This document shows positions 1-64,000 of a stretch of DNA of 64,000 nucleotides, one piece after another; the stretch's first letter is position 1; every line of letters starts with the position of its first letter. The notes beneath the pieces are model-generated. The model made no database searches, had not been told where the DNA came from, and saw only the letters and a list, made by a program, of their open reading frames with translations. The DNA comes from Nioella nitratireducens. Its GTDB lineage: Bacteria; Pseudomonadota; Alphaproteobacteria; Rhodobacterales; Rhodobacteraceae. The DNA is taken from assembly GCF_001879715.1 (NCBI RefSeq), contig NZ_MNBW01000004.1:1-64000 (forward strand), given 5' to 3'. The position numbers were made by a program, and so were the translations under genes.

Positions 1-2
1 TT

Positions 3-62
3 GATGACTTCGTGGATGACACCGATCTGGCGGCGCGCATCAAAGCTGAATCGCCGCGGTAA
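3..62 (+). CDS. Possible C-terminal tail of a gene entering from the left edge
   Basis: Reading frame 3 is open from the window edge and gives a short acidic, lysine/arginine-ended tail (DDFVDDTDLAARIKAESPR) closed by TAA at 60-62. Its composition looks protein-like, but only 19 codons are visible and no family can be named. It would run convergently into kdgK and overlap its last 23 bases. It could equally be chance coding potential, so it is listed only as a possible partial gene. Confidence 0.25.
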   Translation, partial: DDFVDDTDLAARIKAESPR

Positions 63-981
63 CAATGAGGCGGTTACGTTGGAACCGCACGTCCCGCACC
101 ACTTGCTGAGCGACCAATGCGCCCGTGTGGACAACGACCCGCGCGGCCAACGCATGGCCCAATTGCACCGCCTTGTCGGGCGTGGCACCGCGGAACCGCG
201 CCGCGAGATAGCCTGCGTTGAAGCTATCGCCTGCGCCGGTCGTGTCCGTGGGAACGACACGCGGCAGGTCCGGCAGCAGCCGCGCGCCCGGCCCGCGTTG
301 GCCAAGCGCCATTTCACCGCCGCCGTTTTTCACCACGACCTCTTGCGCGCCAAGCCCCAGATAGCGCGTGGCCGTCGCCAAGGGCGCGGCATCGCCAAAC
401 CACGCAGCCTCGTCCTCATGGCTGGGCAATACGATCTCGGCCAAGGCTCCCGCGGCCTCGACCGTCCTGCGCATTGCCTCGGGGCTTTCCCACAGGCGCG
501 GGCGCAGGTTGGGGTCGAAGACAACGCGGCGGCCTTGCAGCGTGTCCAGCAGTGTGGCGCGCCGCTCGGGCGACAGGATGGCAAGCGTGATCCCGGAGAG
601 GTATATCACATCCGCCGCGTCGCAGGCCGCACGCAGCCGCGCCGGATCGTCGGCCAGCGTCCGCGCGGCAGAGCTGTCGCGCCAATAGGTGAAGCTGCGC
701 TCGCCCTGATCCAGCGATATCATGTAGAGCCCCGGCACGCGGGTGGGATGGCGGCTGATCCAGTCTGTCCCGATCCCGGCCCCGGCAATGAACGCGTGGA
801 TGCCATCCGAGGTCGTGTCGCGCCCCAGCACGGTGAAGTACCCCACCTGCCAGTCGTCAGGAGCCAAGGCCCGCAGATACCACGCGGTGTTAAGCGTGTC
901 GCCCGCCACCCCCTTGCGGTAGAGCCCGTCACCCGCTTCGGCCAGTTCGACCATGCATTCCCCGATAGAGAGCACGCGCAT
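40..981 (-). CDS. kdgK: 2-dehydro-3-deoxygluconokinase, PfkB family
   Basis: Phosphorylates 2-keto-3-deoxygluconate (KDG) to KDPG with ATP in the cytoplasm, the step after mannonate dehydratase. The product is about 313 residues, normal for the family. It opens with the ribokinase/PfkB N-terminal pattern (VLSIGECMVELAE) and carries the C-terminal PfkB signature DTTGAGDSFNAGY, in which the GAGD aspartate is the catalytic base. I chose the ATG at 981 because it lies one base after the uxuA stop and has a GGGGG/CTGAG spacer upstream. An earlier TTG at 993 is possible. The last 20 or so residues after the usual GAL motif are unusual for the family. It is the last gene of the leftward uronate operon. 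Confusion with other PfkB sugar kinases is possible, but the position after uxuA supports KDG as substrate. Confidence 0.88.
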   Translation of the reverse strand: MRVLSIGECMVELAEAGDGLYRKGVAGDTLNTAWYLRALAPDDWQVGYFTVLGRDTTSDGIHAFIAGAGIGTDWISRHPTRVPGLYMISLDQGERSFTYWRDSSAARTLADDPARLRAACDAADVIYLSGITLAILSPERRATLLDTLQGRRVVFDPNLRPRLWESPEAMRRTVEAAGALAEIVLPSHEDEAAWFGDAAPLATATRYLGLGAQEVVVKNGGGEMALGQRGPGARLLPDLPRVVPTDTTGAGDSFNAGYLAARFRGATPDKAVQLGHALAARVVVHTGALVAQQVVRDVRFQRNRLIVTAAIQL

Positions 982-982
982 C

Positions 983-2182
983 TCAGCCCCCAAGCGCCGC
1001 CATAGCGCCGCGCAGTTCCGCCAGCCCGCGCATCCGGCCCACCAGCGGATAACCGGGCATCACCGGGCGGTCGAGATCGGAAAGCAGCGACTGCCCGTGA
1101 TCCGGGCGCATCGGTATTTGCCAATCGGCGCGGCCCTCGGTCTTGCGGCGGGCCTCTTCCGCCAGAAGTGCCCGGATCGTGGCGATCATGTCGGTATCGC
1201 CGTCCAGATGCTCGGATTCGTGGAACGAATGCTTGTCCCCCGCTGCCGGGCCCGCCCGGCGGGTGTTGCGCAGATGGACGAAATGGATGCGCGATCCAAG
1301 CCGCTCGATAAAGCGGACCGGATTGAAATCTTCTGCGACCCCGAGCGAGCCGGTGCAGAGCGTGATGCCGCTGGCCGGGCTGTCCACGGCCGCCATGATG
1401 CGGGCGTAGTCGTCCTCTGACGACATCACACGCGGCAGGCCAAGCAGGGAAAACGGCGGATCATCGGGGTGGCAGCACAGGCGCAGCCCCAGCTCTTCTG
1501 CCGTCGGCACCACTTCGGACAGGAAGTCGACCAGATGGCCGCGCAGACGGTCGGACCCGATCCCCTGGTAGGTGCCCAGATGGGCGCGCACATCCTCCAG
1601 CGTCCAATTGTCATTCGCCCCAGGCAGACCGGCGACGATGTTGTTGGCCAGCGCAGCCTTGGCCGCGTCGCTCATGCCGGCGTGGCGGTCTGCCGCTTGC
1701 GCGCGCAAGGTGTCGGGGTAGTCAGCCTCGGCCCCGCTACGCCCCAGCAGGAAACAGTCGAACAGGCAGAATTCCACGAGGTCGAAAGCCATCATCCGCC
1801 CGCCATTGGGCGTTGCGGCGGCCAGATCGGTGCGGGTCCAGTCCAGAACCGGCATGAAATTGTAACAGACCGTGGAAATCCCCGCAGCGGCCAGATTGCG
1901 CAGGCTTTCACGGTAGGCATCGAGATGAGGGCGCAGCGGACCGGTCTGGGTCTTGATCGCTTCCGACACCGGCAGACTTTCGACCACGTCCCAGCCAAGG
2001 CCGGACTCGATACATTGCGGATGGGCGATCTGCCGTTGCCGGGTTGCGATATCGCCCGGCGTCCAGACCTCGCCCGGGGCCACATGGTGCAGGGCCGAAA
2101 CGATCCCCTCGGCCCCGGTCTGGCGGATCTCGGAGATCGAGATTTCGTCAGCCGGTCCAAACCAGCGCCATGTCTGTTTCAT
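983..2182 (-). CDS. uxuA: Mannonate dehydratase UxuA
   Basis: Dehydrates D-mannonate to KDG in hexuronate catabolism. The 399-residue product matches the usual length (about 395-400) and shows the family's TIM-barrel metal-site signature CCHPDDPP at residues 236-243, followed by TLCTGSLG and HFVHLRN segments. The ATG at 2182 has AAGGA about seven bases upstream. kdgK follows after one base, so the two steps mannonate to KDG to KDPG are coupled. The upstream neighbour is the sugar ABC ATPase, placing the enzyme in the same leftward operon as a transporter. Identification is strong from motif, length and context. Confidence 0.95.
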   Translation of the reverse strand: MKQTWRWFGPADEISISEIRQTGAEGIVSALHHVAPGEVWTPGDIATRQRQIAHPQCIESGLGWDVVESLPVSEAIKTQTGPLRPHLDAYRESLRNLAAAGISTVCYNFMPVLDWTRTDLAAATPNGGRMMAFDLVEFCLFDCFLLGRSGAEADYPDTLRAQAADRHAGMSDAAKAALANNIVAGLPGANDNWTLEDVRAHLGTYQGIGSDRLRGHLVDFLSEVVPTAEELGLRLCCHPDDPPFSLLGLPRVMSSEDDYARIMAAVDSPASGITLCTGSLGVAEDFNPVRFIERLGSRIHFVHLRNTRRAGPAAGDKHSFHESEHLDGDTDMIATIRALLAEEARRKTEGRADWQIPMRPDHGQSLLSDLDRPVMPGYPLVGRMRGLAELRGAMAALGG

Positions 2183-2218
2183 CGCATATCCTTTCCCGGA
2201 TGGCCCCTTGGCAGGGTC

Positions 2219-3298
2219 TTAGCTGCCAAGCAGGCTGAGCCCGCTTTGCGTGTCGAAAAGGTGGATCTGCCCCGGCGGCACCCCGAGGGCGATGGTCTCG
2301 CCGATCCGCACGCGGGTCTGGCCGGGGCTGTGCACGGTCAGCGGGGTGCCATCCCTGGTGGTGCCGTAGATGTAGGATTCCCCGCCCAGTTGCTCGACGC
2401 TTTTGACCTCGATGCTGACCGGGCCATCGGCGGCGGGCTGCATTTCGGTCGGGCGAATGCCAAGCGTTACTTCTTGCCCCGGTCGCTGGTCGTAGCCGTC
2501 TTCCGGGATCAGCACCCGCTCTCCCGACGGCAGGACCAATTCCCCCCGGTCGCCATCCTCGATGCGACCGGCAAGGAAGTTCATCTTGGGGCTGCCGATG
2601 AACCCCGCCACGAACAGGTTGCGCGGGGTGTTATAAAGTTCCAGCGGTGCGCCGAATTGTTCGACCTCGCCAAGCTTAAGGACCGCGATCTTGTCGGCCA
2701 TGGTCATCGCTTCAACCTGATCGTGGGTCACGTAGATCATCGTGTTGCCAAGACGGCGGTGCAACGAGGCGATCTCGCCGCGCATATCGACCCGCAATTC
2801 GGCGTCGAGGTTCGACAGTGGCTCGTCGAAGAGGAACACCTTGGGTTCGCGCACCACGGCGCGGCCGATGGCGACCCGCTGACGTTGGCCGCCCGACAGA
2901 TCCTTGGGGCGTCGGTCAAGCAGCATGTCGATCTGCAACATCTTGGCGACCGAGGTGATCTTTTCCGCGATCTCGGCCTTGGGCGTGTTGATGTTCTCAA
3001 GCCCGAAGCTCAGGTTCTGGCGCACGGTCATATGCGGGTAGAGCGCATAGGACTGGAACACCATCGCAAGCCCCCGGTCGGCGGCGGGCACCGTGTTGAC
3101 CACGTCGCCGCCAATGGCGATCTCGCCGCCGGTGATGTCCTCAAGCCCCGAAATCATCCGCAGCAGGGTGGATTTTCCGCAGCCCGAAGGGCCGACGAAG
3201 ACGCAGAATTCGCCGTGCTTGATGTCAAGGTCGACCCCCTTGATCACGTCGACCGCGCCATAGCTCTTGCGGACATCTCTCAGTTCGATGCTGGCCAT
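2219..3298 (-). CDS. Carbohydrate ABC transporter ATP-binding protein (UgpC/MalK family)
   Basis: Cytoplasmic ATPase that powers the sugar importer encoded just upstream. The 359 residues contain Walker A GPSGCGKST (36-44), the ABC signature LSGGQRQ (134-140), Walker B VFLFDEP (154-160) and the H-loop in VTHDQVEAMTMADK. A C-terminal TOBE/OB regulatory region (about 235-359) is typical of CUT1 ATPases such as UgpC, MalK and MsmX. The start has a good site (AAGGAGAAACTGAC before ATG). It lies 27 bases after the second permease gene. The transported sugar cannot be read from the ATPase; by context it is a uronide or another acidic sugar. Confidence 0.92.
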   Translation of the reverse strand: MASIELRDVRKSYGAVDVIKGVDLDIKHGEFCVFVGPSGCGKSTLLRMISGLEDITGGEIAIGGDVVNTVPAADRGLAMVFQSYALYPHMTVRQNLSFGLENINTPKAEIAEKITSVAKMLQIDMLLDRRPKDLSGGQRQRVAIGRAVVREPKVFLFDEPLSNLDAELRVDMRGEIASLHRRLGNTMIYVTHDQVEAMTMADKIAVLKLGEVEQFGAPLELYNTPRNLFVAGFIGSPKMNFLAGRIEDGDRGELVLPSGERVLIPEDGYDQRPGQEVTLGIRPTEMQPAADGPVSIEVKSVEQLGGESYIYGTTRDGTPLTVHSPGQTRVRIGETIALGVPPGQIHLFDTQSGLSLLGS

Positions 3299-3325
3299 GT
3301 CAGTTTCTCCTTTCGCCGTCGCCGG

Positions 3326-4378
3326 TCACTTGCCGCCGGTCGAGGCAATGCCCGTGGCGATGTATTTTTGCAGGAACATGAAGACGAGCGCGATCGGCAG
3401 AAGCGTCAGCACCGTCATCGCCAAGAGGCTGCTCCATTCCGTGTTCAGCTCGCCCTGGAACGAGTTCAACGCCAGTTGCAGGGTGAAATTCTCGGTCTGG
3501 CTAAGAACGATCAGCGGCCAGAGGAAGTCATTCCAGCGCCACATGATCGCAAGGATCGCCAACACCGCAATGGCGGGGGCAGATAGCGGCAGAATGATGC
3601 GCCAGAAGATCTTCCACTCGCTGGCCTTGTCCATGCGCGCGGCGTCCAGGATCTCGTCCGGGATGGTGATCATGTATTGCCTGAGCAGGAACACCCCCGT
3701 GGGCGTGGCCGCACCGGGAATGATGACGCCCCACAGGCTGTTCAGCATCCCCAGTTGCTGGGTGATCAGGAAGAGCGGCACAAGAACCACCGTCTGCGGG
3801 ATCATCAGCGTGCCGATCACGATCGCCAGCACGGTCATGCGCCCCCGGAACTTGTATTTCGACAGCGCAAAGGCCGCCATGGAATTGACCAGCAGCATGA
3901 TCACCGTGGCCATCACCGTGATGAAAGTCGAATTCCACAGAAAGCGCAGGAAATTGAAGCGTTCGAACAGGCCGGTGTAATTTTCGACCGCCAGCGAAAG
4001 ATGCTCCAGCGGTTCGCGGTTCGAGATATCGACACGCAGGCGCGTTTCCGGGTCAGCCGGGTCGATCATCTGCGCAACCAGCCCGACCCGGCGCAACTGG
4101 GCCAACGTCCGCCCCTCATATTCTCCGGCAGTGATCTGGAACAATGGCAGCGGGTCTTCGTAGCCGTCCACCATTACCGTTTCCTGCGCATAGGGTAGGA
4201 AACGTGGCGGGAAGCGTTGCAGGTCGGCCTCGGTCTTGAAGGACGACAGCACCAGCCAGATCACTGGCCCGAACATCAACAGGATGCCAAGGACCAGATA
4301 GCAATAGGTCAGCCAGTCGGTCCAATCCATCTTGCCGCCGCCGCGTGTGCGGGTCATGAACTCTACGATCTTACCCAT
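3326..4378 (-). CDS. Carbohydrate ABC transporter permease (MalG type)
   Basis: Inner-membrane permease of a CUT1 importer. After an N-terminal membrane segment (about residues 20-42) comes a periplasmic insertion of roughly 90 residues, then five more hydrophobic segments. The EAA-loop region that docks to the ATPase (EILDAARMDKASEWKIFWRIILPL) is intact. I chose the ATG at 4378 because GGAGGA sits six bases before it. An ATG at 4384 lies too close to that site. The start overlaps the end of the other permease gene by 8 bases, indicating translational coupling. The long periplasmic insertion is larger than in typical MalG and could contact the binding protein. Confidence 0.88.
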   Translation of the reverse strand: MGKIVEFMTRTRGGGKMDWTDWLTYCYLVLGILLMFGPVIWLVLSSFKTEADLQRFPPRFLPYAQETVMVDGYEDPLPLFQITAGEYEGRTLAQLRRVGLVAQMIDPADPETRLRVDISNREPLEHLSLAVENYTGLFERFNFLRFLWNSTFITVMATVIMLLVNSMAAFALSKYKFRGRMTVLAIVIGTLMIPQTVVLVPLFLITQQLGMLNSLWGVIIPGAATPTGVFLLRQYMITIPDEILDAARMDKASEWKIFWRIILPLSAPAIAVLAILAIMWRWNDFLWPLIVLSQTENFTLQLALNSFQGELNTEWSSLLAMTVLTLLPIALVFMFLQKYIATGIASTGGK

Positions 4379-5339
4379 CGACATTCCTCCGATTGGCCCA
4401 GAGTTGCAGGGCGGTAAGCAAAACCAGAACCAGCGCCAGCAGGATCGAGGCGGCCGCCGCCAACCCGAACAACCTGGGCGCCCCGGCAAAGCCGGTCTGG
4501 TAGATGAACTGGATCATGAAGGTCGTGGCCGAGCCGGGACCGCCCCCGGTAAAGGCAAAGACCTCTTCAAAGACCTGAACGCTCTTGATCAGGGCCAGCA
4601 CCAGCACCACCAACAGCGTTGGCGACAGCAGCGGCAGGGTGATCTTGGTAAAGCTGCGCCACGGGCTGGCACGGTCCATCAGCGCGGCCTCGTAGACATC
4701 GCGCGGGATCGCCTGAAGCCCGGCCAGCAGGATCAGAGTGTAAAAGCCCATATGCGCCCAGACCGACAGGAAGACCGACCACGTAAAGGCCCATCCCCGA
4801 TCCACCAGCCACGCAAAGCTGTCATAGCCCATGGCCTCCAACCCGGCATTCAGAACGCCGTTGCGTTGCAGGATCCACTTCCAGATCAGCGCCACCACGA
4901 CGGGCGACAGCAACACGGGAAAGAAGAACACACCGCGAAAAAAGCCGCGGGCGCGGATATCGCGGTTCAGCACCAGTGCCGTCAGCAGCGCGAAGCCCAC
5001 CATGAAGCCCACTTGCAGCGTCACGAACCAGACCGTGTTCCACACCGCGCGCCAGAACAGATCCTTGGTGCAGGTGTTGGGGTCGAGGTAATTCGAACAC
5101 GCGCCGAGCGTCTGGAAATTCTGCATACCCACGAATGGCCGGTCGCCCAGCAACACGTTGTCGCCGCCGGTCAGGGCATAGATGACATTCAAAATGATCG
5201 GCAGGAACGCAAACAGACCAAAAAGCACGAGGTTGGGCAACAGGAATGCCCAGGCAAGGCGCTGAATGCCGAAACGGCGTTGCAGGGCCTGAAGCGGGAT
5301 CTCGATGATCCGCATGATCGGTGACAGGATTGACAGCAT
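4371..5339 (-). CDS. Carbohydrate ABC transporter permease (MalF type)
   Basis: First permease of the importer, about 322 residues, with six hydrophobic segments beginning near residue 25 (LAWAFLLPNLVLFGLFAFLPIILNVIYAL). The EAA loop is recognisable as DVYEAALMDRASPWRSFTKITLPLL. The ATG at 5339 is preceded by GGAGGTTCCCC, a strong ribosome-binding site; longer upstream starts lack one. It lies 89 bases downstream of the binding-protein gene, and that gap holds a stable hairpin. The pair of unequal permeases, a binding protein and a UgpC-type ATPase identify the CUT1 class of oligosaccharide/glycoside importers. Confidence 0.88.
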   Translation of the reverse strand: MLSILSPIMRIIEIPLQALQRRFGIQRLAWAFLLPNLVLFGLFAFLPIILNVIYALTGGDNVLLGDRPFVGMQNFQTLGACSNYLDPNTCTKDLFWRAVWNTVWFVTLQVGFMVGFALLTALVLNRDIRARGFFRGVFFFPVLLSPVVVALIWKWILQRNGVLNAGLEAMGYDSFAWLVDRGWAFTWSVFLSVWAHMGFYTLILLAGLQAIPRDVYEAALMDRASPWRSFTKITLPLLSPTLLVVLVLALIKSVQVFEEVFAFTGGGPGSATTFMIQFIYQTGFAGAPRLFGLAAAASILLALVLVLLTALQLWANRRNVDG

Positions 5340-5378
5340 GGGGAACCTCCCTGCCCCGGCGCGGCTGGCGCGGGGGAA

Positions 5379-5402
5379 ACGCACGGCCCGAAGGCCATGC
5401 GT
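5379..5402 (-). terminator. Intercistronic UUCG-capped hairpin after the binding-protein gene
   Basis: On the minus-strand transcript the bases read ACGCATGGCC-TTCG-GGCCGTGCGT. All ten positions can pair in RNA, counting one G-U pair, around a cUUCGg tetraloop. No U-tract follows, so full termination is unlikely. Such hairpins commonly follow binding-protein genes in ABC operons and protect or attenuate the message so that binding protein is made in excess of permease. The structure is seen; the role is inferred. Confidence 0.6.
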
Positions 5403-5428
5403 GTTTGGTATTGAAACGCCGCGTGGGG

Positions 5429-6697
5429 TTACTGGGTTTCGGCCATGGCGTCAGCCAGGTCGGACACGGCCCGATCCATCGCTTCGTCCACGGTCAGTTC
5501 CCCCACGATGGCCTGCGTCACACGCTGCACGGTGATCCCGAACATGGCGCGGTTGCCGGCATAGCCCTGATAGGCGTAGGCAATCGGCGAGATGTTCGGC
5601 ACCTGTGCCGCCCACGCGTTCAGCGCTGCTGCTGCCTGCGGCGAGGTGTCTTCATACTCGACGCCCGCGGCTGCCACGGCCGCATGGGCCGGGATGTTGC
5701 GGGTGCGGGCAGTGACTTCGGCGTAGACATCTTCCTGCGCGAGATAGTCGATCACGGCCGCGACCGCCTCGGGGTGCTGGGTCTGGCTGAAGCCCACGAT
5801 GCCTGCTCCGCCGGGCATCCCGGTGCAGCCGCCATCGCCACAGGGCGAGCCTACGACCTGCCAGTCGAAGAAGTCGCCGATATCACGGTCGAAGCGCGAC
5901 ACCTGCCAGCTACCGGAATAGTAGTAGACCAGCTCGCCATTGACGAATTCCTGTGCCGCGTCCTGATAGGTCGAGCCACCCTGCCCGGCCCACACGTCAC
6001 GCGCCATGGTGCCGTCCTGGTTCCATTCCACGAACTGGCGCACGTAGTTGGTAAAGCCTTCGTCCACGAGGATCGGGTTGCCATCCTCGTCAAAAAGCTG
6101 CGCGCCATAGGAAATCGCGGGGCCCGCGATCCGGTGGCCCGAGCGGTCCATCGCCATCGGGAACTGGGTGCCGGTGGCTTCGGCGACCGCGCGGCTTGCA
6201 GCGGCCCAGTCTTCCCAGGTCGCATCCGCGCCCGGCACATCCACGCCTGCCTGATCGAAGAGAGTCCGGTTGATATAGGCCCCGGTGATGGTCAACTGCG
6301 AGTGCAGGCCATAAAGGCCGTCATCGCCCGCGCCGCCGCGATACCAGTCGAGGGTGCCGCCGAAGCTGGCTTCCCAATAATCGCGGTCCACATAGGGCGC
6401 GAGGTCGAGATAATACTCGTGCAAACCGCCGAGGTCGGTGACCTTGGCGATATCGGGGCCGCTGCCTGCGGCCAGCTGAACCGGCAGGTTTTCGAGGATG
6501 GCCTGATAGGGCACCACGTCGACGATCACGTCGATACCGGGGTTTTCCGCCTCGAACCGGGTCAGCACATCGTCATAGACCTCGCACTCATTGCCATCGG
6601 AATAGCACATGAAGCGCACTTCCTGCGCTTGCGCGGCCATGCCGCCAGCCATGAACAACGCCGCAAGCGCCGTGGTGGTCATGATGGATTTTTTCAT
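5429..6697 (-). CDS. Sugar ABC transporter substrate-binding protein
   Basis: Periplasmic receptor of the importer, about 422 residues. A Sec signal peptide (MKKSIMTTTALAALFMAGGMAAQA, cleavage before QEVRF) precedes a cluster-D type extracellular solute-binding domain. Family features include EAENPGIDVIVDVVPYQAILENL and AGSGPDIAKVTDL near the N-terminus. The ATG at 6697 has GGAGGAAGTCGAA before it. Two cysteine pairs are visible (CYSDGNEC and CGDGGC), suggesting disulfides. It sits between three Gfo/Idh/MocA dehydrogenases and the permeases. By context the ligand is a glucuronide or galacturonide. A sulfoquinovose glycoside is an alternative, given the nearby desulfurization genes. Confidence 0.88.
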   Translation of the reverse strand: MKKSIMTTTALAALFMAGGMAAQAQEVRFMCYSDGNECEVYDDVLTRFEAENPGIDVIVDVVPYQAILENLPVQLAAGSGPDIAKVTDLGGLHEYYLDLAPYVDRDYWEASFGGTLDWYRGGAGDDGLYGLHSQLTITGAYINRTLFDQAGVDVPGADATWEDWAAASRAVAEATGTQFPMAMDRSGHRIAGPAISYGAQLFDEDGNPILVDEGFTNYVRQFVEWNQDGTMARDVWAGQGGSTYQDAAQEFVNGELVYYYSGSWQVSRFDRDIGDFFDWQVVGSPCGDGGCTGMPGGAGIVGFSQTQHPEAVAAVIDYLAQEDVYAEVTARTRNIPAHAAVAAAGVEYEDTSPQAAAALNAWAAQVPNISPIAYAYQGYAGNRAMFGITVQRVTQAIVGELTVDEAMDRAVSDLADAMAETQ

Positions 6698-6750
6698 TTC
6701 GACTTCCTCCCTTGATGCAAGTCTTTCAAATCGGGGCTTGCCCCCCGTGG

Positions 6751-7806
6751 TTATGGCAGCCAACTCTCGTAGAGCGGGGCAGCCCTGCTCAGCGGCAACG
6801 ACACCCGTTGCCCTGTTCGCGCAGCTTCATAAACGGCGGTCACCAATTCGATGGACCGCCGTCCATCCTGCAACGTCACCTCTCGACCGCCGCGCCCCTC
6901 CAGCGCGTCGGCGATGGCGTCGAAATACCCGGCAAAGCCCGCCAGCGGGGCCTCAAGCCCGGCCAGCACCGCGTCGATGGCGGCCTGATCATGGGGCGCG
7001 CGGGCGGTGAAGGTCCACTGGTCTTCGGCCGGGGCATAAGGGGCGGTGCCGCTTTCGGCGGTGACCCCCTCGAAGGTAAAGCGCAGGCGGGTGCTGTCGG
7101 TGGCGGCGCCAAGCGTGATCGAGCTTGTCGAGAGCGCGCCGTTTTCATGCACCAGCAGGATCGCGCCGCAATCCTCTGTCTCGATCTCGTTCACGCGGGT
7201 CGCCGTGCTGGCCGACAGTTCGGATATCGGGCCAAAAACGCTGCACAGAAGGTCGTGATTGTGGATCGCATGGCCCAGAACAGCCCCGCCGGATTCCCCC
7301 GCCCATGTCCCGCGCCACGGGACCGCGTAATAGTCGGGGCCGCGGTTCCAATGGGTCTCAAGGCTTGCCGCAAAGGGCTTGCCCGCCAAGCCTGCGTCGA
7401 TCAGCGCCCGGATCTGCTGGGTGCCGGGGCCATAGCGGTATTGGAAGACCGGGAAGACCTGCTTGCCCGCTGCCTCGGCCACCGCGATGAGCGCATCGAC
7501 CTCGGCCAGCGACCGCACCAGCGGCTTTTCACAAACCACGTGCTTGCCCGCCTCCAGCGCCGCCTTGGACACCGGGAAATGCAAATGCGGCGGCAGGCAG
7601 ACGTCGATCAGGTCGATCGCGGGATCGGCCAGCACGGCGTCGAGGTCGGCGGTGATCGCAATCGCCGGATCGTCCCCCGCCACGGATTTCGCACGCTCGG
7701 GGTCCAGATCGCACAGGGTTGTCACGGCAAACCGGTCCGGCAAGGCGCGATAGCCCGCCAGATGCTGCGCGCCGATGCCGGTGCCGATGATGGCGACACG
7801 GATCAT
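6751..7806 (-). CDS. Gfo/Idh/MocA family oxidoreductase (third of three)
   Basis: NAD(P)-dependent sugar or cyclitol dehydrogenase-like protein, 351 residues. The Rossmann fingerprint is at the N-terminus (VAIIGTGIGAQHLAG), the family EKP motif is in VVCEKPLVRS at about residues 90-99, and a C-terminal beta-sheet domain follows. The start ATG at 7806 overlaps the stop of the preceding gene as ATGA and has GAAGGGGG upstream. Substrate specificity cannot be read from sequence. Being clustered with two relatives, an ABC importer and uxuA/kdgK, it probably oxidises or isomerises a uronide or its glycoside. It lies 53 bases upstream of the binding-protein gene. Confidence 0.85.
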   Translation of the reverse strand: MIRVAIIGTGIGAQHLAGYRALPDRFAVTTLCDLDPERAKSVAGDDPAIAITADLDAVLADPAIDLIDVCLPPHLHFPVSKAALEAGKHVVCEKPLVRSLAEVDALIAVAEAAGKQVFPVFQYRYGPGTQQIRALIDAGLAGKPFAASLETHWNRGPDYYAVPWRGTWAGESGGAVLGHAIHNHDLLCSVFGPISELSASTATRVNEIETEDCGAILLVHENGALSTSSITLGAATDSTRLRFTFEGVTAESGTAPYAPAEDQWTFTARAPHDQAAIDAVLAGLEAPLAGFAGYFDAIADALEGRGGREVTLQDGRRSIELVTAVYEAARTGQRVSLPLSRAAPLYESWLP

Positions 7807-8819
7807 GCGGCGCCCCCTTCCGCCATGGCCTGCGCCTTTAGCGCCAGTTCCATCACCTTGAAGGCATGGGCCTGCGGCATCGCGGTTTCCGTCCGGTTCA
7901 GAACATCCTGTGTCAGCCGCGCGAAGTAGGGCAGCCCGGCATCGGCGCAAGAGATCTTTTCGCAGCGCGTGCCATTTACCAGCACGAGGTGGTCGGTGCC
8001 CTCGGCCCCGCCCACATCGACATATTTCCGCAGTTCGATATAGCCCTCGGTGCCCAGGATGGTCAGCCGCCCGTCGCCCCATGTGGGCAGACCGTCCGGC
8101 GTGTACCAATCGACCCGGATATATCCGTGGCCGCTGTCAGAGCGCAGCGCCAGTTCCCCGAAATCCTGCAAGCCGGGATCGTCGGGATTGGCGAAATTTC
8201 CGACACTGGCCATGCTGACCTCGGCATCGGAAGAGCCGGTGAACAGCAGGAACTGGTCGATCTGGTGGCTGGCGATATCCACCAGCACCCCGCCATAGGC
8301 GTCACGGTCAAAGAACCAGTCGGGGCGTGACGGGCGGTTCAGCCGGTGCGGGCCAAGGCCCACGGTCTGCACCACGCGGCCAATGGCCCCCTCTGCCACC
8401 AGCTCTTCCGCGCGGGTGACGGCGGGCACTTCGAACCGTTCCGAGAAGTCGACCGACCAGATGCGACCGGTGCGCGCCGCGACCTCTTTGATCGCATCAA
8501 GCTGCGCCATCGTCGTGCAGCCGGGCTTGTCGACCATCACGTCCTTGCCCGCCTCCATCGCGGCGATGGCCAGATCGGCCCGGTCCCGCGGAATCGCGGA
8601 AATCAGGATCAAGTCCACCTCGGGGTCGTTCAGGATCTCGTCCTTGCTGGCTGCGCGTGGCACGTCGGGAAAGCGCTTCTCGAACCCGTCCAGCGTTTCG
8701 GGCGTGCCGTCCGTCCACCATTTGGAAAAGAAGGCCCCGGCCTCGACCATATTGGCGGCCATCCCGTAGATATGGCGGTGATCAATGCCAAGGGCGGCGA
8801 TGTTCAGCGGTCGGGTCAT
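7803..8819 (-). CDS. Gfo/Idh/MocA family oxidoreductase, divergent member (second of three)
   Basis: A 338-residue Gfo/Idh/MocA-like protein. The nucleotide-binding start is atypical (IAALGIDHRHIYGMAANM rather than GxGxxG), and the family EKP is replaced by DKP in MVDKPGCTTMAQ. A catalytic-domain segment GGVLVDIASHQIDQFLLFTG contains the conserved Asp/His pair. The start overlaps the previous stop by ATGA (8816-8819). The odd glycine-poor fingerprint suggests altered cofactor binding, perhaps a tightly bound NAD(H) or a glycosidase-like redox cycle; this is inference. It is coupled to its two relatives, so the three probably act in one pathway. Confidence 0.8.
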   Translation of the reverse strand: MTRPLNIAALGIDHRHIYGMAANMVEAGAFFSKWWTDGTPETLDGFEKRFPDVPRAASKDEILNDPEVDLILISAIPRDRADLAIAAMEAGKDVMVDKPGCTTMAQLDAIKEVAARTGRIWSVDFSERFEVPAVTRAEELVAEGAIGRVVQTVGLGPHRLNRPSRPDWFFDRDAYGGVLVDIASHQIDQFLLFTGSSDAEVSMASVGNFANPDDPGLQDFGELALRSDSGHGYIRVDWYTPDGLPTWGDGRLTILGTEGYIELRKYVDVGGAEGTDHLVLVNGTRCEKISCADAGLPYFARLTQDVLNRTETAMPQAHAFKVMELALKAQAMAEGGAA

Positions 8820-9859
8820 TGGGAAACGTCCATGATGCGCCCCTCTTTGGCAGAGGCGGCGATTGCGTCGATCAGGTGATGGGCAGCCAGCGCGTCGCGG
8901 CCAGAGGCCACGGGCGCGCGCCCTTCGTTCAGGGCAGCGGCGAAATCCTCGATGATCGCCTGGTGCCAGTCGTGGGTGAAGGCCATCGGATCGGCCCCGC
9001 CGCCGGTGGTGGCAGTCGCCCCGAAGGTCTCTTCGCGACCATCCCGCCAGCGCAGGGTCAGCACGCCCGAGCCCAGATGCAGGCTGGCCTTGTCGAAATG
9101 GAGCGTGATGGTCTCGGCCCCGCCCGGAAAGCTCGCGGTGCTGGCCACCAGAGACCCGACCGCGCCATTGGTAAAGCGCAGGCCCGCCGTGGCGAAATCT
9201 TCTGACTCCATCTGGTGGAACCGCGTGGTGGCAGCCATCGCCTGCACCTGCGAGACCGGCCCGGCGAGGCTGAGCGCGAGGTCGATCGTGTGGATCGCTT
9301 GGCTGATGAGCACTCCGCCGCCGTCACGAGCATAGGTGCCGCGGCCCGGCTCGTCGTAATAGGCCTGCTCGCGCCACCACGGCACGGTGATCTCAACCAG
9401 CCCGAGCGCGCCGAGCGTTCCAGAGGTCACAAGCCCTGCCGCTTTCAGTGACGCGGCCCGCATCCGATGCTGGAAGAAGATGCCAAGGCGCACGCCCGCG
9501 TCTTCGCAGATGCGCACGACCTCTTCCGCCTCTGCCGAGATCCGCCCCACAGGCTTTTCCAACAAGATATGCTTGCCCGCCTCGGCCAAGGGCCGCACCA
9601 ACGCGGCGCGGGCGTCGGGCGGCGTGGCGATCACAACCGCGTCCACCTCGGGATCGGCGGCAATGGCGGCGATGTCTGGGTAAACCTGCAACGGCGCCCC
9701 CTGTGCCGCGTCTGCAAAGGCGGCGGCGCTTTCGGGCCGCCGGGCAGCCACGCCTTTGAGCCGCACCTTTGGCGCCGCAGCCCGAAGCGCGGCCAGGTGG
9801 GTGCGGGCCACCATGCCCGTGCCCACCAGCACGCAGGTCAATATTTCGCTGTCAGCCAC
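8816..9859 (-). CDS. Gfo/Idh/MocA family oxidoreductase (first of three, operon leader)
   Basis: A 347-residue Rossmann-fold oxidoreductase with CVLVGTGMVARTHLAAL at the N-terminus, EKPVGRISAEAEEV around residues 98-111 and GGGVLISQAIHTIDLALSL, which carries the catalytic-domain His/Asp. The start is GTG at 9859, supported by GGGAGGG nine bases upstream; no ATG lies nearby. It is the first gene of the leftward operon and begins 42 bases beyond the nearer edge of operator 1, so it is under the divergent CCGGTATACCGG operator. Substrate unknown; uronate or uronide dehydrogenation is inferred from context. Confidence 0.85.
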   Translation of the reverse strand: MADSEILTCVLVGTGMVARTHLAALRAAAPKVRLKGVAARRPESAAAFADAAQGAPLQVYPDIAAIAADPEVDAVVIATPPDARAALVRPLAEAGKHILLEKPVGRISAEAEEVVRICEDAGVRLGIFFQHRMRAASLKAAGLVTSGTLGALGLVEITVPWWREQAYYDEPGRGTYARDGGGVLISQAIHTIDLALSLAGPVSQVQAMAATTRFHQMESEDFATAGLRFTNGAVGSLVASTASFPGGAETITLHFDKASLHLGSGVLTLRWRDGREETFGATATTGGGADPMAFTHDWHQAIIEDFAAALNEGRAPVASGRDALAAHHLIDAIAASAKEGRIMDVSQ

Positions 9860-9903
9860 GGAAACGCGCCCTCCCTCTTGTTCCGGTTGGCCGCAGGTTG
9901 CAC

Positions 9904-9917
9904 ACCGGTATACCGGT
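9904..9917. promoter_or_regulatory. Operator 1 of the divergent uronate promoter
   Basis: Perfect 14-bp palindrome ACCGGTATACCGGT, part of an 18-bp direct repeat TGCACACCGGTATACCGG (9899-9916). The core GGTATACC matches the published consensus of UxuR/ExuR-type FCD GntR repressors (TTGGTATACCAA). It lies inside the spacer of a minus-strand promoter whose -35 is a perfect TTGACA (9923 to 9918 on the minus strand); the -10 near 9900-9895 is poor. Binding here would block the leftward catabolic operon. The site is seen; the regulator is inferred from adjacency. Confidence 0.8.
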
Positions 9918-9945
9918 TGTCAACAGAGCTGCACACCGGTATACC
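9917..9945 (+). promoter_or_regulatory. Putative promoter of the GntR-uxaC-uxuB operon
   Basis: TTGTCA at 9917-9922 and TATACC at 9940-9945 are separated by 17 bases, the ideal spacing for a housekeeping promoter. The -10 element is embedded in operator 2, so the regulator would repress its own gene. Transcription would start near 9952, giving a leader of only about 15 bases that contains the GAAGGAG ribosome site. Assigned by inspection only. Confidence 0.5.
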
Positions 9946-9948
9946 GGA
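9935..9948. promoter_or_regulatory. Operator 2 of the divergent uronate promoter
   Basis: Second copy of the palindrome, ACCGGTATACCGGA, with a perfect 12-bp core CCGGTATACCGG (9936-9947) inside the repeated 18-mer TGCACACCGGTATACCGG (9930-9947). Its centre is exactly 31 bp from that of operator 1, about three helical turns, so two repressor dimers would sit on the same DNA face and could bind cooperatively. It overlaps the rightward -10 element and lies 18 bases before the regulator's start codon. Confidence 0.8.
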
Positions 9949-9966
9949 AAATGAAGGAGCCCGGAA

Positions 9967-10719
9967 ATGCCCATGGATGACGCCCCGAAGAGTCCCGACA
10001 AAATCGCCACGGCGGACGGCGAGCCGGGTTTTGCCGCTATCGCCTTCCCGCCGCTGGACCTGACCCGCCCTGCCGGGGAGCAAATCTTCGCGGCGCTGAA
10101 ATCCGCGATCCTGACCACGGAATTGCCGCCCGGCTGCCTGATCTCGGAAAACGAGATCGGCCAACGCTTCGGCGCCAGCCGCACCCCCGTGCGCGAGGCC
10201 TTTACACAACTGCGCACCGACGGGCTGATCGTGACCCGCCCAAGCCGGGGCAACTATGTCTCGCGCCTGTCCGAAGCGCGCATCCGCGAGGCGCAATTCA
10301 TCCGCGAAGCCCTGGAACTGGCCAATGTCACCCGTCTTTGCGAGCGGGGCCTGCCCGATGCGGTCATCGGTGAACTGACCGGCATTCTCGACATTCAGGG
10401 CCGCGCGGTGGCCGAGGGCGACACGCTGGGCTTTCAGGCGCAGGACGACCGATTTCACACCACCCTGGCCCGCGCCACGGGGTTCGAGAGGGCCGAAACC
10501 CTGCTGATCCGCGAAAAGGCGGCGCTGGACCGGCTGCGGGTGTTCTCGCTCGGCGACACCGATCACATGACGCGCCTTCTGGAAGAGCACCGCGCCATTC
10601 TGGACGCGATCCGTGGCCGCGACACCGACAGGGCGGTCGAGGCCATGCGGACGCATCTGCGCTCGATCCTCAGCGCGCTGTCCAGCCTGATCGCCGCACA
10701 TACCGATTTCTTCGAATAG
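9967..10719 (+). CDS. GntR-family repressor with FCD domain (UxuR/ExuR-like)
   Basis: Cytoplasmic DNA-binding regulator, 250 residues. A winged helix of the GntR type spans about residues 32-100 (ISENEIGQRFGASRTPVREAFTQLRTDGLI), followed by an all-helical FCD ligand domain (about 105-240) with metal-ligand candidates in DDRFHTTLARATG. An ATG at 9967 has GAAGGAG seven bases upstream; a second ATG is two codons on. It sits immediately next to two palindromes of UxuR type and upstream of uxaC. It most likely represses both divergent operons, with a uronate intermediate as inducer. Family assignment is firm; the ligand is inferred. Confidence 0.88.
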   Translation: MPMDDAPKSPDKIATADGEPGFAAIAFPPLDLTRPAGEQIFAALKSAILTTELPPGCLISENEIGQRFGASRTPVREAFTQLRTDGLIVTRPSRGNYVSRLSEARIREAQFIREALELANVTRLCERGLPDAVIGELTGILDIQGRAVAEGDTLGFQAQDDRFHTTLARATGFERAETLLIREKAALDRLRVFSLGDTDHMTRLLEEHRAILDAIRGRDTDRAVEAMRTHLRSILSALSSLIAAHTDFFE

Positions 10720-10740
10720 ACCCGGAAAGGACGGACCCGA

Positions 10741-12123
10741 ATGTCCCCCATCCAAGAGGCGGCCCTGTCCGGCCTTGCCCAAGACCTCTACGAGACCATC
10801 GCAGAACTGCCCATCGTCTCGCCCCACGGCCATTGTGACCCGCGTTGGTGGGCCGAGGACAGCGCCTTCCCCGATCCGGCGGAATTGCTGATCATCCCCG
10901 ATCACTACGTGTTCCGGATGCTCTATAGCCAGGGCGTTTCGCTGCGTGATCTCGGCATTGGCGTCGCCCGCGAAGACCGCGATCCGCGGGGCATCTTCCG
11001 GCTTTTCGCGCAGCATTGGGACAGGTTCCTCGGCACCCCCAGCCGGGGCTGGCTGGAGCACACGCTCTACAAGACGCTCCGGATCGAGGTGGCCCTGACG
11101 CCGGACACCGCCGATACCGTCTTTGACCAGATCGCCGCGCGTCTGGCCACGTCGGCCTTTCGCCCACGCGCCCTGTTCGAGTCCATGGGGCTCGAATGCC
11201 TCGCCACCACCGATGGCGCGCTCGACCCGCTCGCCGCGCATCAGGCAATCCGCGAGTCTGGCTGGTCCGGCAAGGTCATCCCCACCTTCCGCCCCGATGA
11301 CGTGCTGAACCCGGCCCGGTCGGGCCACGCGGACAATCTCGCCAGGCTTGGCGAGATGACCGGAGAGGACGTGAGCCGCTACGAGAGCTTTCTTGCCGCG
11401 CTGCGGACCCGCCGCGCCGCCTTCCGCGCGCTTGGGGCCACGGCAACCGACCATGACGTGCCCGACCTGATGACCCGCTGGCTCGACCCGGCCCAGATCC
11501 GCGCGCTGCATGACAAGGCGATTGCCGGGGCTTTGTCTGCCAGCGAAGGGCGCGCCTATTACGGGCACATGCTGGTCGAGATGGCCCAGATGTCGGCAGA
11601 GGACGGCATGGTCATGCAGATCCATGCGGGCAGCCGCCGGTCGACGAACCGCGCCCTGCTGGCGGAATTCGGCCCCGACATGGGCGCTGACATTCCCCAT
11701 GCGGTCGACTGGGTGGCGGGGATGGACGCGCTGCTCAACCGCGTCGGCAACGACCCGCGCCTGCGGGTGCTGCTGTTCACGCTGGATGAAGGCACCTATG
11801 CCCGCGAACTGGCCCCGATGGCGGGGCATTGGCCATGCCTGCGGCTTGGCCCCCCGTGGTGGTTCCATGACAGCCCGAATGGCATCCGGCGCTATTTCGA
11901 CCAGGTGGTGGAAAGTGCGGGCTACTGGAACCTTGCGGGCTTCAACGACGACACCCGCGCCTTCCTGTCGATCCCGGCACGTCACGATACGTGGCGGCGC
12001 GGTGTGGCGCTGCATCTGGCGGGACAAGTGGAGCGGGGCACCTTTGGACGCCGCGACGCCAAGCGCCTTGCGCCGCTGCTGGCGCGCGATCTGGCCAAGA
12101 TGGCCTACCGGCTGGAGGACTGA
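10741..12123 (+). CDS. uxaC: Uronate (glucuronate/galacturonate) isomerase
   Basis: Isomerises D-glucuronate to D-fructuronate (or galacturonate to tagaturonate), the first cytosolic step of the pathway. It has 460 residues, close to the usual 465-470. The amidohydrolase-fold metal motif is seen as PHGHCDPRWW (28-37), and the C-terminal half shows IHAGSRRSTNRALL, LGPPWWFHDSPNGIRRYFD and GFNDDTRAFLSIPARHD, all characteristic of UxaC. The gene starts 21 bases after the regulator with GGAAAGGA upstream. The fructuronate reductase-like gene follows three bases later, giving a compact operon. Confidence 0.95.
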   Translation: MSPIQEAALSGLAQDLYETIAELPIVSPHGHCDPRWWAEDSAFPDPAELLIIPDHYVFRMLYSQGVSLRDLGIGVAREDRDPRGIFRLFAQHWDRFLGTPSRGWLEHTLYKTLRIEVALTPDTADTVFDQIAARLATSAFRPRALFESMGLECLATTDGALDPLAAHQAIRESGWSGKVIPTFRPDDVLNPARSGHADNLARLGEMTGEDVSRYESFLAALRTRRAAFRALGATATDHDVPDLMTRWLDPAQIRALHDKAIAGALSASEGRAYYGHMLVEMAQMSAEDGMVMQIHAGSRRSTNRALLAEFGPDMGADIPHAVDWVAGMDALLNRVGNDPRLRVLLFTLDEGTYARELAPMAGHWPCLRLGPPWWFHDSPNGIRRYFDQVVESAGYWNLAGFNDDTRAFLSIPARHDTWRRGVALHLAGQVERGTFGRRDAKRLAPLLARDLAKMAYRLED

Positions 12124-12126
12124 GCC

Positions 12127-13455
12127 ATGAACCGTATCCTGCATCTCGGCTTCGGCAATTTTCACCGCGCCCATCAGGCGTTTTACACCGCCGCCGCCAA
12201 TGCGCTCGGCGAAAACTGGGCGATCACCGGCGTCGCCATGCGCCGCCCGGACCTGCGCGATGCACTGGCCGCGGGCGGATTTGCCTATACACTCGGGATT
12301 CGCGGCACGGATGGGTTGGAGGCGCGGCACATCGCCGTGCATGACCGGGTGCTGGTGGTGCCCGAAGACCCGCAGGCGGTGATCGACGCGATTGCCGACC
12401 CCGAGACCCATATCGTCAGCCTGACGGTGACCGAGAAGGGCTATCACCTGAACCCCGCCACCGGCGCGCCGGATCTGGACGGGGCGGCACTGGCCGCCGA
12501 TCTGGTGGCTCCGTTGCCGCAGACAGCCGTCGGCCTGATCGCCCACGGGCTGGCCAAGCGGGTGGCGGCCGGCGCGCCCGTCACGGTGCTGAGCTGCGAC
12601 AACATCTCGGGCAACGGGCACAAGTTGGCCCATGCGGTGCATGGCTTTGCCAAGGCCGCCGGGCTGGACATTGGCGATTTTCTTGCCACCCATGTCCGGT
12701 TTCCCGACAGCATGGTGGACCGGATCACCCCTGCCACCACCGACGGTATCCGCGCCGAGATTGCCGCCATCACCGGGAAGAACGAGCCGCAGCCCGTGCT
12801 GACCGAGGCGTTTTCCGAATGGATCATCGAAGACGATTTCGCCGGACCGCGCCCCGCGTGGGACAAGGTCGGCGTCGAGATCGTGCCCGATGTGGCCCCG
12901 TTCGAGATGCGCAAGCTGCGGCTGTTGAACGCTGCGCACAGCTATCTCGCCTATGCCGGACAACTGGCGGGGCACCGCTATGTCCACGAGGCGATCCGCG
13001 ATCCGCGCCTGCGCCCCATCGTGGAAGGTATCTGGGACGAAGCCGCCAGCACCCTGCCCGACGCAGTGGCCGACACAACGCCCGCCTACCGCACCGCGCT
13101 GCTTGACCGGTTCGAAGGGGCCGGGATGCGGCACGAGCTGGCGCAGATCGCGCAAGATGGCAGCCTGAAATTGCCGGTCCGTCTGGTTCCCGTCTGGCAC
13201 CTGCGCCGCGCCGCGGGCGACCTCGCCCCCAACGTGACCGAGGCGGTTGCGGCATGGCTGGCATTTGTGCGGCGTGAGGTCTTGGCCGGGCGCGCCCTTG
13301 CCGATCCAGCGGCAGGGCGGCTGGCCGGAATGGTGCGCGGGGCGGACGACACCGATGCCTTCTGCCGCGCGGGCTGTGCGTTGCTCGACATGGAGGAAGG
13401 CACAGCCGACTGGCTGGCTACCTTGGTGCGGGATGTGGATGCGCTCAGTCCCTGA
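12127..13455 (+). CDS. uxuB: Mannitol dehydrogenase-family protein, probable D-fructuronate reductase
   Basis: NAD-dependent polyol dehydrogenase family member of 442 residues. The N-terminus has the Rossmann signature LHLGFGNFHRAHQAFY (5-20), and the catalytic Lys-Asn-His set of long-chain polyol dehydrogenases is seen at K263, N268 and H271 (KLRLLNAAHSYLAY). Following uxaC by three bases and sharing the locus with uxuA, it most probably reduces fructuronate to mannonate (UxuB). Mannitol or another polyol oxidation is possible from family alone. Its 3' end overlaps the convergent alpha/beta hydrolase gene by 11 bases. Confidence 0.82.
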   Translation: MNRILHLGFGNFHRAHQAFYTAAANALGENWAITGVAMRRPDLRDALAAGGFAYTLGIRGTDGLEARHIAVHDRVLVVPEDPQAVIDAIADPETHIVSLTVTEKGYHLNPATGAPDLDGAALAADLVAPLPQTAVGLIAHGLAKRVAAGAPVTVLSCDNISGNGHKLAHAVHGFAKAAGLDIGDFLATHVRFPDSMVDRITPATTDGIRAEIAAITGKNEPQPVLTEAFSEWIIEDDFAGPRPAWDKVGVEIVPDVAPFEMRKLRLLNAAHSYLAYAGQLAGHRYVHEAIRDPRLRPIVEGIWDEAASTLPDAVADTTPAYRTALLDRFEGAGMRHELAQIAQDGSLKLPVRLVPVWHLRRAAGDLAPNVTEAVAAWLAFVRREVLAGRALADPAAGRLAGMVRGADDTDAFCRAGCALLDMEEGTADWLATLVRDVDALSP

Positions 13456-14341
13456 CATCGCCGAGCCTCCGGGTCAGGAAGGACAGAACCGCCTGCCGCA
13501 TCGCCGGGCTTTCGGCGTGGCCCAGGTCTTCTTCTACATGAAACTCCAGCTGATCGGGGGTGGCCGTGTAGGCCGCTTCCAGCGCGGCCCGCGCGGGGGC
13601 AAAGGCATGGGCGGGCGTGGACCAGTCCTGCATCCCGACGCAGATTTGCAACGCCCGCGGCGCGGCAAGCCCCGCGATTTGCCCCGTGGACCACCCCGGC
13701 AGCAACCCCGGCACGGTCATGTAGATCCCGTGCCCGTCATGCGCGGCCGTCGCCACCAGACGGTCGAGATCGGCAAAGGAACACAGCGCCGCCGCCGCGC
13801 GAACCCGGTCATCCAGCGCGGCAAGCCAGAAGGCATGGGTGCTGCCCATGGACAGGCCAAGCGCGCCAAGGCGATCCGCGTCGATCACCGGATGATCGGA
13901 CAGAAAGGACAGGCCCGCCGACAGTTCCGCCAGCATTTGCCCGAACAGCGTCGTGCCGCGCCACAGATGCGCCTTGGCCCGCGCGCTTTCGCACGGCTGC
14001 TGCCGGGTGCCGAAGGCGGGCATCTCGATTGACAACGCCGCAATGCCAAGACGGCACAGGTCGGGCGCGTATGGGCCAGTCAGGGCGGGTCGCCCCTCGG
14101 TCAGTTCCTCGCGCCCCATCTCGTAGCGGTTGCCATGGGCATGGCAATAGATCAGCGCGGGCACGGGGCCGGTTTCAGGGCGCAGGAAGGTGGCGGGAAT
14201 ACCCTCGCCATGCATGTCGATGCGCAGATCCTCCAGCACCCAATCGCCAAACGGGGCCTGCCCCACGACCTGCACGCTGTCGAACCGGGCCGCGCCAAGG
14301 CGGACCCCAAGCAGACGCTCCAGATCGGCGCGCCCGGCCAT
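13445..14341 (-). CDS. Alpha/beta-hydrolase at the end of the smo-like operon
   Basis: A 298-residue serine hydrolase of the dienelactone hydrolase/acetyl-xylan-esterase-like group. The nucleophile elbow is GLSMGS (about residues 161-166), an oxyanion-hole region is CHAHGNRYEMGRE, and the terminal catalytic His is probably in EDLGHAES. No signal peptide is present, so it acts in the cytoplasm. It starts only three bases after the flavin reductase stop and so is co-transcribed with the SmoA/B/C-like genes. It may deacylate an acylated sulfoquinovose glyceride or another ester before glycoside cleavage, but nothing in the sequence proves a substrate. Confidence 0.8.
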   Translation of the reverse strand: MAGRADLERLLGVRLGAARFDSVQVVGQAPFGDWVLEDLRIDMHGEGIPATFLRPETGPVPALIYCHAHGNRYEMGREELTEGRPALTGPYAPDLCRLGIAALSIEMPAFGTRQQPCESARAKAHLWRGTTLFGQMLAELSAGLSFLSDHPVIDADRLGALGLSMGSTHAFWLAALDDRVRAAAALCSFADLDRLVATAAHDGHGIYMTVPGLLPGWSTGQIAGLAAPRALQICVGMQDWSTPAHAFAPARAALEAAYTATPDQLEFHVEEDLGHAESPAMRQAVLSFLTRRLGDVRD

Positions 14342-14344
14342 GCC

Positions 14345-14854
14345 TCAGCCGTCCCCGCCGCAGGCGAAGCCGCCGAAACTGCCGCCCCAAAACAGAAGCG
14401 GATCGCCCTCGTGCAGCACCGCGCGGGTGACGCGGCCCACAAGGATGACATGATCGCCGCCGTCGTAATCGGCGTAGCGCTCGCATTCGAACCGCGCGAG
14501 ACAGCCGGTCAGCAGCGGCACGCCATGCGCGCCCTCTTCCCAGGCGGCCTCGTCAAACGCATGGGCGGATTTCGAGAACGCCCGGCAGAGCGGTTGCTGG
14601 TCGCTCGACAGCACATGGATGGCCATATGTTCGGCCTTGGCGAAGTGATGATAGCGGCTGGAGCCGCGCGACACGGACCAAAGAACCAGTGGCGGGTCGA
14701 GCGACACCGAGGAAAAGCTGTTCGCGGTGATCCCGACCGGACCGGCCTCGCCCTTGGTGGTGACGATGGTGACGCCCGTACCGAACCGCGACAGCGCGCC
14801 GCGCAGCGCTGCTGCATCGGACGGGTCGGGGGTTATGACGGATTGCATGCTCAT
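14345..14854 (-). CDS. smoA: Flavin reductase (SmoA/SsuE-functional partner, FMN-binding split barrel)
   Basis: Provides reduced FMN to the partner monooxygenase. The 169 residues show the HpaC/flavin-reductase pattern: GVTIVTTKG (about 26-34), GITANSFSSVSLDPPLVLWSV (38-58), then HFAKAEHMAIHVLS. The ATG at 14854 overlaps the upstream aldo/keto reductase stop as ATGA and has AGGAGG before it. A later ATG at 14848 is possible. Coupling to an SsuD-like monooxygenase and an aldo/keto reductase reproduces the smoA-smoB-smoC set known from Agrobacterium. The biochemical class is clear; the smo assignment rests on context. Confidence 0.75.
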   Translation of the reverse strand: MSMQSVITPDPSDAAALRGALSRFGTGVTIVTTKGEAGPVGITANSFSSVSLDPPLVLWSVSRGSSRYHHFAKAEHMAIHVLSSDQQPLCRAFSKSAHAFDEAAWEEGAHGVPLLTGCLARFECERYADYDGGDHVILVGRVTRAVLHEGDPLLFWGGSFGGFACGGDG

Positions 14855-15750
14855 GGCACCTCCTGTCCCAAGGCGGCGGTGTAGATCTCGAACCACGTTT
14901 CCCGGTCGAGCGAGACTTTGCAGGCGTCGGAAATGGCGCGGATGCGGGACAGGCTGTTGGTGCCCATCACCGGCAGCATCCCGACGGGATGGGCCAGCAG
15001 CCACGCCACGGCCACGGCGGTGGCGTCAACGCCCTGCTCTGTGCCTATCCGGGACAGCACGGCGTGGACGGCAGCGCCTTCGTCGGAAAACAGACGCCCG
15101 CCGCCAAGGGGCGACCACGCCATCGGGGCGATACCATCTTTTTGCATCCACGCGATATCGCCATTGGCAAAGGGTGCGTGGTGCAGAACGCTGGCTTCGA
15201 TCTGGTTGGTGCAAAGCGGGGTCGACATGGCGGATTGCAGCAGCGCCCAGTCATGCGGCTTGAAATTCGAGACGCCCACGGCGCGAACCTTGCCAGAGGC
15301 CACCAGCGCATCCAGCACGCCCCCCGTTTCGACATGGTCCATCAGCGGATCGGGCCGGTGGATCAGCAACAGGTCGATCCGATCGGTGTGCATGTTGGTC
15401 AGCGAGGCCTCGACCGAGGCCGTGATATGCGCAGCGCTGGTGTCGTAGTACTTCACACGACGGTCGGCATATTTCCCGATCGGCGCGACGATATCGCACT
15501 TAGTGACCAGTTCGACGGCATCGCGCAGGCCGGGGGCGGCCGCGAAAGCCGCACCGAGAACCTCTTCCGCGCCGTAGTCGCCGTAAATATCTGCCTGATC
15601 CAGCGTGGTGATCCCCTGATCCAGACAGGCGCCGATCTTGGCCTGCACATGGGCGGGCGAGGTGTCTGCATCATCGGCCACGCGCCACATGCCGTAGACC
15701 AGCCGCGACAGGCTGAGATCGGGGGTAAGGGAAACGCGCTCCATGCTCAT
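14851..15750 (-). CDS. smoB: Aldo/keto reductase, probable 6-oxo-glucose reductase (SmoB-like)
   Basis: NAD(P)H-dependent carbonyl reductase of 299 residues with the catalytic tetrad D51, Y56, K84 and H131 (TLDQADIYGDYG, LVTKCDI, LLLIHRPDP) and a C-terminal cofactor-binding stretch (VMGTNSLSRIRAI). It resembles the YdhF-type AKR subgroup. In the oxidative sulfoquinovose pathway SmoB reduces the 6-oxo-glucose made by the monooxygenase to glucose. The ATG at 15750 overlaps the monooxygenase stop by ATGA and has AGGAGA upstream. The operon position between monooxygenase and flavin reductase matches the smo order. An unrelated aldehyde reductase role cannot be excluded. Confidence 0.72.
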   Translation of the reverse strand: MSMERVSLTPDLSLSRLVYGMWRVADDADTSPAHVQAKIGACLDQGITTLDQADIYGDYGAEEVLGAAFAAAPGLRDAVELVTKCDIVAPIGKYADRRVKYYDTSAAHITASVEASLTNMHTDRIDLLLIHRPDPLMDHVETGGVLDALVASGKVRAVGVSNFKPHDWALLQSAMSTPLCTNQIEASVLHHAPFANGDIAWMQKDGIAPMAWSPLGGGRLFSDEGAAVHAVLSRIGTEQGVDATAVAVAWLLAHPVGMLPVMGTNSLSRIRAISDACKVSLDRETWFEIYTAALGQEVP

Positions 15751-16901
15751 CGACGCTCTCCTGCGGCCAGCGGGGTTTGCGGCGGCGTGCTCGGCACCCG
15801 GCCATAGGCCTCGGGCAGCGAGCAGGTTTTCAGATGCGGCATGACCCGTTGGCCGAAGCTCTGGCATTCATCCATGTGCGGGTAGCCCGAGAAGATGAAG
15901 GCACGAATGCCCATCTTCTTGTACTCTTCGATCTGGGTCAGGATCTGGTCGGTGGAGCCGACGAGTGCCGCGCCACAGCCCGACCGCGCGCGGCCAACGC
16001 CGGTCCACAGATGCGGTTCGATATAGCCGAACGTGTCGGCCAGTTCACGCGCCCGTGCCTGATGCGCCACGCCAAGCGAAATCGAGTCATGCGCCCGGTC
16101 GCGGATCAGTTGCCCGTATTCGTCGTCCAGTTTGGATACGAGATGGTCCGCGTAGTCCCGCGCCTCGGCCTCGGTATCGCGCACGATCACATGGACACGC
16201 AGACCGTAATCCAGCGTCCGCCCGTATTTCTCGGCCACGGCGTTCACCGCCTTCATCCGTTCTGCCAGTTGCTCTTTCGGTTCCGGCCACATCAGGTAGA
16301 CGTCGCAATGCTGGCCGCATAGCTCCAGCGCGGCGGGGGAATAGCCGCCGAAATAGAGCAGCGGGCCACCTGTCTGATAGGGCTTGGCCGGATCGGTCGT
16401 CAGACCCTCGAAATGATATACCTGACCTTGGTAATTGATCTCGTCCTGCGTCCACGCCTGCTTGAGAATCTCCACCACTTCACGCGACCGCTGGTAGCGC
16501 AACGCGCTTTCCGCGACCTCGCCGGGGAAGTCGGACGAGATGATGTTGACCGTCAGACGCCCCTTCAGCATGTGGTCCAGTGTGGCGATGGTACGGGCCA
16601 GCATGATCGGCTGCATCTCGCCGCAGCGCACGGCGGTCAGCATGTTGATGCGGTCGGTGATGGGGGCGCACCCGGCCACGAAACTCAACGTATCCTGCCC
16701 CACCTGATAGGAGGACGGGCACAGGATGTTGCGAAAGCCCTGCCGCTCGGCCTCTTGCAGAATGCCCGAGCAATGCTCCCAGCTTGACCGCAACGCGCCG
16801 TCGGGCACGCCGAGATACTCGTAATCGTCCGAGCACAGGGCCGCGAACCACGAAACCTCTGCCGCGTCCAGATCGGGCGACGTGATGGGGACGACTGTCA
16901 T
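15747..16901 (-). CDS. smoC: LLM-class flavin-dependent monooxygenase, probable sulfoquinovose monooxygenase (SmoC-like)
   Basis: A 384-residue bacterial-luciferase-fold enzyme clearly related to alkanesulfonate monooxygenase SsuD. Conserved blocks include GPLLYFGGYS (179-188), DVYLMWPEP (200-208), GLRVHVIVR with R235 and H237, LWTGVGRARSGCGAALVG (299-316) and the terminal FSGYPHMDE (338-346). SsuD-type enzymes cleave C-S bonds using FMNH2 and O2 and release sulfite. The N-terminus (about 1-45) is longer than in SsuD and may shape a sugar pocket. The ATG at 16901 has GGAGGA nine bases upstream. Linkage to an aldo/keto reductase, a flavin reductase, a GntR regulator and sugar genes points to sulfoquinovose rather than alkanesulfonates. 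Confidence 0.72.
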   Translation of the reverse strand: MTVVPITSPDLDAAEVSWFAALCSDDYEYLGVPDGALRSSWEHCSGILQEAERQGFRNILCPSSYQVGQDTLSFVAGCAPITDRINMLTAVRCGEMQPIMLARTIATLDHMLKGRLTVNIISSDFPGEVAESALRYQRSREVVEILKQAWTQDEINYQGQVYHFEGLTTDPAKPYQTGGPLLYFGGYSPAALELCGQHCDVYLMWPEPKEQLAERMKAVNAVAEKYGRTLDYGLRVHVIVRDTEAEARDYADHLVSKLDDEYGQLIRDRAHDSISLGVAHQARARELADTFGYIEPHLWTGVGRARSGCGAALVGSTDQILTQIEEYKKMGIRAFIFSGYPHMDECQSFGQRVMPHLKTCSLPEAYGRVPSTPPQTPLAAGERR

Positions 16902-16996
16902 GCTGGTGCTTCCTCCCAAAAAGCTAAATCTCCCTCTTGCGTATCACCGTCGCATATGTAGATCAATAATGTATCAATTTTCTGGAGTCGCCAATC
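16902..16996. promoter_or_regulatory. Divergent promoter region between smoC-like and GntR/UTRA genes
   Basis: This AT-richer 95-bp gap separates two divergent transcription units. GTATCA occurs at 16941-16946 and again at 16971-16976, exactly 30 bp apart, with TAGATCA (16959-16965) between them. These may be half-sites for the adjacent GntR regulator. No clean -35/-10 pair was identified. The arrangement is seen; operator function is inferred and weakly supported. Confidence 0.4.
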
Positions 16997-17710
16997 GTGC
17001 CCCCTCCCGCCAAACCCGCCGGTTCGCTGCCGGTCTATTTGCAGATCAGCGAAATGCTGACCCGTGACATTGCAGCCGGGCGCTATCTGGAGGGCGAGCG
17101 CTTTCCACCGGAACGCCGGATGGCCGCCGACCTGTCGATCTCGGTCGGCACCCTGCGCAAGGCGCTTGCCGAGCTTGAAAACCGGGGATTACTGGACCGC
17201 CGCCATGGGTCCGGCAACTATGTTCGGCCTGTGGCGACGCCCGCCGGGGTCTACGCCTTCTTCCGTATCGAGCTGAAGGGTGGCGGCGGTCTGCCAACGG
17301 CGAAAGTGCTCGACATCACCCGGATGCAAAAGCCCGCCGACCTGCCCGCTTTCGGTGCATCAATCGACGCGCACAGGATTCGCCGCCTGCGATTCCTCTC
17401 TGGAATTCCCGCCGTGCTTGAGGAAATCTGGCTCGACGGGGCCTATGCCAAGGCGCTCGACCCCGAAGCGGTGTCCGAGTCGCTCTACCTGCATTACCGC
17501 GAAGCCTTGGGCCTGCGCATCACCCGCGCCGAGGATCGCGTGGGTGTCGGCACCGTCCCCGTTTGGGCGCCCGACGCCTTTCCGCCACGCCCCGGCACGC
17601 CCTGTGGTCTGGTCGACCGGATCAGCCACACGCCCGACGGCAGCATCGCAGAAGTTTCACGCAACTGGTTCGACGCCGACACGGCGCGCCACGTCACCCG
17701 GATGAGGTAA
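16997..17710 (+). CDS. GntR-family regulator with UTRA domain
   Basis: A 237-residue HutC-type regulator. An N-terminal winged helix (about residues 13-80: LPVYLQISEMLTRDIAAGRY, FPPERRMAADLSISVGTLRKAL, RRHGSGNYV) is followed by a UTRA effector domain (about 95-235) with LEEIWLDGAYAKALD and a terminal EVSRNWFDADTARHVTRM. The start is GTG at 16997 with GGAG nine bases upstream. It is divergent from the monooxygenase operon and six bases ahead of the Gfo/Idh/MocA gene, so it likely controls both in response to a sugar or sugar phosphate, plausibly sulfoquinovose or its glycoside. Confidence 0.85.
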   Translation: MPPPAKPAGSLPVYLQISEMLTRDIAAGRYLEGERFPPERRMAADLSISVGTLRKALAELENRGLLDRRHGSGNYVRPVATPAGVYAFFRIELKGGGGLPTAKVLDITRMQKPADLPAFGASIDAHRIRRLRFLSGIPAVLEEIWLDGAYAKALDPEAVSESLYLHYREALGLRITRAEDRVGVGTVPVWAPDAFPPRPGTPCGLVDRISHTPDGSIAEVSRNWFDADTARHVTRMR

Positions 17711-17716
17711 CAGAAA

Positions 17717-18808
17717 ATGACCGCCACTTTGCGCTACGGGATCATCGGCTGCGGCATGATGGGACAAGAGCATATCCGCAATATCGCGCTGCTTGAGAAC
17801 GCCGAGGTCGCCGCCATACTGGAGCCGGATCCAGCCATGCGCGACGAGGCCGCCCGACTTGCCCCCGGCGCGGTCTTCTTCGATAGCATCGCAGAGCTTT
17901 TGGCCCTCGACGCCGTGAACGTGCTGCTGATCGTCTCGCCCAACCACCTGCATATCGGCCAGTTGGAAGAGATCGCCCGCATTCGCCCCCTGCCCGTTCT
18001 GGTTGAAAAACCGCTCTATACCGACCCGGCCGACGCGCCCCGGCTGGAGGCCTTTCGCGCCAGTTATCCGGCCCTGGTCTGGGTGGCGATGGAATACCGC
18101 TACATGCCGCCGATTGCCTCCTTCCTCGATCAGGCTGCTGCGACGACGGGAGGCATCAGGATGCTGACCATCCGCGAACACCGCTTTCCCTTCCTGCCGA
18201 AAGTCGGCGACTGGAACCGGTTCAACCGCAACACTGGCGGCACGCTGGTGGAAAAATGCTGCCATTTCTTCGACCTGATGCGGCTGGCCATCGGGGCCGA
18301 TCCGCTGCGCGTCATGGCCTCTGCCGGGCAATCCGTGAACCATCTCGACGAGGCCTATGACGGCGAGACCCCGGATATCTGGGACAACGCCTATGTCATC
18401 GTCGATTTTGCCAATGGCGCGCGAGCGATGCTGGACCTGTGCATGTTCGCCGAAGGGGCCCGCTATCAGGAGGAAATCAGCGCCGTCGGCCCCACCGGCA
18501 AGATCGAGGCGCTGGTGCCCGGCCCCGGCCGGTTCTGGCCCGACCACTTGGGTGCGCCGCCAGTGCCGAAACTGGTGGTCAGCCCGCGCGCGCCCAAAGG
18601 CCCCGAGGAACGCGACATCCCCGTCGATCCCGCGCTGTTGGCGGCGGGCGATCACAACGGGTCGACCTTCTACCAGCACCGGTTGTTCCAGCAGGCGGTC
18701 TTGGCTGGCGGGCAGCCGCAGGTCTCGCTCGGCGATGGCGATTGGGCGGTGCGGATGGGGATGGCAGCGCAGGAGTCGGCCCGAACCGGTCAGGCAGTCA
18801 CGCTTTGA
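17717..18808 (+). CDS. Gfo/Idh/MocA-fold protein, candidate NAD-dependent sulfoquinovosidase
   Basis: A 363-residue protein with a dinucleotide-binding N-terminus (YGIIGCGMMGQEHI, 6-19), the EKP motif in VLVEKPLYTD (about 95-104) and a C-terminal sheet domain. A basic/aromatic stretch (IREHRFPFLPKVGDWNRFNRNTGG) and VEKCCHFFDLMRL form the probable active site. It is cotranscribed with the UTRA regulator (6-base gap) and divergent from the SmoA/B/C-like genes. Known NAD-dependent sulfoquinovosidases (GH188) have this fold, and no GH31 sulfoquinovosidase is present nearby. That function is inference; an ordinary sugar dehydrogenase is the alternative. Confidence 0.8.
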   Translation: MTATLRYGIIGCGMMGQEHIRNIALLENAEVAAILEPDPAMRDEAARLAPGAVFFDSIAELLALDAVNVLLIVSPNHLHIGQLEEIARIRPLPVLVEKPLYTDPADAPRLEAFRASYPALVWVAMEYRYMPPIASFLDQAAATTGGIRMLTIREHRFPFLPKVGDWNRFNRNTGGTLVEKCCHFFDLMRLAIGADPLRVMASAGQSVNHLDEAYDGETPDIWDNAYVIVDFANGARAMLDLCMFAEGARYQEEISAVGPTGKIEALVPGPGRFWPDHLGAPPVPKLVVSPRAPKGPEERDIPVDPALLAAGDHNGSTFYQHRLFQQAVLAGGQPQVSLGDGDWAVRMGMAAQESARTGQAVTL

Positions 18809-19452
18809 TCCAGCAGCCCGGCGACCAAGCCGGGCAGCGCGTCGAACTGCTCGAAGGCGGCGGCATGGGGCAGCTCTGCGACCGGCGTCTTCCGATAGCC
18901 TTGTGTAAACAGCAAAAACGCCACGCCGGCGCGCACGGCGGTTTCGGCATCGACCTCGCTGTCGCCCACGTAGATCATCGGCCCGTTCCCAAGTGCTGCA
19001 AAGACGGCATGAAGCGGCGCGGGATCGGGTTTCTTCGCAGCCAGGCTGTCGCCGCCAAGGACCGAGTCGAAGAATCGCGCCAGATCGAGGTGGTCCAGTA
19101 CCGCGCGCGTCGGGGACATCGGCTTGTTGGTGCACAGCCCCAGCCTGTGGCCCGTCGCCCGCAACGACTCCAGCGCCGCGACGGCACCGGGATAGGGATG
19201 CGTCCGCCCCACTGCCTTGTCATACCGCCCGACAAACCCCGCGTGCAGGCGCTCTTGATCGGCATCCGCCAGCCCGCGCGCGGCCCGCATCCGGGCCACG
19301 AACACCGCAGCGCCCTTGCCCACGAACCCGCGCGCCTCCTCCAGCGACAACGGCTCTGCTCTCTCTTCGGCCAGAACGGCATTGGCGATGGCATGGATGT
19401 CCGGCAGGCTGTCGATCAGCGTCCCGTCGAGGTCGAAAACGATGCGCGCCAT
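18790..19452 (-). CDS. HAD-family phosphatase (phosphoglycolate phosphatase-like)
   Basis: A 220-residue HAD hydrolase with motif I FDLDGTLIDS (5-14; nucleophile and acid/base Asp), motif II LCTNKP, motif III Lys in AAKKPDP and motif IV VGDSEVD. A helical cap lies between about residues 20 and 85, as in Gph/PGP. The ATG at 19452 is preceded by AGGAGGCCCC. It converges on the Gfo-like gene with a 19-base overlap. The substrate may be 2-phosphoglycolate or a sugar phosphate; sequence alone does not decide. Confidence 0.85.
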   Translation of the reverse strand: MARIVFDLDGTLIDSLPDIHAIANAVLAEERAEPLSLEEARGFVGKGAAVFVARMRAARGLADADQERLHAGFVGRYDKAVGRTHPYPGAVAALESLRATGHRLGLCTNKPMSPTRAVLDHLDLARFFDSVLGGDSLAAKKPDPAPLHAVFAALGNGPMIYVGDSEVDAETAVRAGVAFLLFTQGYRKTPVAELPHAAAFEQFDALPGLVAGLLDQSVTA

Positions 19453-19518
19453 GGGGCCTCCTGTGGCTGACACGGCTACGTTGCAGACCCCATGGACAGC
19501 GTCAAGGCGCGTCGCCGA

Positions 19519-20439
19519 CTACAGCACACCGGGCAAAAAGCGATAGGCCGCCCCCATCCGGTCCACCCGGCCCATGCCACCCCCGGTCAGGTGAAAGCCC
19601 ACGACCGGCATGTCATCGGCCACGATCCGGTCAAGCAGCGTCAACCGCGTGGACGCTGCGGTCGGCATGTCGTGGTCCGAGCCCGAGGGCATCTCGGGCG
19701 CCTCGAACCCCACGTGATGGTTGCCGATGGCGTCCCCGATGATCAGCGTGGGCGTCCCGCCTCCGTCGACAAGGAACGACATGTGCCCCGGCGTATGGCC
19801 CGGCGTCATCAATGCCGTCACCCCCGGCAGCACCGTGTCACCGTCGGCGAAGGTCTGCATCTGGTCGCCCATCATCTGCAACCGCCGCGCTGCGCCGACG
19901 GCAAAGGCCTGCCGCGCGGTGCCGATCGTGGACACCGTGTCGGGGTCGGTCCAATAGGCCAGTTCCCCGGCCCCCATGACATGCCGCGCCGCGTAAAAGA
20001 CCGGCTCGTCAAAATCGTCCAACACCCCCCAAAGGTGATCGGGATGGCCATGGGTGAACACCACGTCCGTCACCTCCTGCGGGGTTATCTCAAGCGCGTC
20101 GAGCGCGTCCAGCAGGCTGCCTGCCGTCGGCTGAAACGCCGGGCCCGATCCCGCGTCGAACAGCACCACACGCCCCTGCCCGCGCAGAAGTGTCACGTTA
20201 CAGGGCGGCGTCAGCTCCGTCGCGCCGGTCAGCCCGTGTCGGGCGAGGATCGGCGCCACCGCGTTCTCGGGCATCGGCCCAAGAATGAAATCGGCGGGCA
20301 GCACAAGATGACCGTCGCTCAACGTGTCGATCTGCCACTCACCCATCTGCATCGAGGCGTGCAGCCAACGCGGCATCAGCGCCGCCGCCCCGAGGCCCGC
20401 CGCCCCCGCCATCAGCATCCTGCGCGTGATCGTGCTCAT
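19519..20439 (-). CDS. Tat/Sec-exported MBL-fold metallo-hydrolase
   Basis: A 306-residue metallo-beta-lactamase-fold protein. The N-terminus STITRRMLMAGAAGLGAAALM is a likely Tat signal (twin arginine followed by a hydrophobic stretch). The metal site is visible as FTHGHPDHLWG (HxHxDH), with further ligands in MTPGHTPGHMS and IIGDAIGNHHVG. The ATG at 20439 has GGGGAGA seven bases upstream. It follows hemA, and sox loci of Paracoccus also carry an MBL protein (SoxH), so a role with periplasmic sulfur or thiol intermediates is conceivable. Lactonase activity is another option. Confidence 0.82.
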   Translation of the reverse strand: MSTITRRMLMAGAAGLGAAALMPRWLHASMQMGEWQIDTLSDGHLVLPADFILGPMPENAVAPILARHGLTGATELTPPCNVTLLRGQGRVVLFDAGSGPAFQPTAGSLLDALDALEITPQEVTDVVFTHGHPDHLWGVLDDFDEPVFYAARHVMGAGELAYWTDPDTVSTIGTARQAFAVGAARRLQMMGDQMQTFADGDTVLPGVTALMTPGHTPGHMSFLVDGGGTPTLIIGDAIGNHHVGFEAPEMPSGSDHDMPTAASTRLTLLDRIVADDMPVVGFHLTGGGMGRVDRMGAAYRFLPGVL

Positions 20440-20598
20440 CTCATGTCTCCCCTTGTGACCGGAGCCATCGCCCCTTCTTGGTTGTGAAAATACCCCGGGC
20501 GGGTCGTTCATCGGGCGGCACTGGGCCAAGCCCAATGGGCAACGGGGGCTGGTCCCCCGCCGGTCGCAGCCCAAAGGCGGCGACGCCACCCTATCCGT

Positions 20599-21828
20599 TC
20601 ACGCCACCACCCGGGCCAGGGCGCATTGGCTCCACAGGTCGTGCAAGGCATTGGCCAACCGGTCCACCGCGTCATCGTCATGCAAGGGCGACGGGGTAAA
20701 GCGCAACCGCTCTTCGCCCTTGGGCACTGTGGGGTAGTTGATCGGCTGCACGTAGATGCCGTAGCGGTCCAGCAGGATGTCCGACAGCATCTTGCACTTG
20801 ACCGGGTCCTTGACCATCACCGGCACGATATGGCTGGGGTTGGGCAGATGCGGGATGCCCATGCCGTCGAGCCGCGCGCGCAGACGCGCCACCTGCCGTT
20901 GCTGTTTCGCGCGCAACCGCGCGCCCTCAAAGCCCTTCAGCACCTTGATCGATTCCGTCGCCGCCGCGGCGATGGCGGGGGGCAAGGCCGTTGTAAAGAT
21001 AAAGCCGCTGGCAAAGCTGCGGATGAAATCGACCAATGCCGCCGAGCCGGTGATATAGCCGCCAACCACGCCGAAAGCCTTGCCCAGAGTGCCCTCGACA
21101 AGCGTCACCCGATCCATCAGCCCCTCGCGTTCGGCAATGCCGCCGCCGCGCGGACCGTAAAGCCCGACCGCGTGTACCTCGTCGAGATAGGTCATCGCGT
21201 TGTGCCGCTCGGCCACGTCAAGGATCTCGGCAATCGGGGCAATATCCCCGTCCATCGAATAGACGCTTTCAAAGGCGACGATCTTGGGCGCGTCCGGGTC
21301 CAGCTTCGCCAGCCGCCGGTCGAGGTCTTCGACATCATTGTGCCGCCAGATCTGGCGGTCGCAACGGGCGTGACGGATGCCTTCGATCATCGAGGCGTGG
21401 TTCAGGCTGTCCGACAGGATGGTGCAGCCCGGAAGGCGCGACCCCAGCGTCGAAAGAGAGGCCCAGTTCGACACGTAGCCCGACGTGAACAGCAGAGCCG
21501 CATCCTTGCCGTGCAAGTCGGCCAGTTCGCGTTCCAGCGCAACATGCGCATGGGTCGTGCCAGAGATATTGCGCGTTCCGCCAGCGCCCGCGCCGCAGGC
21601 GTCGATGGTTTCGTGCATGGCTGCCAGAACGCGGGGATGCTGGCCCATGCCGAGATAGTCGTTGCCGCACCAGACGGTGACCTCTTCCGCGCCATGATCG
21701 CCATGGTTCCGGGCCTGTGGAAAAGCGCCACACTGGCGCGCCAACTCTGCGAAGACGCGATAGTTGCCGTCGTCCTTCAGGGCATCGAGCTGTGCCCTGA
21801 AGAACGTGTCATAGGGCCGGGACGTCAT
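20599..21828 (-). CDS. hemA: 5-aminolevulinate synthase
   Basis: Condenses glycine and succinyl-CoA to 5-aminolevulinate with PLP, the first step of heme synthesis in alphaproteobacteria. The 409-residue length matches the family. Diagnostic features are [17 protein letters not shown] (79-95), [10 protein letters not shown] (216-225) and the PLP lysine K250 in [10 protein letters not shown]. The ATG at 21828 overlaps the DUF302 gene stop as ATGA, so the two are coupled. Placement after soxABCD suggests matching heme supply to synthesis of multi-heme Sox cytochromes. Alphaproteobacteria often hold more than one hemA; this may be a second copy. Confidence 0.95.
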
Positions 21829-22262
21829 TGCCCGGCGGCCTCGCGGGCGATGGCATCCAGAAGGTCTTGGACCGGGGCCATCGACGGCTCGGACATCACG
21901 CGATAGCCGATCTGCACCTGACCATCCATGTCGGTCACGAAGACGCTGTAGGGGCAGTTCACGATGTTCATCGGATCGGCTTCCATCACGTCGCGCGACA
22001 CCAGGGCCGAGCAGAACAGGTAGATATCGGCGTTGTCGAAGATCACCACGTCGCTGCCCGTGTCGGCGCGGGTGCGCTCCAGCATCTCGCCCACATGGCT
22101 GGTGTAGTCGATGACCAACCCCCGGCCCACGATGGCGCTTTCCACGCCGAAGGCGGCATCGTCGAAACTGCCGTCGAAACTGTAGGTGACGGCCTGTTGG
22201 GCCAGCGCGCCGGTGGTGCCTGCGGCGACCAGAAGGGCAGCGAGGGACAGCTGTCGGATCAT
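21825..22262 (-). CDS. Secreted DUF302-family protein
   Basis: A 145-residue periplasmic protein with a Sec signal ([21 protein letters not shown], cleavage before QQAVTY). The DUF302 core follows: [28 protein letters not shown], then [39 protein letters not shown]. Two cysteines (FCSAL and NCPYS) are conserved-looking. The start has GGGGAGAACCGAT before ATG. Function unknown; DUF302 proteins often occur near redox and sulfur genes. It sits between soxD and hemA and is coupled to hemA. Confidence 0.8.
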
Positions 22263-22289
22263 ATCGGTTCTCCCCGTTGTTGACTGGTG

Positions 22290-22310
22290 CCCGCCGCATC
22301 AGGCGGCGGG
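22290..22310 (-). terminator. GC-rich hairpin downstream of soxD
   Basis: CCCGCCGC (22290-22297) pairs with GCGGCGGG (22303-22310) around a five-base loop. It lies between soxD and the DUF302 gene, on the leftward transcript. No U-run follows, so it may attenuate transcription or protect mRNA ends rather than terminate completely. Confidence 0.4.
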
Positions 22311-22373
22311 ACCGCTTGTTTTCACCGGGGAAGGCGGAGGGTCAGGTGACCCGCCTGCCCCATCGCCCCGGTG

Positions 22374-23426
22374 TCATTCCTGCGTGCGCAGGTATTCGAT
22401 GATCGCCGCGCGGTCGTCCGCATCATCGAGGCCCCGGTAGGTCATGCGCGTGCCGTTCATGTACGCGCGCGGGTTTTCGAGGAAGGCGTCGATCTCTTCT
22501 GGCGTCCAGATCAAGCCGGAGTCGCCCGCGTCCGTCATCGGCCCGGAATAGCGGAACCCGTCCACAGCCCCGGCATGGCGCCCGACGACCCCGTTCAGTA
22601 TTGGCCCGACCCGGTTGCGGGCATCTTCGCCAACCTGGTGACAGGCGGCACATTGCCGGAAGAGCCTTTCGCCCTCGGCGGCAAGCTCCATGTCGATGGC
22701 GTTTTCGTCCACGGCGGGCTCTTGCGTGGCCGGTTCCTCGGCGGCGGCCGTTTCGGTCCCGGCAGCAACGGCGGCGCGGGCCTCGCGGGCGGCGGCATCC
22801 TCGGGCGTCACGTCCAGAATGTTGGCCCGCATCACGATTTCCACGCTGTCGGCGCAGTTCGTCATGCAGACGTCGTGCGGCGGAAACAGCGGGCTTTCTT
22901 CCCGGTCATCCATGAAGAACCCGTCCTCGTTTGGCAGGTGGATGTCGGTGAAATTCTCGTTCGACAGAACGAACTGGTCGTCCAGCACCACATCGTTCAT
23001 GTAAAGCAGGAAGGCCGTGATCGCATAAACCTCGTCCGGTTCCAGCGATTGTGCATCGCCGAAGGGCATGGCGCGGTGGACATAGTCCCACACGGTCGAG
23101 AGATAGGGCCAATAGGAGCCGATGGTCTTGAGCGGATCGTCCGAGGACAACGACCCCTGCCCGCCCGCCAGCGGCGGCCAGCGGCCGGCCCCCTCGGCGA
23201 AACCGCCGTGACAGCTGGCGCAGCGTTCAAGGAAAATATCCTCGCCCTCCAGCACCGATCCCGAACCTTCCGGCAGGCCAAGCCCGTCGGGGCGCACGTC
23301 GATGTCCCATGCGGCCACCTCTTCGGGCAGCGCTTCGCGCCCCAGCCCGTAGGTTTGCGCCTGTGCCACGGCCCCGAGACCGGCGACGGTGGCGGCGGTC
23401 AGCAGAAGCTTAAGCGATTTCGACAT
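22374..23426 (-). CDS. soxD: SoxD, diheme c-type cytochrome of sulfane dehydrogenase
   Basis: Electron-accepting subunit of the periplasmic SoxCD complex, 350 residues. A Sec signal peptide (MSKSLKLLLTAATVAGLGAVAQA) is followed by two c-heme sites, CASCH (69-73) and CAACH (259-263), joined by a region with an extra cysteine pair CMTNC (187-191) and an Ala/Glu-rich linker (about 210-245). The ATG at 23426 has GGGAG eight bases before it and overlaps the soxC 3' end by 17 bases. The two-domain layout matches SoxD of Paracoccus. These symbols refer to thiosulfate oxidation, not to sarcosine oxidase genes at 46-52 kb. Confidence 0.93.
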   Translation of the reverse strand: MSKSLKLLLTAATVAGLGAVAQAQTYGLGREALPEEVAAWDIDVRPDGLGLPEGSGSVLEGEDIFLERCASCHGGFAEGAGRWPPLAGGQGSLSSDDPLKTIGSYWPYLSTVWDYVHRAMPFGDAQSLEPDEVYAITAFLLYMNDVVLDDQFVLSNENFTDIHLPNEDGFFMDDREESPLFPPHDVCMTNCADSVEIVMRANILDVTPEDAAAREARAAVAAGTETAAAEEPATQEPAVDENAIDMELAAEGERLFRQCAACHQVGEDARNRVGPILNGVVGRHAGAVDGFRYSGPMTDAGDSGLIWTPEEIDAFLENPRAYMNGTRMTYRGLDDADDRAAIIEYLRTQE

Positions 23427-24726
23427 TTTCAACGCTCCCGTCGGCTGCCACGGCGTAGGTCTGGATGCCGTTATTGTGGTAGATCGAATTTTCGCCGCGC
23501 ACGTCGCGCAGCGCGTCCTTGGTAGGTTGCACATAACCGGTGCTGTCATGCGCGCGGCTTTGCAGGATCATGGGCGAGCCGTCCCAGTCGAACTCGTAGT
23601 AGAACCGATGCAGCGACTTGTCCCAGCTTGGGCCATCCATCCGGGCCTCGACCCAGTTGATGCCGCCGTCAATCGTGACATCGACGCGCGGGATGGTACC
23701 CCGACCCGACCACGCCAGACCGGTCAGAACCATCGGACCGGGTCCGTGCGTGATGGGGGCCTGCGGCGACGGGCTGGTGATGACGGATTTCGCGTCCATT
23801 TCCCAGGTAAAGCGGCGGGCGCGGCCATCGGCCAGAAGGTCGGTATATTTCGACGTTTCTTCGCGCTGCTGCCATGGCTGGTCGCCCACTTCCAGACGGC
23901 GCAGCCACTTGACCCACATGTTGCCTTCCCAACCGGGCACGACCAGTCGCACCGGGTAGCCCTGTTCGGGGCGCAGCGCCTCGCCGTTCATCTTGAAGGC
24001 GACCATGCAATCGTCGAGCGCCTTTTCCATCGGGATCGAGCGGGTCATCGCGGACGCATCGGCCCCTTCGGCCAGCAGCCATTCGCCAGCGGGTTGAACA
24101 CCAGCCTCTTCCAGAAGGGTGCGCAGGCGGACGCCTGTATACATCACGTTATGGATCATGCCGTGGGTGTATTGGCAGCCATTAAGCTGTGCGCCACGCC
24201 ATTCCATGCCCGAGTTCGCCGCGCATTCAAGGAAATAGGCCCGGTTTTCGCGCGGAAAGCGCTTGAGGTCTTCCAGGGTGAAGATCAACTCGCGGTCGAC
24301 CATGCCGTTGATCATCAGGCGGTATTGCGCGGGGTCGACCTCGGCGATGCCGCCGTGGTGACGCTCGAAACACAATCCATTGGGGGTGATAATACCGTCA
24401 AGCTCGTGAATCGGCGTGAAGTTCACCGACGACGTGGTATCGGCGGTCAACCATTCCACGTTGCGGCGCACCACCTGTGCCTCGTATTCCGAAGGATGGC
24501 CATAGGGCCGCGCATCGACGCCGTCGCCCAAGTAGCGCGCCCAGGGCTGCACCTCGGTGATCGCCGGATCGGGATCGGTGGCGCGGGCGGCGGTGCCGGT
24601 CAGGGCAGCCGCCCCGGCCACGGCAGACCCCGCAAGAAAACTGCGGCGCGTGGGGCCGTCTTTCTGGTGACTGTCGGTCATCTGAGTTCTCCGCTCACCT
24701 CTGTCTTTTTCAGTCATGTTGCTCAT
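23410..24726 (-). CDS. soxC: SoxC, molybdopterin subunit of sulfane (sulfite) dehydrogenase
   Basis: Periplasmic molybdenum enzyme that oxidises the SoxY-bound sulfane sulfur. The protein is up to 438 residues with a Tat signal TRRSFLAGSAVAGAAALTG (26-44), the sulfite-oxidase-type Moco-binding region with cysteine ligand in FLECAANSGMEW, and a C-terminal dimerisation domain. The start is ambiguous: ATG at 24726 (GAGG seven bases upstream) or ATG at 24681, which has GGAGAACTCAG before it and a shorter Tat leader. It follows soxB after nine bases and overlaps soxD. Confidence 0.94.
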   Translation of the reverse strand: MSNMTEKDRGERRTQMTDSHQKDGPTRRSFLAGSAVAGAAALTGTAARATDPDPAITEVQPWARYLGDGVDARPYGHPSEYEAQVVRRNVEWLTADTTSSVNFTPIHELDGIITPNGLCFERHHGGIAEVDPAQYRLMINGMVDRELIFTLEDLKRFPRENRAYFLECAANSGMEWRGAQLNGCQYTHGMIHNVMYTGVRLRTLLEEAGVQPAGEWLLAEGADASAMTRSIPMEKALDDCMVAFKMNGEALRPEQGYPVRLVVPGWEGNMWVKWLRRLEVGDQPWQQREETSKYTDLLADGRARRFTWEMDAKSVITSPSPQAPITHGPGPMVLTGLAWSGRGTIPRVDVTIDGGINWVEARMDGPSWDKSLHRFYYEFDWDGSPMILQSRAHDSTGYVQPTKDALRDVRGENSIYHNNGIQTYAVAADGSVENVEIA

Positions 24727-24735
24727 CCCTTGGCC

Positions 24736-26433
24736 TCAGGTTCCGCTGACGATGACGGATCGGTTCGGCTGAATATCCACGGTGCCGACCCGGCGGATGT
24801 AGCTTTCCGCCACATCCCAGATCGGCGGACCCTCGGTGCCCTCGTTCACGCTGGCCCATCCGGCGACGGTATAGGTGCGGGTCGGGTCGATCAGCTCGCC
24901 AGTCGAAAGCAGCGTCATCTCGGAGATGCGGCTGCCCTGCGGCTGGCTGATGTCGATGCGGTAGCCCATGCCACCGACGCGCACCATGTCGCCGCCCTGC
25001 TGGTAATAGGGGTCGGTGTTGAACAGGTTGTCGGCCACGTCTTCCATGATGGTATGAATAAATTCTCCCGTCATTTCAGAGCGGTAGCATTCCGGATAGC
25101 TCATCGCGGTGGCGTTGAAGAGCAGCTCTCGCGTGATGTCCTGCCCGGCGGGCACCGAACTGCCCCAGCGGAAGCCGGGCGATAGGGCGATATCGGCCTC
25201 GCGCTCTTCCAGCATGGCCTGACACAGCAGGTCATCCCATGTGCCGTTGAAGTTGCCACGGCGGTAAAGGGTGCCGACGGTCTGGCCCAGAACCTCGCCC
25301 AGCTCCGCCTGGTAGGGCGCGCGCTCGGCGTCGATCAGGGCACGCATCTCGGGGTCGCCCGCGATCACGTCCGAGAAGACCGGGATCAGGCGATAGCCAT
25401 AGCCCTGCACCCCGCCGTCGCGCACGTCGAGGTCAACCCGGCTGACGAACTTGCCGTGGCTTCCGGTGGCGATCAGCAGCGTGTTGCCCACCACCACGGG
25501 TTCCGGCAGCGCGTCATGCGTGTGGCCGGTCAGGATGACGTCGATGCCGGGCACGCGGCTGGCAAGCTTGCGGTCTACGTCGAAGCCGTTATGCGACAGC
25601 AGCACCACCACCTCGGCCCCGTTTGCGCGCACTTCCGCGACCATTTCGGCCACGCGGCTTTCGCGGATGCCGAAGCTGAGATCCGGGAACATCCAGCCGG
25701 GGTTGGCGATCGGCATATAGGGGAAAGCCTGCCCGATCACGGCGATCTGCACGCCGTTGCGTTCGAACATCTTGTAGGGCTCGTAGGCCGGTTCATCCCA
25801 CATGGCGTCGAAGATATTGGCGCCGAGGAAGGGAAAATTCAGCTCGTTTTCAACGATCTGCGTGACGCGGTCGATGCCAAGGGTGAATTCCCAATGCGAG
25901 GTCATCGCCTCGACCCCGAGCAGGTTCATCGCCCGCACCATGTCACCGCCATCGGTGCGCAACGCGGTGAGCGACCCCTGCCAGGTATCGCCACCATCGA
26001 GCAGCAGCGCACCGGGGCGCTCGGTGCGGATTGCGTTGACGACGGTGGCGATCCGGTCGAGCCCGCCCATGCGGCCATATTGCTGCGACAGGGCCGAGAA
26101 ATCGCCGTAGGTCAGCGCGTAGGCCTCGGGGCTGTCGGGCTGAATGTTGTACATATTCAGGAAATCGGCCCCGGTCACATGCGGCGGCAGGCCCTCGACC
26201 TGACCGACGCCGAGGTTGATCTCGGGTTCGCGGAAATAGATCGGGTTCATCTGACCGTGAATGTCAGTCACGTGGATCAGCGTGACATTGCCTACCGGCG
26301 CCATGTTCAGCAGGTCGTCCTGCGTCATCAGGCTTTGTTGCGCGGCGAGCCGGCCCCATTTGCCCGTGCCCGACGCCCCCAGAATGGCCGAGGCGGCGAC
26401 AGAGGCCTGTAAGAATTCACGGCGGGATATCAT
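24736..26433 (-). CDS. soxB: SoxB, dimanganese thiosulfohydrolase
   Basis: Hydrolyses the terminal sulfone from SoxY-bound cysteine S-thiosulfonate, releasing sulfate. The 565 residues match the usual length. A Tat-like leader (MISRREFLQASVAASAIL) precedes a 5'-nucleotidase-fold metallophosphatase domain with TDIHGQMNP, LDGGDTWQGS, LLSHNGFDVD and LTGHTHD metal-ligand motifs, then the SoxB-specific SHWEFTLG. It is the standard marker of the Sox pathway. It lies between soxA and soxC in the canonical XYZABCD order. Confidence 0.97.
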   Translation of the reverse strand: MISRREFLQASVAASAILGASGTGKWGRLAAQQSLMTQDDLLNMAPVGNVTLIHVTDIHGQMNPIYFREPEINLGVGQVEGLPPHVTGADFLNMYNIQPDSPEAYALTYGDFSALSQQYGRMGGLDRIATVVNAIRTERPGALLLDGGDTWQGSLTALRTDGGDMVRAMNLLGVEAMTSHWEFTLGIDRVTQIVENELNFPFLGANIFDAMWDEPAYEPYKMFERNGVQIAVIGQAFPYMPIANPGWMFPDLSFGIRESRVAEMVAEVRANGAEVVVLLSHNGFDVDRKLASRVPGIDVILTGHTHDALPEPVVVGNTLLIATGSHGKFVSRVDLDVRDGGVQGYGYRLIPVFSDVIAGDPEMRALIDAERAPYQAELGEVLGQTVGTLYRRGNFNGTWDDLLCQAMLEEREADIALSPGFRWGSSVPAGQDITRELLFNATAMSYPECYRSEMTGEFIHTIMEDVADNLFNTDPYYQQGGDMVRVGGMGYRIDISQPQGSRISEMTLLSTGELIDPTRTYTVAGWASVNEGTEGPPIWDVAESYIRRVGTVDIQPNRSVIVSGT

Positions 26434-26531
26434 GCGGTTGGTTCCGTTCCAGTTGGCAAAGGGTCAGGTGTCCCCCCGACGTATCGCCGGGAGGTCAAGT
26501 CGTATGGCGGACCAATTGGACCGACGGATGA

Positions 26532-27380
26532 TCAGTTTCGGACCGAGGGGGCCTCGACCGACAAGCCGTTGCCGCGGGACGCGACGTAAAGCTCCAGCGC
26601 TGTCAATTCGTCAGAGCCGCGCCCATAGGTTTCCGCCCGCGTGTCGGTGATACAGCCGCGCAAACGGCGGTGGATCGAGCCGACGCCCGCCCATTTCAGG
26701 CGGTAGACCGGGAAACCGTTGATCTGCCCTTGCGACAGGTGATCGGCCCGCAGCATGTTGCCGTAGTTGTCCTCATGGCAATTGGCGCAGGAAAAGTTCA
26801 ACTGGCCGGTGCGGGTGTAGTACATCTCGCGGCCCTGCTCCCAATAGGGGGCGGCTTCCCCGTCGATCTGCACATCCATCGGCATGCCGCGGGACTGGTA
26901 CGAGATCATCGTCGTCATCGACAGCATCTCGTTGCTTTCCCAGCCCCAGGCTTCGGCGCCCATGCGTTCGGTGCGGCAATTGTTGATGTAGTCCTCCATG
27001 GCCCACAACTCGCCGTTCTCGTTCACATGCGGCATCTGCGTGCGGACGCCGGCCATCGATTCCGCGTCGCCGTGACAAGACGCGCAGGACTCGCCCGCCT
27101 CGCCTTCCACGACGTTCCACAGGTCGAGGCCCTCATCGACATAAAGCATGCCCGGGTTGTCGAAGTCGTCCATCTGGACGGCCTGTGTTTCCGACGAGCG
27201 GAACAGCCACCCCGACATGATCTCGCTCATGTTTTCCATGTGCTCGGGGGCCGGGGCGCGGGTGATGAGGGTCTCGCCATCAATCACCAGTTCGGCGGAT
27301 TCGTCGCCGAGTGCCGGCGCAACCATGACCGTCCCTGCGAGCAGAACGGCCAGCGTCGCTTTGCGCGTATATCCTGGCAT
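26532..27380 (-). CDS. soxA: SoxA, diheme cytochrome c of the SoxAX thiosulfate-coupling complex
   Basis: With SoxX it oxidatively attaches thiosulfate to the SoxY cysteine. The 282 residues begin with a Sec signal (cleavage after APALG) and carry two heme motifs, CASCH (99-103) and CANCH (198-202). C243 in HRRLRGC is the expected persulfide ligand of the active-site heme, and C135 in NNCRTERMG is the partner of a disulfide seen in diheme SoxA proteins. It is cotranscribed with soxZ upstream and soxB downstream. Confidence 0.95.
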   Translation of the reverse strand: MPGYTRKATLAVLLAGTVMVAPALGDESAELVIDGETLITRAPAPEHMENMSEIMSGWLFRSSETQAVQMDDFDNPGMLYVDEGLDLWNVVEGEAGESCASCHGDAESMAGVRTQMPHVNENGELWAMEDYINNCRTERMGAEAWGWESNEMLSMTTMISYQSRGMPMDVQIDGEAAPYWEQGREMYYTRTGQLNFSCANCHEDNYGNMLRADHLSQGQINGFPVYRLKWAGVGSIHRRLRGCITDTRAETYGRGSDELTALELYVASRGNGLSVEAPSVRN

Positions 27381-27422
27381 CTTGGTCCTCCCTTGGTTTT
27401 CTTTTCCTGGATGCCCGACCGC

Positions 27423-27746
27423 TTACCAGCTCTGGTCGTCGGTGGCGGTGTAGACATCTCCGTCATCGTCGTACCAGGTGAAGGTGAAGCTGCCGGGCTC
27501 CGGCACCGTGGCGTCGAATTCGAAATAGGGGTTGGTGGACACTGCCGGGTCGATGGCAATGTCGATCACCATTTCCCCGTTATATTCGGCAGTGAACCGA
27601 TTGATGATCTGGCGCGGGATCAGGTTCCCGTCACCATCCCGGCGTTGACCCGATTCCATCGGGTGGCTGATCAGGGTTTTGACTTCGACACTGGCACCGG
27701 CCTCGGTGGCATTGTCGACGCGGACGCGGGGGCGAACACCTTCCAT
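27423..27746 (-). CDS. soxZ: SoxZ, sulfur carrier scaffold subunit
   Basis: Partner of SoxY in the SoxYZ carrier to which sulfur intermediates are attached. A 107-residue Ig-like beta-sandwich protein with characteristic segments VKTLISHPMESGQRRD and FEFDATVPEPGSFTFTWYDDDG. It has no signal peptide of its own and, as in known systems, is exported with SoxY by the Tat route. It lies between soxY and soxA with short gaps. Confidence 0.95.
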   Translation of the reverse strand: MEGVRPRVRVDNATEAGASVEVKTLISHPMESGQRRDGDGNLIPRQIINRFTAEYNGEMVIDIAIDPAVSTNPYFEFDATVPEPGSFTFTWYDDDGDVYTATDDQSW

Positions 27747-27771
27747 GGTCTTTCTCTCCTCCTATACTCGC

Positions 27772-28197
27772 TCAGCCGCCGCAGCCGCCGATGGTGACTT
27801 TTACTTCCTGCGCGGCCATCTGGTACGAACCGTCGGCCATCTCGGCCACGACGATCACGTCCTGAGTGCCCGCGAGGCGAATCCGGGTAGACGCGCGCTG
27901 CGCGGCGGCCAACGGCCCGAAGGCGAAGGTTACGACCTCGGGGTTGGGGTTGCCGGATGCAAAGATGGTGATGCGGGCAGCGCCCTCTGCCGCCACTTCC
28001 ACCGGCACCGTGTTGCCGTTCTCGGCGATTTCGGGCGCGGTAATGATGACGGCCCCGCCCTCGGTGGCCTCGGCCCCGCCGGTGAAGGCGGCCATCGCCT
28101 CTTCCATCGTGGTGGCCATCGCCGAGCGCGGCACAAAGCCCGCAACGGCTGCGGCGCTGATCGCCGTGATGAGCGCCTGTCTGCGCGTCAGGTTCAT
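27772..28197 (-). CDS. soxY: SoxY, sulfur carrier with C-terminal GGCGG
   Basis: Carrier protein whose penultimate-region cysteine holds the sulfur substrate throughout the cycle. The 141 residues end in TIGGCGG, the diagnostic swinging-arm motif (C139). A Tat signal is seen as LTRRQALITAISAAAVAGFV. The beta-sandwich body follows (EIAENGNTVPVEV, ASGNPNPEVVTFAFGP). The start has GGAGGAGAAAAC before ATG. soxZ is 25 bases downstream. Confidence 0.96.
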   Translation of the reverse strand: MNLTRRQALITAISAAAVAGFVPRSAMATTMEEAMAAFTGGAEATEGGAVIITAPEIAENGNTVPVEVAAEGAARITIFASGNPNPEVVTFAFGPLAAAQRASTRIRLAGTQDVIVVAEMADGSYQMAAQEVKVTIGGCGG

Positions 28198-28234
28198 TGT
28201 TTTCTCCTCCTGAACTCTCGATCTCTGGATGCGG

Positions 28235-28687
28235 TCAGTCGTGCAGCGTCATCAGGTAGGCGACCACGTCTTCCACCTGTTGCGCCGACAGGATGGTCTG
28301 ACCGGCCAGATCCTCTCGGACATTTACGAAGCCTTCATTGACGTAGAAGGCGGGCATCATGGTGTTGGGGAACACGTTCTTGGCGTTGACGAGAATCCCA
28401 CGCAGGTTGGCTTCGGTCCAACGGTCGCCCACCCCGTCGAGGGTTGGCCCCACGTTGCCGTGGAACTGTTCGTTGGCGAGGTCACTGTTCTGGTGGCACG
28501 CCAGGCAGTTTCCCAGCCTGCGGTTGGCGAAAGTATCCCGGCCCGCGGCGGGGTCGCCGACCACGCCGGTCAGCGAGGTTTCGACCACGCCATACTCCCC
28601 GAAAACCACATCTCCCGGCGCCACCTCATCGGCAATCGCGGGGGCAGCGATCATCAGCGCGCCAGCTGCAAGAGCTGTAAGTTTCAC
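28235..28687 (-). CDS. soxX: SoxX, monoheme cytochrome c of SoxAX
   Basis: Electron-accepting subunit of SoxAX. About 150 residues: a Sec signal (KLTALAAGALMIAAPAIA), a heme site CLACH in RRLGNCLACHQNSD, a distal Met candidate in PNTMMPAFYVNEG, and a C-terminal helix with EDVVAYLMTLHD. I chose GTG at 28687 because GGAGG lies seven bases upstream. An ATG two codons earlier (28693) is almost on top of that site. It is the first gene after the putative SoxR operator at 28756-28775. Confidence 0.93.
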   Translation of the reverse strand: MKLTALAAGALMIAAPAIADEVAPGDVVFGEYGVVETSLTGVVGDPAAGRDTFANRRLGNCLACHQNSDLANEQFHGNVGPTLDGVGDRWTEANLRGILVNAKNVFPNTMMPAFYVNEGFVNVREDLAGQTILSAQQVEDVVAYLMTLHD

Positions 28688-28755
28688 GTCCATTCCTCCC
28701 GTTTGTATTCTTTCGTCCACCATAGGGGCCGGGGTCGAGTCTTTGCAACATTAAA

Positions 28756-28775
28756 TTCGCATTTTTGAATGCGAA
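28756..28775 (-). promoter_or_regulatory. Putative SoxR operator upstream of soxX
   Basis: Perfect inverted repeat TTCGCATT-TTTG-AATGCGAA in the 112-bp gap between soxW and soxX. On the minus strand it contains CATTCAAAA (28771 to 28763), the same 9-mer found in the soxS-soxV gap. ArsR-family SoxR of Paracoccus and Pseudaminobacter controls equivalent positions (soxSV and soxWX gaps). The repeat is seen; the binding protein is inferred. Confidence 0.6.
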
Positions 28776-28799
28776 AGCGTTGACCGGCGTCAATGACGG

Positions 28800-29375
28800 T
28801 CACTCGATGATGCCCATTTCCTGAAGTCTTCTGGCATGATAACGCTGAAAGCCTTCCTCTTCATCGTAGCCGTGCCCCAACACCCAGGTGAACAGGTTGA
28901 ACGTCGTCCAACCGCTGAAGGCCCCGGGCATCGACGCCACCGCGGCCTGGGGCGCGGTCCGGTCTTCGCTGACCTCTTCGGGCATGAACATCAGGGTCGG
29001 CGTGAACAGAATGCCCCAGCGGCGGGCAATGTCTCGCTCGCTCATCACGGTCCCGTCGAAATCGGTGACCTCCAGACTTCCGTGCAGGTTGAGCCGCACG
29101 ACGAAGAAATCATCCGTCAACATCGCCGCGATGTCGTCGCGGGAAAAAACGGTTTCGTGCATCTCGCGGCAATAAATGCAGCCCCGCTGTTCGAACAGGA
29201 TCAACAGGCGTTGGCCGTTGGCATTGGCGTCGGCCAGATCTTCGCGCAGATCTAGGAAGGTGTCCTCGATCCATGGCTCGACATGCAGGCCGGCATCGTC
29301 CAGCTCGGCCATCGCTGGTGCGGAAAGGGCAAGCCCCATGGCAAGACCGATCAGACCATAAAAAAGCTGTTTCAT
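28800..29375 (-). CDS. soxW: SoxW, periplasmic thioredoxin
   Basis: Periplasmic thiol-disulfide protein of 191 residues that receives electrons from SoxV and keeps Sox components reduced. A Sec signal (MKQLFYGLIGLAMGLALSAPAMA) is followed by a thioredoxin fold with the redox pair C66-C69 in QRGCIYCREM and a cis-Pro region ILFTPTLMFM. The ATG at 29375 has GGGAGG before it. The gene lies 20 bases after soxV. Confidence 0.9.
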   Translation of the reverse strand: MKQLFYGLIGLAMGLALSAPAMAELDDAGLHVEPWIEDTFLDLREDLADANANGQRLLILFEQRGCIYCREMHETVFSRDDIAAMLTDDFFVVRLNLHGSLEVTDFDGTVMSERDIARRWGILFTPTLMFMPEEVSEDRTAPQAAVASMPGAFSGWTTFNLFTWVLGHGYDEEEGFQRYHARRLQEMGIIE

Positions 29376-29395
29376 CGTTCCTCCCCTCAGACGAC

Positions 29396-30133
29396 CTACC
29401 CAAGCCGGGTAAAGTCGGGTCCATATTCGATCATCCATTCCGCGATGCGATTGACGGAATCGGTTGCAATGAGCACCGCGAACAGGATGAGAAGCACGCC
29501 CATGCCCTTTTCAACCTTGCCCATGTGGCGGCGAAAGCGTTGCATCCAGCGCATGAACGGCCCCACGAACCCCGCCGCAACCACGAAAGGCAGCGTCATT
29601 CCCAGCCCGTAGACCATCAAGAGCAGCGCGCCCTTTCCGGCCGTGCCGGCATCTGCCGCCGTGAACAGGATCGCCGCCAGAACCGGCCCGACGCAGGGCG
29701 TCCAGCCAAAGGCGAAGGCCAGCCCGATCAAGTAGGCACCGAGCAATCCCTTGCCCCGGTCCATACCGCCATCGGCCCGCATTTGCCGATACAACAGCGG
29801 GATCTTGACCACCCCCAGAAAGTGCAGCCCCATGACCAGTATGATCGCCGCCGCGAACCATCGCAGCACCGGCATCGCCTCGCGTACGGTCTGGCCAAAG
29901 GTCGAGGCCGCCATGCCGAGCGCCATAAAGATGGTCAGAATACCGAGGCTGAAGGCAATGGCGGGCAAGATCGCCCTGCGGCTGGCCGCGCCATTGTCGC
30001 GCGCGGCCATGACCTCGTCGGCGCTCATCCCCGCAAGGTAGGACAGGTAAAACGGAACAATGGGCAGAATGCACGGCGACAGGAACGATAGAAGTCCCGC
30101 AAGGGCCGCTGCACCGAAGCTGATGTCAAACAC
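29396..30133 (-). CDS. soxV: SoxV, CcdA/DsbD-type thiol transporter
   Basis: Inner-membrane protein with six hydrophobic segments that moves reducing equivalents from cytosolic thioredoxin to SoxW. About 245 residues. The two redox cysteines are in LSFLSPCILPIVPFYLSYLAG and FGWTPCVGPVLAAI, the hallmark of CcdA. I favour GTG at 30133, which has AGGGGAGGG eight bases upstream and gives the usual CcdA N-terminus (FDISFGAAALAGLLSFLSPC). Longer starts at 30160 or 30181 are possible but extend into the regulatory gap. Confidence 0.92.
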   Translation of the reverse strand: MFDISFGAAALAGLLSFLSPCILPIVPFYLSYLAGMSADEVMAARDNGAASRRAILPAIAFSLGILTIFMALGMAASTFGQTVREAMPVLRWFAAAIILVMGLHFLGVVKIPLLYRQMRADGGMDRGKGLLGAYLIGLAFAFGWTPCVGPVLAAILFTAADAGTAGKGALLLMVYGLGMTLPFVVAAGFVGPFMRWMQRFRRHMGKVEKGMGVLLILFAVLIATDSVNRIAEWMIEYGPDFTRLG

Positions 30134-30160
30134 GCACGCGCCCTCCCCTGCACTTGCCAT

Positions 30161-30188
30161 ATTCACACATTCAAAATACATTATGTAT
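30161..30188. promoter_or_regulatory. Putative SoxR operator/promoter between soxV and soxS
   Basis: The 69-bp divergent gap contains ATTCA twice (30161, 30169), the 9-mer CATTCAAAA (30168-30176) shared with the soxX upstream repeat, and an inverted repeat ATACAT-T-ATGTAT (30176-30188). TATGTATAG resembles a -10 element for soxS. By analogy with known sox loci this is the main SoxR-controlled site. Motifs are seen; function is inferred. Confidence 0.6.
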
Positions 30189-30202
30189 AGGGATCGTCAA
30201 TC

Positions 30203-30586
30203 GTGAGTATGCCGATGAATGCAAAAATCCTTGGGCTGGCCGGGGCGACCCTTCTGGCGCTGTCGACACCGCTGGTCGCCCAACCGGAACTGGTCATGGT
30301 CGAACAGGACGGCTGCGTCTATTGCCGCCGCTGGCATACCGAGATCGGCGAAAGCTATGCCCGCAGCGATTTCGGGCAGGCCATGCCCCTGCGCCGGGTC
30401 GACCTGCACGATCTGCCCGATGATCTTTCGCCGGCAAGGGCCGTGGTCTTCACCCCGACTTTCCTGTTGATGGACGATGGAACCGAACTGTCCCGCGCCG
30501 AAGGCTACGCGGGGGCAGAATTGTTCTGGATGCAGATGGAGTTGTTGTCCCGCGCCTTGCCGTCTGAAAGACCGGCTGCCCAATGA
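30203..30586 (+). CDS. soxS: SoxS, periplasmic thioredoxin-like regulator of Sox activity
   Basis: A 127-residue periplasmic thiol protein reported in Paracoccus to reactivate SoxYZ. An N-terminal signal (KILGLAGATLLALSTPLVA) is followed by the redox pair C38-C41 in QDGCVYCRRW and a thioredoxin-like stretch VFTPTFLLMDDG. The start may be GTG at 30203 or ATG at 30209 or 30215; no strong ribosome site discriminates. It is divergent from soxV, as in Paracoccus. Similarity to SoxW is local, around the CxYC motif only. Confidence 0.85.
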   Translation: MSMPMNAKILGLAGATLLALSTPLVAQPELVMVEQDGCVYCRRWHTEIGESYARSDFGQAMPLRRVDLHDLPDDLSPARAVVFTPTFLLMDDGTELSRAEGYAGAELFWMQMELLSRALPSERPAAQ

Positions 30587-30751
30587 CCGGGCAAACGCTC
30601 TTTTCGCAGCCCTTTTCCCGCGCCGCGTCATCGTGCCAGTCCCGAAATGGGCCGGTACGGTCTGGACGGATGTGGGAAAAAAGGTCCATAAGCTCTACAA
30701 CCTTGGTATCGGGCAGCATTTTCGCCCATGGGCAAGAACGGACGGGGCGTC

Positions 30752-31102
30752 ATGGGCCTTCCAGCACAGATTGCGGACCTTGAGGACGACGAGATGGAGC
30801 GGCTTGCCAACAGCGCAACCGAGGCTGCCCAACTGCTCAAGGCCGTCAGCCATGAGGGTCGTTTGATGATCCTGTGCTATCTGGCGAATGGGGAACGCTC
30901 GGTGACCGAGTTGGAGCAATTGCTGCACGCCCGGCAAGCCGCCGTTTCACAACAACTGGCGCGGCTGCGGCTGGAAGGTCTGGTCAGCACCCGGCGCGAT
31001 GGCAAGACGATCTGGTACCGCCTGTCCGATCCGCGCACGGTGAGAATTCTTGAACTTGTCTACGATATGTTCTGTAATCCCGAAACGTCCGACGACGGCT
31101 GA
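30752..31102 (+). CDS. soxR: SoxR, ArsR-family sulfane-sulfur-responsive repressor
   Basis: A 116-residue winged-helix repressor of sox genes. The HTH is ERSVTELEQLLHARQAAVSQQLARLRLEGLVSTRRDG in two parts, with a beta wing and a C-terminal helix. From the ATG at 30752 two cysteines fall at C42 (MILCYL) and C108 (DMFCNPE), the positions used by BigR/SqrR-type sensors to form a polysulfide bridge. That spacing and a GGGG site favour this start over ATG at 30728. It lies downstream of soxS and upstream of the SoxT-type transporter. Confidence 0.88.
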   Translation: MGLPAQIADLEDDEMERLANSATEAAQLLKAVSHEGRLMILCYLANGERSVTELEQLLHARQAAVSQQLARLRLEGLVSTRRDGKTIWYRLSDPRTVRILELVYDMFCNPETSDDG

Positions 31103-31138
31103 GGCCCTGCCTGCCCGCCGGACGCAAGGGAGGACGAC

Positions 31139-32197
31139 ATGCCAGAATTTTCCGACGCGGCGCTTGCGGCGCTGATCGGCCTCGCGACCGGGTTGGTGTT
31201 GGGGCTGGCGGCGCGTGTGGGCCGGTTCTGCACCCTCGCCGCCATCGAGGACGCCACCTATGGCGGCAATGGCGACCGGCTGCGAATGTGGGGGATTGCC
31301 CTTGGCGTGGCGATCCTTGGCACGCACCTGTTGATTGCGACGGGCCTGCTGGTGCCCGGCGATGTGTTCTACCTGCGCAACTGGTCGATCGGGGGCGCCG
31401 TCGCGGGCGGTCTTCTGTTCGGGGTCGGCATGGCGCTTGCGGGCAATTGCGGCTTTGGGGCCTTGGCGCGCATTGGGGGCGGCGATTTCCGCTCGGGCGT
31501 GGTCGTCGTGACGATGGGAATCATGGCCTATGCCACGATCTCGGGGCCTCTTGCCCCGCTGCGGGTGGCCTTGCTGGGGGCCGAGCCGATACCGCGCGAC
31601 GAGGCCATCGGTCTGGGCGGGCTGCTGGCACGGGCGACGGGCCTGCCGGAATGGCTGTTTGCCGCGATCGTTGCCGCCGTGCTGGTCATTCTCGCGTTGC
31701 GCGGTGCGGACTGGGGCGGGTTTCGTCGATACGCCCTGTGGGCCGGGGTGGTCGGGGCGACCATCACCGCCACATGGGCCGCGATGCAGGCATTGAATTT
31801 CCACAGTTTCGAGGCAATCCCGGTCGCCGATCACAGCTTTGCAGCACCGATCGGCGAAACCATCCTCTATGTCATGACCTCCACCGGCTCGGGCCTGACC
31901 TTCGGCATCGGCTCGGTTCTGGGGGTTGTTCTCGGGGCTTTTCTCGGCAGCACGCGACTTGGCCATTTCCGGTGGGAAGCCTGCGATGACGCGCGCGAAC
32001 TGGGGCGGCAACTGGTCGGCGCTTCGATGATGGGCGTGGGCGCGGTGCTGGCGGGGGGCTGTTCCGTGGGACAGGGCCTGTCGGCCTTTTCCGTGCTGGC
32101 CATCAGCGCCCCTATTGCGTTGCTCAGCATCTATGCGGGCGCCCGGATCGGGCTGCATTTCCTGATCTATGGCCAAGGTTTCCGCAACGCGGACTGA
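31139..32197 (+). CDS. soxT: YeeE/YedE-family thiosulfate transporter (SoxT)
   Basis: Inner-membrane protein of 352 residues with about nine hydrophobic segments. Two GxCxxG-type motifs carry key cysteines, GNCGFGALAR (C104) and GGCSVGQGLSA (about C308), plus C31 in RFCTLAA. YeeE of Spirochaeta uses three such cysteines to relay thiosulfate. The start has GGGAGGACGAC before ATG. Position directly after soxR supports a role in thiosulfate uptake, perhaps delivering the signal that SoxR senses. Confidence 0.88.
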   Translation: MPEFSDAALAALIGLATGLVLGLAARVGRFCTLAAIEDATYGGNGDRLRMWGIALGVAILGTHLLIATGLLVPGDVFYLRNWSIGGAVAGGLLFGVGMALAGNCGFGALARIGGGDFRSGVVVVTMGIMAYATISGPLAPLRVALLGAEPIPRDEAIGLGGLLARATGLPEWLFAAIVAAVLVILALRGADWGGFRRYALWAGVVGATITATWAAMQALNFHSFEAIPVADHSFAAPIGETILYVMTSTGSGLTFGIGSVLGVVLGAFLGSTRLGHFRWEACDDARELGRQLVGASMMGVGAVLAGGCSVGQGLSAFSVLAISAPIALLSIYAGARIGLHFLIYGQGFRNAD

Positions 32198-32273
32198 GCG
32201 TTTCCCGATCAGGCTTTGTGCCGGCGTCCAAAGCCCCTAAGCTGCATGCAACAGGCAACGGGGACCGACAGGC

Positions 32274-33353
32274 ATGGCAATCGACTGGAACCGGGAACGG
32301 CGCAACGCGTTTGTGCTGCTGGCGATGATCGCATGGCTGATCGGCGCGGCTCCCCACCTGATGGGCTGGGCCCTGTCCGGCACGCCCCCCGATCCGCTGG
32401 TCTGGAACATGACCCATTTCCACGTCAGCTATCAAGAGTTCGGCTTTCTGCGCCGGGGGCTGGTTGGATCGCTGGTGGCGCCGCTCTTTGCCTTGCTGCC
32501 CGATGGCGGGCTGGCCGAATATGCCGTGATGATCGGAATCGACGCCCTCGCCTGCCTTGGGCTGGCCATTGTCGCCTCGCGGCTGTTCCTGCCCTTGGGC
32601 GGCGCTGTGCCCGGCCAAAGGCTGTTTGCGGTGGCGCTGCTGATTTCGCCGGTGGGGATGATGCAGGCGGGGTTCGATCTGGCCCGGCTGGACCACCTGA
32701 ATTTCGCTCTGGTTGCCTTGGCCCTTTGGGCAGTGATGCGGGGGCGGTTTTGGCTGACCGCGCTCTGTGCAACCGCCGCGATGCTGATCCACGAGGCGGT
32801 GCTGTTTTACGGCATCCCGGTGCTGCTGGCCGTGACATGGATGCGCACCGGGTCGCTTCGCCCGGTTGCCCTTGTCGCCGGTCCGGTCCTGGCCGCCGCC
32901 GGGGCGTTGGTGCTGTGGGGCGGGACCGAGGTCGATCTGGCCACGGCCCTGCCACCCGAGGTCAACCTCGCCGCCTCGGTCTGGACGCGCGACCTGCTGG
33001 AACCGGCGCGCGGGTTTCCGCCGCTGCACTACGCGATTGCCGCCTACATGGCGCTTGTTCCGCTGCTATTGCTGTGGCGGCACTACCGGCTGAACGCGGT
33101 CGCGCCCGATCTGCTGTTGCTGGCGCCGGTGGCCGGGCTGGCGCTGTTTGTTCTCGGGGTCGACTATGGCCGCTGGTCGCAGACGATCCTGTTCGCGGTG
33201 CTGCTGGTGTTGGCCGCGGCCCCGGCGCTTGGCCGCCGGCGGGGTGCGGACCTTGCCCCCCTGCCCTTGCGGGTGGCAATCCTGCCATGGCTGGTGCCGC
33301 TTGGCCCCATTGGCATCGCGGTGCTTTATCCGTTCCTGCCGTGGATTGTCTGA
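32274..33353 (+). CDS. Multi-pass membrane protein of unknown function
   Basis: A 359-residue protein with roughly nine to ten hydrophobic segments, including LLAMIAWLIGAAPHLMGWAL, LFAVALLISPVGMMQAGF and YAIAAYMALVPLLLLW. A charged/aromatic loop after the first segment (WNMTHFHVSYQEFGFLRRGLVGS) and an LIHEAVLFYGIP motif are the most distinctive parts. The topology resembles GT-C-type polytopic proteins, but no catalytic motif can be assigned. It stands alone between soxT and the convergent iscR gene. A real gene with unknown role. Confidence 0.75.
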   Translation: MAIDWNRERRNAFVLLAMIAWLIGAAPHLMGWALSGTPPDPLVWNMTHFHVSYQEFGFLRRGLVGSLVAPLFALLPDGGLAEYAVMIGIDALACLGLAIVASRLFLPLGGAVPGQRLFAVALLISPVGMMQAGFDLARLDHLNFALVALALWAVMRGRFWLTALCATAAMLIHEAVLFYGIPVLLAVTWMRTGSLRPVALVAGPVLAAAGALVLWGGTEVDLATALPPEVNLAASVWTRDLLEPARGFPPLHYAIAAYMALVPLLLLWRHYRLNAVAPDLLLLAPVAGLALFVLGVDYGRWSQTILFAVLLVLAAAPALGRRRGADLAPLPLRVAILPWLVPLGPIGIAVLYPFLPWIV

Positions 33354-33357
33354 GGTC

Positions 33358-33819
33358 TCAGTCCTCGTCCACCACGTGCAACAACCCCGGAACCGCCGGA
33401 CAGGGCGTCAGTTCGTTTTGGACCACATCCGACAGCCGTGTCTGGTGCAGGAACACATAGACATGCGCCGACAACCCCTCCCACAGACGGTTGGTCATGC
33501 TTTGCGCGCGGCTGCCTGAAGCCCCGCCCGACGCGCCCGCCCCGGTGTGCAGCGCGCTGACGGTTTCATCCACAGCGCCCAAGACATCGGCCACCCGGAT
33601 CTCGGACGCCGGTCGCGCCAGCCGGTAACCGCCCCCCGGCCCGCGGACCGAGTCGACCAGCCCGGCCCGGCGCAGCTTGACGAAAAGCTGTTCCAGATAG
33701 GGCAGCGAAATGCTCTGCCGTTTGGAAATTTCCGCCAACGAGGTCAGTCCGCGGTCGGGTTGCAGGGCCAGATCGGCCAGCGCAACCATCGCATAGCGGC
33801 CCTTGGTGCTCAATTTCAT
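33358..33819 (-). CDS. iscR: Rrf2-family iron-sulfur regulator IscR (alphaproteobacterial type)
   Basis: A 153-residue Rrf2 regulator. The winged helix is MKLSTKGRYAMVALADLAL, SLAEISKRQSISLPYLEQLFVKLRRAGLV and RGPGGGYRLARP, very close to IscR. The three clustered cysteines that hold the cluster in enterobacterial IscR are missing. In their place is a Gly/Ser/Ala segment (LHTGAGASGGASGSRAQ), and only one cysteine remains (TPCPAVP, about C139), as reported for Rhodobacter sphaeroides IscR. No suf/isc gene follows within the window on this strand. Confidence 0.88.
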   Translation of the reverse strand: MKLSTKGRYAMVALADLALQPDRGLTSLAEISKRQSISLPYLEQLFVKLRRAGLVDSVRGPGGGYRLARPASEIRVADVLGAVDETVSALHTGAGASGGASGSRAQSMTNRLWEGLSAHVYVFLHQTRLSDVVQNELTPCPAVPGLLHVVDED

Positions 33820-34000
33820 CGGTTTTTGCCCTCTGCGTGGCCATCAGGCCCCTCTGAACGTTGACCTTTCGCGCAGGGACGCTTAACTGCGATCCACCTG
33901 CCTGTGCAAGAACCACAGGCCAACAAACCATTCTAGGGAGCGCCGCGCCCGGTCGTCAATGACGCCTGCCGCCCCTCTCAGGAAGAACGAAGGAGCCGCG

Positions 34001-34654
34001 ATGCCTGAGGTGATTTTTCCCGGACCGGAGGGCCGTCTCGAAGGCCGTTACCATCCGCAAAAGGCCAAAGACGCCCCCATCGCCATCATCCTTCATCCGC
34101 ACCCGCAATTCGGCGGGACGATGAACAACCGGGTGGTCTATAACCTGCACTACGCCTTCCACCAGATGGGCTTTACGGTGCTGCGCTTCAATTTTCGGGG
34201 CGTGGGCCGCAGCCAGGGCGAATACGATCAGGGTGTGGGCGAACTGAGCGATGCGGCCTCGGCGCTGGATTACCTGCAATCCATGAACCAGAACTCCAAG
34301 CATTGCTGGGTCGCCGGTTTCAGCTTTGGCGCATGGATCGGGATGCAGTTGCTTATGCGCCGACCCGAGATCACCGGGTTCATTTCTGTTTCGCCCCCCG
34401 CGAACATGTATGATTTCAGCTTCCTCGCGCCTTGCCCCGCCTCGGGTCTGGTCATCAACGGATCGGCCGACCGGGTGGCGAAACCTCAGGACACGCGCAT
34501 CCTGGTGGACAAGCTGCACGAACAGAAGGGCATCACCATAACCCACGAGGAGATGGAGGGTGCCGGGCATTTCTTCGAAGACCCCTACATGGAGCCGATG
34601 ATCGACTCGGTGCAGGGCTATGTGCGCCGCCGCCTCACCGAATCCACGCGCTGA
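34001..34654 (+). CDS. Alpha/beta-hydrolase, COG2945 type
   Basis: A 217-residue cytoplasmic hydrolase. The N-terminal HPHPQFGGTMNNRVV, the LRFNFRGVGRSQGEYDQGVGE segment and the nucleophile elbow AGFSFGAW (Ser) identify the COG2945 group, and the C-terminal catalytic His is in GAGHFFED. The ATG at 34001 has AAGGAG five bases before it. It is divergent from iscR, which is a common association in this bacterial family, but its substrate is unknown. Confidence 0.85.
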   Translation: MPEVIFPGPEGRLEGRYHPQKAKDAPIAIILHPHPQFGGTMNNRVVYNLHYAFHQMGFTVLRFNFRGVGRSQGEYDQGVGELSDAASALDYLQSMNQNSKHCWVAGFSFGAWIGMQLLMRRPEITGFISVSPPANMYDFSFLAPCPASGLVINGSADRVAKPQDTRILVDKLHEQKGITITHEEMEGAGHFFEDPYMEPMIDSVQGYVRRRLTESTR

Positions 34655-34663
34655 GGCCCCGGG

Positions 34664-34900
34664 ATGGACTTCGTCACAGAGCTTGCCGATGCTTTGGCCG
34701 AGGATGCACTGAAGGCCGAGGATGAGCTGGACGACGATCGCCTGATCGAACAACTCTCGACCACGATCGGCGCGGCCTCGATGACGTTGCAGGAGGCGTT
34801 CATGACCTCGGTGCGCATCCGCCGCGCCGAGAAGCGGGCGCGGATCTGGCTGTCCAACCGTATCGACAAGGCAAAGCAGGTGAAAGAGGCCGAGGGGTGA
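34664..34900 (+). CDS. Small conserved-looking cytosolic protein
   Basis: A 78-residue, strongly acidic then basic, probably all-helical protein. The first half is Asp/Glu rich (DALAEDALKAEDELDDDRLIEQL) and the second half Arg/Lys rich (RIRRAEKRARIWLSNRIDKAKQ). The start is nine bases after the hydrolase stop, with GAGG upstream, and the last codons overlap the GTG start of the HD-domain gene. No family or function recognised. Confidence 0.65.
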   Translation: MDFVTELADALAEDALKAEDELDDDRLIEQLSTTIGAASMTLQEAFMTSVRIRRAEKRARIWLSNRIDKAKQVKEAEG

Positions 34901-35475
34901 GCGCCCGACTCGACGCGCAGCTTGCCTTCCTGCTGGAAGCCGACCGGCTGAAACAGATCACCCGTGCCTCCTATCTCGCCGACCGCTCGCGCCATGAAAA
35001 CAGCGCCGAACACAGCTGGCACCTGACGCTCTTCGCGCTCGTTCTGGCCGATCAGGCCCCCGAGGGCGTGCAGATCGACCGGGTGATCCGAATGCTGATC
35101 CTGCATGATATCGTCGAGATAGACGCGGGCGACGCGCCTATTCACGGCGCGGTGGACACGGAGGCGATGGCGGCGCGCGAACAGGCGGCCGCCGACCGGC
35201 TGTTCGGTTTGCTGCCAGGGGATCAGACGGTGGAGTTCCGGGCGCTCTGGGAAGAGTTCGAGGCCGCCGAAAGCCCCGACGCCATCTTCGCCAAATCGCT
35301 GGACCGGTTCCAGCCGCCAGTGCTGAACCTGCATTCCGAGGGCGGCAGCTGGCCAGACTACGACGTGACCGAGGAACAGGTGCGCAGCCGCGTGGGCCCC
35401 AAGATCGCCCGCGGCGCGCCGGGGCTGTGGGACTGGCTCAGCCCGAAGCTGACCGCGTGGTTCGGCAAGGAATGA
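34897..35475 (+). CDS. HD-domain phosphohydrolase (YfbR/5'-deoxynucleotidase-like)
   Basis: A 192-residue metal-dependent HD protein. The HD motif is split in the usual way: SRHENSAEHSWHLTLFAL near residue 30-47, then MLILHDIVEIDAGD around 65-78, and an Asp in FAKSLDRFQPP. This pattern belongs to the YfbR/HDDC2 family of nucleoside 5'-monophosphatases. The start is GTG at 34897, overlapping the previous stop. Substrate preference cannot be read from sequence. Confidence 0.85.
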   Translation: MSARLDAQLAFLLEADRLKQITRASYLADRSRHENSAEHSWHLTLFALVLADQAPEGVQIDRVIRMLILHDIVEIDAGDAPIHGAVDTEAMAAREQAAADRLFGLLPGDQTVEFRALWEEFEAAESPDAIFAKSLDRFQPPVLNLHSEGGSWPDYDVTEEQVRSRVGPKIARGAPGLWDWLSPKLTAWFGKE

Positions 35476-35487
35476 CACCGGCAGACA

Positions 35488-35575
35488 GAAAATTCCCCCG
35501 AAGGAATTTTCCTGCCAAGGGAACAATCTTCGAGAAGATTTTTCCGGCTCCGGGGAAAGATTTTCGGGAAAACCG
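35488..35575. repeat. Cluster of inverted repeats between HD gene and icd
   Basis: The 214-bp gap contains GAAAATTCC-CCCGAA-GGAATTTTC (35488-35511; 9-bp arms) and AATCTTC-GA-GAAGATT followed by TTT (35525-35543), then related GAAA/TTTC stretches up to about 35575. The second hairpin with its T-run could terminate the upstream operon. The sequence family resembles that at 50551-50603. An imperfect palindrome GGTATACATTTGCATACC at 35601-35618 lies nearer icd and may be part of its promoter. Confidence 0.6.
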
Positions 35576-35689
35576 TTTCTGCGGCCCGCGCGGAAATTTC
35601 GGTATACATTTGCATACCTTTCTTCCCTTCTGCGCCGATTTCCGCTAGGTAGGCACTAGCACGATTCCCCCTGTTCCCCGAGGTTTCCG

Positions 35690-36904
35690 ATGACCAAGAT
35701 CAAAGTGGACAATCCCATCGTCGAGATGGACGGCGATGAAATGACCCGCATCATCTGGCATTTCATCAAGGACAAACTGATCCTGCCCTATCTGGACATC
35801 GACCTGCTCTATTACGATCTGGGGATCGAGGAACGCGACCGCACCGATGACCAGATCACGGTCGATGCCGCCGAAAAGACGCTGGAGGTCGGTTGCGCCG
35901 TCAAATGTGCCACCATCACCCCCGATGAGCAAAGGGTCGAGGAATTCGGCCTCAAGCGCATGTATCGCAGCCCCAATGGCACCATCCGCAACATCCTCGG
36001 CGGCGTGATCTTCCGCGAACCGATCATCTGCCGCAACGTGCCCCGCCTCGTTCCGGGCTGGACGCAGCCCATCGTCGTCGGCCGCCACGCCTATGGCGAC
36101 CAGTATCGCGCCACCGATTTCCGCTTTCCCGGCAAGGGCAAGATCACGATCAAGTTCGAGGGCGAGGACGGCGAGGTGATCGAACGCGAGGTGTTCGACG
36201 CGCCGGGCGCGGGCGTCACCATGGCGATGTACAACCTCGACGCGTCGATCATCGACTTCGCGCGCGCCTCGATGAATTACGCCCTCGGGCGCGGCTGGCC
36301 GCTCTACCTCTCGACCAAGAACACCATCCTCAAGGCCTATGACGGCCGCTTCAAGGACCTGTTCCAGCAGGTCTTTGAAGAGGAGTTCGAAACGAAGTTC
36401 AAGGACGCCGGGATCGAGTACCAGCACCGGCTGATCGACGACATGGTGGCCTGCGCGCTGAAATGGAACGGCGGGTTTGTCTGGGCGTGCAAGAACTACG
36501 ATGGCGACGTGCAGTCGGACACGGTGGCGCAAGGGTATGGCTCGCTCGGGTTGATGACCTCTCAATTGCTGACGCCCGATGGCAAGATCATGGAGGCCGA
36601 GGCGGCGCATGGCACCGTCACGCGGCACTATCGCCAGCATCAGGCCGGGCAACAGACCTCGACCAACTCGATCGCGTCCATCTTCGCGTGGACCGGGGCG
36701 CTCAAGCACCGCGCCAAGCTGGACGAGAACATCGCGTTGATGAGCTTTGCAACCACGCTGGAAAAGGTCATCGTGGAAACGGTTGAATCGGGCGTGATGA
36801 CCAAGGATCTTGCGCTGCTGGTTGGCCCCGATCAGGGCTGGCAGACGACCATGGGCTTCCTCGAAAAGATCGACGAGAATCTGAACAAGGCGCTCGCCGG
36901 ATGA
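35690..36904 (+). CDS. icd: NADP-dependent isocitrate dehydrogenase
   Basis: Converts isocitrate to 2-oxoglutarate and CO2 in the TCA cycle. The 404-residue protein is the eukaryote-like homodimeric type common in alphaproteobacteria. Features include [15 protein letters not shown] (13-27), the substrate loop [14 protein letters not shown], the metal-site [12 protein letters not shown] and the NADP segment [16 protein letters not shown]. The start has CCGAGG about seven bases upstream. A small membrane-protein gene overlaps its stop by ATGA. Confidence 0.96.
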
Positions 36905-37167
36905 GCACGGCCCGCATCCTCATCTTCATCGCGGCGGGGCTGTCGGTCTCTCCGGGTCTGCTATGGCTGCGGATGCGCGTCTATTGGAACGACAACTGCG
37001 CCGATGGCCCCGCCGCGATCCCGGATTTCGACGCCGCCGATTGCGGGGATGCGGAAACGGTCCTGACCCTCTCGGCACTCGGGGCTGCCGCGCTTCTCAT
37101 GCCACTGGTGATCTTTCTGCTGCTTCGGCTCAGGTCGCTTCTGCGCCGCCCCGCCAATCCCCAATAG
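36901..37167 (+). CDS. Small two-helix membrane protein
   Basis: An 88-residue protein with two hydrophobic segments ([19 protein letters not shown] and [22 protein letters not shown]) flanking a loop with two cysteines (NDNCADG and ADCGDAE) that may form a disulfide on the periplasmic side. It is translationally coupled to icd through an ATGA overlap. No family recognised; it may simply be transcribed with icd. Confidence 0.6.
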
Positions 37168-37198
37168 GCATGGCGGCCCAGATCGGTAGGGTAAACCC

Positions 37199-38116
37199 AT
37201 GTTCTGGCGCGCTGTCCTTTTGCTTGTGCTTGTTACCGCGCTGTCGGTGGCCCTGACCCTCTGGTTTGGGGACGAAGTGCTGATCGCGCTTGGGCTGATC
37301 CTGCTGCAACTCAAGGTCATCGGACAAAAGATCGTCTCGATCGAACTGCCCGCCGTACTGGTCTGGCTCAAGACGCAATCCCGCCTGTTCCTGCGCATCG
37401 AACTGCTCAAGAAATGGCTGATGAGCAGCTTTGCACCGCTCATCATGGGCTCGGCCCTGCGCAACCGGCTGGAGGCGATCTTCGCCCGGTTCAAGGCCGC
37501 CGCGCAGGCGCGCTATCAGGCGATGATGGGCTGGTATTCCGGGCTGGAATGGTACGAGAAACTGGTCGCGGCGATGATCGTGGTCCTTGCCACGCTCAGC
37601 CTGTCGGTCAGTTCCATTGGCCTGTGGGTGATCCTGTTCTCGGTCAAGCTGCCCTTCATGATCGCCGCCGGTGTCGGGGCACTCTGGCGGATGCTGTGGA
37701 CAACGCTGGCCAAGTGGCTGTTCAAGGTCATCGCCTTCCTGCAACTGGGTTGGGCATGGAAATGGGTCCGCCGCCGCCTGCCCGAGAGCTACCTTGACCG
37801 CAAGCGCCGGTGGGATTTCCGGGTCGCGCGCGCCGTGGTGCGCCGCCGCCGGATGACCCTGCGCCAGTTGCACGACCAGAAGGACAGCCTGTCGATGCGG
37901 CTTTCCCTGATGGCGGCGTATTTCCGGCAAAAACGCCCCGAGTTCTCGGAGGTCGAGACCGACGAGCGGCGTCAGAGGGAGAGGTCGAAGATATCCAGCT
38001 TATCCCCCTCGAACCGCGCAACGGTGCCGGGGCAAAGCGGGGTCCAGTCGCCCTCGTCCATTTCCAGCGGTTCCGAGACGACCGCCCACCCCGACCGAGA
38101 GGCCGACCAACGGTAG
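37199..38116 (+). CDS. Membrane-anchored protein of unknown function with overlapping 3' end
   Basis: A 305-residue protein. Hydrophobic segments lie near residues 4-24, 28-45 and 121-160, separated by amphipathic helical stretches, followed by a very basic region (RKRRWDFRVARAVVRRRRMTLRQL). From about residue 258 onward it overlaps the convergent glutamine amidotransferase gene by 145 bp, and that tail is Ser/Gln rich and low in predicted structure. The ancestral stop may therefore have been lost. The start has AGGG upstream. Function unknown. Confidence 0.6.
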   Translation: MFWRAVLLLVLVTALSVALTLWFGDEVLIALGLILLQLKVIGQKIVSIELPAVLVWLKTQSRLFLRIELLKKWLMSSFAPLIMGSALRNRLEAIFARFKAAAQARYQAMMGWYSGLEWYEKLVAAMIVVLATLSLSVSSIGLWVILFSVKLPFMIAAGVGALWRMLWTTLAKWLFKVIAFLQLGWAWKWVRRRLPESYLDRKRRWDFRVARAVVRRRRMTLRQLHDQKDSLSMRLSLMAAYFRQKRPEFSEVETDERRQRERSKISSLSPSNRATVPGQSGVQSPSSISSGSETTAHPDREADQR

Positions 38117-38745
38117 TAGACCGTCGGAGCGATGTGGTCGGACGAGCCACGCGCCGCATAGAGCGCCTTGCCGTCACTGAAGGCCGCCGACAGGCGAAGG
38201 TGGGGGGCCAGGCCCTTGCTCCGCGACAGGCCCGACAGGTGCCCGCAGGCCCGGCTCAGCGCGGCAATCGGGTCTGTCTCCAACCCTTCGGCCAAGGCGA
38301 TCAGGAACAGCACCTCGCTATCCGTCGCCCCCTTGCGAAAACTATAAAGCGCGTCGGGCACCAGCATGTCGGCATGTTTGCGAAACCCCTCGAACCCGCC
38401 GACCTGTCCGTTGTGCATGAAGCTCCAGCGGCCCACGACGAAAGGGTGACAATTGTTGCGGCTGATGGCCGACCCGGTCGAAGCGCGCACATGTGCAAGG
38501 AACAGCCGCGAGCGCACCTGTTCGGCGAGCGAGCGCAGATTTGGATCGGACCACGCCGGGTAGACATCGCGGTAAAGCCCCGGTTCGGACCGCGCATCAT
38601 ACCAGGCGATACCAAAGCCATCGCCATTGGTTTCGGTCTTGGCCTCGGTCGCGTGCTGGCTTTGCGCGATCAGGGAATGGCCCGGGCGGCTGATCACTTC
38701 ATCGAGAAAGATCGGCGCCCCGATATAGGCGGCCCAACGGCACAT
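37972..38745 (-). CDS. Class II glutamine amidotransferase (YafJ-like)
   Basis: A 257-residue Ntn-type glutaminase domain. The catalytic Cys is residue 2 (MCRWAAYIG), exposed after Met removal. Other family features are ETNGDGFGIAWYD, FLAHVRASTGSAISRNNCHPF and WSFMHNGQVGGF. It lacks a synthetase domain and so belongs to the stand-alone YafJ/EgtC group of uncertain substrate. Its 3' end overlaps the convergent membrane-protein gene by 145 bp; of the two, this frame shows the clearer family conservation. Confidence 0.88.
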   Translation of the reverse strand: MCRWAAYIGAPIFLDEVISRPGHSLIAQSQHATEAKTETNGDGFGIAWYDARSEPGLYRDVYPAWSDPNLRSLAEQVRSRLFLAHVRASTGSAISRNNCHPFVVGRWSFMHNGQVGGFEGFRKHADMLVPDALYSFRKGATDSEVLFLIALAEGLETDPIAALSRACGHLSGLSRSKGLAPHLRLSAAFSDGKALYAARGSSDHIAPTVYYRWSASRSGWAVVSEPLEMDEGDWTPLCPGTVARFEGDKLDIFDLSL

Positions 38746-38807
38746 GCGGCTCTCCTGCTGGCGGTCTGGCCTGCTCTAACGTGGAATTCGGGGGCGGGGA
38801 AGCGGGC

Positions 38808-39014
38808 TTATTGTCCGCGATGATGGGTGCGCTGATACAGCCGGGCCGTGATACGGCTGGCGGTCTTTTCAAACAGGAACGGCAGCAATGCGTGAACGGC
38901 AGCGGCGCAGGCCGCAAGGAAGAGCCAGCCGGAAAAGCGCGCGGCAAAGGCGGCGTGTTCCAGATAGGTTTCATCGACGCTTTGCGGGTGATCGGTGAAA
39001 AGGCGGGCGATCAT
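38808..39014 (-). CDS. DUF6356-like small membrane protein
   Basis: A 68-residue protein with N-terminal HPQSVDETYLEHAAFAARFSG, the pattern of a small alphaproteobacterial family, and one hydrophobic helix (WLFLAACAAAVHALLPFLF) before a basic tail. The ATG at 39014 has AGGAG six bases upstream. It stands alone between the amidotransferase gene and the Lrp regulator. Function unknown. Confidence 0.7.
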   Translation of the reverse strand: MIARLFTDHPQSVDETYLEHAAFAARFSGWLFLAACAAAVHALLPFLFEKTASRITARLYQRTHHRGQ

Positions 39015-39134
39015 GGCGGTCTCCTGTTGGTCTGTCTCGCCGGGACAATGTGCCGAAAGGCGGGCCAATACCCATCCCAAATGTCACGCATTTTTCCGCT
39101 TTTCTTGGGACGTTTTCTCGCTCATTCTGCCTAA

Positions 39135-39593
39135 ATGGAAAACCTGGACACATATGACCGCAAGATCCTGACCGCCTTGCAGCACGACGCCACCCTGTCG
39201 CTCGATACTTTGGCCGATCTGGCGGCGCTGTCGCGCAACGCGGTCTGGCGGCGGGTAAAGGCCCTGGAAGATCGCGGCGTTCTCAAGGCGCGGGTCGCCC
39301 TGCTCGATCCGGCATCGCTCGGGCTGGGGCTGTCGGTGTTCATGCTGATCCGAGCGGGTGCGCACAGCCCCGACTGGTCGACCCGGTTTTCGCGGGCAAC
39401 GCGGGACATGCCCGAGATCCTCGCCGCCTACCGGATGACCGGCGATCTGGATTATCTTCTGCACGCGCGGGTCGCGGATATGGCCGATTATGACCGGCTC
39501 TATCAGCGCCTGACCGCGAAGGTAGAGATTGCCGATGTTTCGGCCAGTTTCGTGATGGAAGAGATCAAGGAGACCACGGCGCTGCCGCTGTGA
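39135..39593 (+). CDS. Lrp/AsnC-family transcriptional regulator
   Basis: A 152-residue regulator. An N-terminal HTH (LDTYDRKILTALQHDATLSLDTLADLAALSRNAVWRRVKALEDRGVL, read in two parts) precedes the RAM ligand domain with VFMLIRAG, YRMTGDLDYLLHARVADMADYDRLYQRL and a terminal SFVMEEIKETTALPL typical of Lrp proteins. No strong ribosome site precedes the ATG at 39135. No obvious target lies next to it; the ABC exporter gene is convergent. Confidence 0.9.
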   Translation: MENLDTYDRKILTALQHDATLSLDTLADLAALSRNAVWRRVKALEDRGVLKARVALLDPASLGLGLSVFMLIRAGAHSPDWSTRFSRATRDMPEILAAYRMTGDLDYLLHARVADMADYDRLYQRLTAKVEIADVSASFVMEEIKETTALPL

Positions 39594-39612
39594 TCCCCTT
39601 TGGTTTCGTGGC

Positions 39613-41487
39613 TCAGGCCGCCTCGTCGCGCTCTGCCGCCTGACGCGCCCACATCGAAGCATAGCGACCGTTGAGGGCCAGCAACTCCTCATGCGTGCCC
39701 TGCTCGGCAATCTCGCCCTTGTTCAGCACGATGATCTGGTCGCTGTCGACGACGGTAGACAGGCGATGCGCAATGGTGATCACGGTGCGCCCCTCGCCCA
39801 TCATCTTCAGTTCTTCCTGAATTTCGCGCTCGGTTTCCGTGTCGAGGGCCGAGGTCGCCTCATCCAGCAGCAGGATCGGCGGGTCTTTCAACAGCGTCCG
39901 GGCAATGCCGACGCGCTGTTTTTCACCGCCCGACAGCTTCAGGCCCCGTTCGCCCACCTGGGTTTCATAGCCCTCCGGCAGGCTTTCGATGAAGTCGTGG
40001 ATCTTGGCCGCCCTCGCCGCTGCCTGCACCTCGGCAAAGCTGGCCTCGGGGCGGCCGTAGGCGATGTTGTAACGGATGGTATCGTTGAACAGCACGGTGT
40101 CCTGCGGCACGACGCCGATCTGTTTGTGCAGGCTGTTCTGTGTCACCTCTCGCAGATCCTGCCCGTCGATGCGAATTGCGCCCCCATCGACATCGTAAAA
40201 GCGGAACATGAGCCGCCCGATGGTGGATTTGCCTGACCCCGAGGGGCCGACAAGCGCCACCGTGTGCCCGGCCGCAACCGAGAACGACAACCCCTTGAGG
40301 ATCGGTCGCGCGGCTTCATAGCCGAAGCGGACAGAGTCAAAGACCACTTCGCCCTTGTCACACGTCATCTCACGGGCATCGGCGGCATCGGTCACATCCG
40401 CCGGCTGTTCCAGCAGGTCGAACATTTCACCCATATCGACCAAGGCCTGCCGGATTTCACGGTAGACCGTGCCGAGGAAGTTCAGCGGCATGGTGATCTG
40501 GATCATGTAGGCATTAACCATCACGAAATCGCCCACGGTCAGATCGCCCCGCTGCACCCCGAACGCCGCCATGACCATGACGATCACAAGGCCGATGGTA
40601 ATAATCACCGATTGCCCGAAATTCAGCGCACCGAGCGAATAGGCGGTCTTGAGCGCGGCCCGCTCATAGCCAGCCATCGCGGCATCATAGCGGTCGGCTT
40701 CGCGCCTTTCGGCCCCGAAATATTTGACGGTTTCGAAATTCAGCAGGCTGTCGATGGCCTTCTGGTTGGCGTCGGTGTCCTGATCGTTCATCTCGCGGCG
40801 GATCTTCACCCGCATCTCGGTCACCGCAAAGGTGAACCAGATGTAAAACGCCAGCGTCACCAGAACCACGACGAAATACCAGATGTCGAACACCACGGCC
40901 AGCACGATCCCCACCAGCAACAATTCGATCACCAGCGGACCGACCGAGAACAGCAGGAATCGCAACAGGAATTCGACGCCCTTCACCCCGCGCTCGATAA
41001 TGCGGCTGAGGCCCCCGGTCTTGCGGGTGATGTGATAGCGCAGGGATAGTGCGTGGATATGTTCGAAGGTTTCCAGCGCCAGTTGGCGCAAGGCCCTCTG
41101 CCCGACCCGCGCAAAGACAACATCGCGCAGCTGCTGAAAGCCCACGGCCATTGCCCGCGCCACGCCATAGGCCACGGTCAGCCCGGCGGCGCCCAACATC
41201 AGCATGTCGGTGGGCGAGGCATCGCCCGACAGCACATCCACCGCCCCCTTGTAGAGAAACGGCGTGAAGACGGCAATCAACCGGCCCAACACAAGCATCA
41301 CCATCGCAATCACGACGCGCGGCTTTACCCACGGGTATTCGTCCGACCACAGGTAGGGCGCAACCTTGCGGATGGTCCGCATACCGCTGCGGCGGGCCTC
41401 GGCCCCCTTGGGTTGGTCGGTGATGATGGCTGGCGGCATGGGCTGGCTTTCGGTCGTTTCTGGATCAGCGCGGAACATAGGGGCCAC
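39613..41487 (-). CDS. Atm1/HMT1-type ABC exporter (fused membrane and ATPase domains)
   Basis: A 624-residue half-transporter. An N-terminal six-helix domain (about 60-330) precedes an ATPase with Walker A GPSGSGKST, Q-loop VPQDTVLFND, signature LSGGEKQRVGIAR, Walker B ILLLDEATSALD and H-loop ITIAHRLSTV. The ALRQLALETFEHIHALSLRYHITRKTGGLSRIIERG segment is typical of the Atm1/NaAtm1 group that exports glutathione-linked metals or persulfides. The start is uncertain: ATG at 41487, 41478 or 41439, the last giving the MPP N-terminus seen in NaAtm1. Confidence 0.88.
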   Translation of the reverse strand: MAPMFRADPETTESQPMPPAIITDQPKGAEARRSGMRTIRKVAPYLWSDEYPWVKPRVVIAMVMLVLGRLIAVFTPFLYKGAVDVLSGDASPTDMLMLGAAGLTVAYGVARAMAVGFQQLRDVVFARVGQRALRQLALETFEHIHALSLRYHITRKTGGLSRIIERGVKGVEFLLRFLLFSVGPLVIELLLVGIVLAVVFDIWYFVVVLVTLAFYIWFTFAVTEMRVKIRREMNDQDTDANQKAIDSLLNFETVKYFGAERREADRYDAAMAGYERAALKTAYSLGALNFGQSVIITIGLVIVMVMAAFGVQRGDLTVGDFVMVNAYMIQITMPLNFLGTVYREIRQALVDMGEMFDLLEQPADVTDAADAREMTCDKGEVVFDSVRFGYEAARPILKGLSFSVAAGHTVALVGPSGSGKSTIGRLMFRFYDVDGGAIRIDGQDLREVTQNSLHKQIGVVPQDTVLFNDTIRYNIAYGRPEASFAEVQAAARAAKIHDFIESLPEGYETQVGERGLKLSGGEKQRVGIARTLLKDPPILLLDEATSALDTETEREIQEELKMMGEGRTVITIAHRLSTVVDSDQIIVLNKGEIAEQGTHEELLALNGRYASMWARQAAERDEAA

Positions 41488-41557
41488 CCGCGGGAATGAC
41501 CAGTCAGCCCACGCGCGACAGCGTTGTGCAAAGTTGCAAGGACAGGCCCGACGAGGG

Positions 41558-43387
41558 CTATTCGTCCAGCTCTGGAATGGTGAAGATCTGGCCCGGATAG
41601 ATCAGATCGGGATCGCGGATCAGGCTGCGGTTGGCTTCGTAGACCTGCACATACATGATCCCCTCGCCCAGATGTTCGCGGGCGATGCCCCACAGCGTAT
41701 TGCCAAGCTGAACGGTGACCACCTCTTGGCCATCGGCCTGTGCAGGCAGGCTTTCCAACAGTTCGGGTTCTTCGCGCAGGAAGGGTGTTTCGATCCGGCT
41801 TTGCACGTCGCCCTCGGCGTTCACCTCGTCCAGACGCAAGGTATAGGTGCCGGGGTCGACCTGCGGCAGCGCGATGCGCCAGGCGCCGGTCAGGTCGATT
41901 CGTGCCAACTGCACCGGGCGATTGTCGAGGTAGAACCGCACGTCGGACTCTGCCGGGCCACGGCCCGTCAACACCACCTCGCCTTGGGTGTCATAGGAAA
42001 TGGTGTCGAGTGTGACCTGTGCCTGAACCTGCGGGGCGGGGCCGGACTGGACCATGCGCAGCCCGTCCGAATCCGCGATCAGCACGGTGGGGGCCTGCGG
42101 TTCCAACGGTTCCGCGTCGGGCGGGGCCGTGCCGACAGGGGCGGGCGTGTCCGGGCTTTGCGGCGCTGTTCCGGGGGCAGAGGGGGCCTGGGGCGCGGCG
42201 ATCAGGGTCTCGGGCTGCGTGGCACCGGCATTTGGAATTTCAGAGGGTGCGGTGGTATCGGCGGGGGCCTCGGGGCCGGTCGTGGGGGGCACCTCGGGGG
42301 CCTCTGCCTGATCCGCCGCGTCGGCCATTTCGACCGCGTCGGTGGGGGGCGCCGTGGGGCTGTCGTCGGCAGCGACAACAGGCGGTTCCGACGTTCCTTG
42401 CGCCGTGCCTGTTTCGGGGGGCAGCGCCGGAGCCGTGGCCAATTCGTCAGGCTGTTCCGGGGGCATTCCGTCTGTCACTGGCGCGGTCGACCCTTCCTCC
42501 ACCGTATCCGCAACGGTCTCTGACGCGGGCGGCATGATGTCCCCCCCAGCGTCCGATGCCGTCAACCCGCGAGAGACGGCAGACTCCGTTGCCTCGCTGC
42601 CAGTGTCGGCCAAGGCAACCTGAAGGTCGGGCGCGTCCTGCGTGGCGTCCTCGGCCACGACAACCTCGCCCTGAGGCTCTGTCGTGACGGTCGCGGGCAC
42701 ATCGGGGGCGCTGTCATCGGGTGGCATCAATTGCGGCGGGGCCGATGTCGGCGCAGCTTCGTCGGCGGCCAGTTCGGTAATTGCGGGCGCTTGCGGCGTT
42801 TCTGGGCCGGTGGCGGGCCCCGTGCCGGTTGGGGCAGTGTCGCCTGCCCCGTCATCGGCGGCGACGCGCAGGGTCGGGGACAGGATCACGCTTTCCTCGG
42901 AGACCAGAACCGAGCCATCCTCCATCACCATCTCCAGGCTCAGAACGCGGGGCACGGCGGCGGGTGGAATGGTAAACATCGCCACGAAAGCGCCCGTGCC
43001 ATCGGCGCTGACCTGCGAAATCTCTTCGCCATCAAGCCGCAAGATCAGGTTGGCGTCGGGCGTGGCCTGCCCGGCGATCAGTGCGCCGCCGGCGGCATCG
43101 ACGCGCACAAGGTCGAAACTGGGGGTCTGCGCCACGTCCGCCTCGGGCACGTCGGGCGGTGCGACGGCAGGCGACGGCGCGTTTGTCGGCGCGGGTGTGG
43201 CCTCTGGCGTTTCAGCCGGGGCGGTGGCTGTCTCGGCGGGGGCCGTTGCAGATGTATCCACGGGGTCTGGGGACGGGTCTGGCGACGGGGCCAGCACCAG
43301 ATAGCCCGCTACGCCGACGACCGCGACAACCGCCGCACCCGCTGCCAGGGTCGCAGGACCCAGGCCCAATCCAGCCGAAGCTTTCAT
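41558..43387 (-). CDS. LysM-domain envelope protein with long Pro/Ala/acidic spacer
   Basis: A 609-residue protein anchored by one N-terminal membrane helix (ATLAAGAAVVAVVGVAGYLVLA). A long low-complexity region rich in Pro, Ala, Thr and Asp/Glu (about 33-75 and 190-430) surrounds two Ig-like or Big-type segments (FDLVRVDAAGGALIAGQATP, VLTGRGPAESDVRFYLDNRPV). A C-terminal LysM domain follows (VTVQLGNTLWGIAREHLGEG, VYEANRSLIRDPDLIYPGQIFTIP). It probably spans the periplasm and touches peptidoglycan. The start has GGGGAG nine bases upstream. Confidence 0.8.
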   Translation of the reverse strand: MKASAGLGLGPATLAAGAAVVAVVGVAGYLVLAPSPDPSPDPVDTSATAPAETATAPAETPEATPAPTNAPSPAVAPPDVPEADVAQTPSFDLVRVDAAGGALIAGQATPDANLILRLDGEEISQVSADGTGAFVAMFTIPPAAVPRVLSLEMVMEDGSVLVSEESVILSPTLRVAADDGAGDTAPTGTGPATGPETPQAPAITELAADEAAPTSAPPQLMPPDDSAPDVPATVTTEPQGEVVVAEDATQDAPDLQVALADTGSEATESAVSRGLTASDAGGDIMPPASETVADTVEEGSTAPVTDGMPPEQPDELATAPALPPETGTAQGTSEPPVVAADDSPTAPPTDAVEMADAADQAEAPEVPPTTGPEAPADTTAPSEIPNAGATQPETLIAAPQAPSAPGTAPQSPDTPAPVGTAPPDAEPLEPQAPTVLIADSDGLRMVQSGPAPQVQAQVTLDTISYDTQGEVVLTGRGPAESDVRFYLDNRPVQLARIDLTGAWRIALPQVDPGTYTLRLDEVNAEGDVQSRIETPFLREEPELLESLPAQADGQEVVTVQLGNTLWGIAREHLGEGIMYVQVYEANRSLIRDPDLIYPGQIFTIPELDE

Positions 43388-43498
43388 CTACTCGCTCTCC
43401 CCTCAGGCGCCGGTCCCGTCCCCTTGGGACCAGTGCAGTTGTGCGATTATTGTAACAGGTCTATCACGGGCCGAAACGTCTTCAAGTCAGGTTCCTAC

Positions 43499-44050
43499 AT
43501 GTCCTATTCCGTTTGTGTTTACTGTGGCTCTCGTGCCGGGGCCAAACCGCGTTATGCCGAGCAGGCAGAGGCGCTTGGAACCGCCATGGCAGAGGGCGGT
43601 ATGCGGCTGGTCTATGGCGCGGGCGATGTTGGCCTGATGGGGATCGTCGCGCGGGCCGCCAAGGCCGCGGGCGGAACAACTTTCGGCGTGATTCCCCAGC
43701 ACCTGCTCGACCGCGAAGTGGGCAAGCGCGATCTCGATACGTTCATCGTCACTGAAACCATGCACGAGCGCAAAAAGGTCATGGTGATGAATGCCGATGC
43801 GATCGTGGTCCTGCCGGGTGGCGCGGGCTCGCTCGACGAATTCTTCGAGGTGTTGACATGGCGCCAGCTCGGCCTGCATGACAAGCCGATTTTCCTCTTG
43901 AATACCGCCGGTTATTGGGAACCGCTGGCACATCTGGTTGACCACATCGTCGGACAGGGCTTTGCCGATGCAAGCCTGCTTGATTTCTTCAAGGTGGTCG
44001 AGGATGTGCCGACGCTCATGTCAGGGCTGCACCGGGCGCGGGCCGCCTGA
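43499..44050 (+). CDS. LOG-family protein (cytokinin riboside 5'-monophosphate phosphoribohydrolase-like)
   Basis: A 183-residue Rossmann-like protein of the TIGR00730/LOG family. Diagnostic motifs are VYCGSRAG (7-14), MHERKKVMV (88-96) and LPGGAGSLDEFFEVLTWRQLG (105-125), the last being the family PGGxGT-like catalytic signature. Members release ribose 5-phosphate from nucleoside monophosphates. The ATG at 43499 gives the expected N-terminus. The 3' end overlaps the convergent permease gene by 35 bases. Confidence 0.9.
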   Translation: MSYSVCVYCGSRAGAKPRYAEQAEALGTAMAEGGMRLVYGAGDVGLMGIVARAAKAAGGTTFGVIPQHLLDREVGKRDLDTFIVTETMHERKKVMVMNADAIVVLPGGAGSLDEFFEVLTWRQLGLHDKPIFLLNTAGYWEPLAHLVDHIVGQGFADASLLDFFKVVEDVPTLMSGLHRARAA

Positions 44051-44894
44051 AAGCCGACCAGGAATACAGCGCCAATGCCAGCCAGATCATCGGCAGCGCG
44101 ATGGCGTGCCATCGGGTCACCGGTTCGGCGAAAACCAGCGCCGCCACAAGGAATTGCAGCGTCGGGTTCAGGTATTGCGTCAGCCCGACATGCGCCATCG
44201 GCGCGCGCTTGTTGGCATAGGAAAACAGGATCAGCGGCGTCGCGGTCAACGGCCCCGACAGCACCAGCATGACTGCGTCGCGGGCCGACCCGGAAAACCC
44301 GCCCTGCCCCCAAAGCGCCAGATAGCCAAGCGCCAGCGGCGCCAGCACCAGCGTTTCCCCCGTCACGGACAAAACAGGCCCGGCCGAGATCCAGCGTTTC
44401 AGCACCCCGTAAGAGGTAAAGCTGACCGCCAGAACAAGGCTGATCCACGGCGCTACGCCAAAGCCGACCGTCAGAACCAGCACCGCCAGCCCGGCAAGCG
44501 CGACCGCCGCCACCTGCCAGCGGCTGATCGATTCACCGAACACGACACGCCCGGCCAGCACGGCTACCAGCGGGTAGATGTAATAGCCGATCGAGGCTTC
44601 GATCGCGTGACCGATGCCGATGGCGAAGATGAAGAAGAACCAGTTGACCGAGATCACCACCGCCGCGCAGATCAACAGCGCGGTCTGCGAGCCTGCCCGG
44701 AATAGCCTGCCAAGCTCTCGCAACCGGCCCTGCCCCATCAGCACCGCGCCGAAGGTGGCAAAGGACCACAGCGTCCGATGCGCAAGGATTTCGGCAGCCG
44801 GCAGGTGCGAAAGCTGCTTGTAGAGGATCGGGGCAAAGCCCCAGATCAGGCAGGCCCCGATCATCGCTATGACACCCTTGCGCGCTTCGCTCAT
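44016..44894 (-). CDS. rarD: EamA/RarD-type transporter
   Basis: A 292-residue inner-membrane protein with ten hydrophobic segments in two EamA repeats. RarD-specific segments include GACLIWGFAPILYKQL, EILAHRTLWSFATF, NWFFFIFAIGIGHAIEASIGYYIYPL and VGLTQYLNPTLQFLVA. The transported molecule is unknown for RarD. The start has AAAGGAGAC before ATG. It overlaps the LOG-family gene convergently. Confidence 0.88.
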   Translation of the reverse strand: MSEARKGVIAMIGACLIWGFAPILYKQLSHLPAAEILAHRTLWSFATFGAVLMGQGRLRELGRLFRAGSQTALLICAAVVISVNWFFFIFAIGIGHAIEASIGYYIYPLVAVLAGRVVFGESISRWQVAAVALAGLAVLVLTVGFGVAPWISLVLAVSFTSYGVLKRWISAGPVLSVTGETLVLAPLALGYLALWGQGGFSGSARDAVMLVLSGPLTATPLILFSYANKRAPMAHVGLTQYLNPTLQFLVAALVFAEPVTRWHAIALPMIWLALALYSWSAFRRPAPGAALT

Positions 44895-44946
44895 CGGTTC
44901 GGTCTCCTTTCCTGCCCCCCGGCTCTGCGCTTGTGGGTTGGAAAGG

Positions 44947-45711
44947 TCAAGACGGGCACAGCCGTCGCCAGCGGGTCACGTCGCGGCGTTTGAAGATGAC
45001 CGACGCGTCAAGCTGTGCGGCGGCGGTGCAGATGCTATCGGACGGCGCCCCGTATTCCGCGGCCAACACTGCCCGGCCCGTGCGCGGATAGATCGCCAGA
45101 TCGGCGCACCAGCCATCGGCAAAGCAATCCTCGGTTACGGCAAAATCGGCAAAAGGGGCAAGGTTCGCTGTCAGGTCGGGGGCATTTTTCTGCGCAACAA
45201 GCAGCCCCAGATCATGCGCGGCCGCAGCCAGATCGACGAACCACGCGACCACATCGGGGGGCGTCAACGGGAATCCGGTGTCGTTGATATGCAGGTCGAT
45301 ATTGTCGGGTTCGACCGCGTCAAAGCCCATCTCGGCGCAATGCCGAAAACGCGCCACCATGATCGGCAAAAGCCGATCGCGGGCGCGAATGTCGAGGAAA
45401 CGTTCGCCCGGCCAGCCGCCATAGGCGCGGCCCACTAGCGCCGCCGGGAACCTGTGGGCATCGTCGCGCCAGTCCTCGACCGTGCCGACACTGACATAGC
45501 AGACCGTGGTCACGCCTCGGGCCGACAGGGCGGCGATCTCGGCGGCGCTGACCTCGTCGGGGTCGAGGGCCAAAACCTCGACCTGCACGCCCAGATCGAG
45601 CGGTGCCTGCAACTGCCAGTCCCAGCTGACCCCGGGCGCAATGCCTTGGGCAGAAACGCAAAGGGGGCCTGCCAGCGTCGCCGCCAGCAGGCCCCCAATG
45701 ATGCGGGAAAT
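44947..45711 (-). CDS. GH114-like (endo-alpha-1,4-polygalactosaminidase family) secreted protein
   Basis: About 254 residues forming a TIM-barrel-like protein after a signal peptide (LPISRIIGGLLAATLAGPLCVSAQ). Family features are WDWQLQAPLD, VEVLALDPDEVSAAEIAAL, GVTTVCYVSVGTVEDWRDD, WPGERFLDIRAR, GFDAVEPDNIDLH and VAQKNAPDL. The acidic pair in VEPDN is the expected catalytic region. There is no ATG or GTG at the right place. TTG at 45711 gives a clean signal peptide, and TTG at 45753, inside sodB, is an alternative. It begins within ten bases of the sodB stop, so the two may be co-transcribed. Confidence 0.72.
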   Translation of the reverse strand: MSRIIGGLLAATLAGPLCVSAQGIAPGVSWDWQLQAPLDLGVQVEVLALDPDEVSAAEIAALSARGVTTVCYVSVGTVEDWRDDAHRFPAALVGRAYGGWPGERFLDIRARDRLLPIMVARFRHCAEMGFDAVEPDNIDLHINDTGFPLTPPDVVAWFVDLAAAAHDLGLLVAQKNAPDLTANLAPFADFAVTEDCFADGWCADLAIYPRTGRAVLAAEYGAPSDSICTAAAQLDASVIFKRRDVTRWRRLCPS

Positions 45712-45719
45712 CGGCAAGA

Positions 45720-46325
45720 TCAGGCCGCGAGGCGGGCTGCCACGTTTTCCCAATTCACGAGGTTGTTCAGGAAGTTATCGAGATATGCCGGACGCTTGTT
45801 GCGGAAGTCGATGTAGTAGGAATGTTCCCAAACGTCGCAGCCAAGCAGGGCGGTCTGCCCGAAGCAGAGCGGGTTAACACCGTTTTCGGTCTTGGTCACT
45901 TTCAGGCTGCCGTCGCTGTCTTTCACCAGCCAAGCCCAGCCCGAACCGAACTGGCCCGCGCCCGCGGCGGCGAATTGCGACTTGAATTCATCGACCGAGC
46001 CGAAGCTTTCGGTGATGGCTTTTTCCAGCTCGCCGGGCATCGAGGACATGCCAGGGCCCATCATTTCCCAAAACTGGTTATGGTTCCACAACTGGCTGAT
46101 GTTGTTGAAGATTCCGTTCTGGGCAACCGATGTGGAGTCATAGGTGCCGGTGATGATTTCTTCCAGCGACTTGCCGTCCCATTCGGTGCCTGCAATCAGC
46201 TTGTTGCCGTTGTCGACATAGGCCTTGTGGTGCAGGTCGTGGTGATATTCCAGCGTCTCCTTGGACATGCCGAGATCGGCCAGCGCGTCGTGGGCGTAGG
46301 GAAGATCGGGAAGTTCAAATGCCAT
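45720..46325 (-). CDS. sodB: Superoxide dismutase (Fe type)
   Basis: A 201-residue Fe/Mn-superoxide dismutase. Metal ligands and signatures are seen in YHHDLHHKAYVDNGNKLI, QLWNHNQFWEMMGP, GQFGSGWAWLV and the terminal DVWEHSYYIDFRNKRPAYL. GQFGSGW and a Gln in the outer sphere favour the iron form, but Mn or cambialistic use cannot be excluded. The ATG at 46325 is the sensible start; AGGG lies about nine bases upstream. A tandem 11-bp repeat lies about 150 bp upstream of the start. Confidence 0.93.
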   Translation of the reverse strand: MAFELPDLPYAHDALADLGMSKETLEYHHDLHHKAYVDNGNKLIAGTEWDGKSLEEIITGTYDSTSVAQNGIFNNISQLWNHNQFWEMMGPGMSSMPGELEKAITESFGSVDEFKSQFAAAGAGQFGSGWAWLVKDSDGSLKVTKTENGVNPLCFGQTALLGCDVWEHSYYIDFRNKRPAYLDNFLNNLVNWENVAARLAA

Positions 46326-46471
46326 GGTTCTGGTCCCTGTGGTTCGCGTCAATACTGGATCACAGATGGAGCTTTCCCCCGCCCAAGGTCAAGGGGGCGA
46401 GGCCAGAAAAGCCGCGTTTCCCGCCCCTTGGGGCCGGTGCGAAAATGTCCAAAATGACCCTCTCGCCACCC

Positions 46472-46515
46472 GTACACCCGCCGTACACCCCCTGTGCACC
46501 CCCCGTACAGACGTG
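46472..46515. repeat. Four tandem 11-bp units upstream of sodB
   Basis: GTACACCCGCC, GTACACCCCCT, GTGCACCCCCC and GTACAGACGTG begin at 46472, 46483, 46494 and 46505, an exact 11-bp period that puts each GTRCA on nearly the same helix face. The repeat sits in the 285-bp gap between the sarcosine oxidase gamma gene and sodB, where no gene was found. A GC-rich hairpin (CGCCCGGC at 46553, GCCGGGCG at 46577) nearer the upstream operon could aid termination. Function unknown. Confidence 0.65.
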
Positions 46516-46610
46516 GGGCCATTTTCGGCGCGGTCAGTCGCCAAACGACAAACGCCCGGCGCGCGGGACTTCGCGGGCCGGGCGGTGCCGTGCAAGGGGC
46601 TGGCGATGGG

Positions 46611-47174
46611 TTAGAAGATCCCCACCTCTGCCCCATCGGCGGCGGACAGCTCCAGGATGCCGAAGACGTATTTGGCGACCGAGCGGAAGCAGATCAGCGA
46701 CAGCTCGTCGTCGCCGCTCAGCCAGATTGCGGCGGGCACCTGTGCCAGACGGGTGCGGCGCATTTCGCCCGCGCCGAAGCTGGCGGGATGCAGGTCGACG
46801 GGGGCGAGCTTGGCCACGGCTTCACGCGCCGACGGGCCGCTGACGCGGAAGAGCGCGCGCGCATCGGAGACGTTCGCCACGGTGGCAAATTCGTCGGCCA
46901 GCGCCTGCGCCATCGCGGCGACGGTGCCGGGGGCCTGATCGTGGGCCACGACGATCAACAACTCGTCGGGCGACATCCACGCGACCGAGGCGTCGTCGCC
47001 GGTGACGACCTGCCGTTGGCCGGGCACATCCAGTCCCGTCGCGTCCTTGACCGCCGCCTTGACCCTGGCGCTGTCCAGATCGCCGCGCAGGGTGATCATG
47101 CCGACAAGGCCGCCTTCCTCGACGCGGGTGCGGCCCTCGGCCACGGCGCCCATCAATGCACTGACTTCAGACAT
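46611..47174 (-). CDS. soxG: Sarcosine oxidase gamma subunit
   Basis: A 187-residue subunit of heterotetrameric sarcosine oxidase. The family pattern is recognisable in GMITLRGDLDSARVKAAVKDATGLDVPGQRQV, WMSPDELLIV, ARALFRVSGPSAREAVAKLAPVDLHPASFG and RRTRLAQVPAAIWLSGDDELSLICFRS. The ATG at 47174 overlaps the alpha-subunit stop by eight bases. It is the last gene of the soxBDAG operon. The symbol belongs to sarcosine oxidase, not to the thiosulfate sox genes. Confidence 0.9.
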   Translation of the reverse strand: MSEVSALMGAVAEGRTRVEEGGLVGMITLRGDLDSARVKAAVKDATGLDVPGQRQVVTGDDASVAWMSPDELLIVVAHDQAPGTVAAMAQALADEFATVANVSDARALFRVSGPSAREAVAKLAPVDLHPASFGAGEMRRTRLAQVPAAIWLSGDDELSLICFRSVAKYVFGILELSAADGAEVGIF

Positions 47175-50100
47175 TCTGCTTCTCCCCTTCGGGATCGAAG
47201 AACACGGGGTCCACGATCTTGGCCGCGACGGTGCCGCCATCGACCTTGTTGAATTCGATCACCTCGCCCATGCGGTCGGGCCCGTTCAGGACCAGCCCCA
47301 TTGCGATGCCACGCCCAAGCGTCGGCGAGTGGTAGGTCGAGGTCACGCGACCCTGCACATTGCCCTGCCCGTTGGCATTGGTGCCGCCCGCGACGGCGTA
47401 GGCACCATCGGGCAACACCGAGCCATCGACGGTTTCCAGCCCCACCAGTTTCCAGCGGGTCGGATCGGTCATGTGGCTGCGGGCCTGCGCGCGTTTGCCG
47501 AGGTAATCCTCTTTCTTCTTGGAGATCGCCCAGGTCAGCCCCAGATCCTGCGGGATCACGGTGCCATCGGTTTCGTCCCCGATCATGATGAAGCCCTTTT
47601 CGGCGCGCATGATGTGCAGCGCCTCGGTGCCGTAGGGGGTGGCGTCAAACTCGCCCCCGGCGTCGTGCAGGGAATCCCAGAAGGCACGGCCCTGGCTGGC
47701 GGGGACGGCGATTTCAAAGCTGAGCTCGCCCGAGAACGAAATGCGGAAGACGCGGGCGTCAAAGCCGCCGATCTTGCCTTCGGTCCACGCCATGAAGGGC
47801 AGCGCCTCTTTCGACAGATCGATGTCCGATCCCAGCTTTTCCAGCACCTTGCGCGAATTCGGACCGACAACGGCGACCTGCGCGAATTGTTCGGTCAGGT
47901 TGACGGTGTGAACCTTCCAGTCCCACCACTCGCATTGCAGCCAGTCTTCCATGTGGCCGTGGACATGTTCGGCCCCGCCCGAGGTGGTGTGGACAAGGAA
48001 CGTCTCCTCGTCGATCCGCGCAACCACGCCGTCATCCATCAAGAAGCCGTTTTCGTTGCACATCAGGCCATAGCGGCAGCGGCCCGGTTTCAGGCTGCTC
48101 ATCATGTTGGTGTAGAGCATGTCCATGAACTGGCCCGCGTCCGGCCCCTTGACGAGGATCTTGCCGAGCGTCGAGGCGTCGAGCAGGCCAAGGCTGTTGC
48201 GGGTGGCCAGAACCTCGCGGTGGACGGCCTGTTCGTGGCTTTCGCCCGCTGCCGGGTAGCAATAGGGACGCCGCCAATGGCCGACCGGTTCCAGATAGGC
48301 GCCCCGGTCTTCGTGCCAATCCTGCATCGGGGTGCGACGCAGCGGCTGGAACACCTCGCCCCGCGCCTCGCCGGCGATGGAGCCGAGGGAAATCGGCGTA
48401 TAGGGCGGGCGGAATGTGGTGGTGCCGACATTCGGGATAGCATCGTTCAGCGCACCAGCAAGGGTCGCCAGACCGTTGATGTTGCTGAGCTTTCCCTGAT
48501 CGGTAGCCATGCCAAGCGTGGTGTAGCGCTTGGTGTGCTCAACGCTTTCATAGCCTTCGCGGGCGGCGAGCTGCACGTCCGAGACCTTCACGTCGTTCTG
48601 GTAGTCGAGCCACATTTTCATGCGCTTCGCGTGGCCCGCGCCCTGCGGCATGATCCACACCGGCTCCATGGCGGTTTCGGCCGGATCGTTGGTGGCGGGG
48701 GTATCGCCCGCCGGGGCGGACAGGCCAAGCGCCTCGGCCGCGGTTGCCGCCGCGTGGTTGGCGGAGGCGAGCGTGGCAGCGGAGGACAGCTCGCCGAAGG
48801 CGGCGCCTCCGGCGATCACGAAGGGCTTGCCGTCGTGGCCGGTGGGCGCGCGGGACGGATCGGGACGGAAATGGGCCTGATCCTCGTCCCAGATCAGCTT
48901 GCCGCCGCAATGGGACCACAGGTGGACGACCGGCGACCAACCGCCGGACATGGCGACCGCTTCGCAGGCGATTTCGTCGGTGGACGCGCCCTCGCCCGCC
49001 TGTGTGCAGATGCTGACGCCGGTCACGGATTTCTTGCCCTTGACCATGGCGATCCCGGCCCCGCTCAACACGCGAATGCCAGCCGCGCGGGCCTGTTCCG
49101 GCAAGTCGCCGGTGACGGTCGCGCGGGCATCGACGATGGCAGGCACGGAGAGGCCCGCCCCGTGCAGGGCCAGAGCGGTGCGATAGGCGTCGTCATTGTT
49201 GGTGACGACCACGGTGCGGTCGCCAACGCTGACACCCCAGTTCACCACGTAGTCGCGCACGGCCGAGGCCAGCATGACACCGGGGATGTCGTTGCCCGCG
49301 AAGGAAAGCGGGCGTTCGATTGCGCCGGTGGCGGTGATGACCTGACGCGCGCGGATGCGCCACAGGCGGTGGCGGGGGCCGTCCATTTCCGGCGCATGAT
49401 CGGTCAGGCGCTCGTAGGCCAGAACATAGCCGTGGTCGTAGACGCCCGAGGCCATGGTGCGGCTGCGGACCGAGACATTCTCCATTCCTTCAAGGGCTTG
49501 CAGGGCGTCGTTGATCCACTCATCGGCGGGTTTTCCGTCGATCTCGACCCCATCCACCGGCGCACGACCACCCCAATGGGCGGTTTGTTCCACCAGCAGA
49601 ACCCGCGCGCCGGTCGCCCCGGCAGTCAGTGCCGCTTGCAGACCGGCAATGCCGCCGCCCGCAATCATCACATCGACGAAAGCGTAGAAATGCTCGTAGC
49701 GGTCGGCATCGCGGTCCTTGGGCGCTTTGCCCAGGCCCGCCGACTGGCGCACGATGGGTTCAAAGACATGCTTCCACGCGGGGCGCGGGAACATGAACGT
49801 CTTGTAATAGAATCCCGCCGGGAAGAACTTGGCGAGGCTGTTGTTCACCACGCCCACGTCGAAATCGAGGCTTGGCCAGTGGTTCTGGCTTTCCGCTTCC
49901 AGCCCGTTGAACAGCTCGGTCGTGGTGGCGCGTTGGTTTGGTTCGAACGTGCCGTCCTTGCCGATGCCCATCAGCGCATTGGGTTCCTCGGCGCCCGAGG
50001 CGACCACGCCGCGCGGGCGGTGATATTTGAAGGACCGGCCCATCAGGGTCTGGCCATTGGCCAGCAGGGCCGACGCCAGGGTATCGCCGGCATAGCCGGT

Positions 50101-50181
50101 CAGGCGTTTGCCGTTGAAGGAAAATTCACGGGCGGCGCTGCGGTCGATCAGGCGACCGCCGGAAGCGAGACGGGTGCTCAT
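47167..50181 (-). CDS. soxA: Sarcosine oxidase alpha subunit
   Basis: Large subunit, 1004 residues, of the tetrameric enzyme that demethylates sarcosine to glycine and passes formaldehyde to tetrahydrofolate. The N-terminal part has a ferredoxin-like 2Fe-2S fold region (FNGKRLTGYAGDTLASALLANG) that lacks cluster cysteines, then an NAD-binding Rossmann domain (DVMIAGGGIAGLQAALTAG, about 170-190). The C-terminal 400 residues are an aminomethyltransferase (GcvT-like) folate domain (FSGELSFEIAVPASQGRAFWD). It starts with an ATGA overlap with the delta gene. Confidence 0.95.
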   Translation of the reverse strand: MSTRLASGGRLIDRSAAREFSFNGKRLTGYAGDTLASALLANGQTLMGRSFKYHRPRGVVASGAEEPNALMGIGKDGTFEPNQRATTTELFNGLEAESQNHWPSLDFDVGVVNNSLAKFFPAGFYYKTFMFPRPAWKHVFEPIVRQSAGLGKAPKDRDADRYEHFYAFVDVMIAGGGIAGLQAALTAGATGARVLLVEQTAHWGGRAPVDGVEIDGKPADEWINDALQALEGMENVSVRSRTMASGVYDHGYVLAYERLTDHAPEMDGPRHRLWRIRARQVITATGAIERPLSFAGNDIPGVMLASAVRDYVVNWGVSVGDRTVVVTNNDDAYRTALALHGAGLSVPAIVDARATVTGDLPEQARAAGIRVLSGAGIAMVKGKKSVTGVSICTQAGEGASTDEIACEAVAMSGGWSPVVHLWSHCGGKLIWDEDQAHFRPDPSRAPTGHDGKPFVIAGGAAFGELSSAATLASANHAAATAAEALGLSAPAGDTPATNDPAETAMEPVWIMPQGAGHAKRMKMWLDYQNDVKVSDVQLAAREGYESVEHTKRYTTLGMATDQGKLSNINGLATLAGALNDAIPNVGTTTFRPPYTPISLGSIAGEARGEVFQPLRRTPMQDWHEDRGAYLEPVGHWRRPYCYPAAGESHEQAVHREVLATRNSLGLLDASTLGKILVKGPDAGQFMDMLYTNMMSSLKPGRCRYGLMCNENGFLMDDGVVARIDEETFLVHTTSGGAEHVHGHMEDWLQCEWWDWKVHTVNLTEQFAQVAVVGPNSRKVLEKLGSDIDLSKEALPFMAWTEGKIGGFDARVFRISFSGELSFEIAVPASQGRAFWDSLHDAGGEFDATPYGTEALHIMRAEKGFIMIGDETDGTVIPQDLGLTWAISKKKEDYLGKRAQARSHMTDPTRWKLVGLETVDGSVLPDGAYAVAGGTNANGQGNVQGRVTSTYHSPTLGRGIAMGLVLNGPDRMGEVIEFNKVDGGTVAAKIVDPVFFDPEGEKQNV

Positions 50182-50501
50182 TGATCAAGGCTCCAGTCGG
50201 GGCGTTTGGCGCGGATGGCGTCGAGGACGTGTTGGGGTGGCTCGGGGGTCTGGGCCGAATAGGTGGCGAAGACCTCCAGCGTGTTGGTGTCGCGGGCCGC
50301 GAGGAACCACTTGCCGCAGCCATTGGCGTGGCGCCAGCGTTCGAAATGCACGCCCTTGGGGTTCATACGGTGGAAGAGGTAGCCCTCGAACTCCTCATCC
50401 GAGGAGCCGGGACCGTAGCGCTTGAGATGCGCCTCGCCACCGGGGGCGAGTTCCGTTTCATCGGCCATCACGCCGCAGCAGGGGCATTCCAGGATCAGCA
50501 T
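50178..50501 (-). CDS. soxD: Sarcosine oxidase delta subunit
   Basis: A 107-residue zinc-binding subunit. The N-terminal MLILECPCCGVMADETEL and later HANGCGKWFLAARDT supply the Cys/His zinc ligands typical of this family, and the middle shows EEFEGYLFHRMNPKGVHFERWRH in part. The ATG at 50501 gives the usual N-terminus; GGGGAAG lies upstream. It overlaps the alpha-subunit start by ATGA. A 112-bp gap with inverted repeats separates it from the beta gene. Confidence 0.92.
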   Translation of the reverse strand: MLILECPCCGVMADETELAPGGEAHLKRYGPGSSDEEFEGYLFHRMNPKGVHFERWRHANGCGKWFLAARDTNTLEVFATYSAQTPEPPQHVLDAIRAKRPDWSLDQ

Positions 50502-50550
50502 TGTGCGCTCTTCCCCGTGTAGATTGATTTCATTTCCGACCCCGGAGCAG

Positions 50551-50603
50551 GAAAATTCTTCAAGAAGAATTTTCGGCCCGAAGAATTTTCCTGAAAATTC
50601 TTC
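50551..50603. repeat. Two tandem hairpins built from GAAAATTCTTC
   Basis: GAAAATTCTTC-AA-GAAGAATTTTC (50551-50574) and GAAGAATTTTC-CT-GAAAATTCTTC (50580-50603) are perfect inverted repeats with 11-bp arms, so the 11-mer occurs four times in 53 bases. They lie between the beta and delta genes of one operon. Similar palindromes occur at 35488-35543. They may act as an RNA processing or stability element, or be a dispersed repeat. Confidence 0.75.
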
Positions 50604-50613
50604 CTCGTCTCCA

Positions 50614-51858
50614 TCAGTGCGCCACCCCGGCCGCGACGCTTTCGTCGATGAAGCGGCCTTCCTTGAAGCGGTTGAGGCCAAACTCAGCCGTCAGAGGCGA
50701 GTAGCCCCGTGCCATCAGTTCCGCCATGCCCCAGCCAGAGCCCGGGATCGCCTTGAAGCCGCCGGTGCCCCAACCGCAATTGATGAACACGCCGTCCACG
50801 GGGGTCTTGGACAGGATGGGCGAGCGGTCGCCGGTCATGTCCACGATGCCGCCCCATTGGCGCAGCATCTTGAGGCGGCTGACCATCGGGAAGGTTTCGA
50901 CGAGGGCGCGCACGGTTTCCTCGATATGGTGGAAGCTGCCGCGCTGTGTGTAGTTGTTATAGCCGTCGGCGCCGCCGCCGATGACCATCTCGCCCTTGTC
51001 CGACTGGCTCATGTAGCCGTGCACGGTGTTGGCCATCACGACGCAATCCATGCAAGGCTTGATCGGCTCGGACACAAGCGCCTGAAGCGCAACGGATTCA
51101 ATCGGCAGACGGAAGCCCGCCATATCGGCCAGCACCCCGGAATGACCGGCGACGACGATGCCCAGCTTCTTGGTGCCGATGAACCCGCGAGAGGTTTCCA
51201 CGCCGGTGACCGCGCCGTTTTCCTTGCGGATGCCGGTCACTTCGGTCTTTTGAAGGATGTCCATGCCCATGTCGGAACAGGCGCGGGCATAGCCCCACGC
51301 CACGGCGTCGTGCCGGGCGGTGCCGCCACGGGCCTGCCACAACCCACCCAGAACCGGGTAGCGGGGACCGTCGAGATTGATGATCGGGACGATTTCCTTG
51401 ACCCGCTGCGGCGAGATGAATTCGGTCTTCACGCCCTGCAGCGCGTTGGCATGGGCCGTGCGCAGGTAACCGCGCACCTCGTGATGGGTCTGGGCCAGCA
51501 TGATCACGCCGCGCGGGCTGAACATCACGTTGTAGTTCAGGTCCTGGCTCATCGTTTCATAGAGCGAGCGGGCCTTTTCATAGATCGCCGCCGAGGGATC
51601 CTGCAGGTAGTTCGACCGGATGATGGTCGTGTTGCGGCCCGTATTACCGCCGCCAAGCCAGCCCTTCTCGATCACCGCGACATTGGTGATGCCGAAATTC
51701 TTGCCAAGGTAGAAGGCGGTGGCGAGGCCGTGACCCCCTGCCCCCACGATGATGGCGTCATAGGATTTTTTCGGTTCTGGCGAGGCCCAGGCCCGTTCCC
51801 ATCCCTGATGGTAGCGGGCAGCTTCGCGGGCGATGGCAAAAGCGGAATAGCGGCGCAT
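50614..51858 (-). CDS. soxB: Sarcosine oxidase beta subunit
   Basis: Flavoprotein subunit of 414 residues with FAD/FMN sites. The dinucleotide-binding motif AIIVGAGGHGLATAFYLGKN is at about residues 35-54, followed by VIEKGWLGGGNTGRNTTIIRSNY, where the covalent-flavin His is replaced as in the tetrameric enzymes, and the C-terminal CGWGTGGFKAIPGSGWGMAELMA. The ATG at 51858 has GGGAG five bases upstream. It heads the leftward soxBDAG operon. Do not confuse it with the thiosulfohydrolase SoxB at 24.7-26.4 kb. Confidence 0.94.
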   Translation of the reverse strand: MRRYSAFAIAREAARYHQGWERAWASPEPKKSYDAIIVGAGGHGLATAFYLGKNFGITNVAVIEKGWLGGGNTGRNTTIIRSNYLQDPSAAIYEKARSLYETMSQDLNYNVMFSPRGVIMLAQTHHEVRGYLRTAHANALQGVKTEFISPQRVKEIVPIINLDGPRYPVLGGLWQARGGTARHDAVAWGYARACSDMGMDILQKTEVTGIRKENGAVTGVETSRGFIGTKKLGIVVAGHSGVLADMAGFRLPIESVALQALVSEPIKPCMDCVVMANTVHGYMSQSDKGEMVIGGGADGYNNYTQRGSFHHIEETVRALVETFPMVSRLKMLRQWGGIVDMTGDRSPILSKTPVDGVFINCGWGTGGFKAIPGSGWGMAELMARGYSPLTAEFGLNRFKEGRFIDESVAAGVAH

Positions 51859-52038
51859 GGGGACTCCCGGAGTCTGTGGTCGCACTCTACATGCGAGATT
51901 GCGGGGCCGACGGGCTGACGCCTCGCGGCACTTGGCACCAAAAATGCGACAACGGCGTCGGTCAAGTGTCGGCTTTGGGGGTTTTGATCGCCGGGGCCAA
52001 TGGTTAGATATGGCCGGAACCGAAATTGCGGAGGTCTC

Positions 52039-53292
52039 ATGGGGTTCTGGATGCTGACGGCGCTGCTGGCGCTCTTGATCGGGGCGGCGCTGGTTCTGGG
52101 GGCCTGGCGACGGCGCGATGACGGCGAGTCGACAGCCGCTTATGATTTGCAAGTCTATCAGGACCAACTGCGCGAGATCGAGAAGGATCTGGCGCGCGGG
52201 GTGCTGAGCGAGGACGAGGCCGAGCGCACCCGCACCGAGATTTCCCGCCGGGTGCTGGAAGCCGACCGGGCCTTGCAAGCGGGCGAAGACGGCGGGCACG
52301 CCACCGGGCGCGGCCAGAGGCTGGCGGTTCTGGGGCTGACCGCTCTGGTGCTGGGGGGCAGTTTCGCCCTGTATGACTATCTTGGGGCGCCGGGGTATCC
52401 CGACCTGCCAATCCAGACCCGGATTTCCCTTGTGGATCAAGCCCGTGAGGCCCGCCCAAGCCAAGCCGCAGCGGAATCGGAAGTGCCGGTGGAGATCACC
52501 GAAGACCCCGACCCGCAACGGGCCGAACTGGTCCGGCAGTTGCGATCGACCATGGAACAGCACCCCGATGAACCCGAGGGGCTGCGGCTGCTGGCGCGCG
52601 AAGAGGCCCGGCTTGGCAACTATCGCGCGGCGCACAATGCGCAGGCCCGTCTGGTCGAGATTCTGGGCGATGAGGCCCCGGCACAGGCCAAGCTGGATCT
52701 TGCCGAGATGATGTTCATGGCCGCTGGCGGCTATGTCTCGCCCGAGGCCGAGGCGCTGTTTCGCGAGGTTCTGGAAGAAGACCCGACCAACGGCGCCGCG
52801 CGCTATTACGTGGGCTTGATGTATGCGCAGCAAGGCCGCCCCGATCTGGGCTATCCGATCTGGCGCGACCTGCTGGCCGATAGTGCGCCCGGCGACCCTT
52901 GGCTGCCCCCGATCCGCGCGCAGATCGAACTGGTGGCGGGCATGGCCGGGGTCGAGGTAAGCTTGGCGCAACTGCCGCAACCGCCGATGCCGGGGGGCGC
53001 GGCCGGTGGCCTGCGCGGCCCCTCTGCCGCCGACATGGACGCCGCGGGCCAGATGTCGGCCGAAGATCGGCAGGCGATGATCGAAAACATGGTTGCGGGT
53101 CTGGCCGACCGGCTGGCCACCGATGGCGGATCGCCCGCCGAATGGGCGCGTCTGATCGGTGCCTACCAGGTGCTTGGCCGGATCGAGGATGCGCAGGCCG
53201 TCTATGACGAGGCCCTGACGGTCTATGCCGACAACGAGGCCGCGCTTTCGGCCATCCGGCAGGCCGGCGCGGATCTGGAGCAGCCGGAATGA
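52039..53292 (+). CDS. ccmI: c-type cytochrome biogenesis protein CcmI
   Basis: A 417-residue component of the heme-ligation complex that chaperones apocytochrome c. Two membrane helices ([19 protein letters not shown] near 4-22 and [21 protein letters not shown] near 95-115) flank a cytoplasmic leucine-zipper-like segment ([22 protein letters not shown]). The C-terminal periplasmic part has TPR-like repeats ([24 protein letters not shown]). The ATG at 52039 has GGAGG four bases upstream. ruvX overlaps by ATGA. Confidence 0.9.
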
Positions 53293-53762
53293 TCTGCGAC
53301 GACGCCGAGACCTTTGCCGCCGCCCTGCCCCCGATGCGGGCGGTGGCGGGGCTGGACCTTGGCACAAAGACCATCGGCGTCGCGGTCTCGGACCCGTTCC
53401 TGAGCGTGGCGACGCCCTTGGAAACCATCAAGCGGACCAAGTTCACCAAGGATGCCGAGGCGTTGGTGGCGATCCTGACCAAGCGCAGCATCGGCGGGCT
53501 GGTGCTGGGACTGCCACGGAACATGGATGGCAGCGAAGGACCGAGGGCACAGGCCACCCGCGCCTTTGCCCGCAATCTGGACCGGCTGATCGACATGCCG
53601 ATCACCTTCTGGGACGAGCGGCTGTCGACCGTCGCTGCGGAACGCGCCCTGTTGGAGGCGGATACGTCGCGAAAACGTCGCGCAGAGGTCATAGATCACG
53701 TCGCCGCCGGGTATATCCTGCAAGGTGTGCTGGACCGGCTGTCACATCTGAAGGGCGCCTGA
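53289..53762 (+). CDS. ruvX: Holliday junction resolvase-like YqgF/RuvX, pre-16S rRNA nuclease
   Basis: A 157-residue RNase H-fold nuclease involved in 16S rRNA 5' maturation. Conserved motifs are [15 protein letters not shown] (21-35, first catalytic Asp), [30 protein letters not shown] (second acidic residue) and a terminal [13 protein letters not shown] (third Asp). The start overlaps the ccmI stop as ATGA, and the DUF1289 gene begins immediately after its stop. Confidence 0.93.
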
Positions 53763-53999
53763 ATGACCGACCAGATCTGGAAACGCGACGAGATCGAAAG
53801 CCCCTGTATAAAGATCTGCGTGGTCCATCCCGAGGCGCGGATCTGCACCGGTTGCCTGCGCACCATCGACGAGATCGGCGCTTGGAGCCGAATGAGCGCC
53901 GAAGACCGTCAGCGCATCATGGCGGAATTGCCCGAACGCCGGGGCCAGATCCAGCAGCGGCGCGGCGGGCGCGCGGCCCGGTTGAAGCGCGGCGGCTGA
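53763..53999 (+). CDS. DUF1289 cysteine-rich small protein
   Basis: A 78-residue protein whose four cysteines (SPCIKIC and RICTGC) define the DUF1289 metal- or Fe-S-binding motif, followed by LRTIDEIGAWSRMSAEDRQRIM and an Arg-rich tail (RRGGRAARLKRGG). It begins directly after the ruvX stop. Function is unknown for the family. A region of periodic repeats follows. Confidence 0.88.
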   Translation: MTDQIWKRDEIESPCIKICVVHPEARICTGCLRTIDEIGAWSRMSAEDRQRIMAELPERRGQIQQRRGGRAARLKRGG

Positions 54000-54012
54000 G
54001 CGACAGCCTGTT

Positions 54013-54163
54013 TGTCATCCCTTTGCAGGTTGTCGTCCCTGTGGCAGATGTCATCCCCATGACAGTGGGGATCTGCCGGGAAATAGCTCTGTCCTTGCGA
54101 GTGGCGATCCCGTTGAGCGGTTCCCGCTTTCGCGGGGATGACAGTTTTCGCGGGGATCACGGC
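54013..54163. repeat. 18-bp-periodic TGTCATCCC repeat region
   Basis: TGTCATCCC, TGTCGTCCC and TGTCATCCC begin at 54013, 54031 and 54049, an exact 18-bp period. About 70 bases on, TTTCGCGGGGATGACAGT (54128-54145) and TTTCGCGGGGATCACGGC (54146-54163) repeat the reverse complement, again 18 bp apart. CCCGC-TTTC-GCGGG forms a small hairpin. This resembles dispersed GTCATCCCCGCGAAAGCGGG elements found between convergent genes in many proteobacteria. No gene was found in 54000-54195. Confidence 0.65.
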
Positions 54164-54195
54164 TTGCGCGGGTTGACGTTGGTGCGGGCGAAACC

Positions 54196-54972
54196 CTACC
54201 GCCCCTCGAATTGCGCCGGGCGTTTGTCGAGGAAGGCCAGAACGCCCTCTTTGAAATCACGGGTGCGGCCCGCCTGCCCTTGAATCTGGGCCTCCAGCGT
54301 CAGTTGCACCTCAAGGTCATTGTCGAAGCTCGCCCTGAGGGCTTGCTTGATCCCGGCATAGGCCTGTGTCGGGCCGGTTCCCAGATGCCTGGCCCGTGCC
54401 TGCCAATGGGCCTCGAAACTGGCGTCGTCCACGGCTTCCCAGATCAGGCCCATCCGGTCGGCCTCTTTCGCGCTCAGCTTTTCGGCGAAAAGCGCGAGTC
54501 CCATGGCCTTGGCAAAGCCCACCTTGCGCGGCAGCGTGTAGGTTCCGCCCGCATCCGGGATCAGGCCGATCTTTGAAAAAGCCTGCATGAAAGATGCGCT
54601 TTCGGTGGCAATGACCACGTCACAGGCCAGCGCGATATTGGCCCCCGCCCCCGCCGCCACGCCGTTCACCGCCGCGATCACCGGGATCGGCACCTCGGCC
54701 AGCGCGCGCAGGATGGGGGAATATTCATCGCGCAGCAGGCGTTCGAGGTTCAGGTCATTGAGATTGCCGGTATCGCCCAGATCCTGCCCGGCCGAAAACG
54801 CCCGGCCAGCGCCGGTGATCACCGCCACCCGCGCAGTCTGTCCGGCCTCTTGCACGGCGTGGAGCAGCTCCGCCCGCATCTGGGTGTTGAATGAATTCAT
54901 CACCTCCGGCCGTTGCAGGGTGATCAGCGCCACCCCGTCGGAAAGCTCACTGGTGATGCATTGATAGTCCAT
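54196..54972 (-). CDS. Enoyl-CoA hydratase/isomerase (PaaG-like)
   Basis: A 258-residue crotonase-fold protein. The oxyanion-hole segments are AGRAFSAGQDLGDTG and NGVAAGAGANIALACDVVIATESASFMQAFSKIGLIPDAGGTY in two parts, with the second Asp/Gly arrangement typical of PaaG-type isomerases. An alternative is a general enoyl-CoA hydratase. The ATG at 54972 has AGGAG five bases upstream. It lies next to ccmH but need not be functionally linked. Confidence 0.88.
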   Translation of the reverse strand: MDYQCITSELSDGVALITLQRPEVMNSFNTQMRAELLHAVQEAGQTARVAVITGAGRAFSAGQDLGDTGNLNDLNLERLLRDEYSPILRALAEVPIPVIAAVNGVAAGAGANIALACDVVIATESASFMQAFSKIGLIPDAGGTYTLPRKVGFAKAMGLALFAEKLSAKEADRMGLIWEAVDDASFEAHWQARARHLGTGPTQAYAGIKQALRASFDNDLEVQLTLEAQIQGQAGRTRDFKEGVLAFLDKRPAQFEGR

Positions 54973-55048
54973 GGCCGCTCCTGTCCGCTCGCCCTGCCCG
55001 TCCGGAAAAATAGGCGCGCCTCTGCCGGGGCAAAAGCGCGACCTTGCG

Positions 55049-55510
55049 TCAGTCGCCCATGATCTGCTGCAACCGCGCGCGTTCCTCGTCGGACAGCGCG
55101 TCTGGCCGACCTTCGCCCGAGGCACGCTTGCGGGCCTGCTGCCGAATGAACCCGATCGCCAGGATCAGACCGAACAGGGCCATTGCGGGCCCTGCATACC
55201 ACAAGATCAGGTTGGCCCCGTCCCGATTGGGTTGCAGCAGGACATATTCACCATACCGCTCGACGATGTAGTCCACGACCTCGGTATTCGTGTCGCCCGC
55301 CACCAACCGCTCGCGCACCAGAACCCGCAGGTCATGGGCCAGGTCGGCGTGACTGTCGTCGATGTTTTCATTGCGGCAGACAAGGCAGCGCAACCCGGCC
55401 GAGATATCGCGCGCACGCGATTCCAGCACCGGGTCGTCCAGCATTTCCCGCGGCTCGACAGCCCAGACCGGGCTGGCCAGCAGCAGCAGCATCAGAAGGA
55501 AGCGCTTCAT
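55049..55510 (-). CDS. ccmH: Cytochrome c-type biogenesis protein CcmH
   Basis: A 153-residue periplasmic-facing thiol protein that handles the CXXCH cysteines of apocytochrome c. A signal (MKRFLLMLLLLASPVWA) is followed by the redox motif LRCLVCRNENIDDSHADLA (C42, C45) and a C-terminal membrane helix (LILWYAGPAMALFGLILAIGFI). The ATG at 55510 overlaps the ccmF stop by ATGA, so the pair is translationally coupled. Confidence 0.92.
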   Translation of the reverse strand: MKRFLLMLLLLASPVWAVEPREMLDDPVLESRARDISAGLRCLVCRNENIDDSHADLAHDLRVLVRERLVAGDTNTEVVDYIVERYGEYVLLQPNRDGANLILWYAGPAMALFGLILAIGFIRQQARKRASGEGRPDALSDEERARLQQIMGD

Positions 55511-57483
55511 TCCGCGGGCACTCCGTCTGTGCGGGTGGCCTGCTTGCGCGCGCCGGCGGCGACGCGATAGCGTCGGTCCGACAGCGACAACAGACCGCCA
55601 AGCGCCATGATGATCGCGCCGCCCCAGATCCAGTTGGCCCAAGGCTTGATATAGCTGCGCAGCGCAAAGCCACCCTGTTGCGGATCACCCAGCACAACGT
55701 AGATGTCACGGGTCAGCCCGCTGTCGATCCCGGCCTCGGTCGTGGGCATCCGCGCCACCGGGTAAAAGCGCCGCTCGGGATGCAGCGTCGAAACCGCGGC
55801 CCCGTCGCGCGCCACCTCGACCGTGCCCATGCGCGAGGCATAGTTCGGCCCCTGCACATCCTGCACGTTGGTCAGCGTCAGGGTGTAGGGTCCAAGCTCG
55901 AAGCTCTCGCCAATACGGGCGACCCGGATATCTTCCGAGGCGAAGGTGGTCAGGGCCGCGATTCCGAAGATGGTGAGGCCAAGCCCGGTATGGGCCACCG
56001 CCTTGCCCCAATCGGCCCTTGGCAATCGCCCAAGCCGGGCCAGACGGGCGCCAAGCGCGCCGCGACCGGTGCGCGACAACAGGTCCAGTCCCGCACTGAT
56101 CACCAGCCAGACCGCCAGCCCGATGAACAGCGGTCCGATGGCCGAATGACCGGTAAAGACCGCGTAGCACAGCAGCACAGCCGCCCCCGCCGGCACCAGC
56201 GCCGGGGCGACGACCCGCAGCGCGCGTCCCACACCGGCCCGTTTCCACGGCATCACCGCGCCAATCGGCAGCGCAACGGCAAGGACCAGCACGAACGGAA
56301 AGAACGCTGCATTGAAGAAGGGTGCGCCCACCGACAGCGTGCGGTCGAAGAAGATTTCGGCCAAGAGCGGCCAGAGCGTGCCGATGAAGACCACGAAGGC
56401 CGACACCGCCAGCAACAGGTTGTTCACCACCAGCGCGCTTTCACGGCTGACCAGCGAGAACACCCCCTTGGCCTGCATCGCGCCCGCGCGCAGCGCATAG
56501 AGCAGGAAGGCCCCCCCCATGAAGAAGGCGAGAATGAACAGGATGAAAACGCCCCGCTCGGGGTCGTTGGCGAAGGCATGGACGCTGGTGATCACGCCAG
56601 AGCGCACGATGAAGGTGCCAATGAGCGAAAAGCCGAAGGCGAGGATCGCCAAGAGAATTGTCCAGCTTTTCAGCGCCTCGCGCTTTTCAACCACGATGGC
56701 CGAATGCAGCAGCGCCGCCGAGATGAGCCACGGCATGAAGCTGGCGTTTTCGACCGGATCCCAGAACCAGAAACCGCCCCAGCCAAGCTCGTAATATGCC
56801 CACCAAGATCCAAGCGCGATCCCGATGGTCAGGAAAAGCCACGCCGCCAGCGTCCAAGGCCGCACCCACCGGGCCCAGGCCGCATCGACGCGGCCCTCAA
56901 GAAGCGCGGCGACGGCGAAGGAGAAGGTCATGCTCAGACCCACATAGCCGAGATAGAGGAAAGGCGGATGAAAGGCCAAACCGGGGTCTTGCAGCAGCGG
57001 GTTCAGGTCGCCCCCGTTCATCGGCGGATTTTCCAGCCGCAAGAAGGGGTTGGACGTGAACAGGATAAAGCCGAAGAAGGCCACGCCGATGGCACTTTGC
57101 ACGCCGAGCACACGGGCCTTGAGGCGCGGCGGCAGATTGCCTCCGAACCACGCGGCCATGGCGCCGAAGAGCGTCAGGATCAGCACCCACAAAAGCAGCG
57201 AGCCCTCGTGGTTCCCCCAGACACCGCTGATCTTGTAGAGCAGCGGCTTCAACGTGTGGGAATTGGCGGTAACCAGTGCCACCGAAAAATCGGAGGTCAC
57301 GAATGCGAAGGTGAGCGCCGCGAAACTGACGGCGGTCAACAGGAATTGGGCCGAGGCCGCGGGCACCGCGGCGGCCATCCATTCCGGCCAGCCGCGCGAG
57401 GCACCGACAAGCGGCACCACCATCTGGAAGATGGCAACGGCAAAGGCGAGGATGAGGGTGAAATGTCCAAGCTCTACGATCAT
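55507..57483 (-). CDS. ccmF: Cytochrome c heme lyase subunit CcmF
   Basis: A 658-residue polytopic membrane protein that attaches heme to apocytochromes. The WWD heme-handling motif is seen as GSWWAYYELGWGGFWFWDPVENASF. Also present are ISGVWGNHEGSLLLW near residue 85-99, His residues expected as heme ligands, and a large periplasmic domain near the C-terminus (SFELGPYTLTLTNVQDVQG). The ATG at 57483 gives a hydrophobic N-terminus, but no ribosome site is visible. ccmE, often next to it, is not in the window. Confidence 0.93.
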   Translation of the reverse strand: MIVELGHFTLILAFAVAIFQMVVPLVGASRGWPEWMAAAVPAASAQFLLTAVSFAALTFAFVTSDFSVALVTANSHTLKPLLYKISGVWGNHEGSLLLWVLILTLFGAMAAWFGGNLPPRLKARVLGVQSAIGVAFFGFILFTSNPFLRLENPPMNGGDLNPLLQDPGLAFHPPFLYLGYVGLSMTFSFAVAALLEGRVDAAWARWVRPWTLAAWLFLTIGIALGSWWAYYELGWGGFWFWDPVENASFMPWLISAALLHSAIVVEKREALKSWTILLAILAFGFSLIGTFIVRSGVITSVHAFANDPERGVFILFILAFFMGGAFLLYALRAGAMQAKGVFSLVSRESALVVNNLLLAVSAFVVFIGTLWPLLAEIFFDRTLSVGAPFFNAAFFPFVLVLAVALPIGAVMPWKRAGVGRALRVVAPALVPAGAAVLLCYAVFTGHSAIGPLFIGLAVWLVISAGLDLLSRTGRGALGARLARLGRLPRADWGKAVAHTGLGLTIFGIAALTTFASEDIRVARIGESFELGPYTLTLTNVQDVQGPNYASRMGTVEVARDGAAVSTLHPERRFYPVARMPTTEAGIDSGLTRDIYVVLGDPQQGGFALRSYIKPWANWIWGGAIIMALGGLLSLSDRRYRVAAGARKQATRTDGVPAE

Positions 57484-57595
57484 GAACGCGACGATAGTGC
57501 ACCGCGCAGCCGCCGCCAAGGGCGGGCGTCAACCGGTCGCAAAGCCGTGAAGATGCGCCGCGGCAAAGCCGCGCAGAAGCGCCCCCGATCCCCGC

Positions 57596-59182
57596 TTATC
57601 GCGCGCGAAACAGCCCCCCGAGGATGCCGCGCACCACCGCTCGTCCGGTCTGGGTGCCGATCTGGCGGGCAAAACTTTTGGCGAAGGCGGTTCCGACCGA
57701 GTCGCTGCGCCGCGACGACGCCCGGCGCGATGGCGCCGCGTCCTCGCCATCGTCGCGCACCCGAGAGGTCGACCGGCTGACCCGCGACCCGCTATAACGC
57801 CGCGCCGCACGGTATTCGCGGCCCGAGGGGCTGTCGTCGGCCTGTTCCGCCTGCTCGGCTTCCGCCGCCGCGCGGGCAGCACTGGCGGCGCGTTCGGCCA
57901 ACACTTCGTAGGCGCTTTCACGGTCGACCGCCGCCTCGTATTTGCCCGCGATGGGCGAGGCCGCGACCAGAATCGCGCGGTCGCCCTCGTCAATCGGGCC
58001 AAGCCGCGATGACGGCGGGCGGATCAGCGTGCGTTCCGCCATGCCGGGCACGCCCTTGGCCTCGAGAAACGAGGTCACGGCCTCGCCGACGCCCACCTCG
58101 CGGATCGCGTCCTCGGTTTCGAAACTGGGGTTGTCGCGGTAGTTCTCGGCGGCCTGTTTCAACTCGCGCCGGTCCTTGGCGGTATAGGCGCGCAGGCCGT
58201 GCTGCACACGGTTACCAAGCTGTCCGAGAATATCCTCGGGCACGTCAGCGGGGTTTTGCGTGACGAAATAGACGCCGACGCCCTTGGAGCGGATCAGCCG
58301 CGCCACCTGTTCGACCTTGTCCACCAAAGCCTTGGGCGCGTCGTCGAACAAGAGATGCGCCTCGTCGAAGAAGAACACCAGCTTGGGTTTGTCCGGGTCG
58401 CCGACCTCGGGCAATTCCTCGAACAATTCCGACAGAAGCCACAACAGGAAGGTGGCATAGAGGCGGGGACTGTCCATCAACTTGTCGGCGGCCAGAATGT
58501 TGATGCGGCCGCGGCCATCGAGATCGGTGCGCAGGATATCGGACAGGTCCAGCGCCGGTTCCCCGAACAACCTCTCACCGCCTTGCCCTTCCAGCACCAG
58601 CAGCCGCCGCTGGATCGCACCGATCGAGGCGGTCGAGACGTTTCCATAGCGCAAGGACAGTTCCTTGCGGTGCTCGCCCACCCAGACCAGCAGGGATTGC
58701 AGATCCTTGAGATCCAGCAGCGCCAGCCCCTGTTCATCGGCCACGCGGAACGCGATATTGAGGATGCCTTCTTGCGCCTCGCTGAGTTCCAGCAGGCGCG
58801 AGATCAAAAGCGGCCCCATGTCTGAAATCGTGGTGCGCACCGGATGCCCCTGCTCTGCGTAGAGATCCCAGAAGGTCACCGGAAAGGCGTTGTATCCGTA
58901 GTCGGCGAAGCCGATCTTGCCCGCGCGGTCCATGAAGGCATCATGCAGTTTGAAGGTCTCGCTGCCTGCCGCGCCAAGGCCCGACAGATCGCCCTTCACA
59001 TCCGACAGGAAGACCGGCACGCCCTGTGCCGAAAAGCTTTCAGCCAGAATTTGCAGCGTGACGGTCTTGCCGGTGCCGGTCGCCCCCGCGATCAGCCCGT
59101 GCCGGTTGGCGTATTTCAGCAAGAGAGTTTGCGGCGCCCCATAACCCTGCCCGCCGCCGCCCACGAATATTCCGTCGCTCAT
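57596..59182 (-). CDS. HerA-like ATPase, DUF853 (YjgR) family
   Basis: A 528-residue P-loop ATPase. Walker A is GATGTGKT (about 33-40), preceded by the Gly-rich [11 protein letters not shown] start; Walker B is [20 protein letters not shown], with a sensor segment [35 protein letters not shown] long charged low-complexity linker (about 425-500, Ala/Glu/Arg/Ser rich) precedes a small C-terminal helix. The family is related to HerA helicases, but its cellular role is unknown. The ATG at 59182 is the conserved start. Confidence 0.88.
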
Positions 59183-59238
59183 GACCTGTCCCGAAAATCG
59201 AATAATCCTCTCGGCACAATACATTCTTAACCATCCTG

Positions 59239-59339
59239 TGCCAGTCTCCAGACATGGCAGCCGGGTCTTTCGGCCCGGCGATCATGATCTTCCTCCCTGT
59301 TGACTGGCCGCGTCGGGCGATCCCCGACGCGGTTTTTTT
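59239..59339 (+). ncRNA. Candidate small RNA with anti-Shine-Dalgarno loop and strong terminator
   Basis: Three hairpins follow each other: TGCCAGTCT-CC-AGACATGGCA (59239-59259), GCCGGG-TCTTTCGG-CCCGGC (59260-59279) and a textbook terminator CCGCGTCGGG-CGATC-CCCGACGCGG with seven Ts (59308-59339). Between them the single-stranded TTCCTCCC (59290-59297) is complementary to ribosome-binding sites, as in CCUCC-motif sRNAs of Rhodobacter. No annotated plus-strand gene lies upstream to need this terminator. The promoter was not identified. A 50-codon ORF from 59254 runs through the terminator and is unlikely. Confidence 0.5.
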
Positions 59340-59402
59340 CAACCCTTGGGGGAAAGCGGGGATCAAACCGTTCAAATCAGCCACAAAACACGAAAAGCCC
59401 TG

Positions 59403-59508
59403 TTGACGGCTGCCCGCTCCTGCCCTAGCGTTCAGCCAGAAAGTCGGCCAGTCCGACAGGGAGAGAAAAAAGACATTGAAAAGGGCCCCATGCCGGGCCC
59501 TTTTCGTT
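59403..59508 (+). ncRNA. Second candidate short transcript ending in a terminator
   Basis: A possible promoter TTGACG (59403-59408) with CTAGCG 16 bases on (59425-59430) precedes GTCGG-CCAGT-CCGAC (59443-59457), an A-rich single strand (GGGAGAGAAAAAAG) and the terminator AAAAGGGCCC-CATGCC-GGGCCCTTTT (59479-59504). The transcript would be about 70-80 nt. It is the second half of a 467-bp gene-free gap between the HerA-like and IalB-like genes. It could instead be an attenuated leader of the IalB-like gene. Confidence 0.4.
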
Positions 59509-59649
59509 TGGCTCTCTTCCGGCCGTTTCGGCCATTTTCTGCCCGCCGCCCTGACTTGCGCCAAAAAATCTTCCTGACAGCGCCGCCCACCCGTGCTAGC
59601 CAACGGGCGAGTAAAATTCTTCTGCATGTTCAGAAAACGAGGCGCCTAG

Positions 59650-60300
59650 ATGAAGATCCTTCCCCTGTCCGCTGCCCTTTTGGCAACGACCCTTGCCCTG
59701 CCATTGGCCGCGCAAACCACCGATGCCCCCGCCGCAGGGGGTGGTGAAGCAGGCCTGTCGCTTGGTGCGCCCGAGGTCGGGTCGACCTATGTCAGCGACA
59801 CTTTTGGCGATTGGGAAATGCGCTGCATCGTCAGCCCCGAGGACCAGCCCGATCCCTGCCAGCTTTATCAATTGCTGACCGACGCGCAGGACAATCCGGT
59901 GGCCGAGTTCAACCTCTTCGGCATTCCCGAAGGCAACGGCGACCTGGCGGCAGGCGCGACCGTGGTGACGCCGCTGGATACGCTGCTGACAGGTCAGATG
60001 CGCATGGCGGTGGACAGCAACCCCGCCCGCGTCTACCCGTTCAGCTTTTGTCAGCAGATCGGCTGTTATGTCCGCCTCGGCCTGTCGAGCGACGACATTC
60101 AGACCTTCCGCGCCGGCAGCGAAGCCACCATCAGCATCGTGCCGCTTCAGGCCCCCGACCAGTCGGTCCCGCTGAGCCTGTCGCTGTCGGGCTTCACCGC
60201 CGGGTTTGAAGCGCTGCAAGCCTATAACGACGACGCCGTCGCACAGATGCGTGCCGCCGCCGAAGCGCAGGGTGCCACGGACGGTGCCGCATCCGAGTGA
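59650..60300 (+). CDS. Invasion-associated locus B (IalB)-family periplasmic protein
   Basis: A 216-residue secreted protein. The signal peptide is MKILPLSAALLATTLALPLAA; the IalB domain follows with SDTFGDWEMRCIV, DPCQLYQLL, CQQIGCYVRLGLSSDDIQTFRAG and PLSLSLSGFTAGFEAL. Four cysteines probably form two disulfides. IalB proteins are widespread in alphaproteobacteria, including free-living ones, and the exact role is unclear. The GAGG site lies ten bases before the ATG. A bidirectional terminator follows. Confidence 0.88.
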   Translation: MKILPLSAALLATTLALPLAAQTTDAPAAGGGEAGLSLGAPEVGSTYVSDTFGDWEMRCIVSPEDQPDPCQLYQLLTDAQDNPVAEFNLFGIPEGNGDLAAGATVVTPLDTLLTGQMRMAVDSNPARVYPFSFCQQIGCYVRLGLSSDDIQTFRAGSEATISIVPLQAPDQSVPLSLSLSGFTAGFEALQAYNDDAVAQMRAAAEAQGATDGAASE

Positions 60301-60318
60301 TCGCGTCGACCTGACAGC

Positions 60319-60352
60319 AAAACGCCCGCGCCGATCCGGTCGCGGGCGTTTT
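60319..60352. terminator. Bidirectional rho-independent terminator
   Basis: AAAACGCCCGCG (60319-60330) pairs perfectly with CGCGGGCGTTTT (60341-60352) around a ten-base loop, giving a GC stem with A and T runs on both sides. It separates the rightward IalB-like gene from the leftward ketoacyl synthase operon and can serve both. Confidence 0.85.
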
Positions 60353-60383
60353 CGTTTGCAACGGGTGACGACCGCACCGGGCC

Positions 60384-61595
60384 TCAGGTCGCCTTGCGCA
60401 GCGCCAGAACCGCGTTCAACCCACCGAAGGCAAAGGCGTTGGACAACACTGCGCCGACCTCGACCTCGCGGGCTTCGTTCGGCACCACGTCGAGCGCGCA
60501 TTCCGGGTCGGGCTCTTCGTAATTGATCGTCGGCGCGATAACCCCGTCGGTCAGGGCCATGATGCACGCCAAAAGCTCGACCGCGCCGGTCCCGCCGATC
60601 AGGTGACCATGCATCGACTTGGTCGAGGAAATCATCAGATCATCGGCGTGATGGCCGAACACGTCGGCCACCGCCGCGCATTCCACCTTGTCATTGGCCG
60701 CCGTGCCGGTGCCATGGGCGTTGATATAGCAGACCTCTTCGGGGGGCATCCGCGCATCAGTCAGCGCCCCGGCGATGGCCCGTGCCGCGCCCTGTTTCGA
60801 GGGCATGACAATATCCGAGGCGTCCGAAGTCATGGCGAAGCCCACCACTTCGGCCAATATCTCTGCCCCGCGTTTCCTGGCGTGCTCGTATTCCTCGAAG
60901 ACGAAGACCGCCGCGCCCTCGCCCTGCACCATGCCGTTGCGGGTGGCGCTGAACGGGCGGCAGCCATCCTTGGACATGACGCGCAGCCCTTCCCAGGCCT
61001 TCACGCCGCCAAAGCACAGCATGGACTCGGTCCCGCCGGTGACCATCACCTTGGCCATGCCGGACCGGATCATGTTGAAAGCCTGCCCCATGGCGTGGTT
61101 GGACGAGGCGCAGGCGGTGGCCACGGTGAAGCTTGGCCCCTTGAGGTTGAATTCCATGCTGACGTGGCTCGCGGCTGCGTTGTTCATCAGCTTGGGCACC
61201 ACGAAAGGATGGACGCGGTTCTTGCCCTCTTCGTAAACCGAGCGGTAATTTTCATCCAGGGTCTGCATTCCGCCGCCCGAGGTGCCGAGGACAACACCGG
61301 AATGCGCCGCCAGATCGCCATGAAATTCCAGACCCGCTTGTGCAATGGCCTGCCGGGCGGAAATCAGCGTGAACTGGGTGAACCGGTCATAGAGAGATAT
61401 CTGCTGTCGGTTGAACAGCGTCTCGGGATCGTAATCCTTGATCTGGCCGCCAATCTTGACGGCCAGCCTGTCGACATCCCGAATGTCGAGCTCTGCGATG
61501 CCGCAGCGCCCTTCGCGCATTGCCTCCTTGGTCGAGGCGACATCGGCCCCGAGCGCGTTGATGGTGCCCTGACCGGTGATGACGACACGTTTCAT
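60384..61595 (-). CDS. Beta-ketoacyl-ACP synthase (FabF-like) paired with a dedicated ACP
   Basis: A 403-residue thiolase-fold condensing enzyme. All catalytic residues are present: C162 in VATACASSNHAMG, the first His in INAHGTGTAANDK and the second in KSMHGHLIGGTGAVE. It starts with MKRVVITGQGTINALG and overlaps the ACP gene by ATGA (61592-61595). Because ACP and lpxD precede it, it likely extends a special acyl chain for lipid A or another envelope lipid rather than serving bulk fatty acid synthesis. That role is inferred. Confidence 0.9.
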   Translation of the reverse strand: MKRVVITGQGTINALGADVASTKEAMREGRCGIAELDIRDVDRLAVKIGGQIKDYDPETLFNRQQISLYDRFTQFTLISARQAIAQAGLEFHGDLAAHSGVVLGTSGGGMQTLDENYRSVYEEGKNRVHPFVVPKLMNNAAASHVSMEFNLKGPSFTVATACASSNHAMGQAFNMIRSGMAKVMVTGGTESMLCFGGVKAWEGLRVMSKDGCRPFSATRNGMVQGEGAAVFVFEEYEHARKRGAEILAEVVGFAMTSDASDIVMPSKQGAARAIAGALTDARMPPEEVCYINAHGTGTAANDKVECAAVADVFGHHADDLMISSTKSMHGHLIGGTGAVELLACIMALTDGVIAPTINYEEPDPECALDVVPNEAREVEVGAVLSNAFAFGGLNAVLALRKAT

Positions 61596-61852
61596 GTCTT
61601 CGAGGCCACCAGACCCTCGACCGCCTTGATGATCGCCGCGACATTTGAAATGTCGAAATCGCTGGCTTCGGGCTCGTTGGCGTTGAACGGCACCTGAATG
61701 TCGAAGGCTTCCTCGATGGCGAAGATGCTTTCCACCAGACCGAGCGAGTCGATCCCGAGGTCGTCGAGTGTGGCGTCGGGTTTCACGTCCTCAACGTCGA
61801 GAACGGCTTGTTCGGCGATGATCTCTCTGACTTTCTGCGCAACGTCGGCCAT
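61592..61852 (-). CDS. Acyl carrier protein (accessory)
   Basis: An 86-residue ACP. The phosphopantetheine serine is S36 in LGIDSLGLVESIFAIEE, differing from the housekeeping DSLDTVE motif. The C-terminal half (FNANEPEASDFDISNVAAIIKAVEGLV) is longer and more divergent than AcpP. Position between lpxD and a ketoacyl synthase suggests a dedicated carrier, like AcpXL for very-long-chain lipid A acyl groups. It could also serve another lipid. The start has GGATCGACAG, a weak site. Confidence 0.9.
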   Translation of the reverse strand: MADVAQKVREIIAEQAVLDVEDVKPDATLDDLGIDSLGLVESIFAIEEAFDIQVPFNANEPEASDFDISNVAAIIKAVEGLVASKT

Positions 61853-61888
61853 GGTCTGTCGATCCCTGAAATGATCCCTGCCCGCGAC

Positions 61889-62977
61889 TTAGCCGCTGCT
61901 GGACAGTTTTGAAACGGCTTTCTGTAAATCTGCGACGGTCTTGGCCAGCCGCGGCAGGCGGCGAAGCGCCTTGTAGCCTTCCACGTGGGTTTCCATCTTG
62001 ACCGCGGGATAGCCCATCACGGCACGGCCCGAGGGGACGTTGGACAGGATCTTGGTGCCGCCACCGGCCACCACGTCCGAGCCGACGGTGAGATTGTCGG
62101 CAACGCCGACCTGCCCGCCGAACACCACCCGGTCGCCAAGCGTGGTCGACCCCGCGATCCCCACGAGCGCCGCGAACAGGCAATGGTCGCCGGTCTGAAC
62201 GTTGTGGGCAAGGTGCACAAGGTTGTCGATCTTGCAGCCATTGCCCACCACCGTGTCGCGGATGGTGCCCTTGTCGATACAGGCGTTGCAGCCCATTTCC
62301 ACATCGTCGCCGATGCGCACAGCCCCCAGCGAATGGATGCGGGTCCAGCTTTGTTCCGCAGCGGTTGCCTGCCCCATCGTCTCGCGCACCTGTTCCACCG
62401 TGGATTTTTCGGGCGTCACGAAAGACATGCCGTCACCGCCCACAACTGCGCCGGGATGGGCGATAAAGCGATCTCCGATCCGCACGCGAGAGCCGATGCG
62501 CACCCCCTGCATCAAGAGCGCGTCATCGCCGATACGGGCATGTTCCGCGATCGAGGCATGGCTGGCGATGCGCGCCCGCGCGCCGATCACCGCACCGTGC
62601 CCCACAACGACGAAGGGGCCGATGGCGGCGCCGATACCGACGGTGGCGCTGTCGTCAATGATGGCGGTCGGGTGGATGCCGGGCGCGATTTCGGGGCCGG
62701 GGTCAAGCGAGGCGGTCAGCCCGGCCATGGCATAGCGCGGGCGGCCGACAACGATGGCGGCGTCCAGCCCGTAGGCTTGCCAGTCCATGTCCGGCCCCAG
62801 AACGGCGGCCTTGGCCTGCCCCTGCGCCAGACCTTCGGCATAGGCCGGGGCCATGGCAAGGGCGAGTTGGGCGGGACCGGCCCCCGAAGGTTCCGAAAGC
62901 CCCTCGATCTGGAGGTCGAGATTGCCGAAGGCCTTGGCATCAAGCGCCTCGGCAATCTCGCGGATGGTCAGTGCCAT
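61889..62977 (-). CDS. lpxD: UDP-3-O-(3-hydroxyacyl)glucosamine N-acyltransferase LpxD
   Basis: Adds the N-linked 3-hydroxyacyl chain in lipid A synthesis. The 362 residues have an N-terminal uridine-binding domain (1-100) and a left-handed beta-helix of hexapeptide repeats (ATVGIGAAIGPFVVVGHGAVIGARARI and on), with the catalytic His in NLVHLAHNVQTGDH and a C-terminal helix. Its acyl donor is a 3-hydroxyacyl-ACP, which makes the adjacent ACP and ketoacyl synthase functionally plausible partners. The ACP gene follows after 36 bases. Confidence 0.94.
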   Translation of the reverse strand: MALTIREIAEALDAKAFGNLDLQIEGLSEPSGAGPAQLALAMAPAYAEGLAQGQAKAAVLGPDMDWQAYGLDAAIVVGRPRYAMAGLTASLDPGPEIAPGIHPTAIIDDSATVGIGAAIGPFVVVGHGAVIGARARIASHASIAEHARIGDDALLMQGVRIGSRVRIGDRFIAHPGAVVGGDGMSFVTPEKSTVEQVRETMGQATAAEQSWTRIHSLGAVRIGDDVEMGCNACIDKGTIRDTVVGNGCKIDNLVHLAHNVQTGDHCLFAALVGIAGSTTLGDRVVFGGQVGVADNLTVGSDVVAGGGTKILSNVPSGRAVMGYPAVKMETHVEGYKALRRLPRLAKTVADLQKAVSKLSSSG

Positions 62978-63013
62978 GGTCGTGCTCCGCCGCTGAATGT
63001 TGCGGCTTGAGCT

Positions 63014-64000
63014 TTAGCTGTTGAAGGACGGAAGTTCCACCCCGGCCGCTTCCATCCCGCGCCAAAGATCGCTGTCGCGGCCGTAAATGTCGCGGCGGAA
63101 ATTCAAGTGCCCGTCCGGGGTAACAAACGCCGTCCAGTAGACGAGATGCACCGGGATTTGCGTGGCAAGGTTGACTTGCGTTTCCTGACCCGAGTTCAGG
63201 ATGCGGTTGAAATAGGACTCGGGGTTGGATTCCTGCCGCGCCAGCAGGAAATAGGCCAGTTCCAGCGGACGCTGGACCCGCACACAGCCATGGCTGAACG
63301 CCCGTGTCTCGCGCGCGAACAGGCTGCGCGAGGGGGTGTCATGCAGGTAGATGTTGTGCCTATTCGGGAACATGAACTTGACCCGGCCAAGCGCGTTGCC
63401 CGGCCCCGGCCCCTGACGCAGGTCGAAGGGGAAGGTCGAGGGCGTGAACTGGCTGAAGTCGAGGCCCTGTCGGCTGACCTGCTGGCCGTTTTGCAGAAGT
63501 TGCAGATGCCCGGCGGCCCCTGGGTTCGACTGCATCGCCGGCAGGTATTCGTTCACCGCGATCGAGCGCGGCACGTTCCAGCTCGGGTTGATGACCAGAT
63601 GTTCCATCACGTCCGAAAATTCGGGTGTGTGCTGGTTGGTTGGACGCGCGCCCACGACGACGCGGGTCGAGAAGGTCACCTCTTCATGGTCAATCACATA
63701 GGCGTGGTAGTCGGGAATGTTCACAAGGACATGGCGGTCGCCCCGATCAGGGTTTTCCCAGTTCAGCCACCGCTGGCGTTCCATCCCGAGGATGATTTCA
63801 CGCAGCCGCGTTTCCGGGCCGACATTGACCTCTTCGATGGTGCTTGGCCCGGCGACGCCATCGGCCAGCAAACCGTGATTGGTCTGGAAGCGCTGCACGG
63901 CGGCCTCCATATCGGCATCGAACACGGCGGTGGTCGAGCGGGACATGTAGCCCATTCGGATCAGGCGGTCGCGCAACTGCACCACGCCCGGCCCCCGGTC
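63014..64000 (-). CDS. L,D-transpeptidase with peptidoglycan-binding domain (truncated by window edge)
   Basis: The C-terminal 328 residues of a YkuD-fold enzyme; the frame stays open to the right edge, so the N-terminus is missing. A PG_binding_1 domain (VQLRDRLIRMGYM, ADMEAAVQRFQTNHGLLADGVAGPSTIEEVN) precedes the catalytic domain with HVLVNIPDYHAYVIDHEEVTFSTRVVVG in part and the active-site motif FSHGCVRVQ. The insertion between them resembles the YcbB/LdtD group, which makes 3-3 crosslinks. It lies 36 bases upstream of lpxD in the same direction. Confidence 0.88.
   Translation of the reverse strand, partial: DRGPGVVQLRDRLIRMGYMSRSTTAVFDADMEAAVQRFQTNHGLLADGVAGPSTIEEVNVGPETRLREIILGMERQRWLNWENPDRGDRHVLVNIPDYHAYVIDHEEVTFSTRVVVGARPTNQHTPEFSDVMEHLVINPSWNVPRSIAVNEYLPAMQSNPGAAGHLQLLQNGQQVSRQGLDFSQFTPSTFPFDLRQGPGPGNALGRVKFMFPNRHNIYLHDTPSRSLFARETRAFSHGCVRVQRPLELAYFLLARQESNPESYFNRILNSGQETQVNLATQIPVHLVYWTAFVTPDGHLNFRRDIYGRDSDLWRGMEAAGVELPSFNS

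Follow-up and report, generated by a model that had tools for sequence, protein, structure and literature searches.

The window analysed here, a stretch of 64,000 nucleotides from Nioella nitratireducens (contig NZ_MNBW01000004.1, positions 1 to 64,000), carries a compact gene cluster that would act on sulfoquinovose (SQ), the sugar of the plant sulfolipid. On the minus strand lie smoC (15747–16901), encoding a predicted FMNH2-dependent SQ monooxygenase of the luciferase fold, smoB (14851–15750), for a putative 6-oxo-glucose reductase of the aldo/keto reductase type, and smoA (14345–14854), for a flavin reductase. Two true ATGA overlaps, 15750–15747 (smoC/smoB) and 14854–14851 (smoB/smoA), link the three genes. 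A GntR/UTRA regulator gene (16997–17710, plus strand; Pfam GntR and UTRA) diverges from smoCBA and is followed on its own strand by a Gfo/Idh/MocA gene, sqgA (17717–18808), while a direct repeat, ATCAAT-N5-ATCAAT (16962–16979, plus strand), is located between smoC and gntR. An alpha/beta hydrolase gene (13445–14341), co-directional with smoCBA, starts three bases past the smoA stop; its product showed a weak Peptidase_S9 match below the Pfam cut-off and gave a mean pLDDT of 38 when folded without an alignment. The layout in the original prediction, with flavin reductase, aldo/keto reductase and monooxygenase genes joined by ATGA overlaps and a divergent GntR/UTRA gene, was present in every feature. 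No RNA families at gathering cut-offs and no tRNAs were found in the window.

The order smoA-smoB-smoC with divergent gntR-sqgA recurred in 30 four-kilobase loci (the window and its 29 best relatives), with smoA undetected in three of them (L006, L016 and L024); matches to one query translation labelled alaS, which contained nine stops, were disregarded. Across 105 larger loci of relatives, tblastn detected smoB in 101, smoA in 94, sqgA in 102 and the GntR/UTRA gene in 102, a few of the misses falling at stretch or contig ends. Since this gene order recurs in relatives, the arrangement in the window is not due to chance. Within the family, smoC was present in 165 of 394 genomes.

The 15747–16901 product matched the PDB chains 7oh2 and 7olf, which we take to be SmoC, with 721 and 712 bits (79.4% and 77.8% identity), and the next chain, 7jv3, with 201 bits. 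Xaviernesmea (Rhizobium) oryzae encodes the 7oh2 sequence with 100% identity, with genes for SmoB, SmoA, a GntR protein and a GH31 glycosidase as neighbours, and the assignment of 7oh2 as SmoC is supported by this adjacency. When the monooxygenase was placed in a tree with SmoC and SsuD sequences, the check that had been proposed for it, it grouped with the SmoC chains on their side of a 100/100 branch. SfnG was left out of this final tree; the first tree, which included it, had a very long branch and gave 91/98 for the SmoC side. The monooxygenase is thus predicted to be orthologous to SmoC of the sulfo-SMO pathway. SsuD alkanesulfonate monooxygenases have family and fold in common with it but differ in sequence (33–37% identity to four SsuD-side entries) and in their position on the opposite side of the branch. 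A plain SsuD-type alkanesulfonate system scavenging sulfur is extremely unlikely, for although the monooxygenase scores best in NCBIfam against alkanesulfonate monooxygenase models (251 and 248 bits), both scores are less than half of the cut-offs (518 and 510; 250.8 against the equivalog cut-off of 518.2), and both the grouping with SmoC and the SmoB and GH188 partners in the cluster argue against it.

The aldo/keto reductase encoded at 14851–15750 had been regarded as SmoB, in agreement with its best matches, 7bbz and 7bby (436 and 435 bits, next match 229), which are presumably solved SmoB structures, and it is probably a SmoB orthologue. The partner flavin reductase is predicted to be SmoA from its Flavin_Reduct domain (Pfam, 2.7e-40), its ATGA overlap with smoB and its conserved position in the operon; no solved SmoA chain for comparison was evident among the PDB matches.

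The sqgA gene lay within the 13445–18808 module of the original prediction, where it was left unnamed. Its product matched 8zn9, 8qc2 and 8qc3 with 545, 376 and 374 bits, followed by 59 bits for the next chain, and shared 51% identity with 8qc2 over 359 positions. All eight GH188 active-site residues checked, taken from an excerpt of PMC10755693, are kept: K98, Y127, R156 and L160 correspond to reference K107, Y136, R166 and L170, and K162, E179, H183 and H313 to reference K172, E189, H193 and H321, thereby including the sulfonate triad Arg166, Leu170 and Lys172 as well as the catalytic residues. The Glu163 of that paper is offset by one position from a conserved Glu in the SqgA alignment. The sulfoquinovosidase of this cluster, of GH31 or GH188 type in sulfo-SMO systems, would accordingly be an NAD+-dependent GH188 enzyme, and no difference was evident between SqgA and the GH188 sulfoquinovosidases 8qc2, 8qc3 and 8zn9 as described in an excerpt of PMC11465081.

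The locus is very probably a sulfo-SMO operon converting SQ to sulfite and glucose. SqgA would hydrolyse SQ-glycerol to SQ through transient NAD+ oxidation at C3, and SmoA would provide the reduced flavin with which SmoC, together with O2, would break the C–S bond of SQ to form sulfite and 6-oxo-glucose, the latter being turned into glucose by SmoB. What the sequences show is homology, synteny, retained residues and a conserved repeat; activity, repression and inducer are inferred. The degradation of SQ by oxidative desulfurization, as originally claimed for this locus, is supported by the SmoC grouping, the SmoB match and a GH188 protein with intact sulfonate-binding residues.

The sulfo-SMO pathway was reportedly the subject of a PNAS paper in 2022. 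Excerpts of PMC9594981 and PMC12890257 attribute this pathway (also sulfo-ASMO) to SmoABC of Agrobacterium and SquD-SquF of Novosphingobium, and the latter excerpt counts SQ among nature's most abundant organosulfur compounds. The window shares with these systems an operon in which a GntR gene accompanies those for a flavin reductase, an aldo/keto reductase and an SQ monooxygenase, and with the Agrobacterium loci also the same repeat preceding smoC. In contrast, GH188 takes the place of the GH31 found in the sulfo-SMO clusters of L225 and L254, and the binding protein of the Agrobacterium importer (L254, L259 and L262) showed no detectable likeness to that of the window at E 1e-8. In a Roseobacter-clade sulfo-SMO cluster (Kaur 2023, excerpt of PMC10755693), smoA-smoB-smoC occurs with divergent gntR-sqgA as in the window; the same excerpt gives GH188 as near-universal in marine Roseobacter sulfo-SMO clusters and proposes Roseobacter bacteria as contributors to SQ turnover. 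The cluster in the window is a Roseobacter-type sulfo-SMO cluster, already published and with known enzymes, and the additions made here are a candidate operator and a comparison of importer types. The literature searched, with two main papers on these clusters outside that search, contained no description of either this operator or an SQ-linked ABC importer, and a search on SQ with Roseobacter and TRAP transporter returned nothing.

ATCAAT-N5-ATCAAT is the sole match within three mismatches in the window, is conserved in 101 smoC-gntR intergenic regions and is near-invariant in the family. The exact repeat occurred in 103 of the 394 genomes, at 105 sites, 95 of which lie at most 200 bases from a smoC end, against one match for the reversed pattern used as a control. 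Among 80 named, mostly rhizobial loci outside the set used for building the matrix, 79 had the repeat by smoC and none had the reversed control. Palindromes in the smoC-gntR gap were also considered, but their excess over shuffles was modest (for 7-base arms lacking a spacer, 36 of 101 versus 15), and the conserved element is the direct repeat. It is proposed as the operator of the GntR/UTRA protein, which would bind in the gap separating smoCBA from the divergent gntR-sqgA and probably repress the two units as long as no SQ-related inducer is available. In this role, the repeat would make SQ regulons predictable from sequence.

Beyond the hydrolase gene, the window contains an ABC/Gfo module. 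Its minus strand encodes an ABC ATPase with two permeases (2219–5339; Pfam ABC_tran and BPD_transp_1 twice), an ABC sugar-binding protein (5429–6697; SBP_bac_1), forming a candidate SQ or SQ-glycerol importer, and three Gfo/Idh/MocA oxidoreductases (gfo3, gfo2 and gfo1, 6751–9859; Pfam), whose PDB matches included no GH188 chains. The plus strand encodes a GntR/FCD regulator (9967–10719; Pfam GntR and FCD), followed by a glucuronate isomerase and a fructuronate reductase-like member of the mannitol dehydrogenase family (10741–13455; NCBIfam PRK02925 above its cut-off, DArabDhDalD and PRK15037 below theirs). With a mannonate dehydratase (983–2182, minus strand; NCBIfam uxuA, above cut-off) and a KDG kinase-like protein (40–993, minus strand; KdgK model, below cut-off), these other genes of the module point to hexuronate use. 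Such a near-complete hexuronate gene set close to smo, along with oxidoreductases of the Gfo family and a hydrolase potentially able to open a lactone, would suit a route in which part of the 6-oxo-glucose is oxidised to glucuronate and catabolised via isomerase, reductase, dehydratase and KDG kinase, besides or instead of reduction by SmoB. This route is nevertheless very unlikely, considering that smoB is present, that the scanned genes included no recognisable aldehyde dehydrogenase gene, that the glucuronate isomerase and reductase occur in only two of four such module loci, and that Roseibaca L302 combines ABC and smo genes without these hexuronate genes among its matches.

Whereas the smo core of the originally predicted module stood, its hydrolase goes more with the ABC/Gfo genes. 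Among 36 hydrolase-bearing genomes, gfo2 lay within 15 kb in 16 (nine of them without smoC nearby) and smoC within 16 kb in nine, the smoC count covering all but two of the 36. Because gfo2 neighbours the hydrolase more often than smoC does, the hydrolase was set outside the SMO core, and its membership there was dropped as the main reading. The hydrolase and the three Gfo proteins, all predicted enzymes only, appear to travel with the ABC module. In 27 of 83 genomes, gfo2 occurred without smoC (E ≤ 1e-100).

In the Ruegeria sp. THAF33 plasmid cluster, TRAP importer genes follow smoA, where the window has the hydrolase and then the ABC/Gfo module. The 98 comparator loci comprised 68 with TRAP only, nine with ABC and/or Gfo only, 21 with neither and none with both (Fisher p 9e-6, kinship ignored); six of the 105 loci had been selected because a Gfo or hydrolase gene lies nearby, and a kinship-aware pair test could draw on three pairs on supported branches, a number insufficient for significance. 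TRAP genes occurred in 21 of the 80 named loci and both importer types in none. At E ≤ 1e-60, smo-type DctP was absent genome-wide from all 12 genomes with the ABC/Gfo arrangement, was not found in the window's own genome, and was present in all six TRAP genomes, one being the source of the query. Roseibaca L302 has smoC-smoB-abcS-abcP1-abcP2-abcATP-gntR-sqgA on one strand, and relatives of the window's binding protein, 58% identical, lie inside the smo operons of L302 and L304, that of L302 being sister to the window's binding-protein group (98/96).

It is fairly probable that the ABC importer beside smo imports SQ or SQ-glycerol, taking over the job that TRAP performs in most compared relatives. 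That the ABC/Gfo/hexuronate module is instead an unrelated sugar system, with the SQ importer elsewhere in the genome, is possible though rather doubtful. The glucuronate isomerase, mannonate dehydratase and KDG kinase-like genes, the module's own GntR/FCD regulator, the missing repeat at its promoters in the window (none within three mismatches), twelve module loci with no smoC in the stretch (L137–L148) and the 21 smo loci with neither importer type nearby speak for such independence. Against it stand the complete lack of co-occurrence with TRAP genes in the 98 loci; the same ABC family in or next to smo clusters of named rhizobia and Roseibaca, in stretches that carry no Gfo gene, some of these labels (L170, L304) depending on short contigs; the repeated intermingling of smo-linked and unlinked binding proteins on the tree; and repeat-like sites upstream of ABC importer genes in L133, L134 and L137, the L137 site scoring 18.7, below the lowest training site (19.9).

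Import by the ABC system would fit into a broader reading, offered tentatively and at somewhat less than an even chance, in which TRAP and an ABC family hitherto not linked to SQ repeatedly replaced each other as the SQ importer across these bacteria. The ABC importer of this lineage would have arrived together with the hydrolase and the three Gfo oxidoreductases, which would extend the range of the operon beyond SQ-glycerol to further head groups of sulfolipids or uronolipids, and the operator would mark importer operons, including that of Agrobacterium, and reach sulfite handling and FMN synthesis in single relatives. The importer comparison yields a directly testable claim on which transporters carry SQ. 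Sox genes were also considered as part of the smo system and rejected: a search up to 12 kb from smoC in 105 loci, many of them extending no further than 9–10 kb, gave no soxB, soxC or soxD. In L148, a Gfo module without smo genes is located near soxBCD.

On the minus strand at the left of the window lie a KDG kinase-like gene (40-993), a mannonate dehydratase gene (983-2182), an ABC sugar importer (2219-6697) and genes for three Gfo/Idh/MocA oxidoreductases (6751-9859), followed on the plus strand by genes for a GntR/FCD regulator, glucuronate isomerase and a mannitol-dehydrogenase-family reductase (9967-13455). From 16901 downward, smoC (15747-16901), smoB (14851-15750), smoA (14345-14854) and then an alpha/beta hydrolase gene (13445-14341) occupy the minus strand, divergent from a plus-strand gntR of the GntR/UTRA type (16997-17710) and a further Gfo/Idh/MocA gene (17717-18808). 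The two ATGA overlaps of the original prediction are real, and 3 bases separate the smoA stop from the start of the hydrolase gene, whose product has no clear family match. The best matches of the three Gfo proteins are uncharacterised oxidoreductases, with no GH188 chain among the PDB matches listed.

Searched against all PDB sequences, the window monooxygenase matched 7oh2 (721 bits) and 7olf (712), both of which we take to be SmoC, and then 7jv3 (201). The aldo/keto reductase matched 7bbz (436 bits; next protein 229), which together with 7bby is presumably SmoB. These four PDB records carry the names "Alkanesulfonate monooxygenase", "Methanesulfonate sulfonatase" and "Aryl-alcohol dehydrogenase". 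The assignment of 7oh2 is supported by Xaviernesmea oryzae, which encodes its sequence (residues 1-384) at 100%; adjoining it there are matches to smoA and smoB together with genes for a GntR regulator and a GH31 glycosidase. As originally proposed, the window protein fell with SmoC rather than SsuD in a 15-row tree (branch 100/100), beside its relatives, 7oh2, 7olf and a Novosphingobium protein on a long branch of unsure placement; the opposite side held 7jv3, two proteins annotated as SsuD and one Paracoccus protein that lacks annotation.

The 17717-18808 product, which the original prediction enclosed in its coordinates but left unnamed, is recognised here as the sulfoquinovosidase SqgA (GH188) by its PDB matches 8zn9 (545 bits), 8qc2 (376) and 8qc3 (374), after which scores drop to 59. 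The sulfoquinovose (SQ) contacts of ArSqgA are described in PMC10755693, with a numbering at a constant offset of 13 from 8qc2. Lys107, Tyr136, Arg166, Leu170, Lys172, Glu189, His193 and His321 are all conserved in the window protein (8/8), and the printed Glu163 sits one position away from a conserved Glu in the alignment. That paper also gives GH188 as nearly universal in marine Roseobacter sulfo-SMO clusters, so the core of the finding is already a described kind. In Ruegeria sp. THAF33, an annotated plasmid has the gene order of the window, with a SmoC identity of 83.9%; this points to, but does not prove, an origin of the window in that clade. It is well supported that the locus is a sulfo-SMO cluster of the described type. 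Judging from the enzyme families, SqgA would free SQ, SmoA and SmoC would remove sulfite and SmoB would give back glucose, while the GntR/UTRA protein probably represses from a direct repeat beside smoC. The parts worth following are this putative operator and the proposed exchange of importers.

SmoC (E <= 1e-100) is present in 165 of 394 Rhodobacteraceae genomes, the window's own counted, and its surroundings were read in 105 of the 164 others; six loci (L131-L136) were chosen for a nearby gfo2 or hydrolase gene, and the rest were taken down a ranked list. Ninety-eight loci extend 6 kb or more on the side of smoA. Of these, 68 had two or more TRAP genes but lacked the ABC/Gfo module, 9 carried the module (at least two Gfo or at least three ABC genes) without TRAP, 21 had neither and none had both (Fisher p 9e-6, kinship ignored). 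Two extra module loci, L131 and L134, have short flanks. Across whole genomes, the smo-type binding protein DctP (E <= 1e-60) was absent from 12/12 ABC and/or Gfo genomes, including the window's own, and from 6/6 genomes with neither importer, and was found in 6/6 TRAP genomes, one being the source of the query. On a quick 101-row SmoC tree the module label required 7 changes (gains or losses), with supported branches forcing 3 of these, and a kinship-aware pair test yielded 3 pairs, too few to reach significance. The gene gfo2 was present in 83 genomes, and smoC accompanied it in 56 of these against 35 expected (p 1e-7, kinship ignored); the remaining 27 lacked smoC, so the Gfo genes are not confined to SQ users. 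One relative (L137; G144 C44:157000-176900) has the full ABC/Gfo/hexuronate/hydrolase module with no smo nearby, and its hydrolase match contains one in-frame TAG.

The 80 named loci that come closest to 7oh2 include 21 with TRAP genes, none of which combines them with the ABC family of the window. In Roseibaca sp. Y0-43 (L302), one strand reads smoC-smoB-binding protein-two permeases-ATPase-gntR-sqgA, and L304 shows the beginning of this order as far as its contig end; in nine rhizobial loci (L236-L240, L242, L243, L246, L270), window-type ABC genes lie directly past the smo genes. A 29-row binding-protein tree placed L302 and L304 as sister to the window's group (98/96). On it, loci with smo and Gfo, smo without Gfo and Gfo without smo were mixed (10 changes, minimum 2), "without Gfo" meaning none within the stretch read, which is short for L170 and L304. 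With the window binding protein (5429-6697) as query, no match was found at E 1e-8 in Agrobacterium L254, L259 and L262, whose importer therefore belongs to another ABC family. The PDB matches of the window binding protein were weak. The 7oh2-related loci and this tree moved our estimate from slightly below even to a modest leaning towards the ABC importer as a candidate for the uptake of SQ or SQ-glycerol.

The direct repeat (core ATCAAT-N5-ATCAAT, 16962-16979) was found in all 101 smoC-gntR intergenic regions read, the window included, with 9 of 22 columns invariant; this putative operator is 61 bases away from the start of smoC on one side and 18 from that of gntR on the other. Its exact form, ATCAATNNTGTATCAATT, gave 105 sites in 103 of the 394 genomes against one match for the reversed pattern; 95 were no more than 200 bases away from a smoC end, 5 lay elsewhere and 5 in genomes without a printed smoC position. 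A matrix built on the 101 sites (training scores 19.9-39.5) gave 106 matches at a score of at least 17 in 119 loci and none for the reversed control, 102 being close to smoC, which is circular since the same sites trained it. In the 80 named loci, outside the training set, a site stood by smoC in 79, with 23 more sites and again no reversed match. A second conserved block, CTTGCGTAnCA (16936-16946), lies upstream of smoC in most of 25 printed intergenic regions and is perhaps part of the promoter.

Several sites elsewhere precede importer or regulator genes. In G127 (L194) gntR is displaced, and the exact site upstream of it, also a matrix match, is 734 bases away from smoC; in G336 one stands before a smo-type TRAP dctQ-dctM pair (L222, C53:32900-36900), smoC being on another contig, and in G249 one precedes a MocR-type regulator gene. 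Matrix matches were found 198 bases from abcS, the binding-protein gene, in L133 (26.3), between gntR and the hydrolase-ABC-Gfo genes in L134 (22.0) and 107 bases from abcS in L137 (18.7, against the training minimum of 19.9), with no smo nearby. Roughly 0.9 kb from smoC, L254 has another operator-like repeat (at 8032), with counterparts in similar positions in 22 others of the 80 named loci; in the four Agrobacterium loci inspected, the gene that it stands before encodes the ABC ATPase. L254, L259, L260 and L262, near kin and not independent, have the extra site between gntR and an ABC ATPase gene at ~6790, with permease and GH31 glycosidase genes also on the ATPase side in L254. No operator-like site within 3 mismatches is present at the ABC and Gfo promoters of the window itself, and the window's genome has one other 3-mismatch site, equal to control level. 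Co-regulation of ABC genes with smo is therefore suggested by these motifs for the relatives only.

In genome G372, one exact site (L219, C1:747300-751300) lies between tauE, adjoined by xsc, and a gene for a molybdopterin oxidoreductase, presumably a SoeA-like sulfite oxidiser; its top NCBIfam model is PhsA, under the cut-off, and the window's genome encodes a protein 79% identical to it. This site possibly ties the export and oxidation of sulfite to the use of SQ. Another, seen in this one genome (L220, C2:685200-689200), directly precedes the riboflavin synthesis genes ribBA-ribH and would fit the FMN demand of SmoA and SmoC.

About 4 kb past the smo cluster, soxD, soxC, soxB and soxA lie at 22374-27380. 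Sulfur-oxidation proteins could thus encounter the sulfite released from SQ, but no soxB, soxC or soxD turned up close to smo in the 105 loci read from relatives. Between the smo and sox genes, 19519-20589 encodes a metallo-beta-lactamase-fold protein, for which the AHL lactonase AidB is the top NCBIfam model, at less than half of that model's cut-off.
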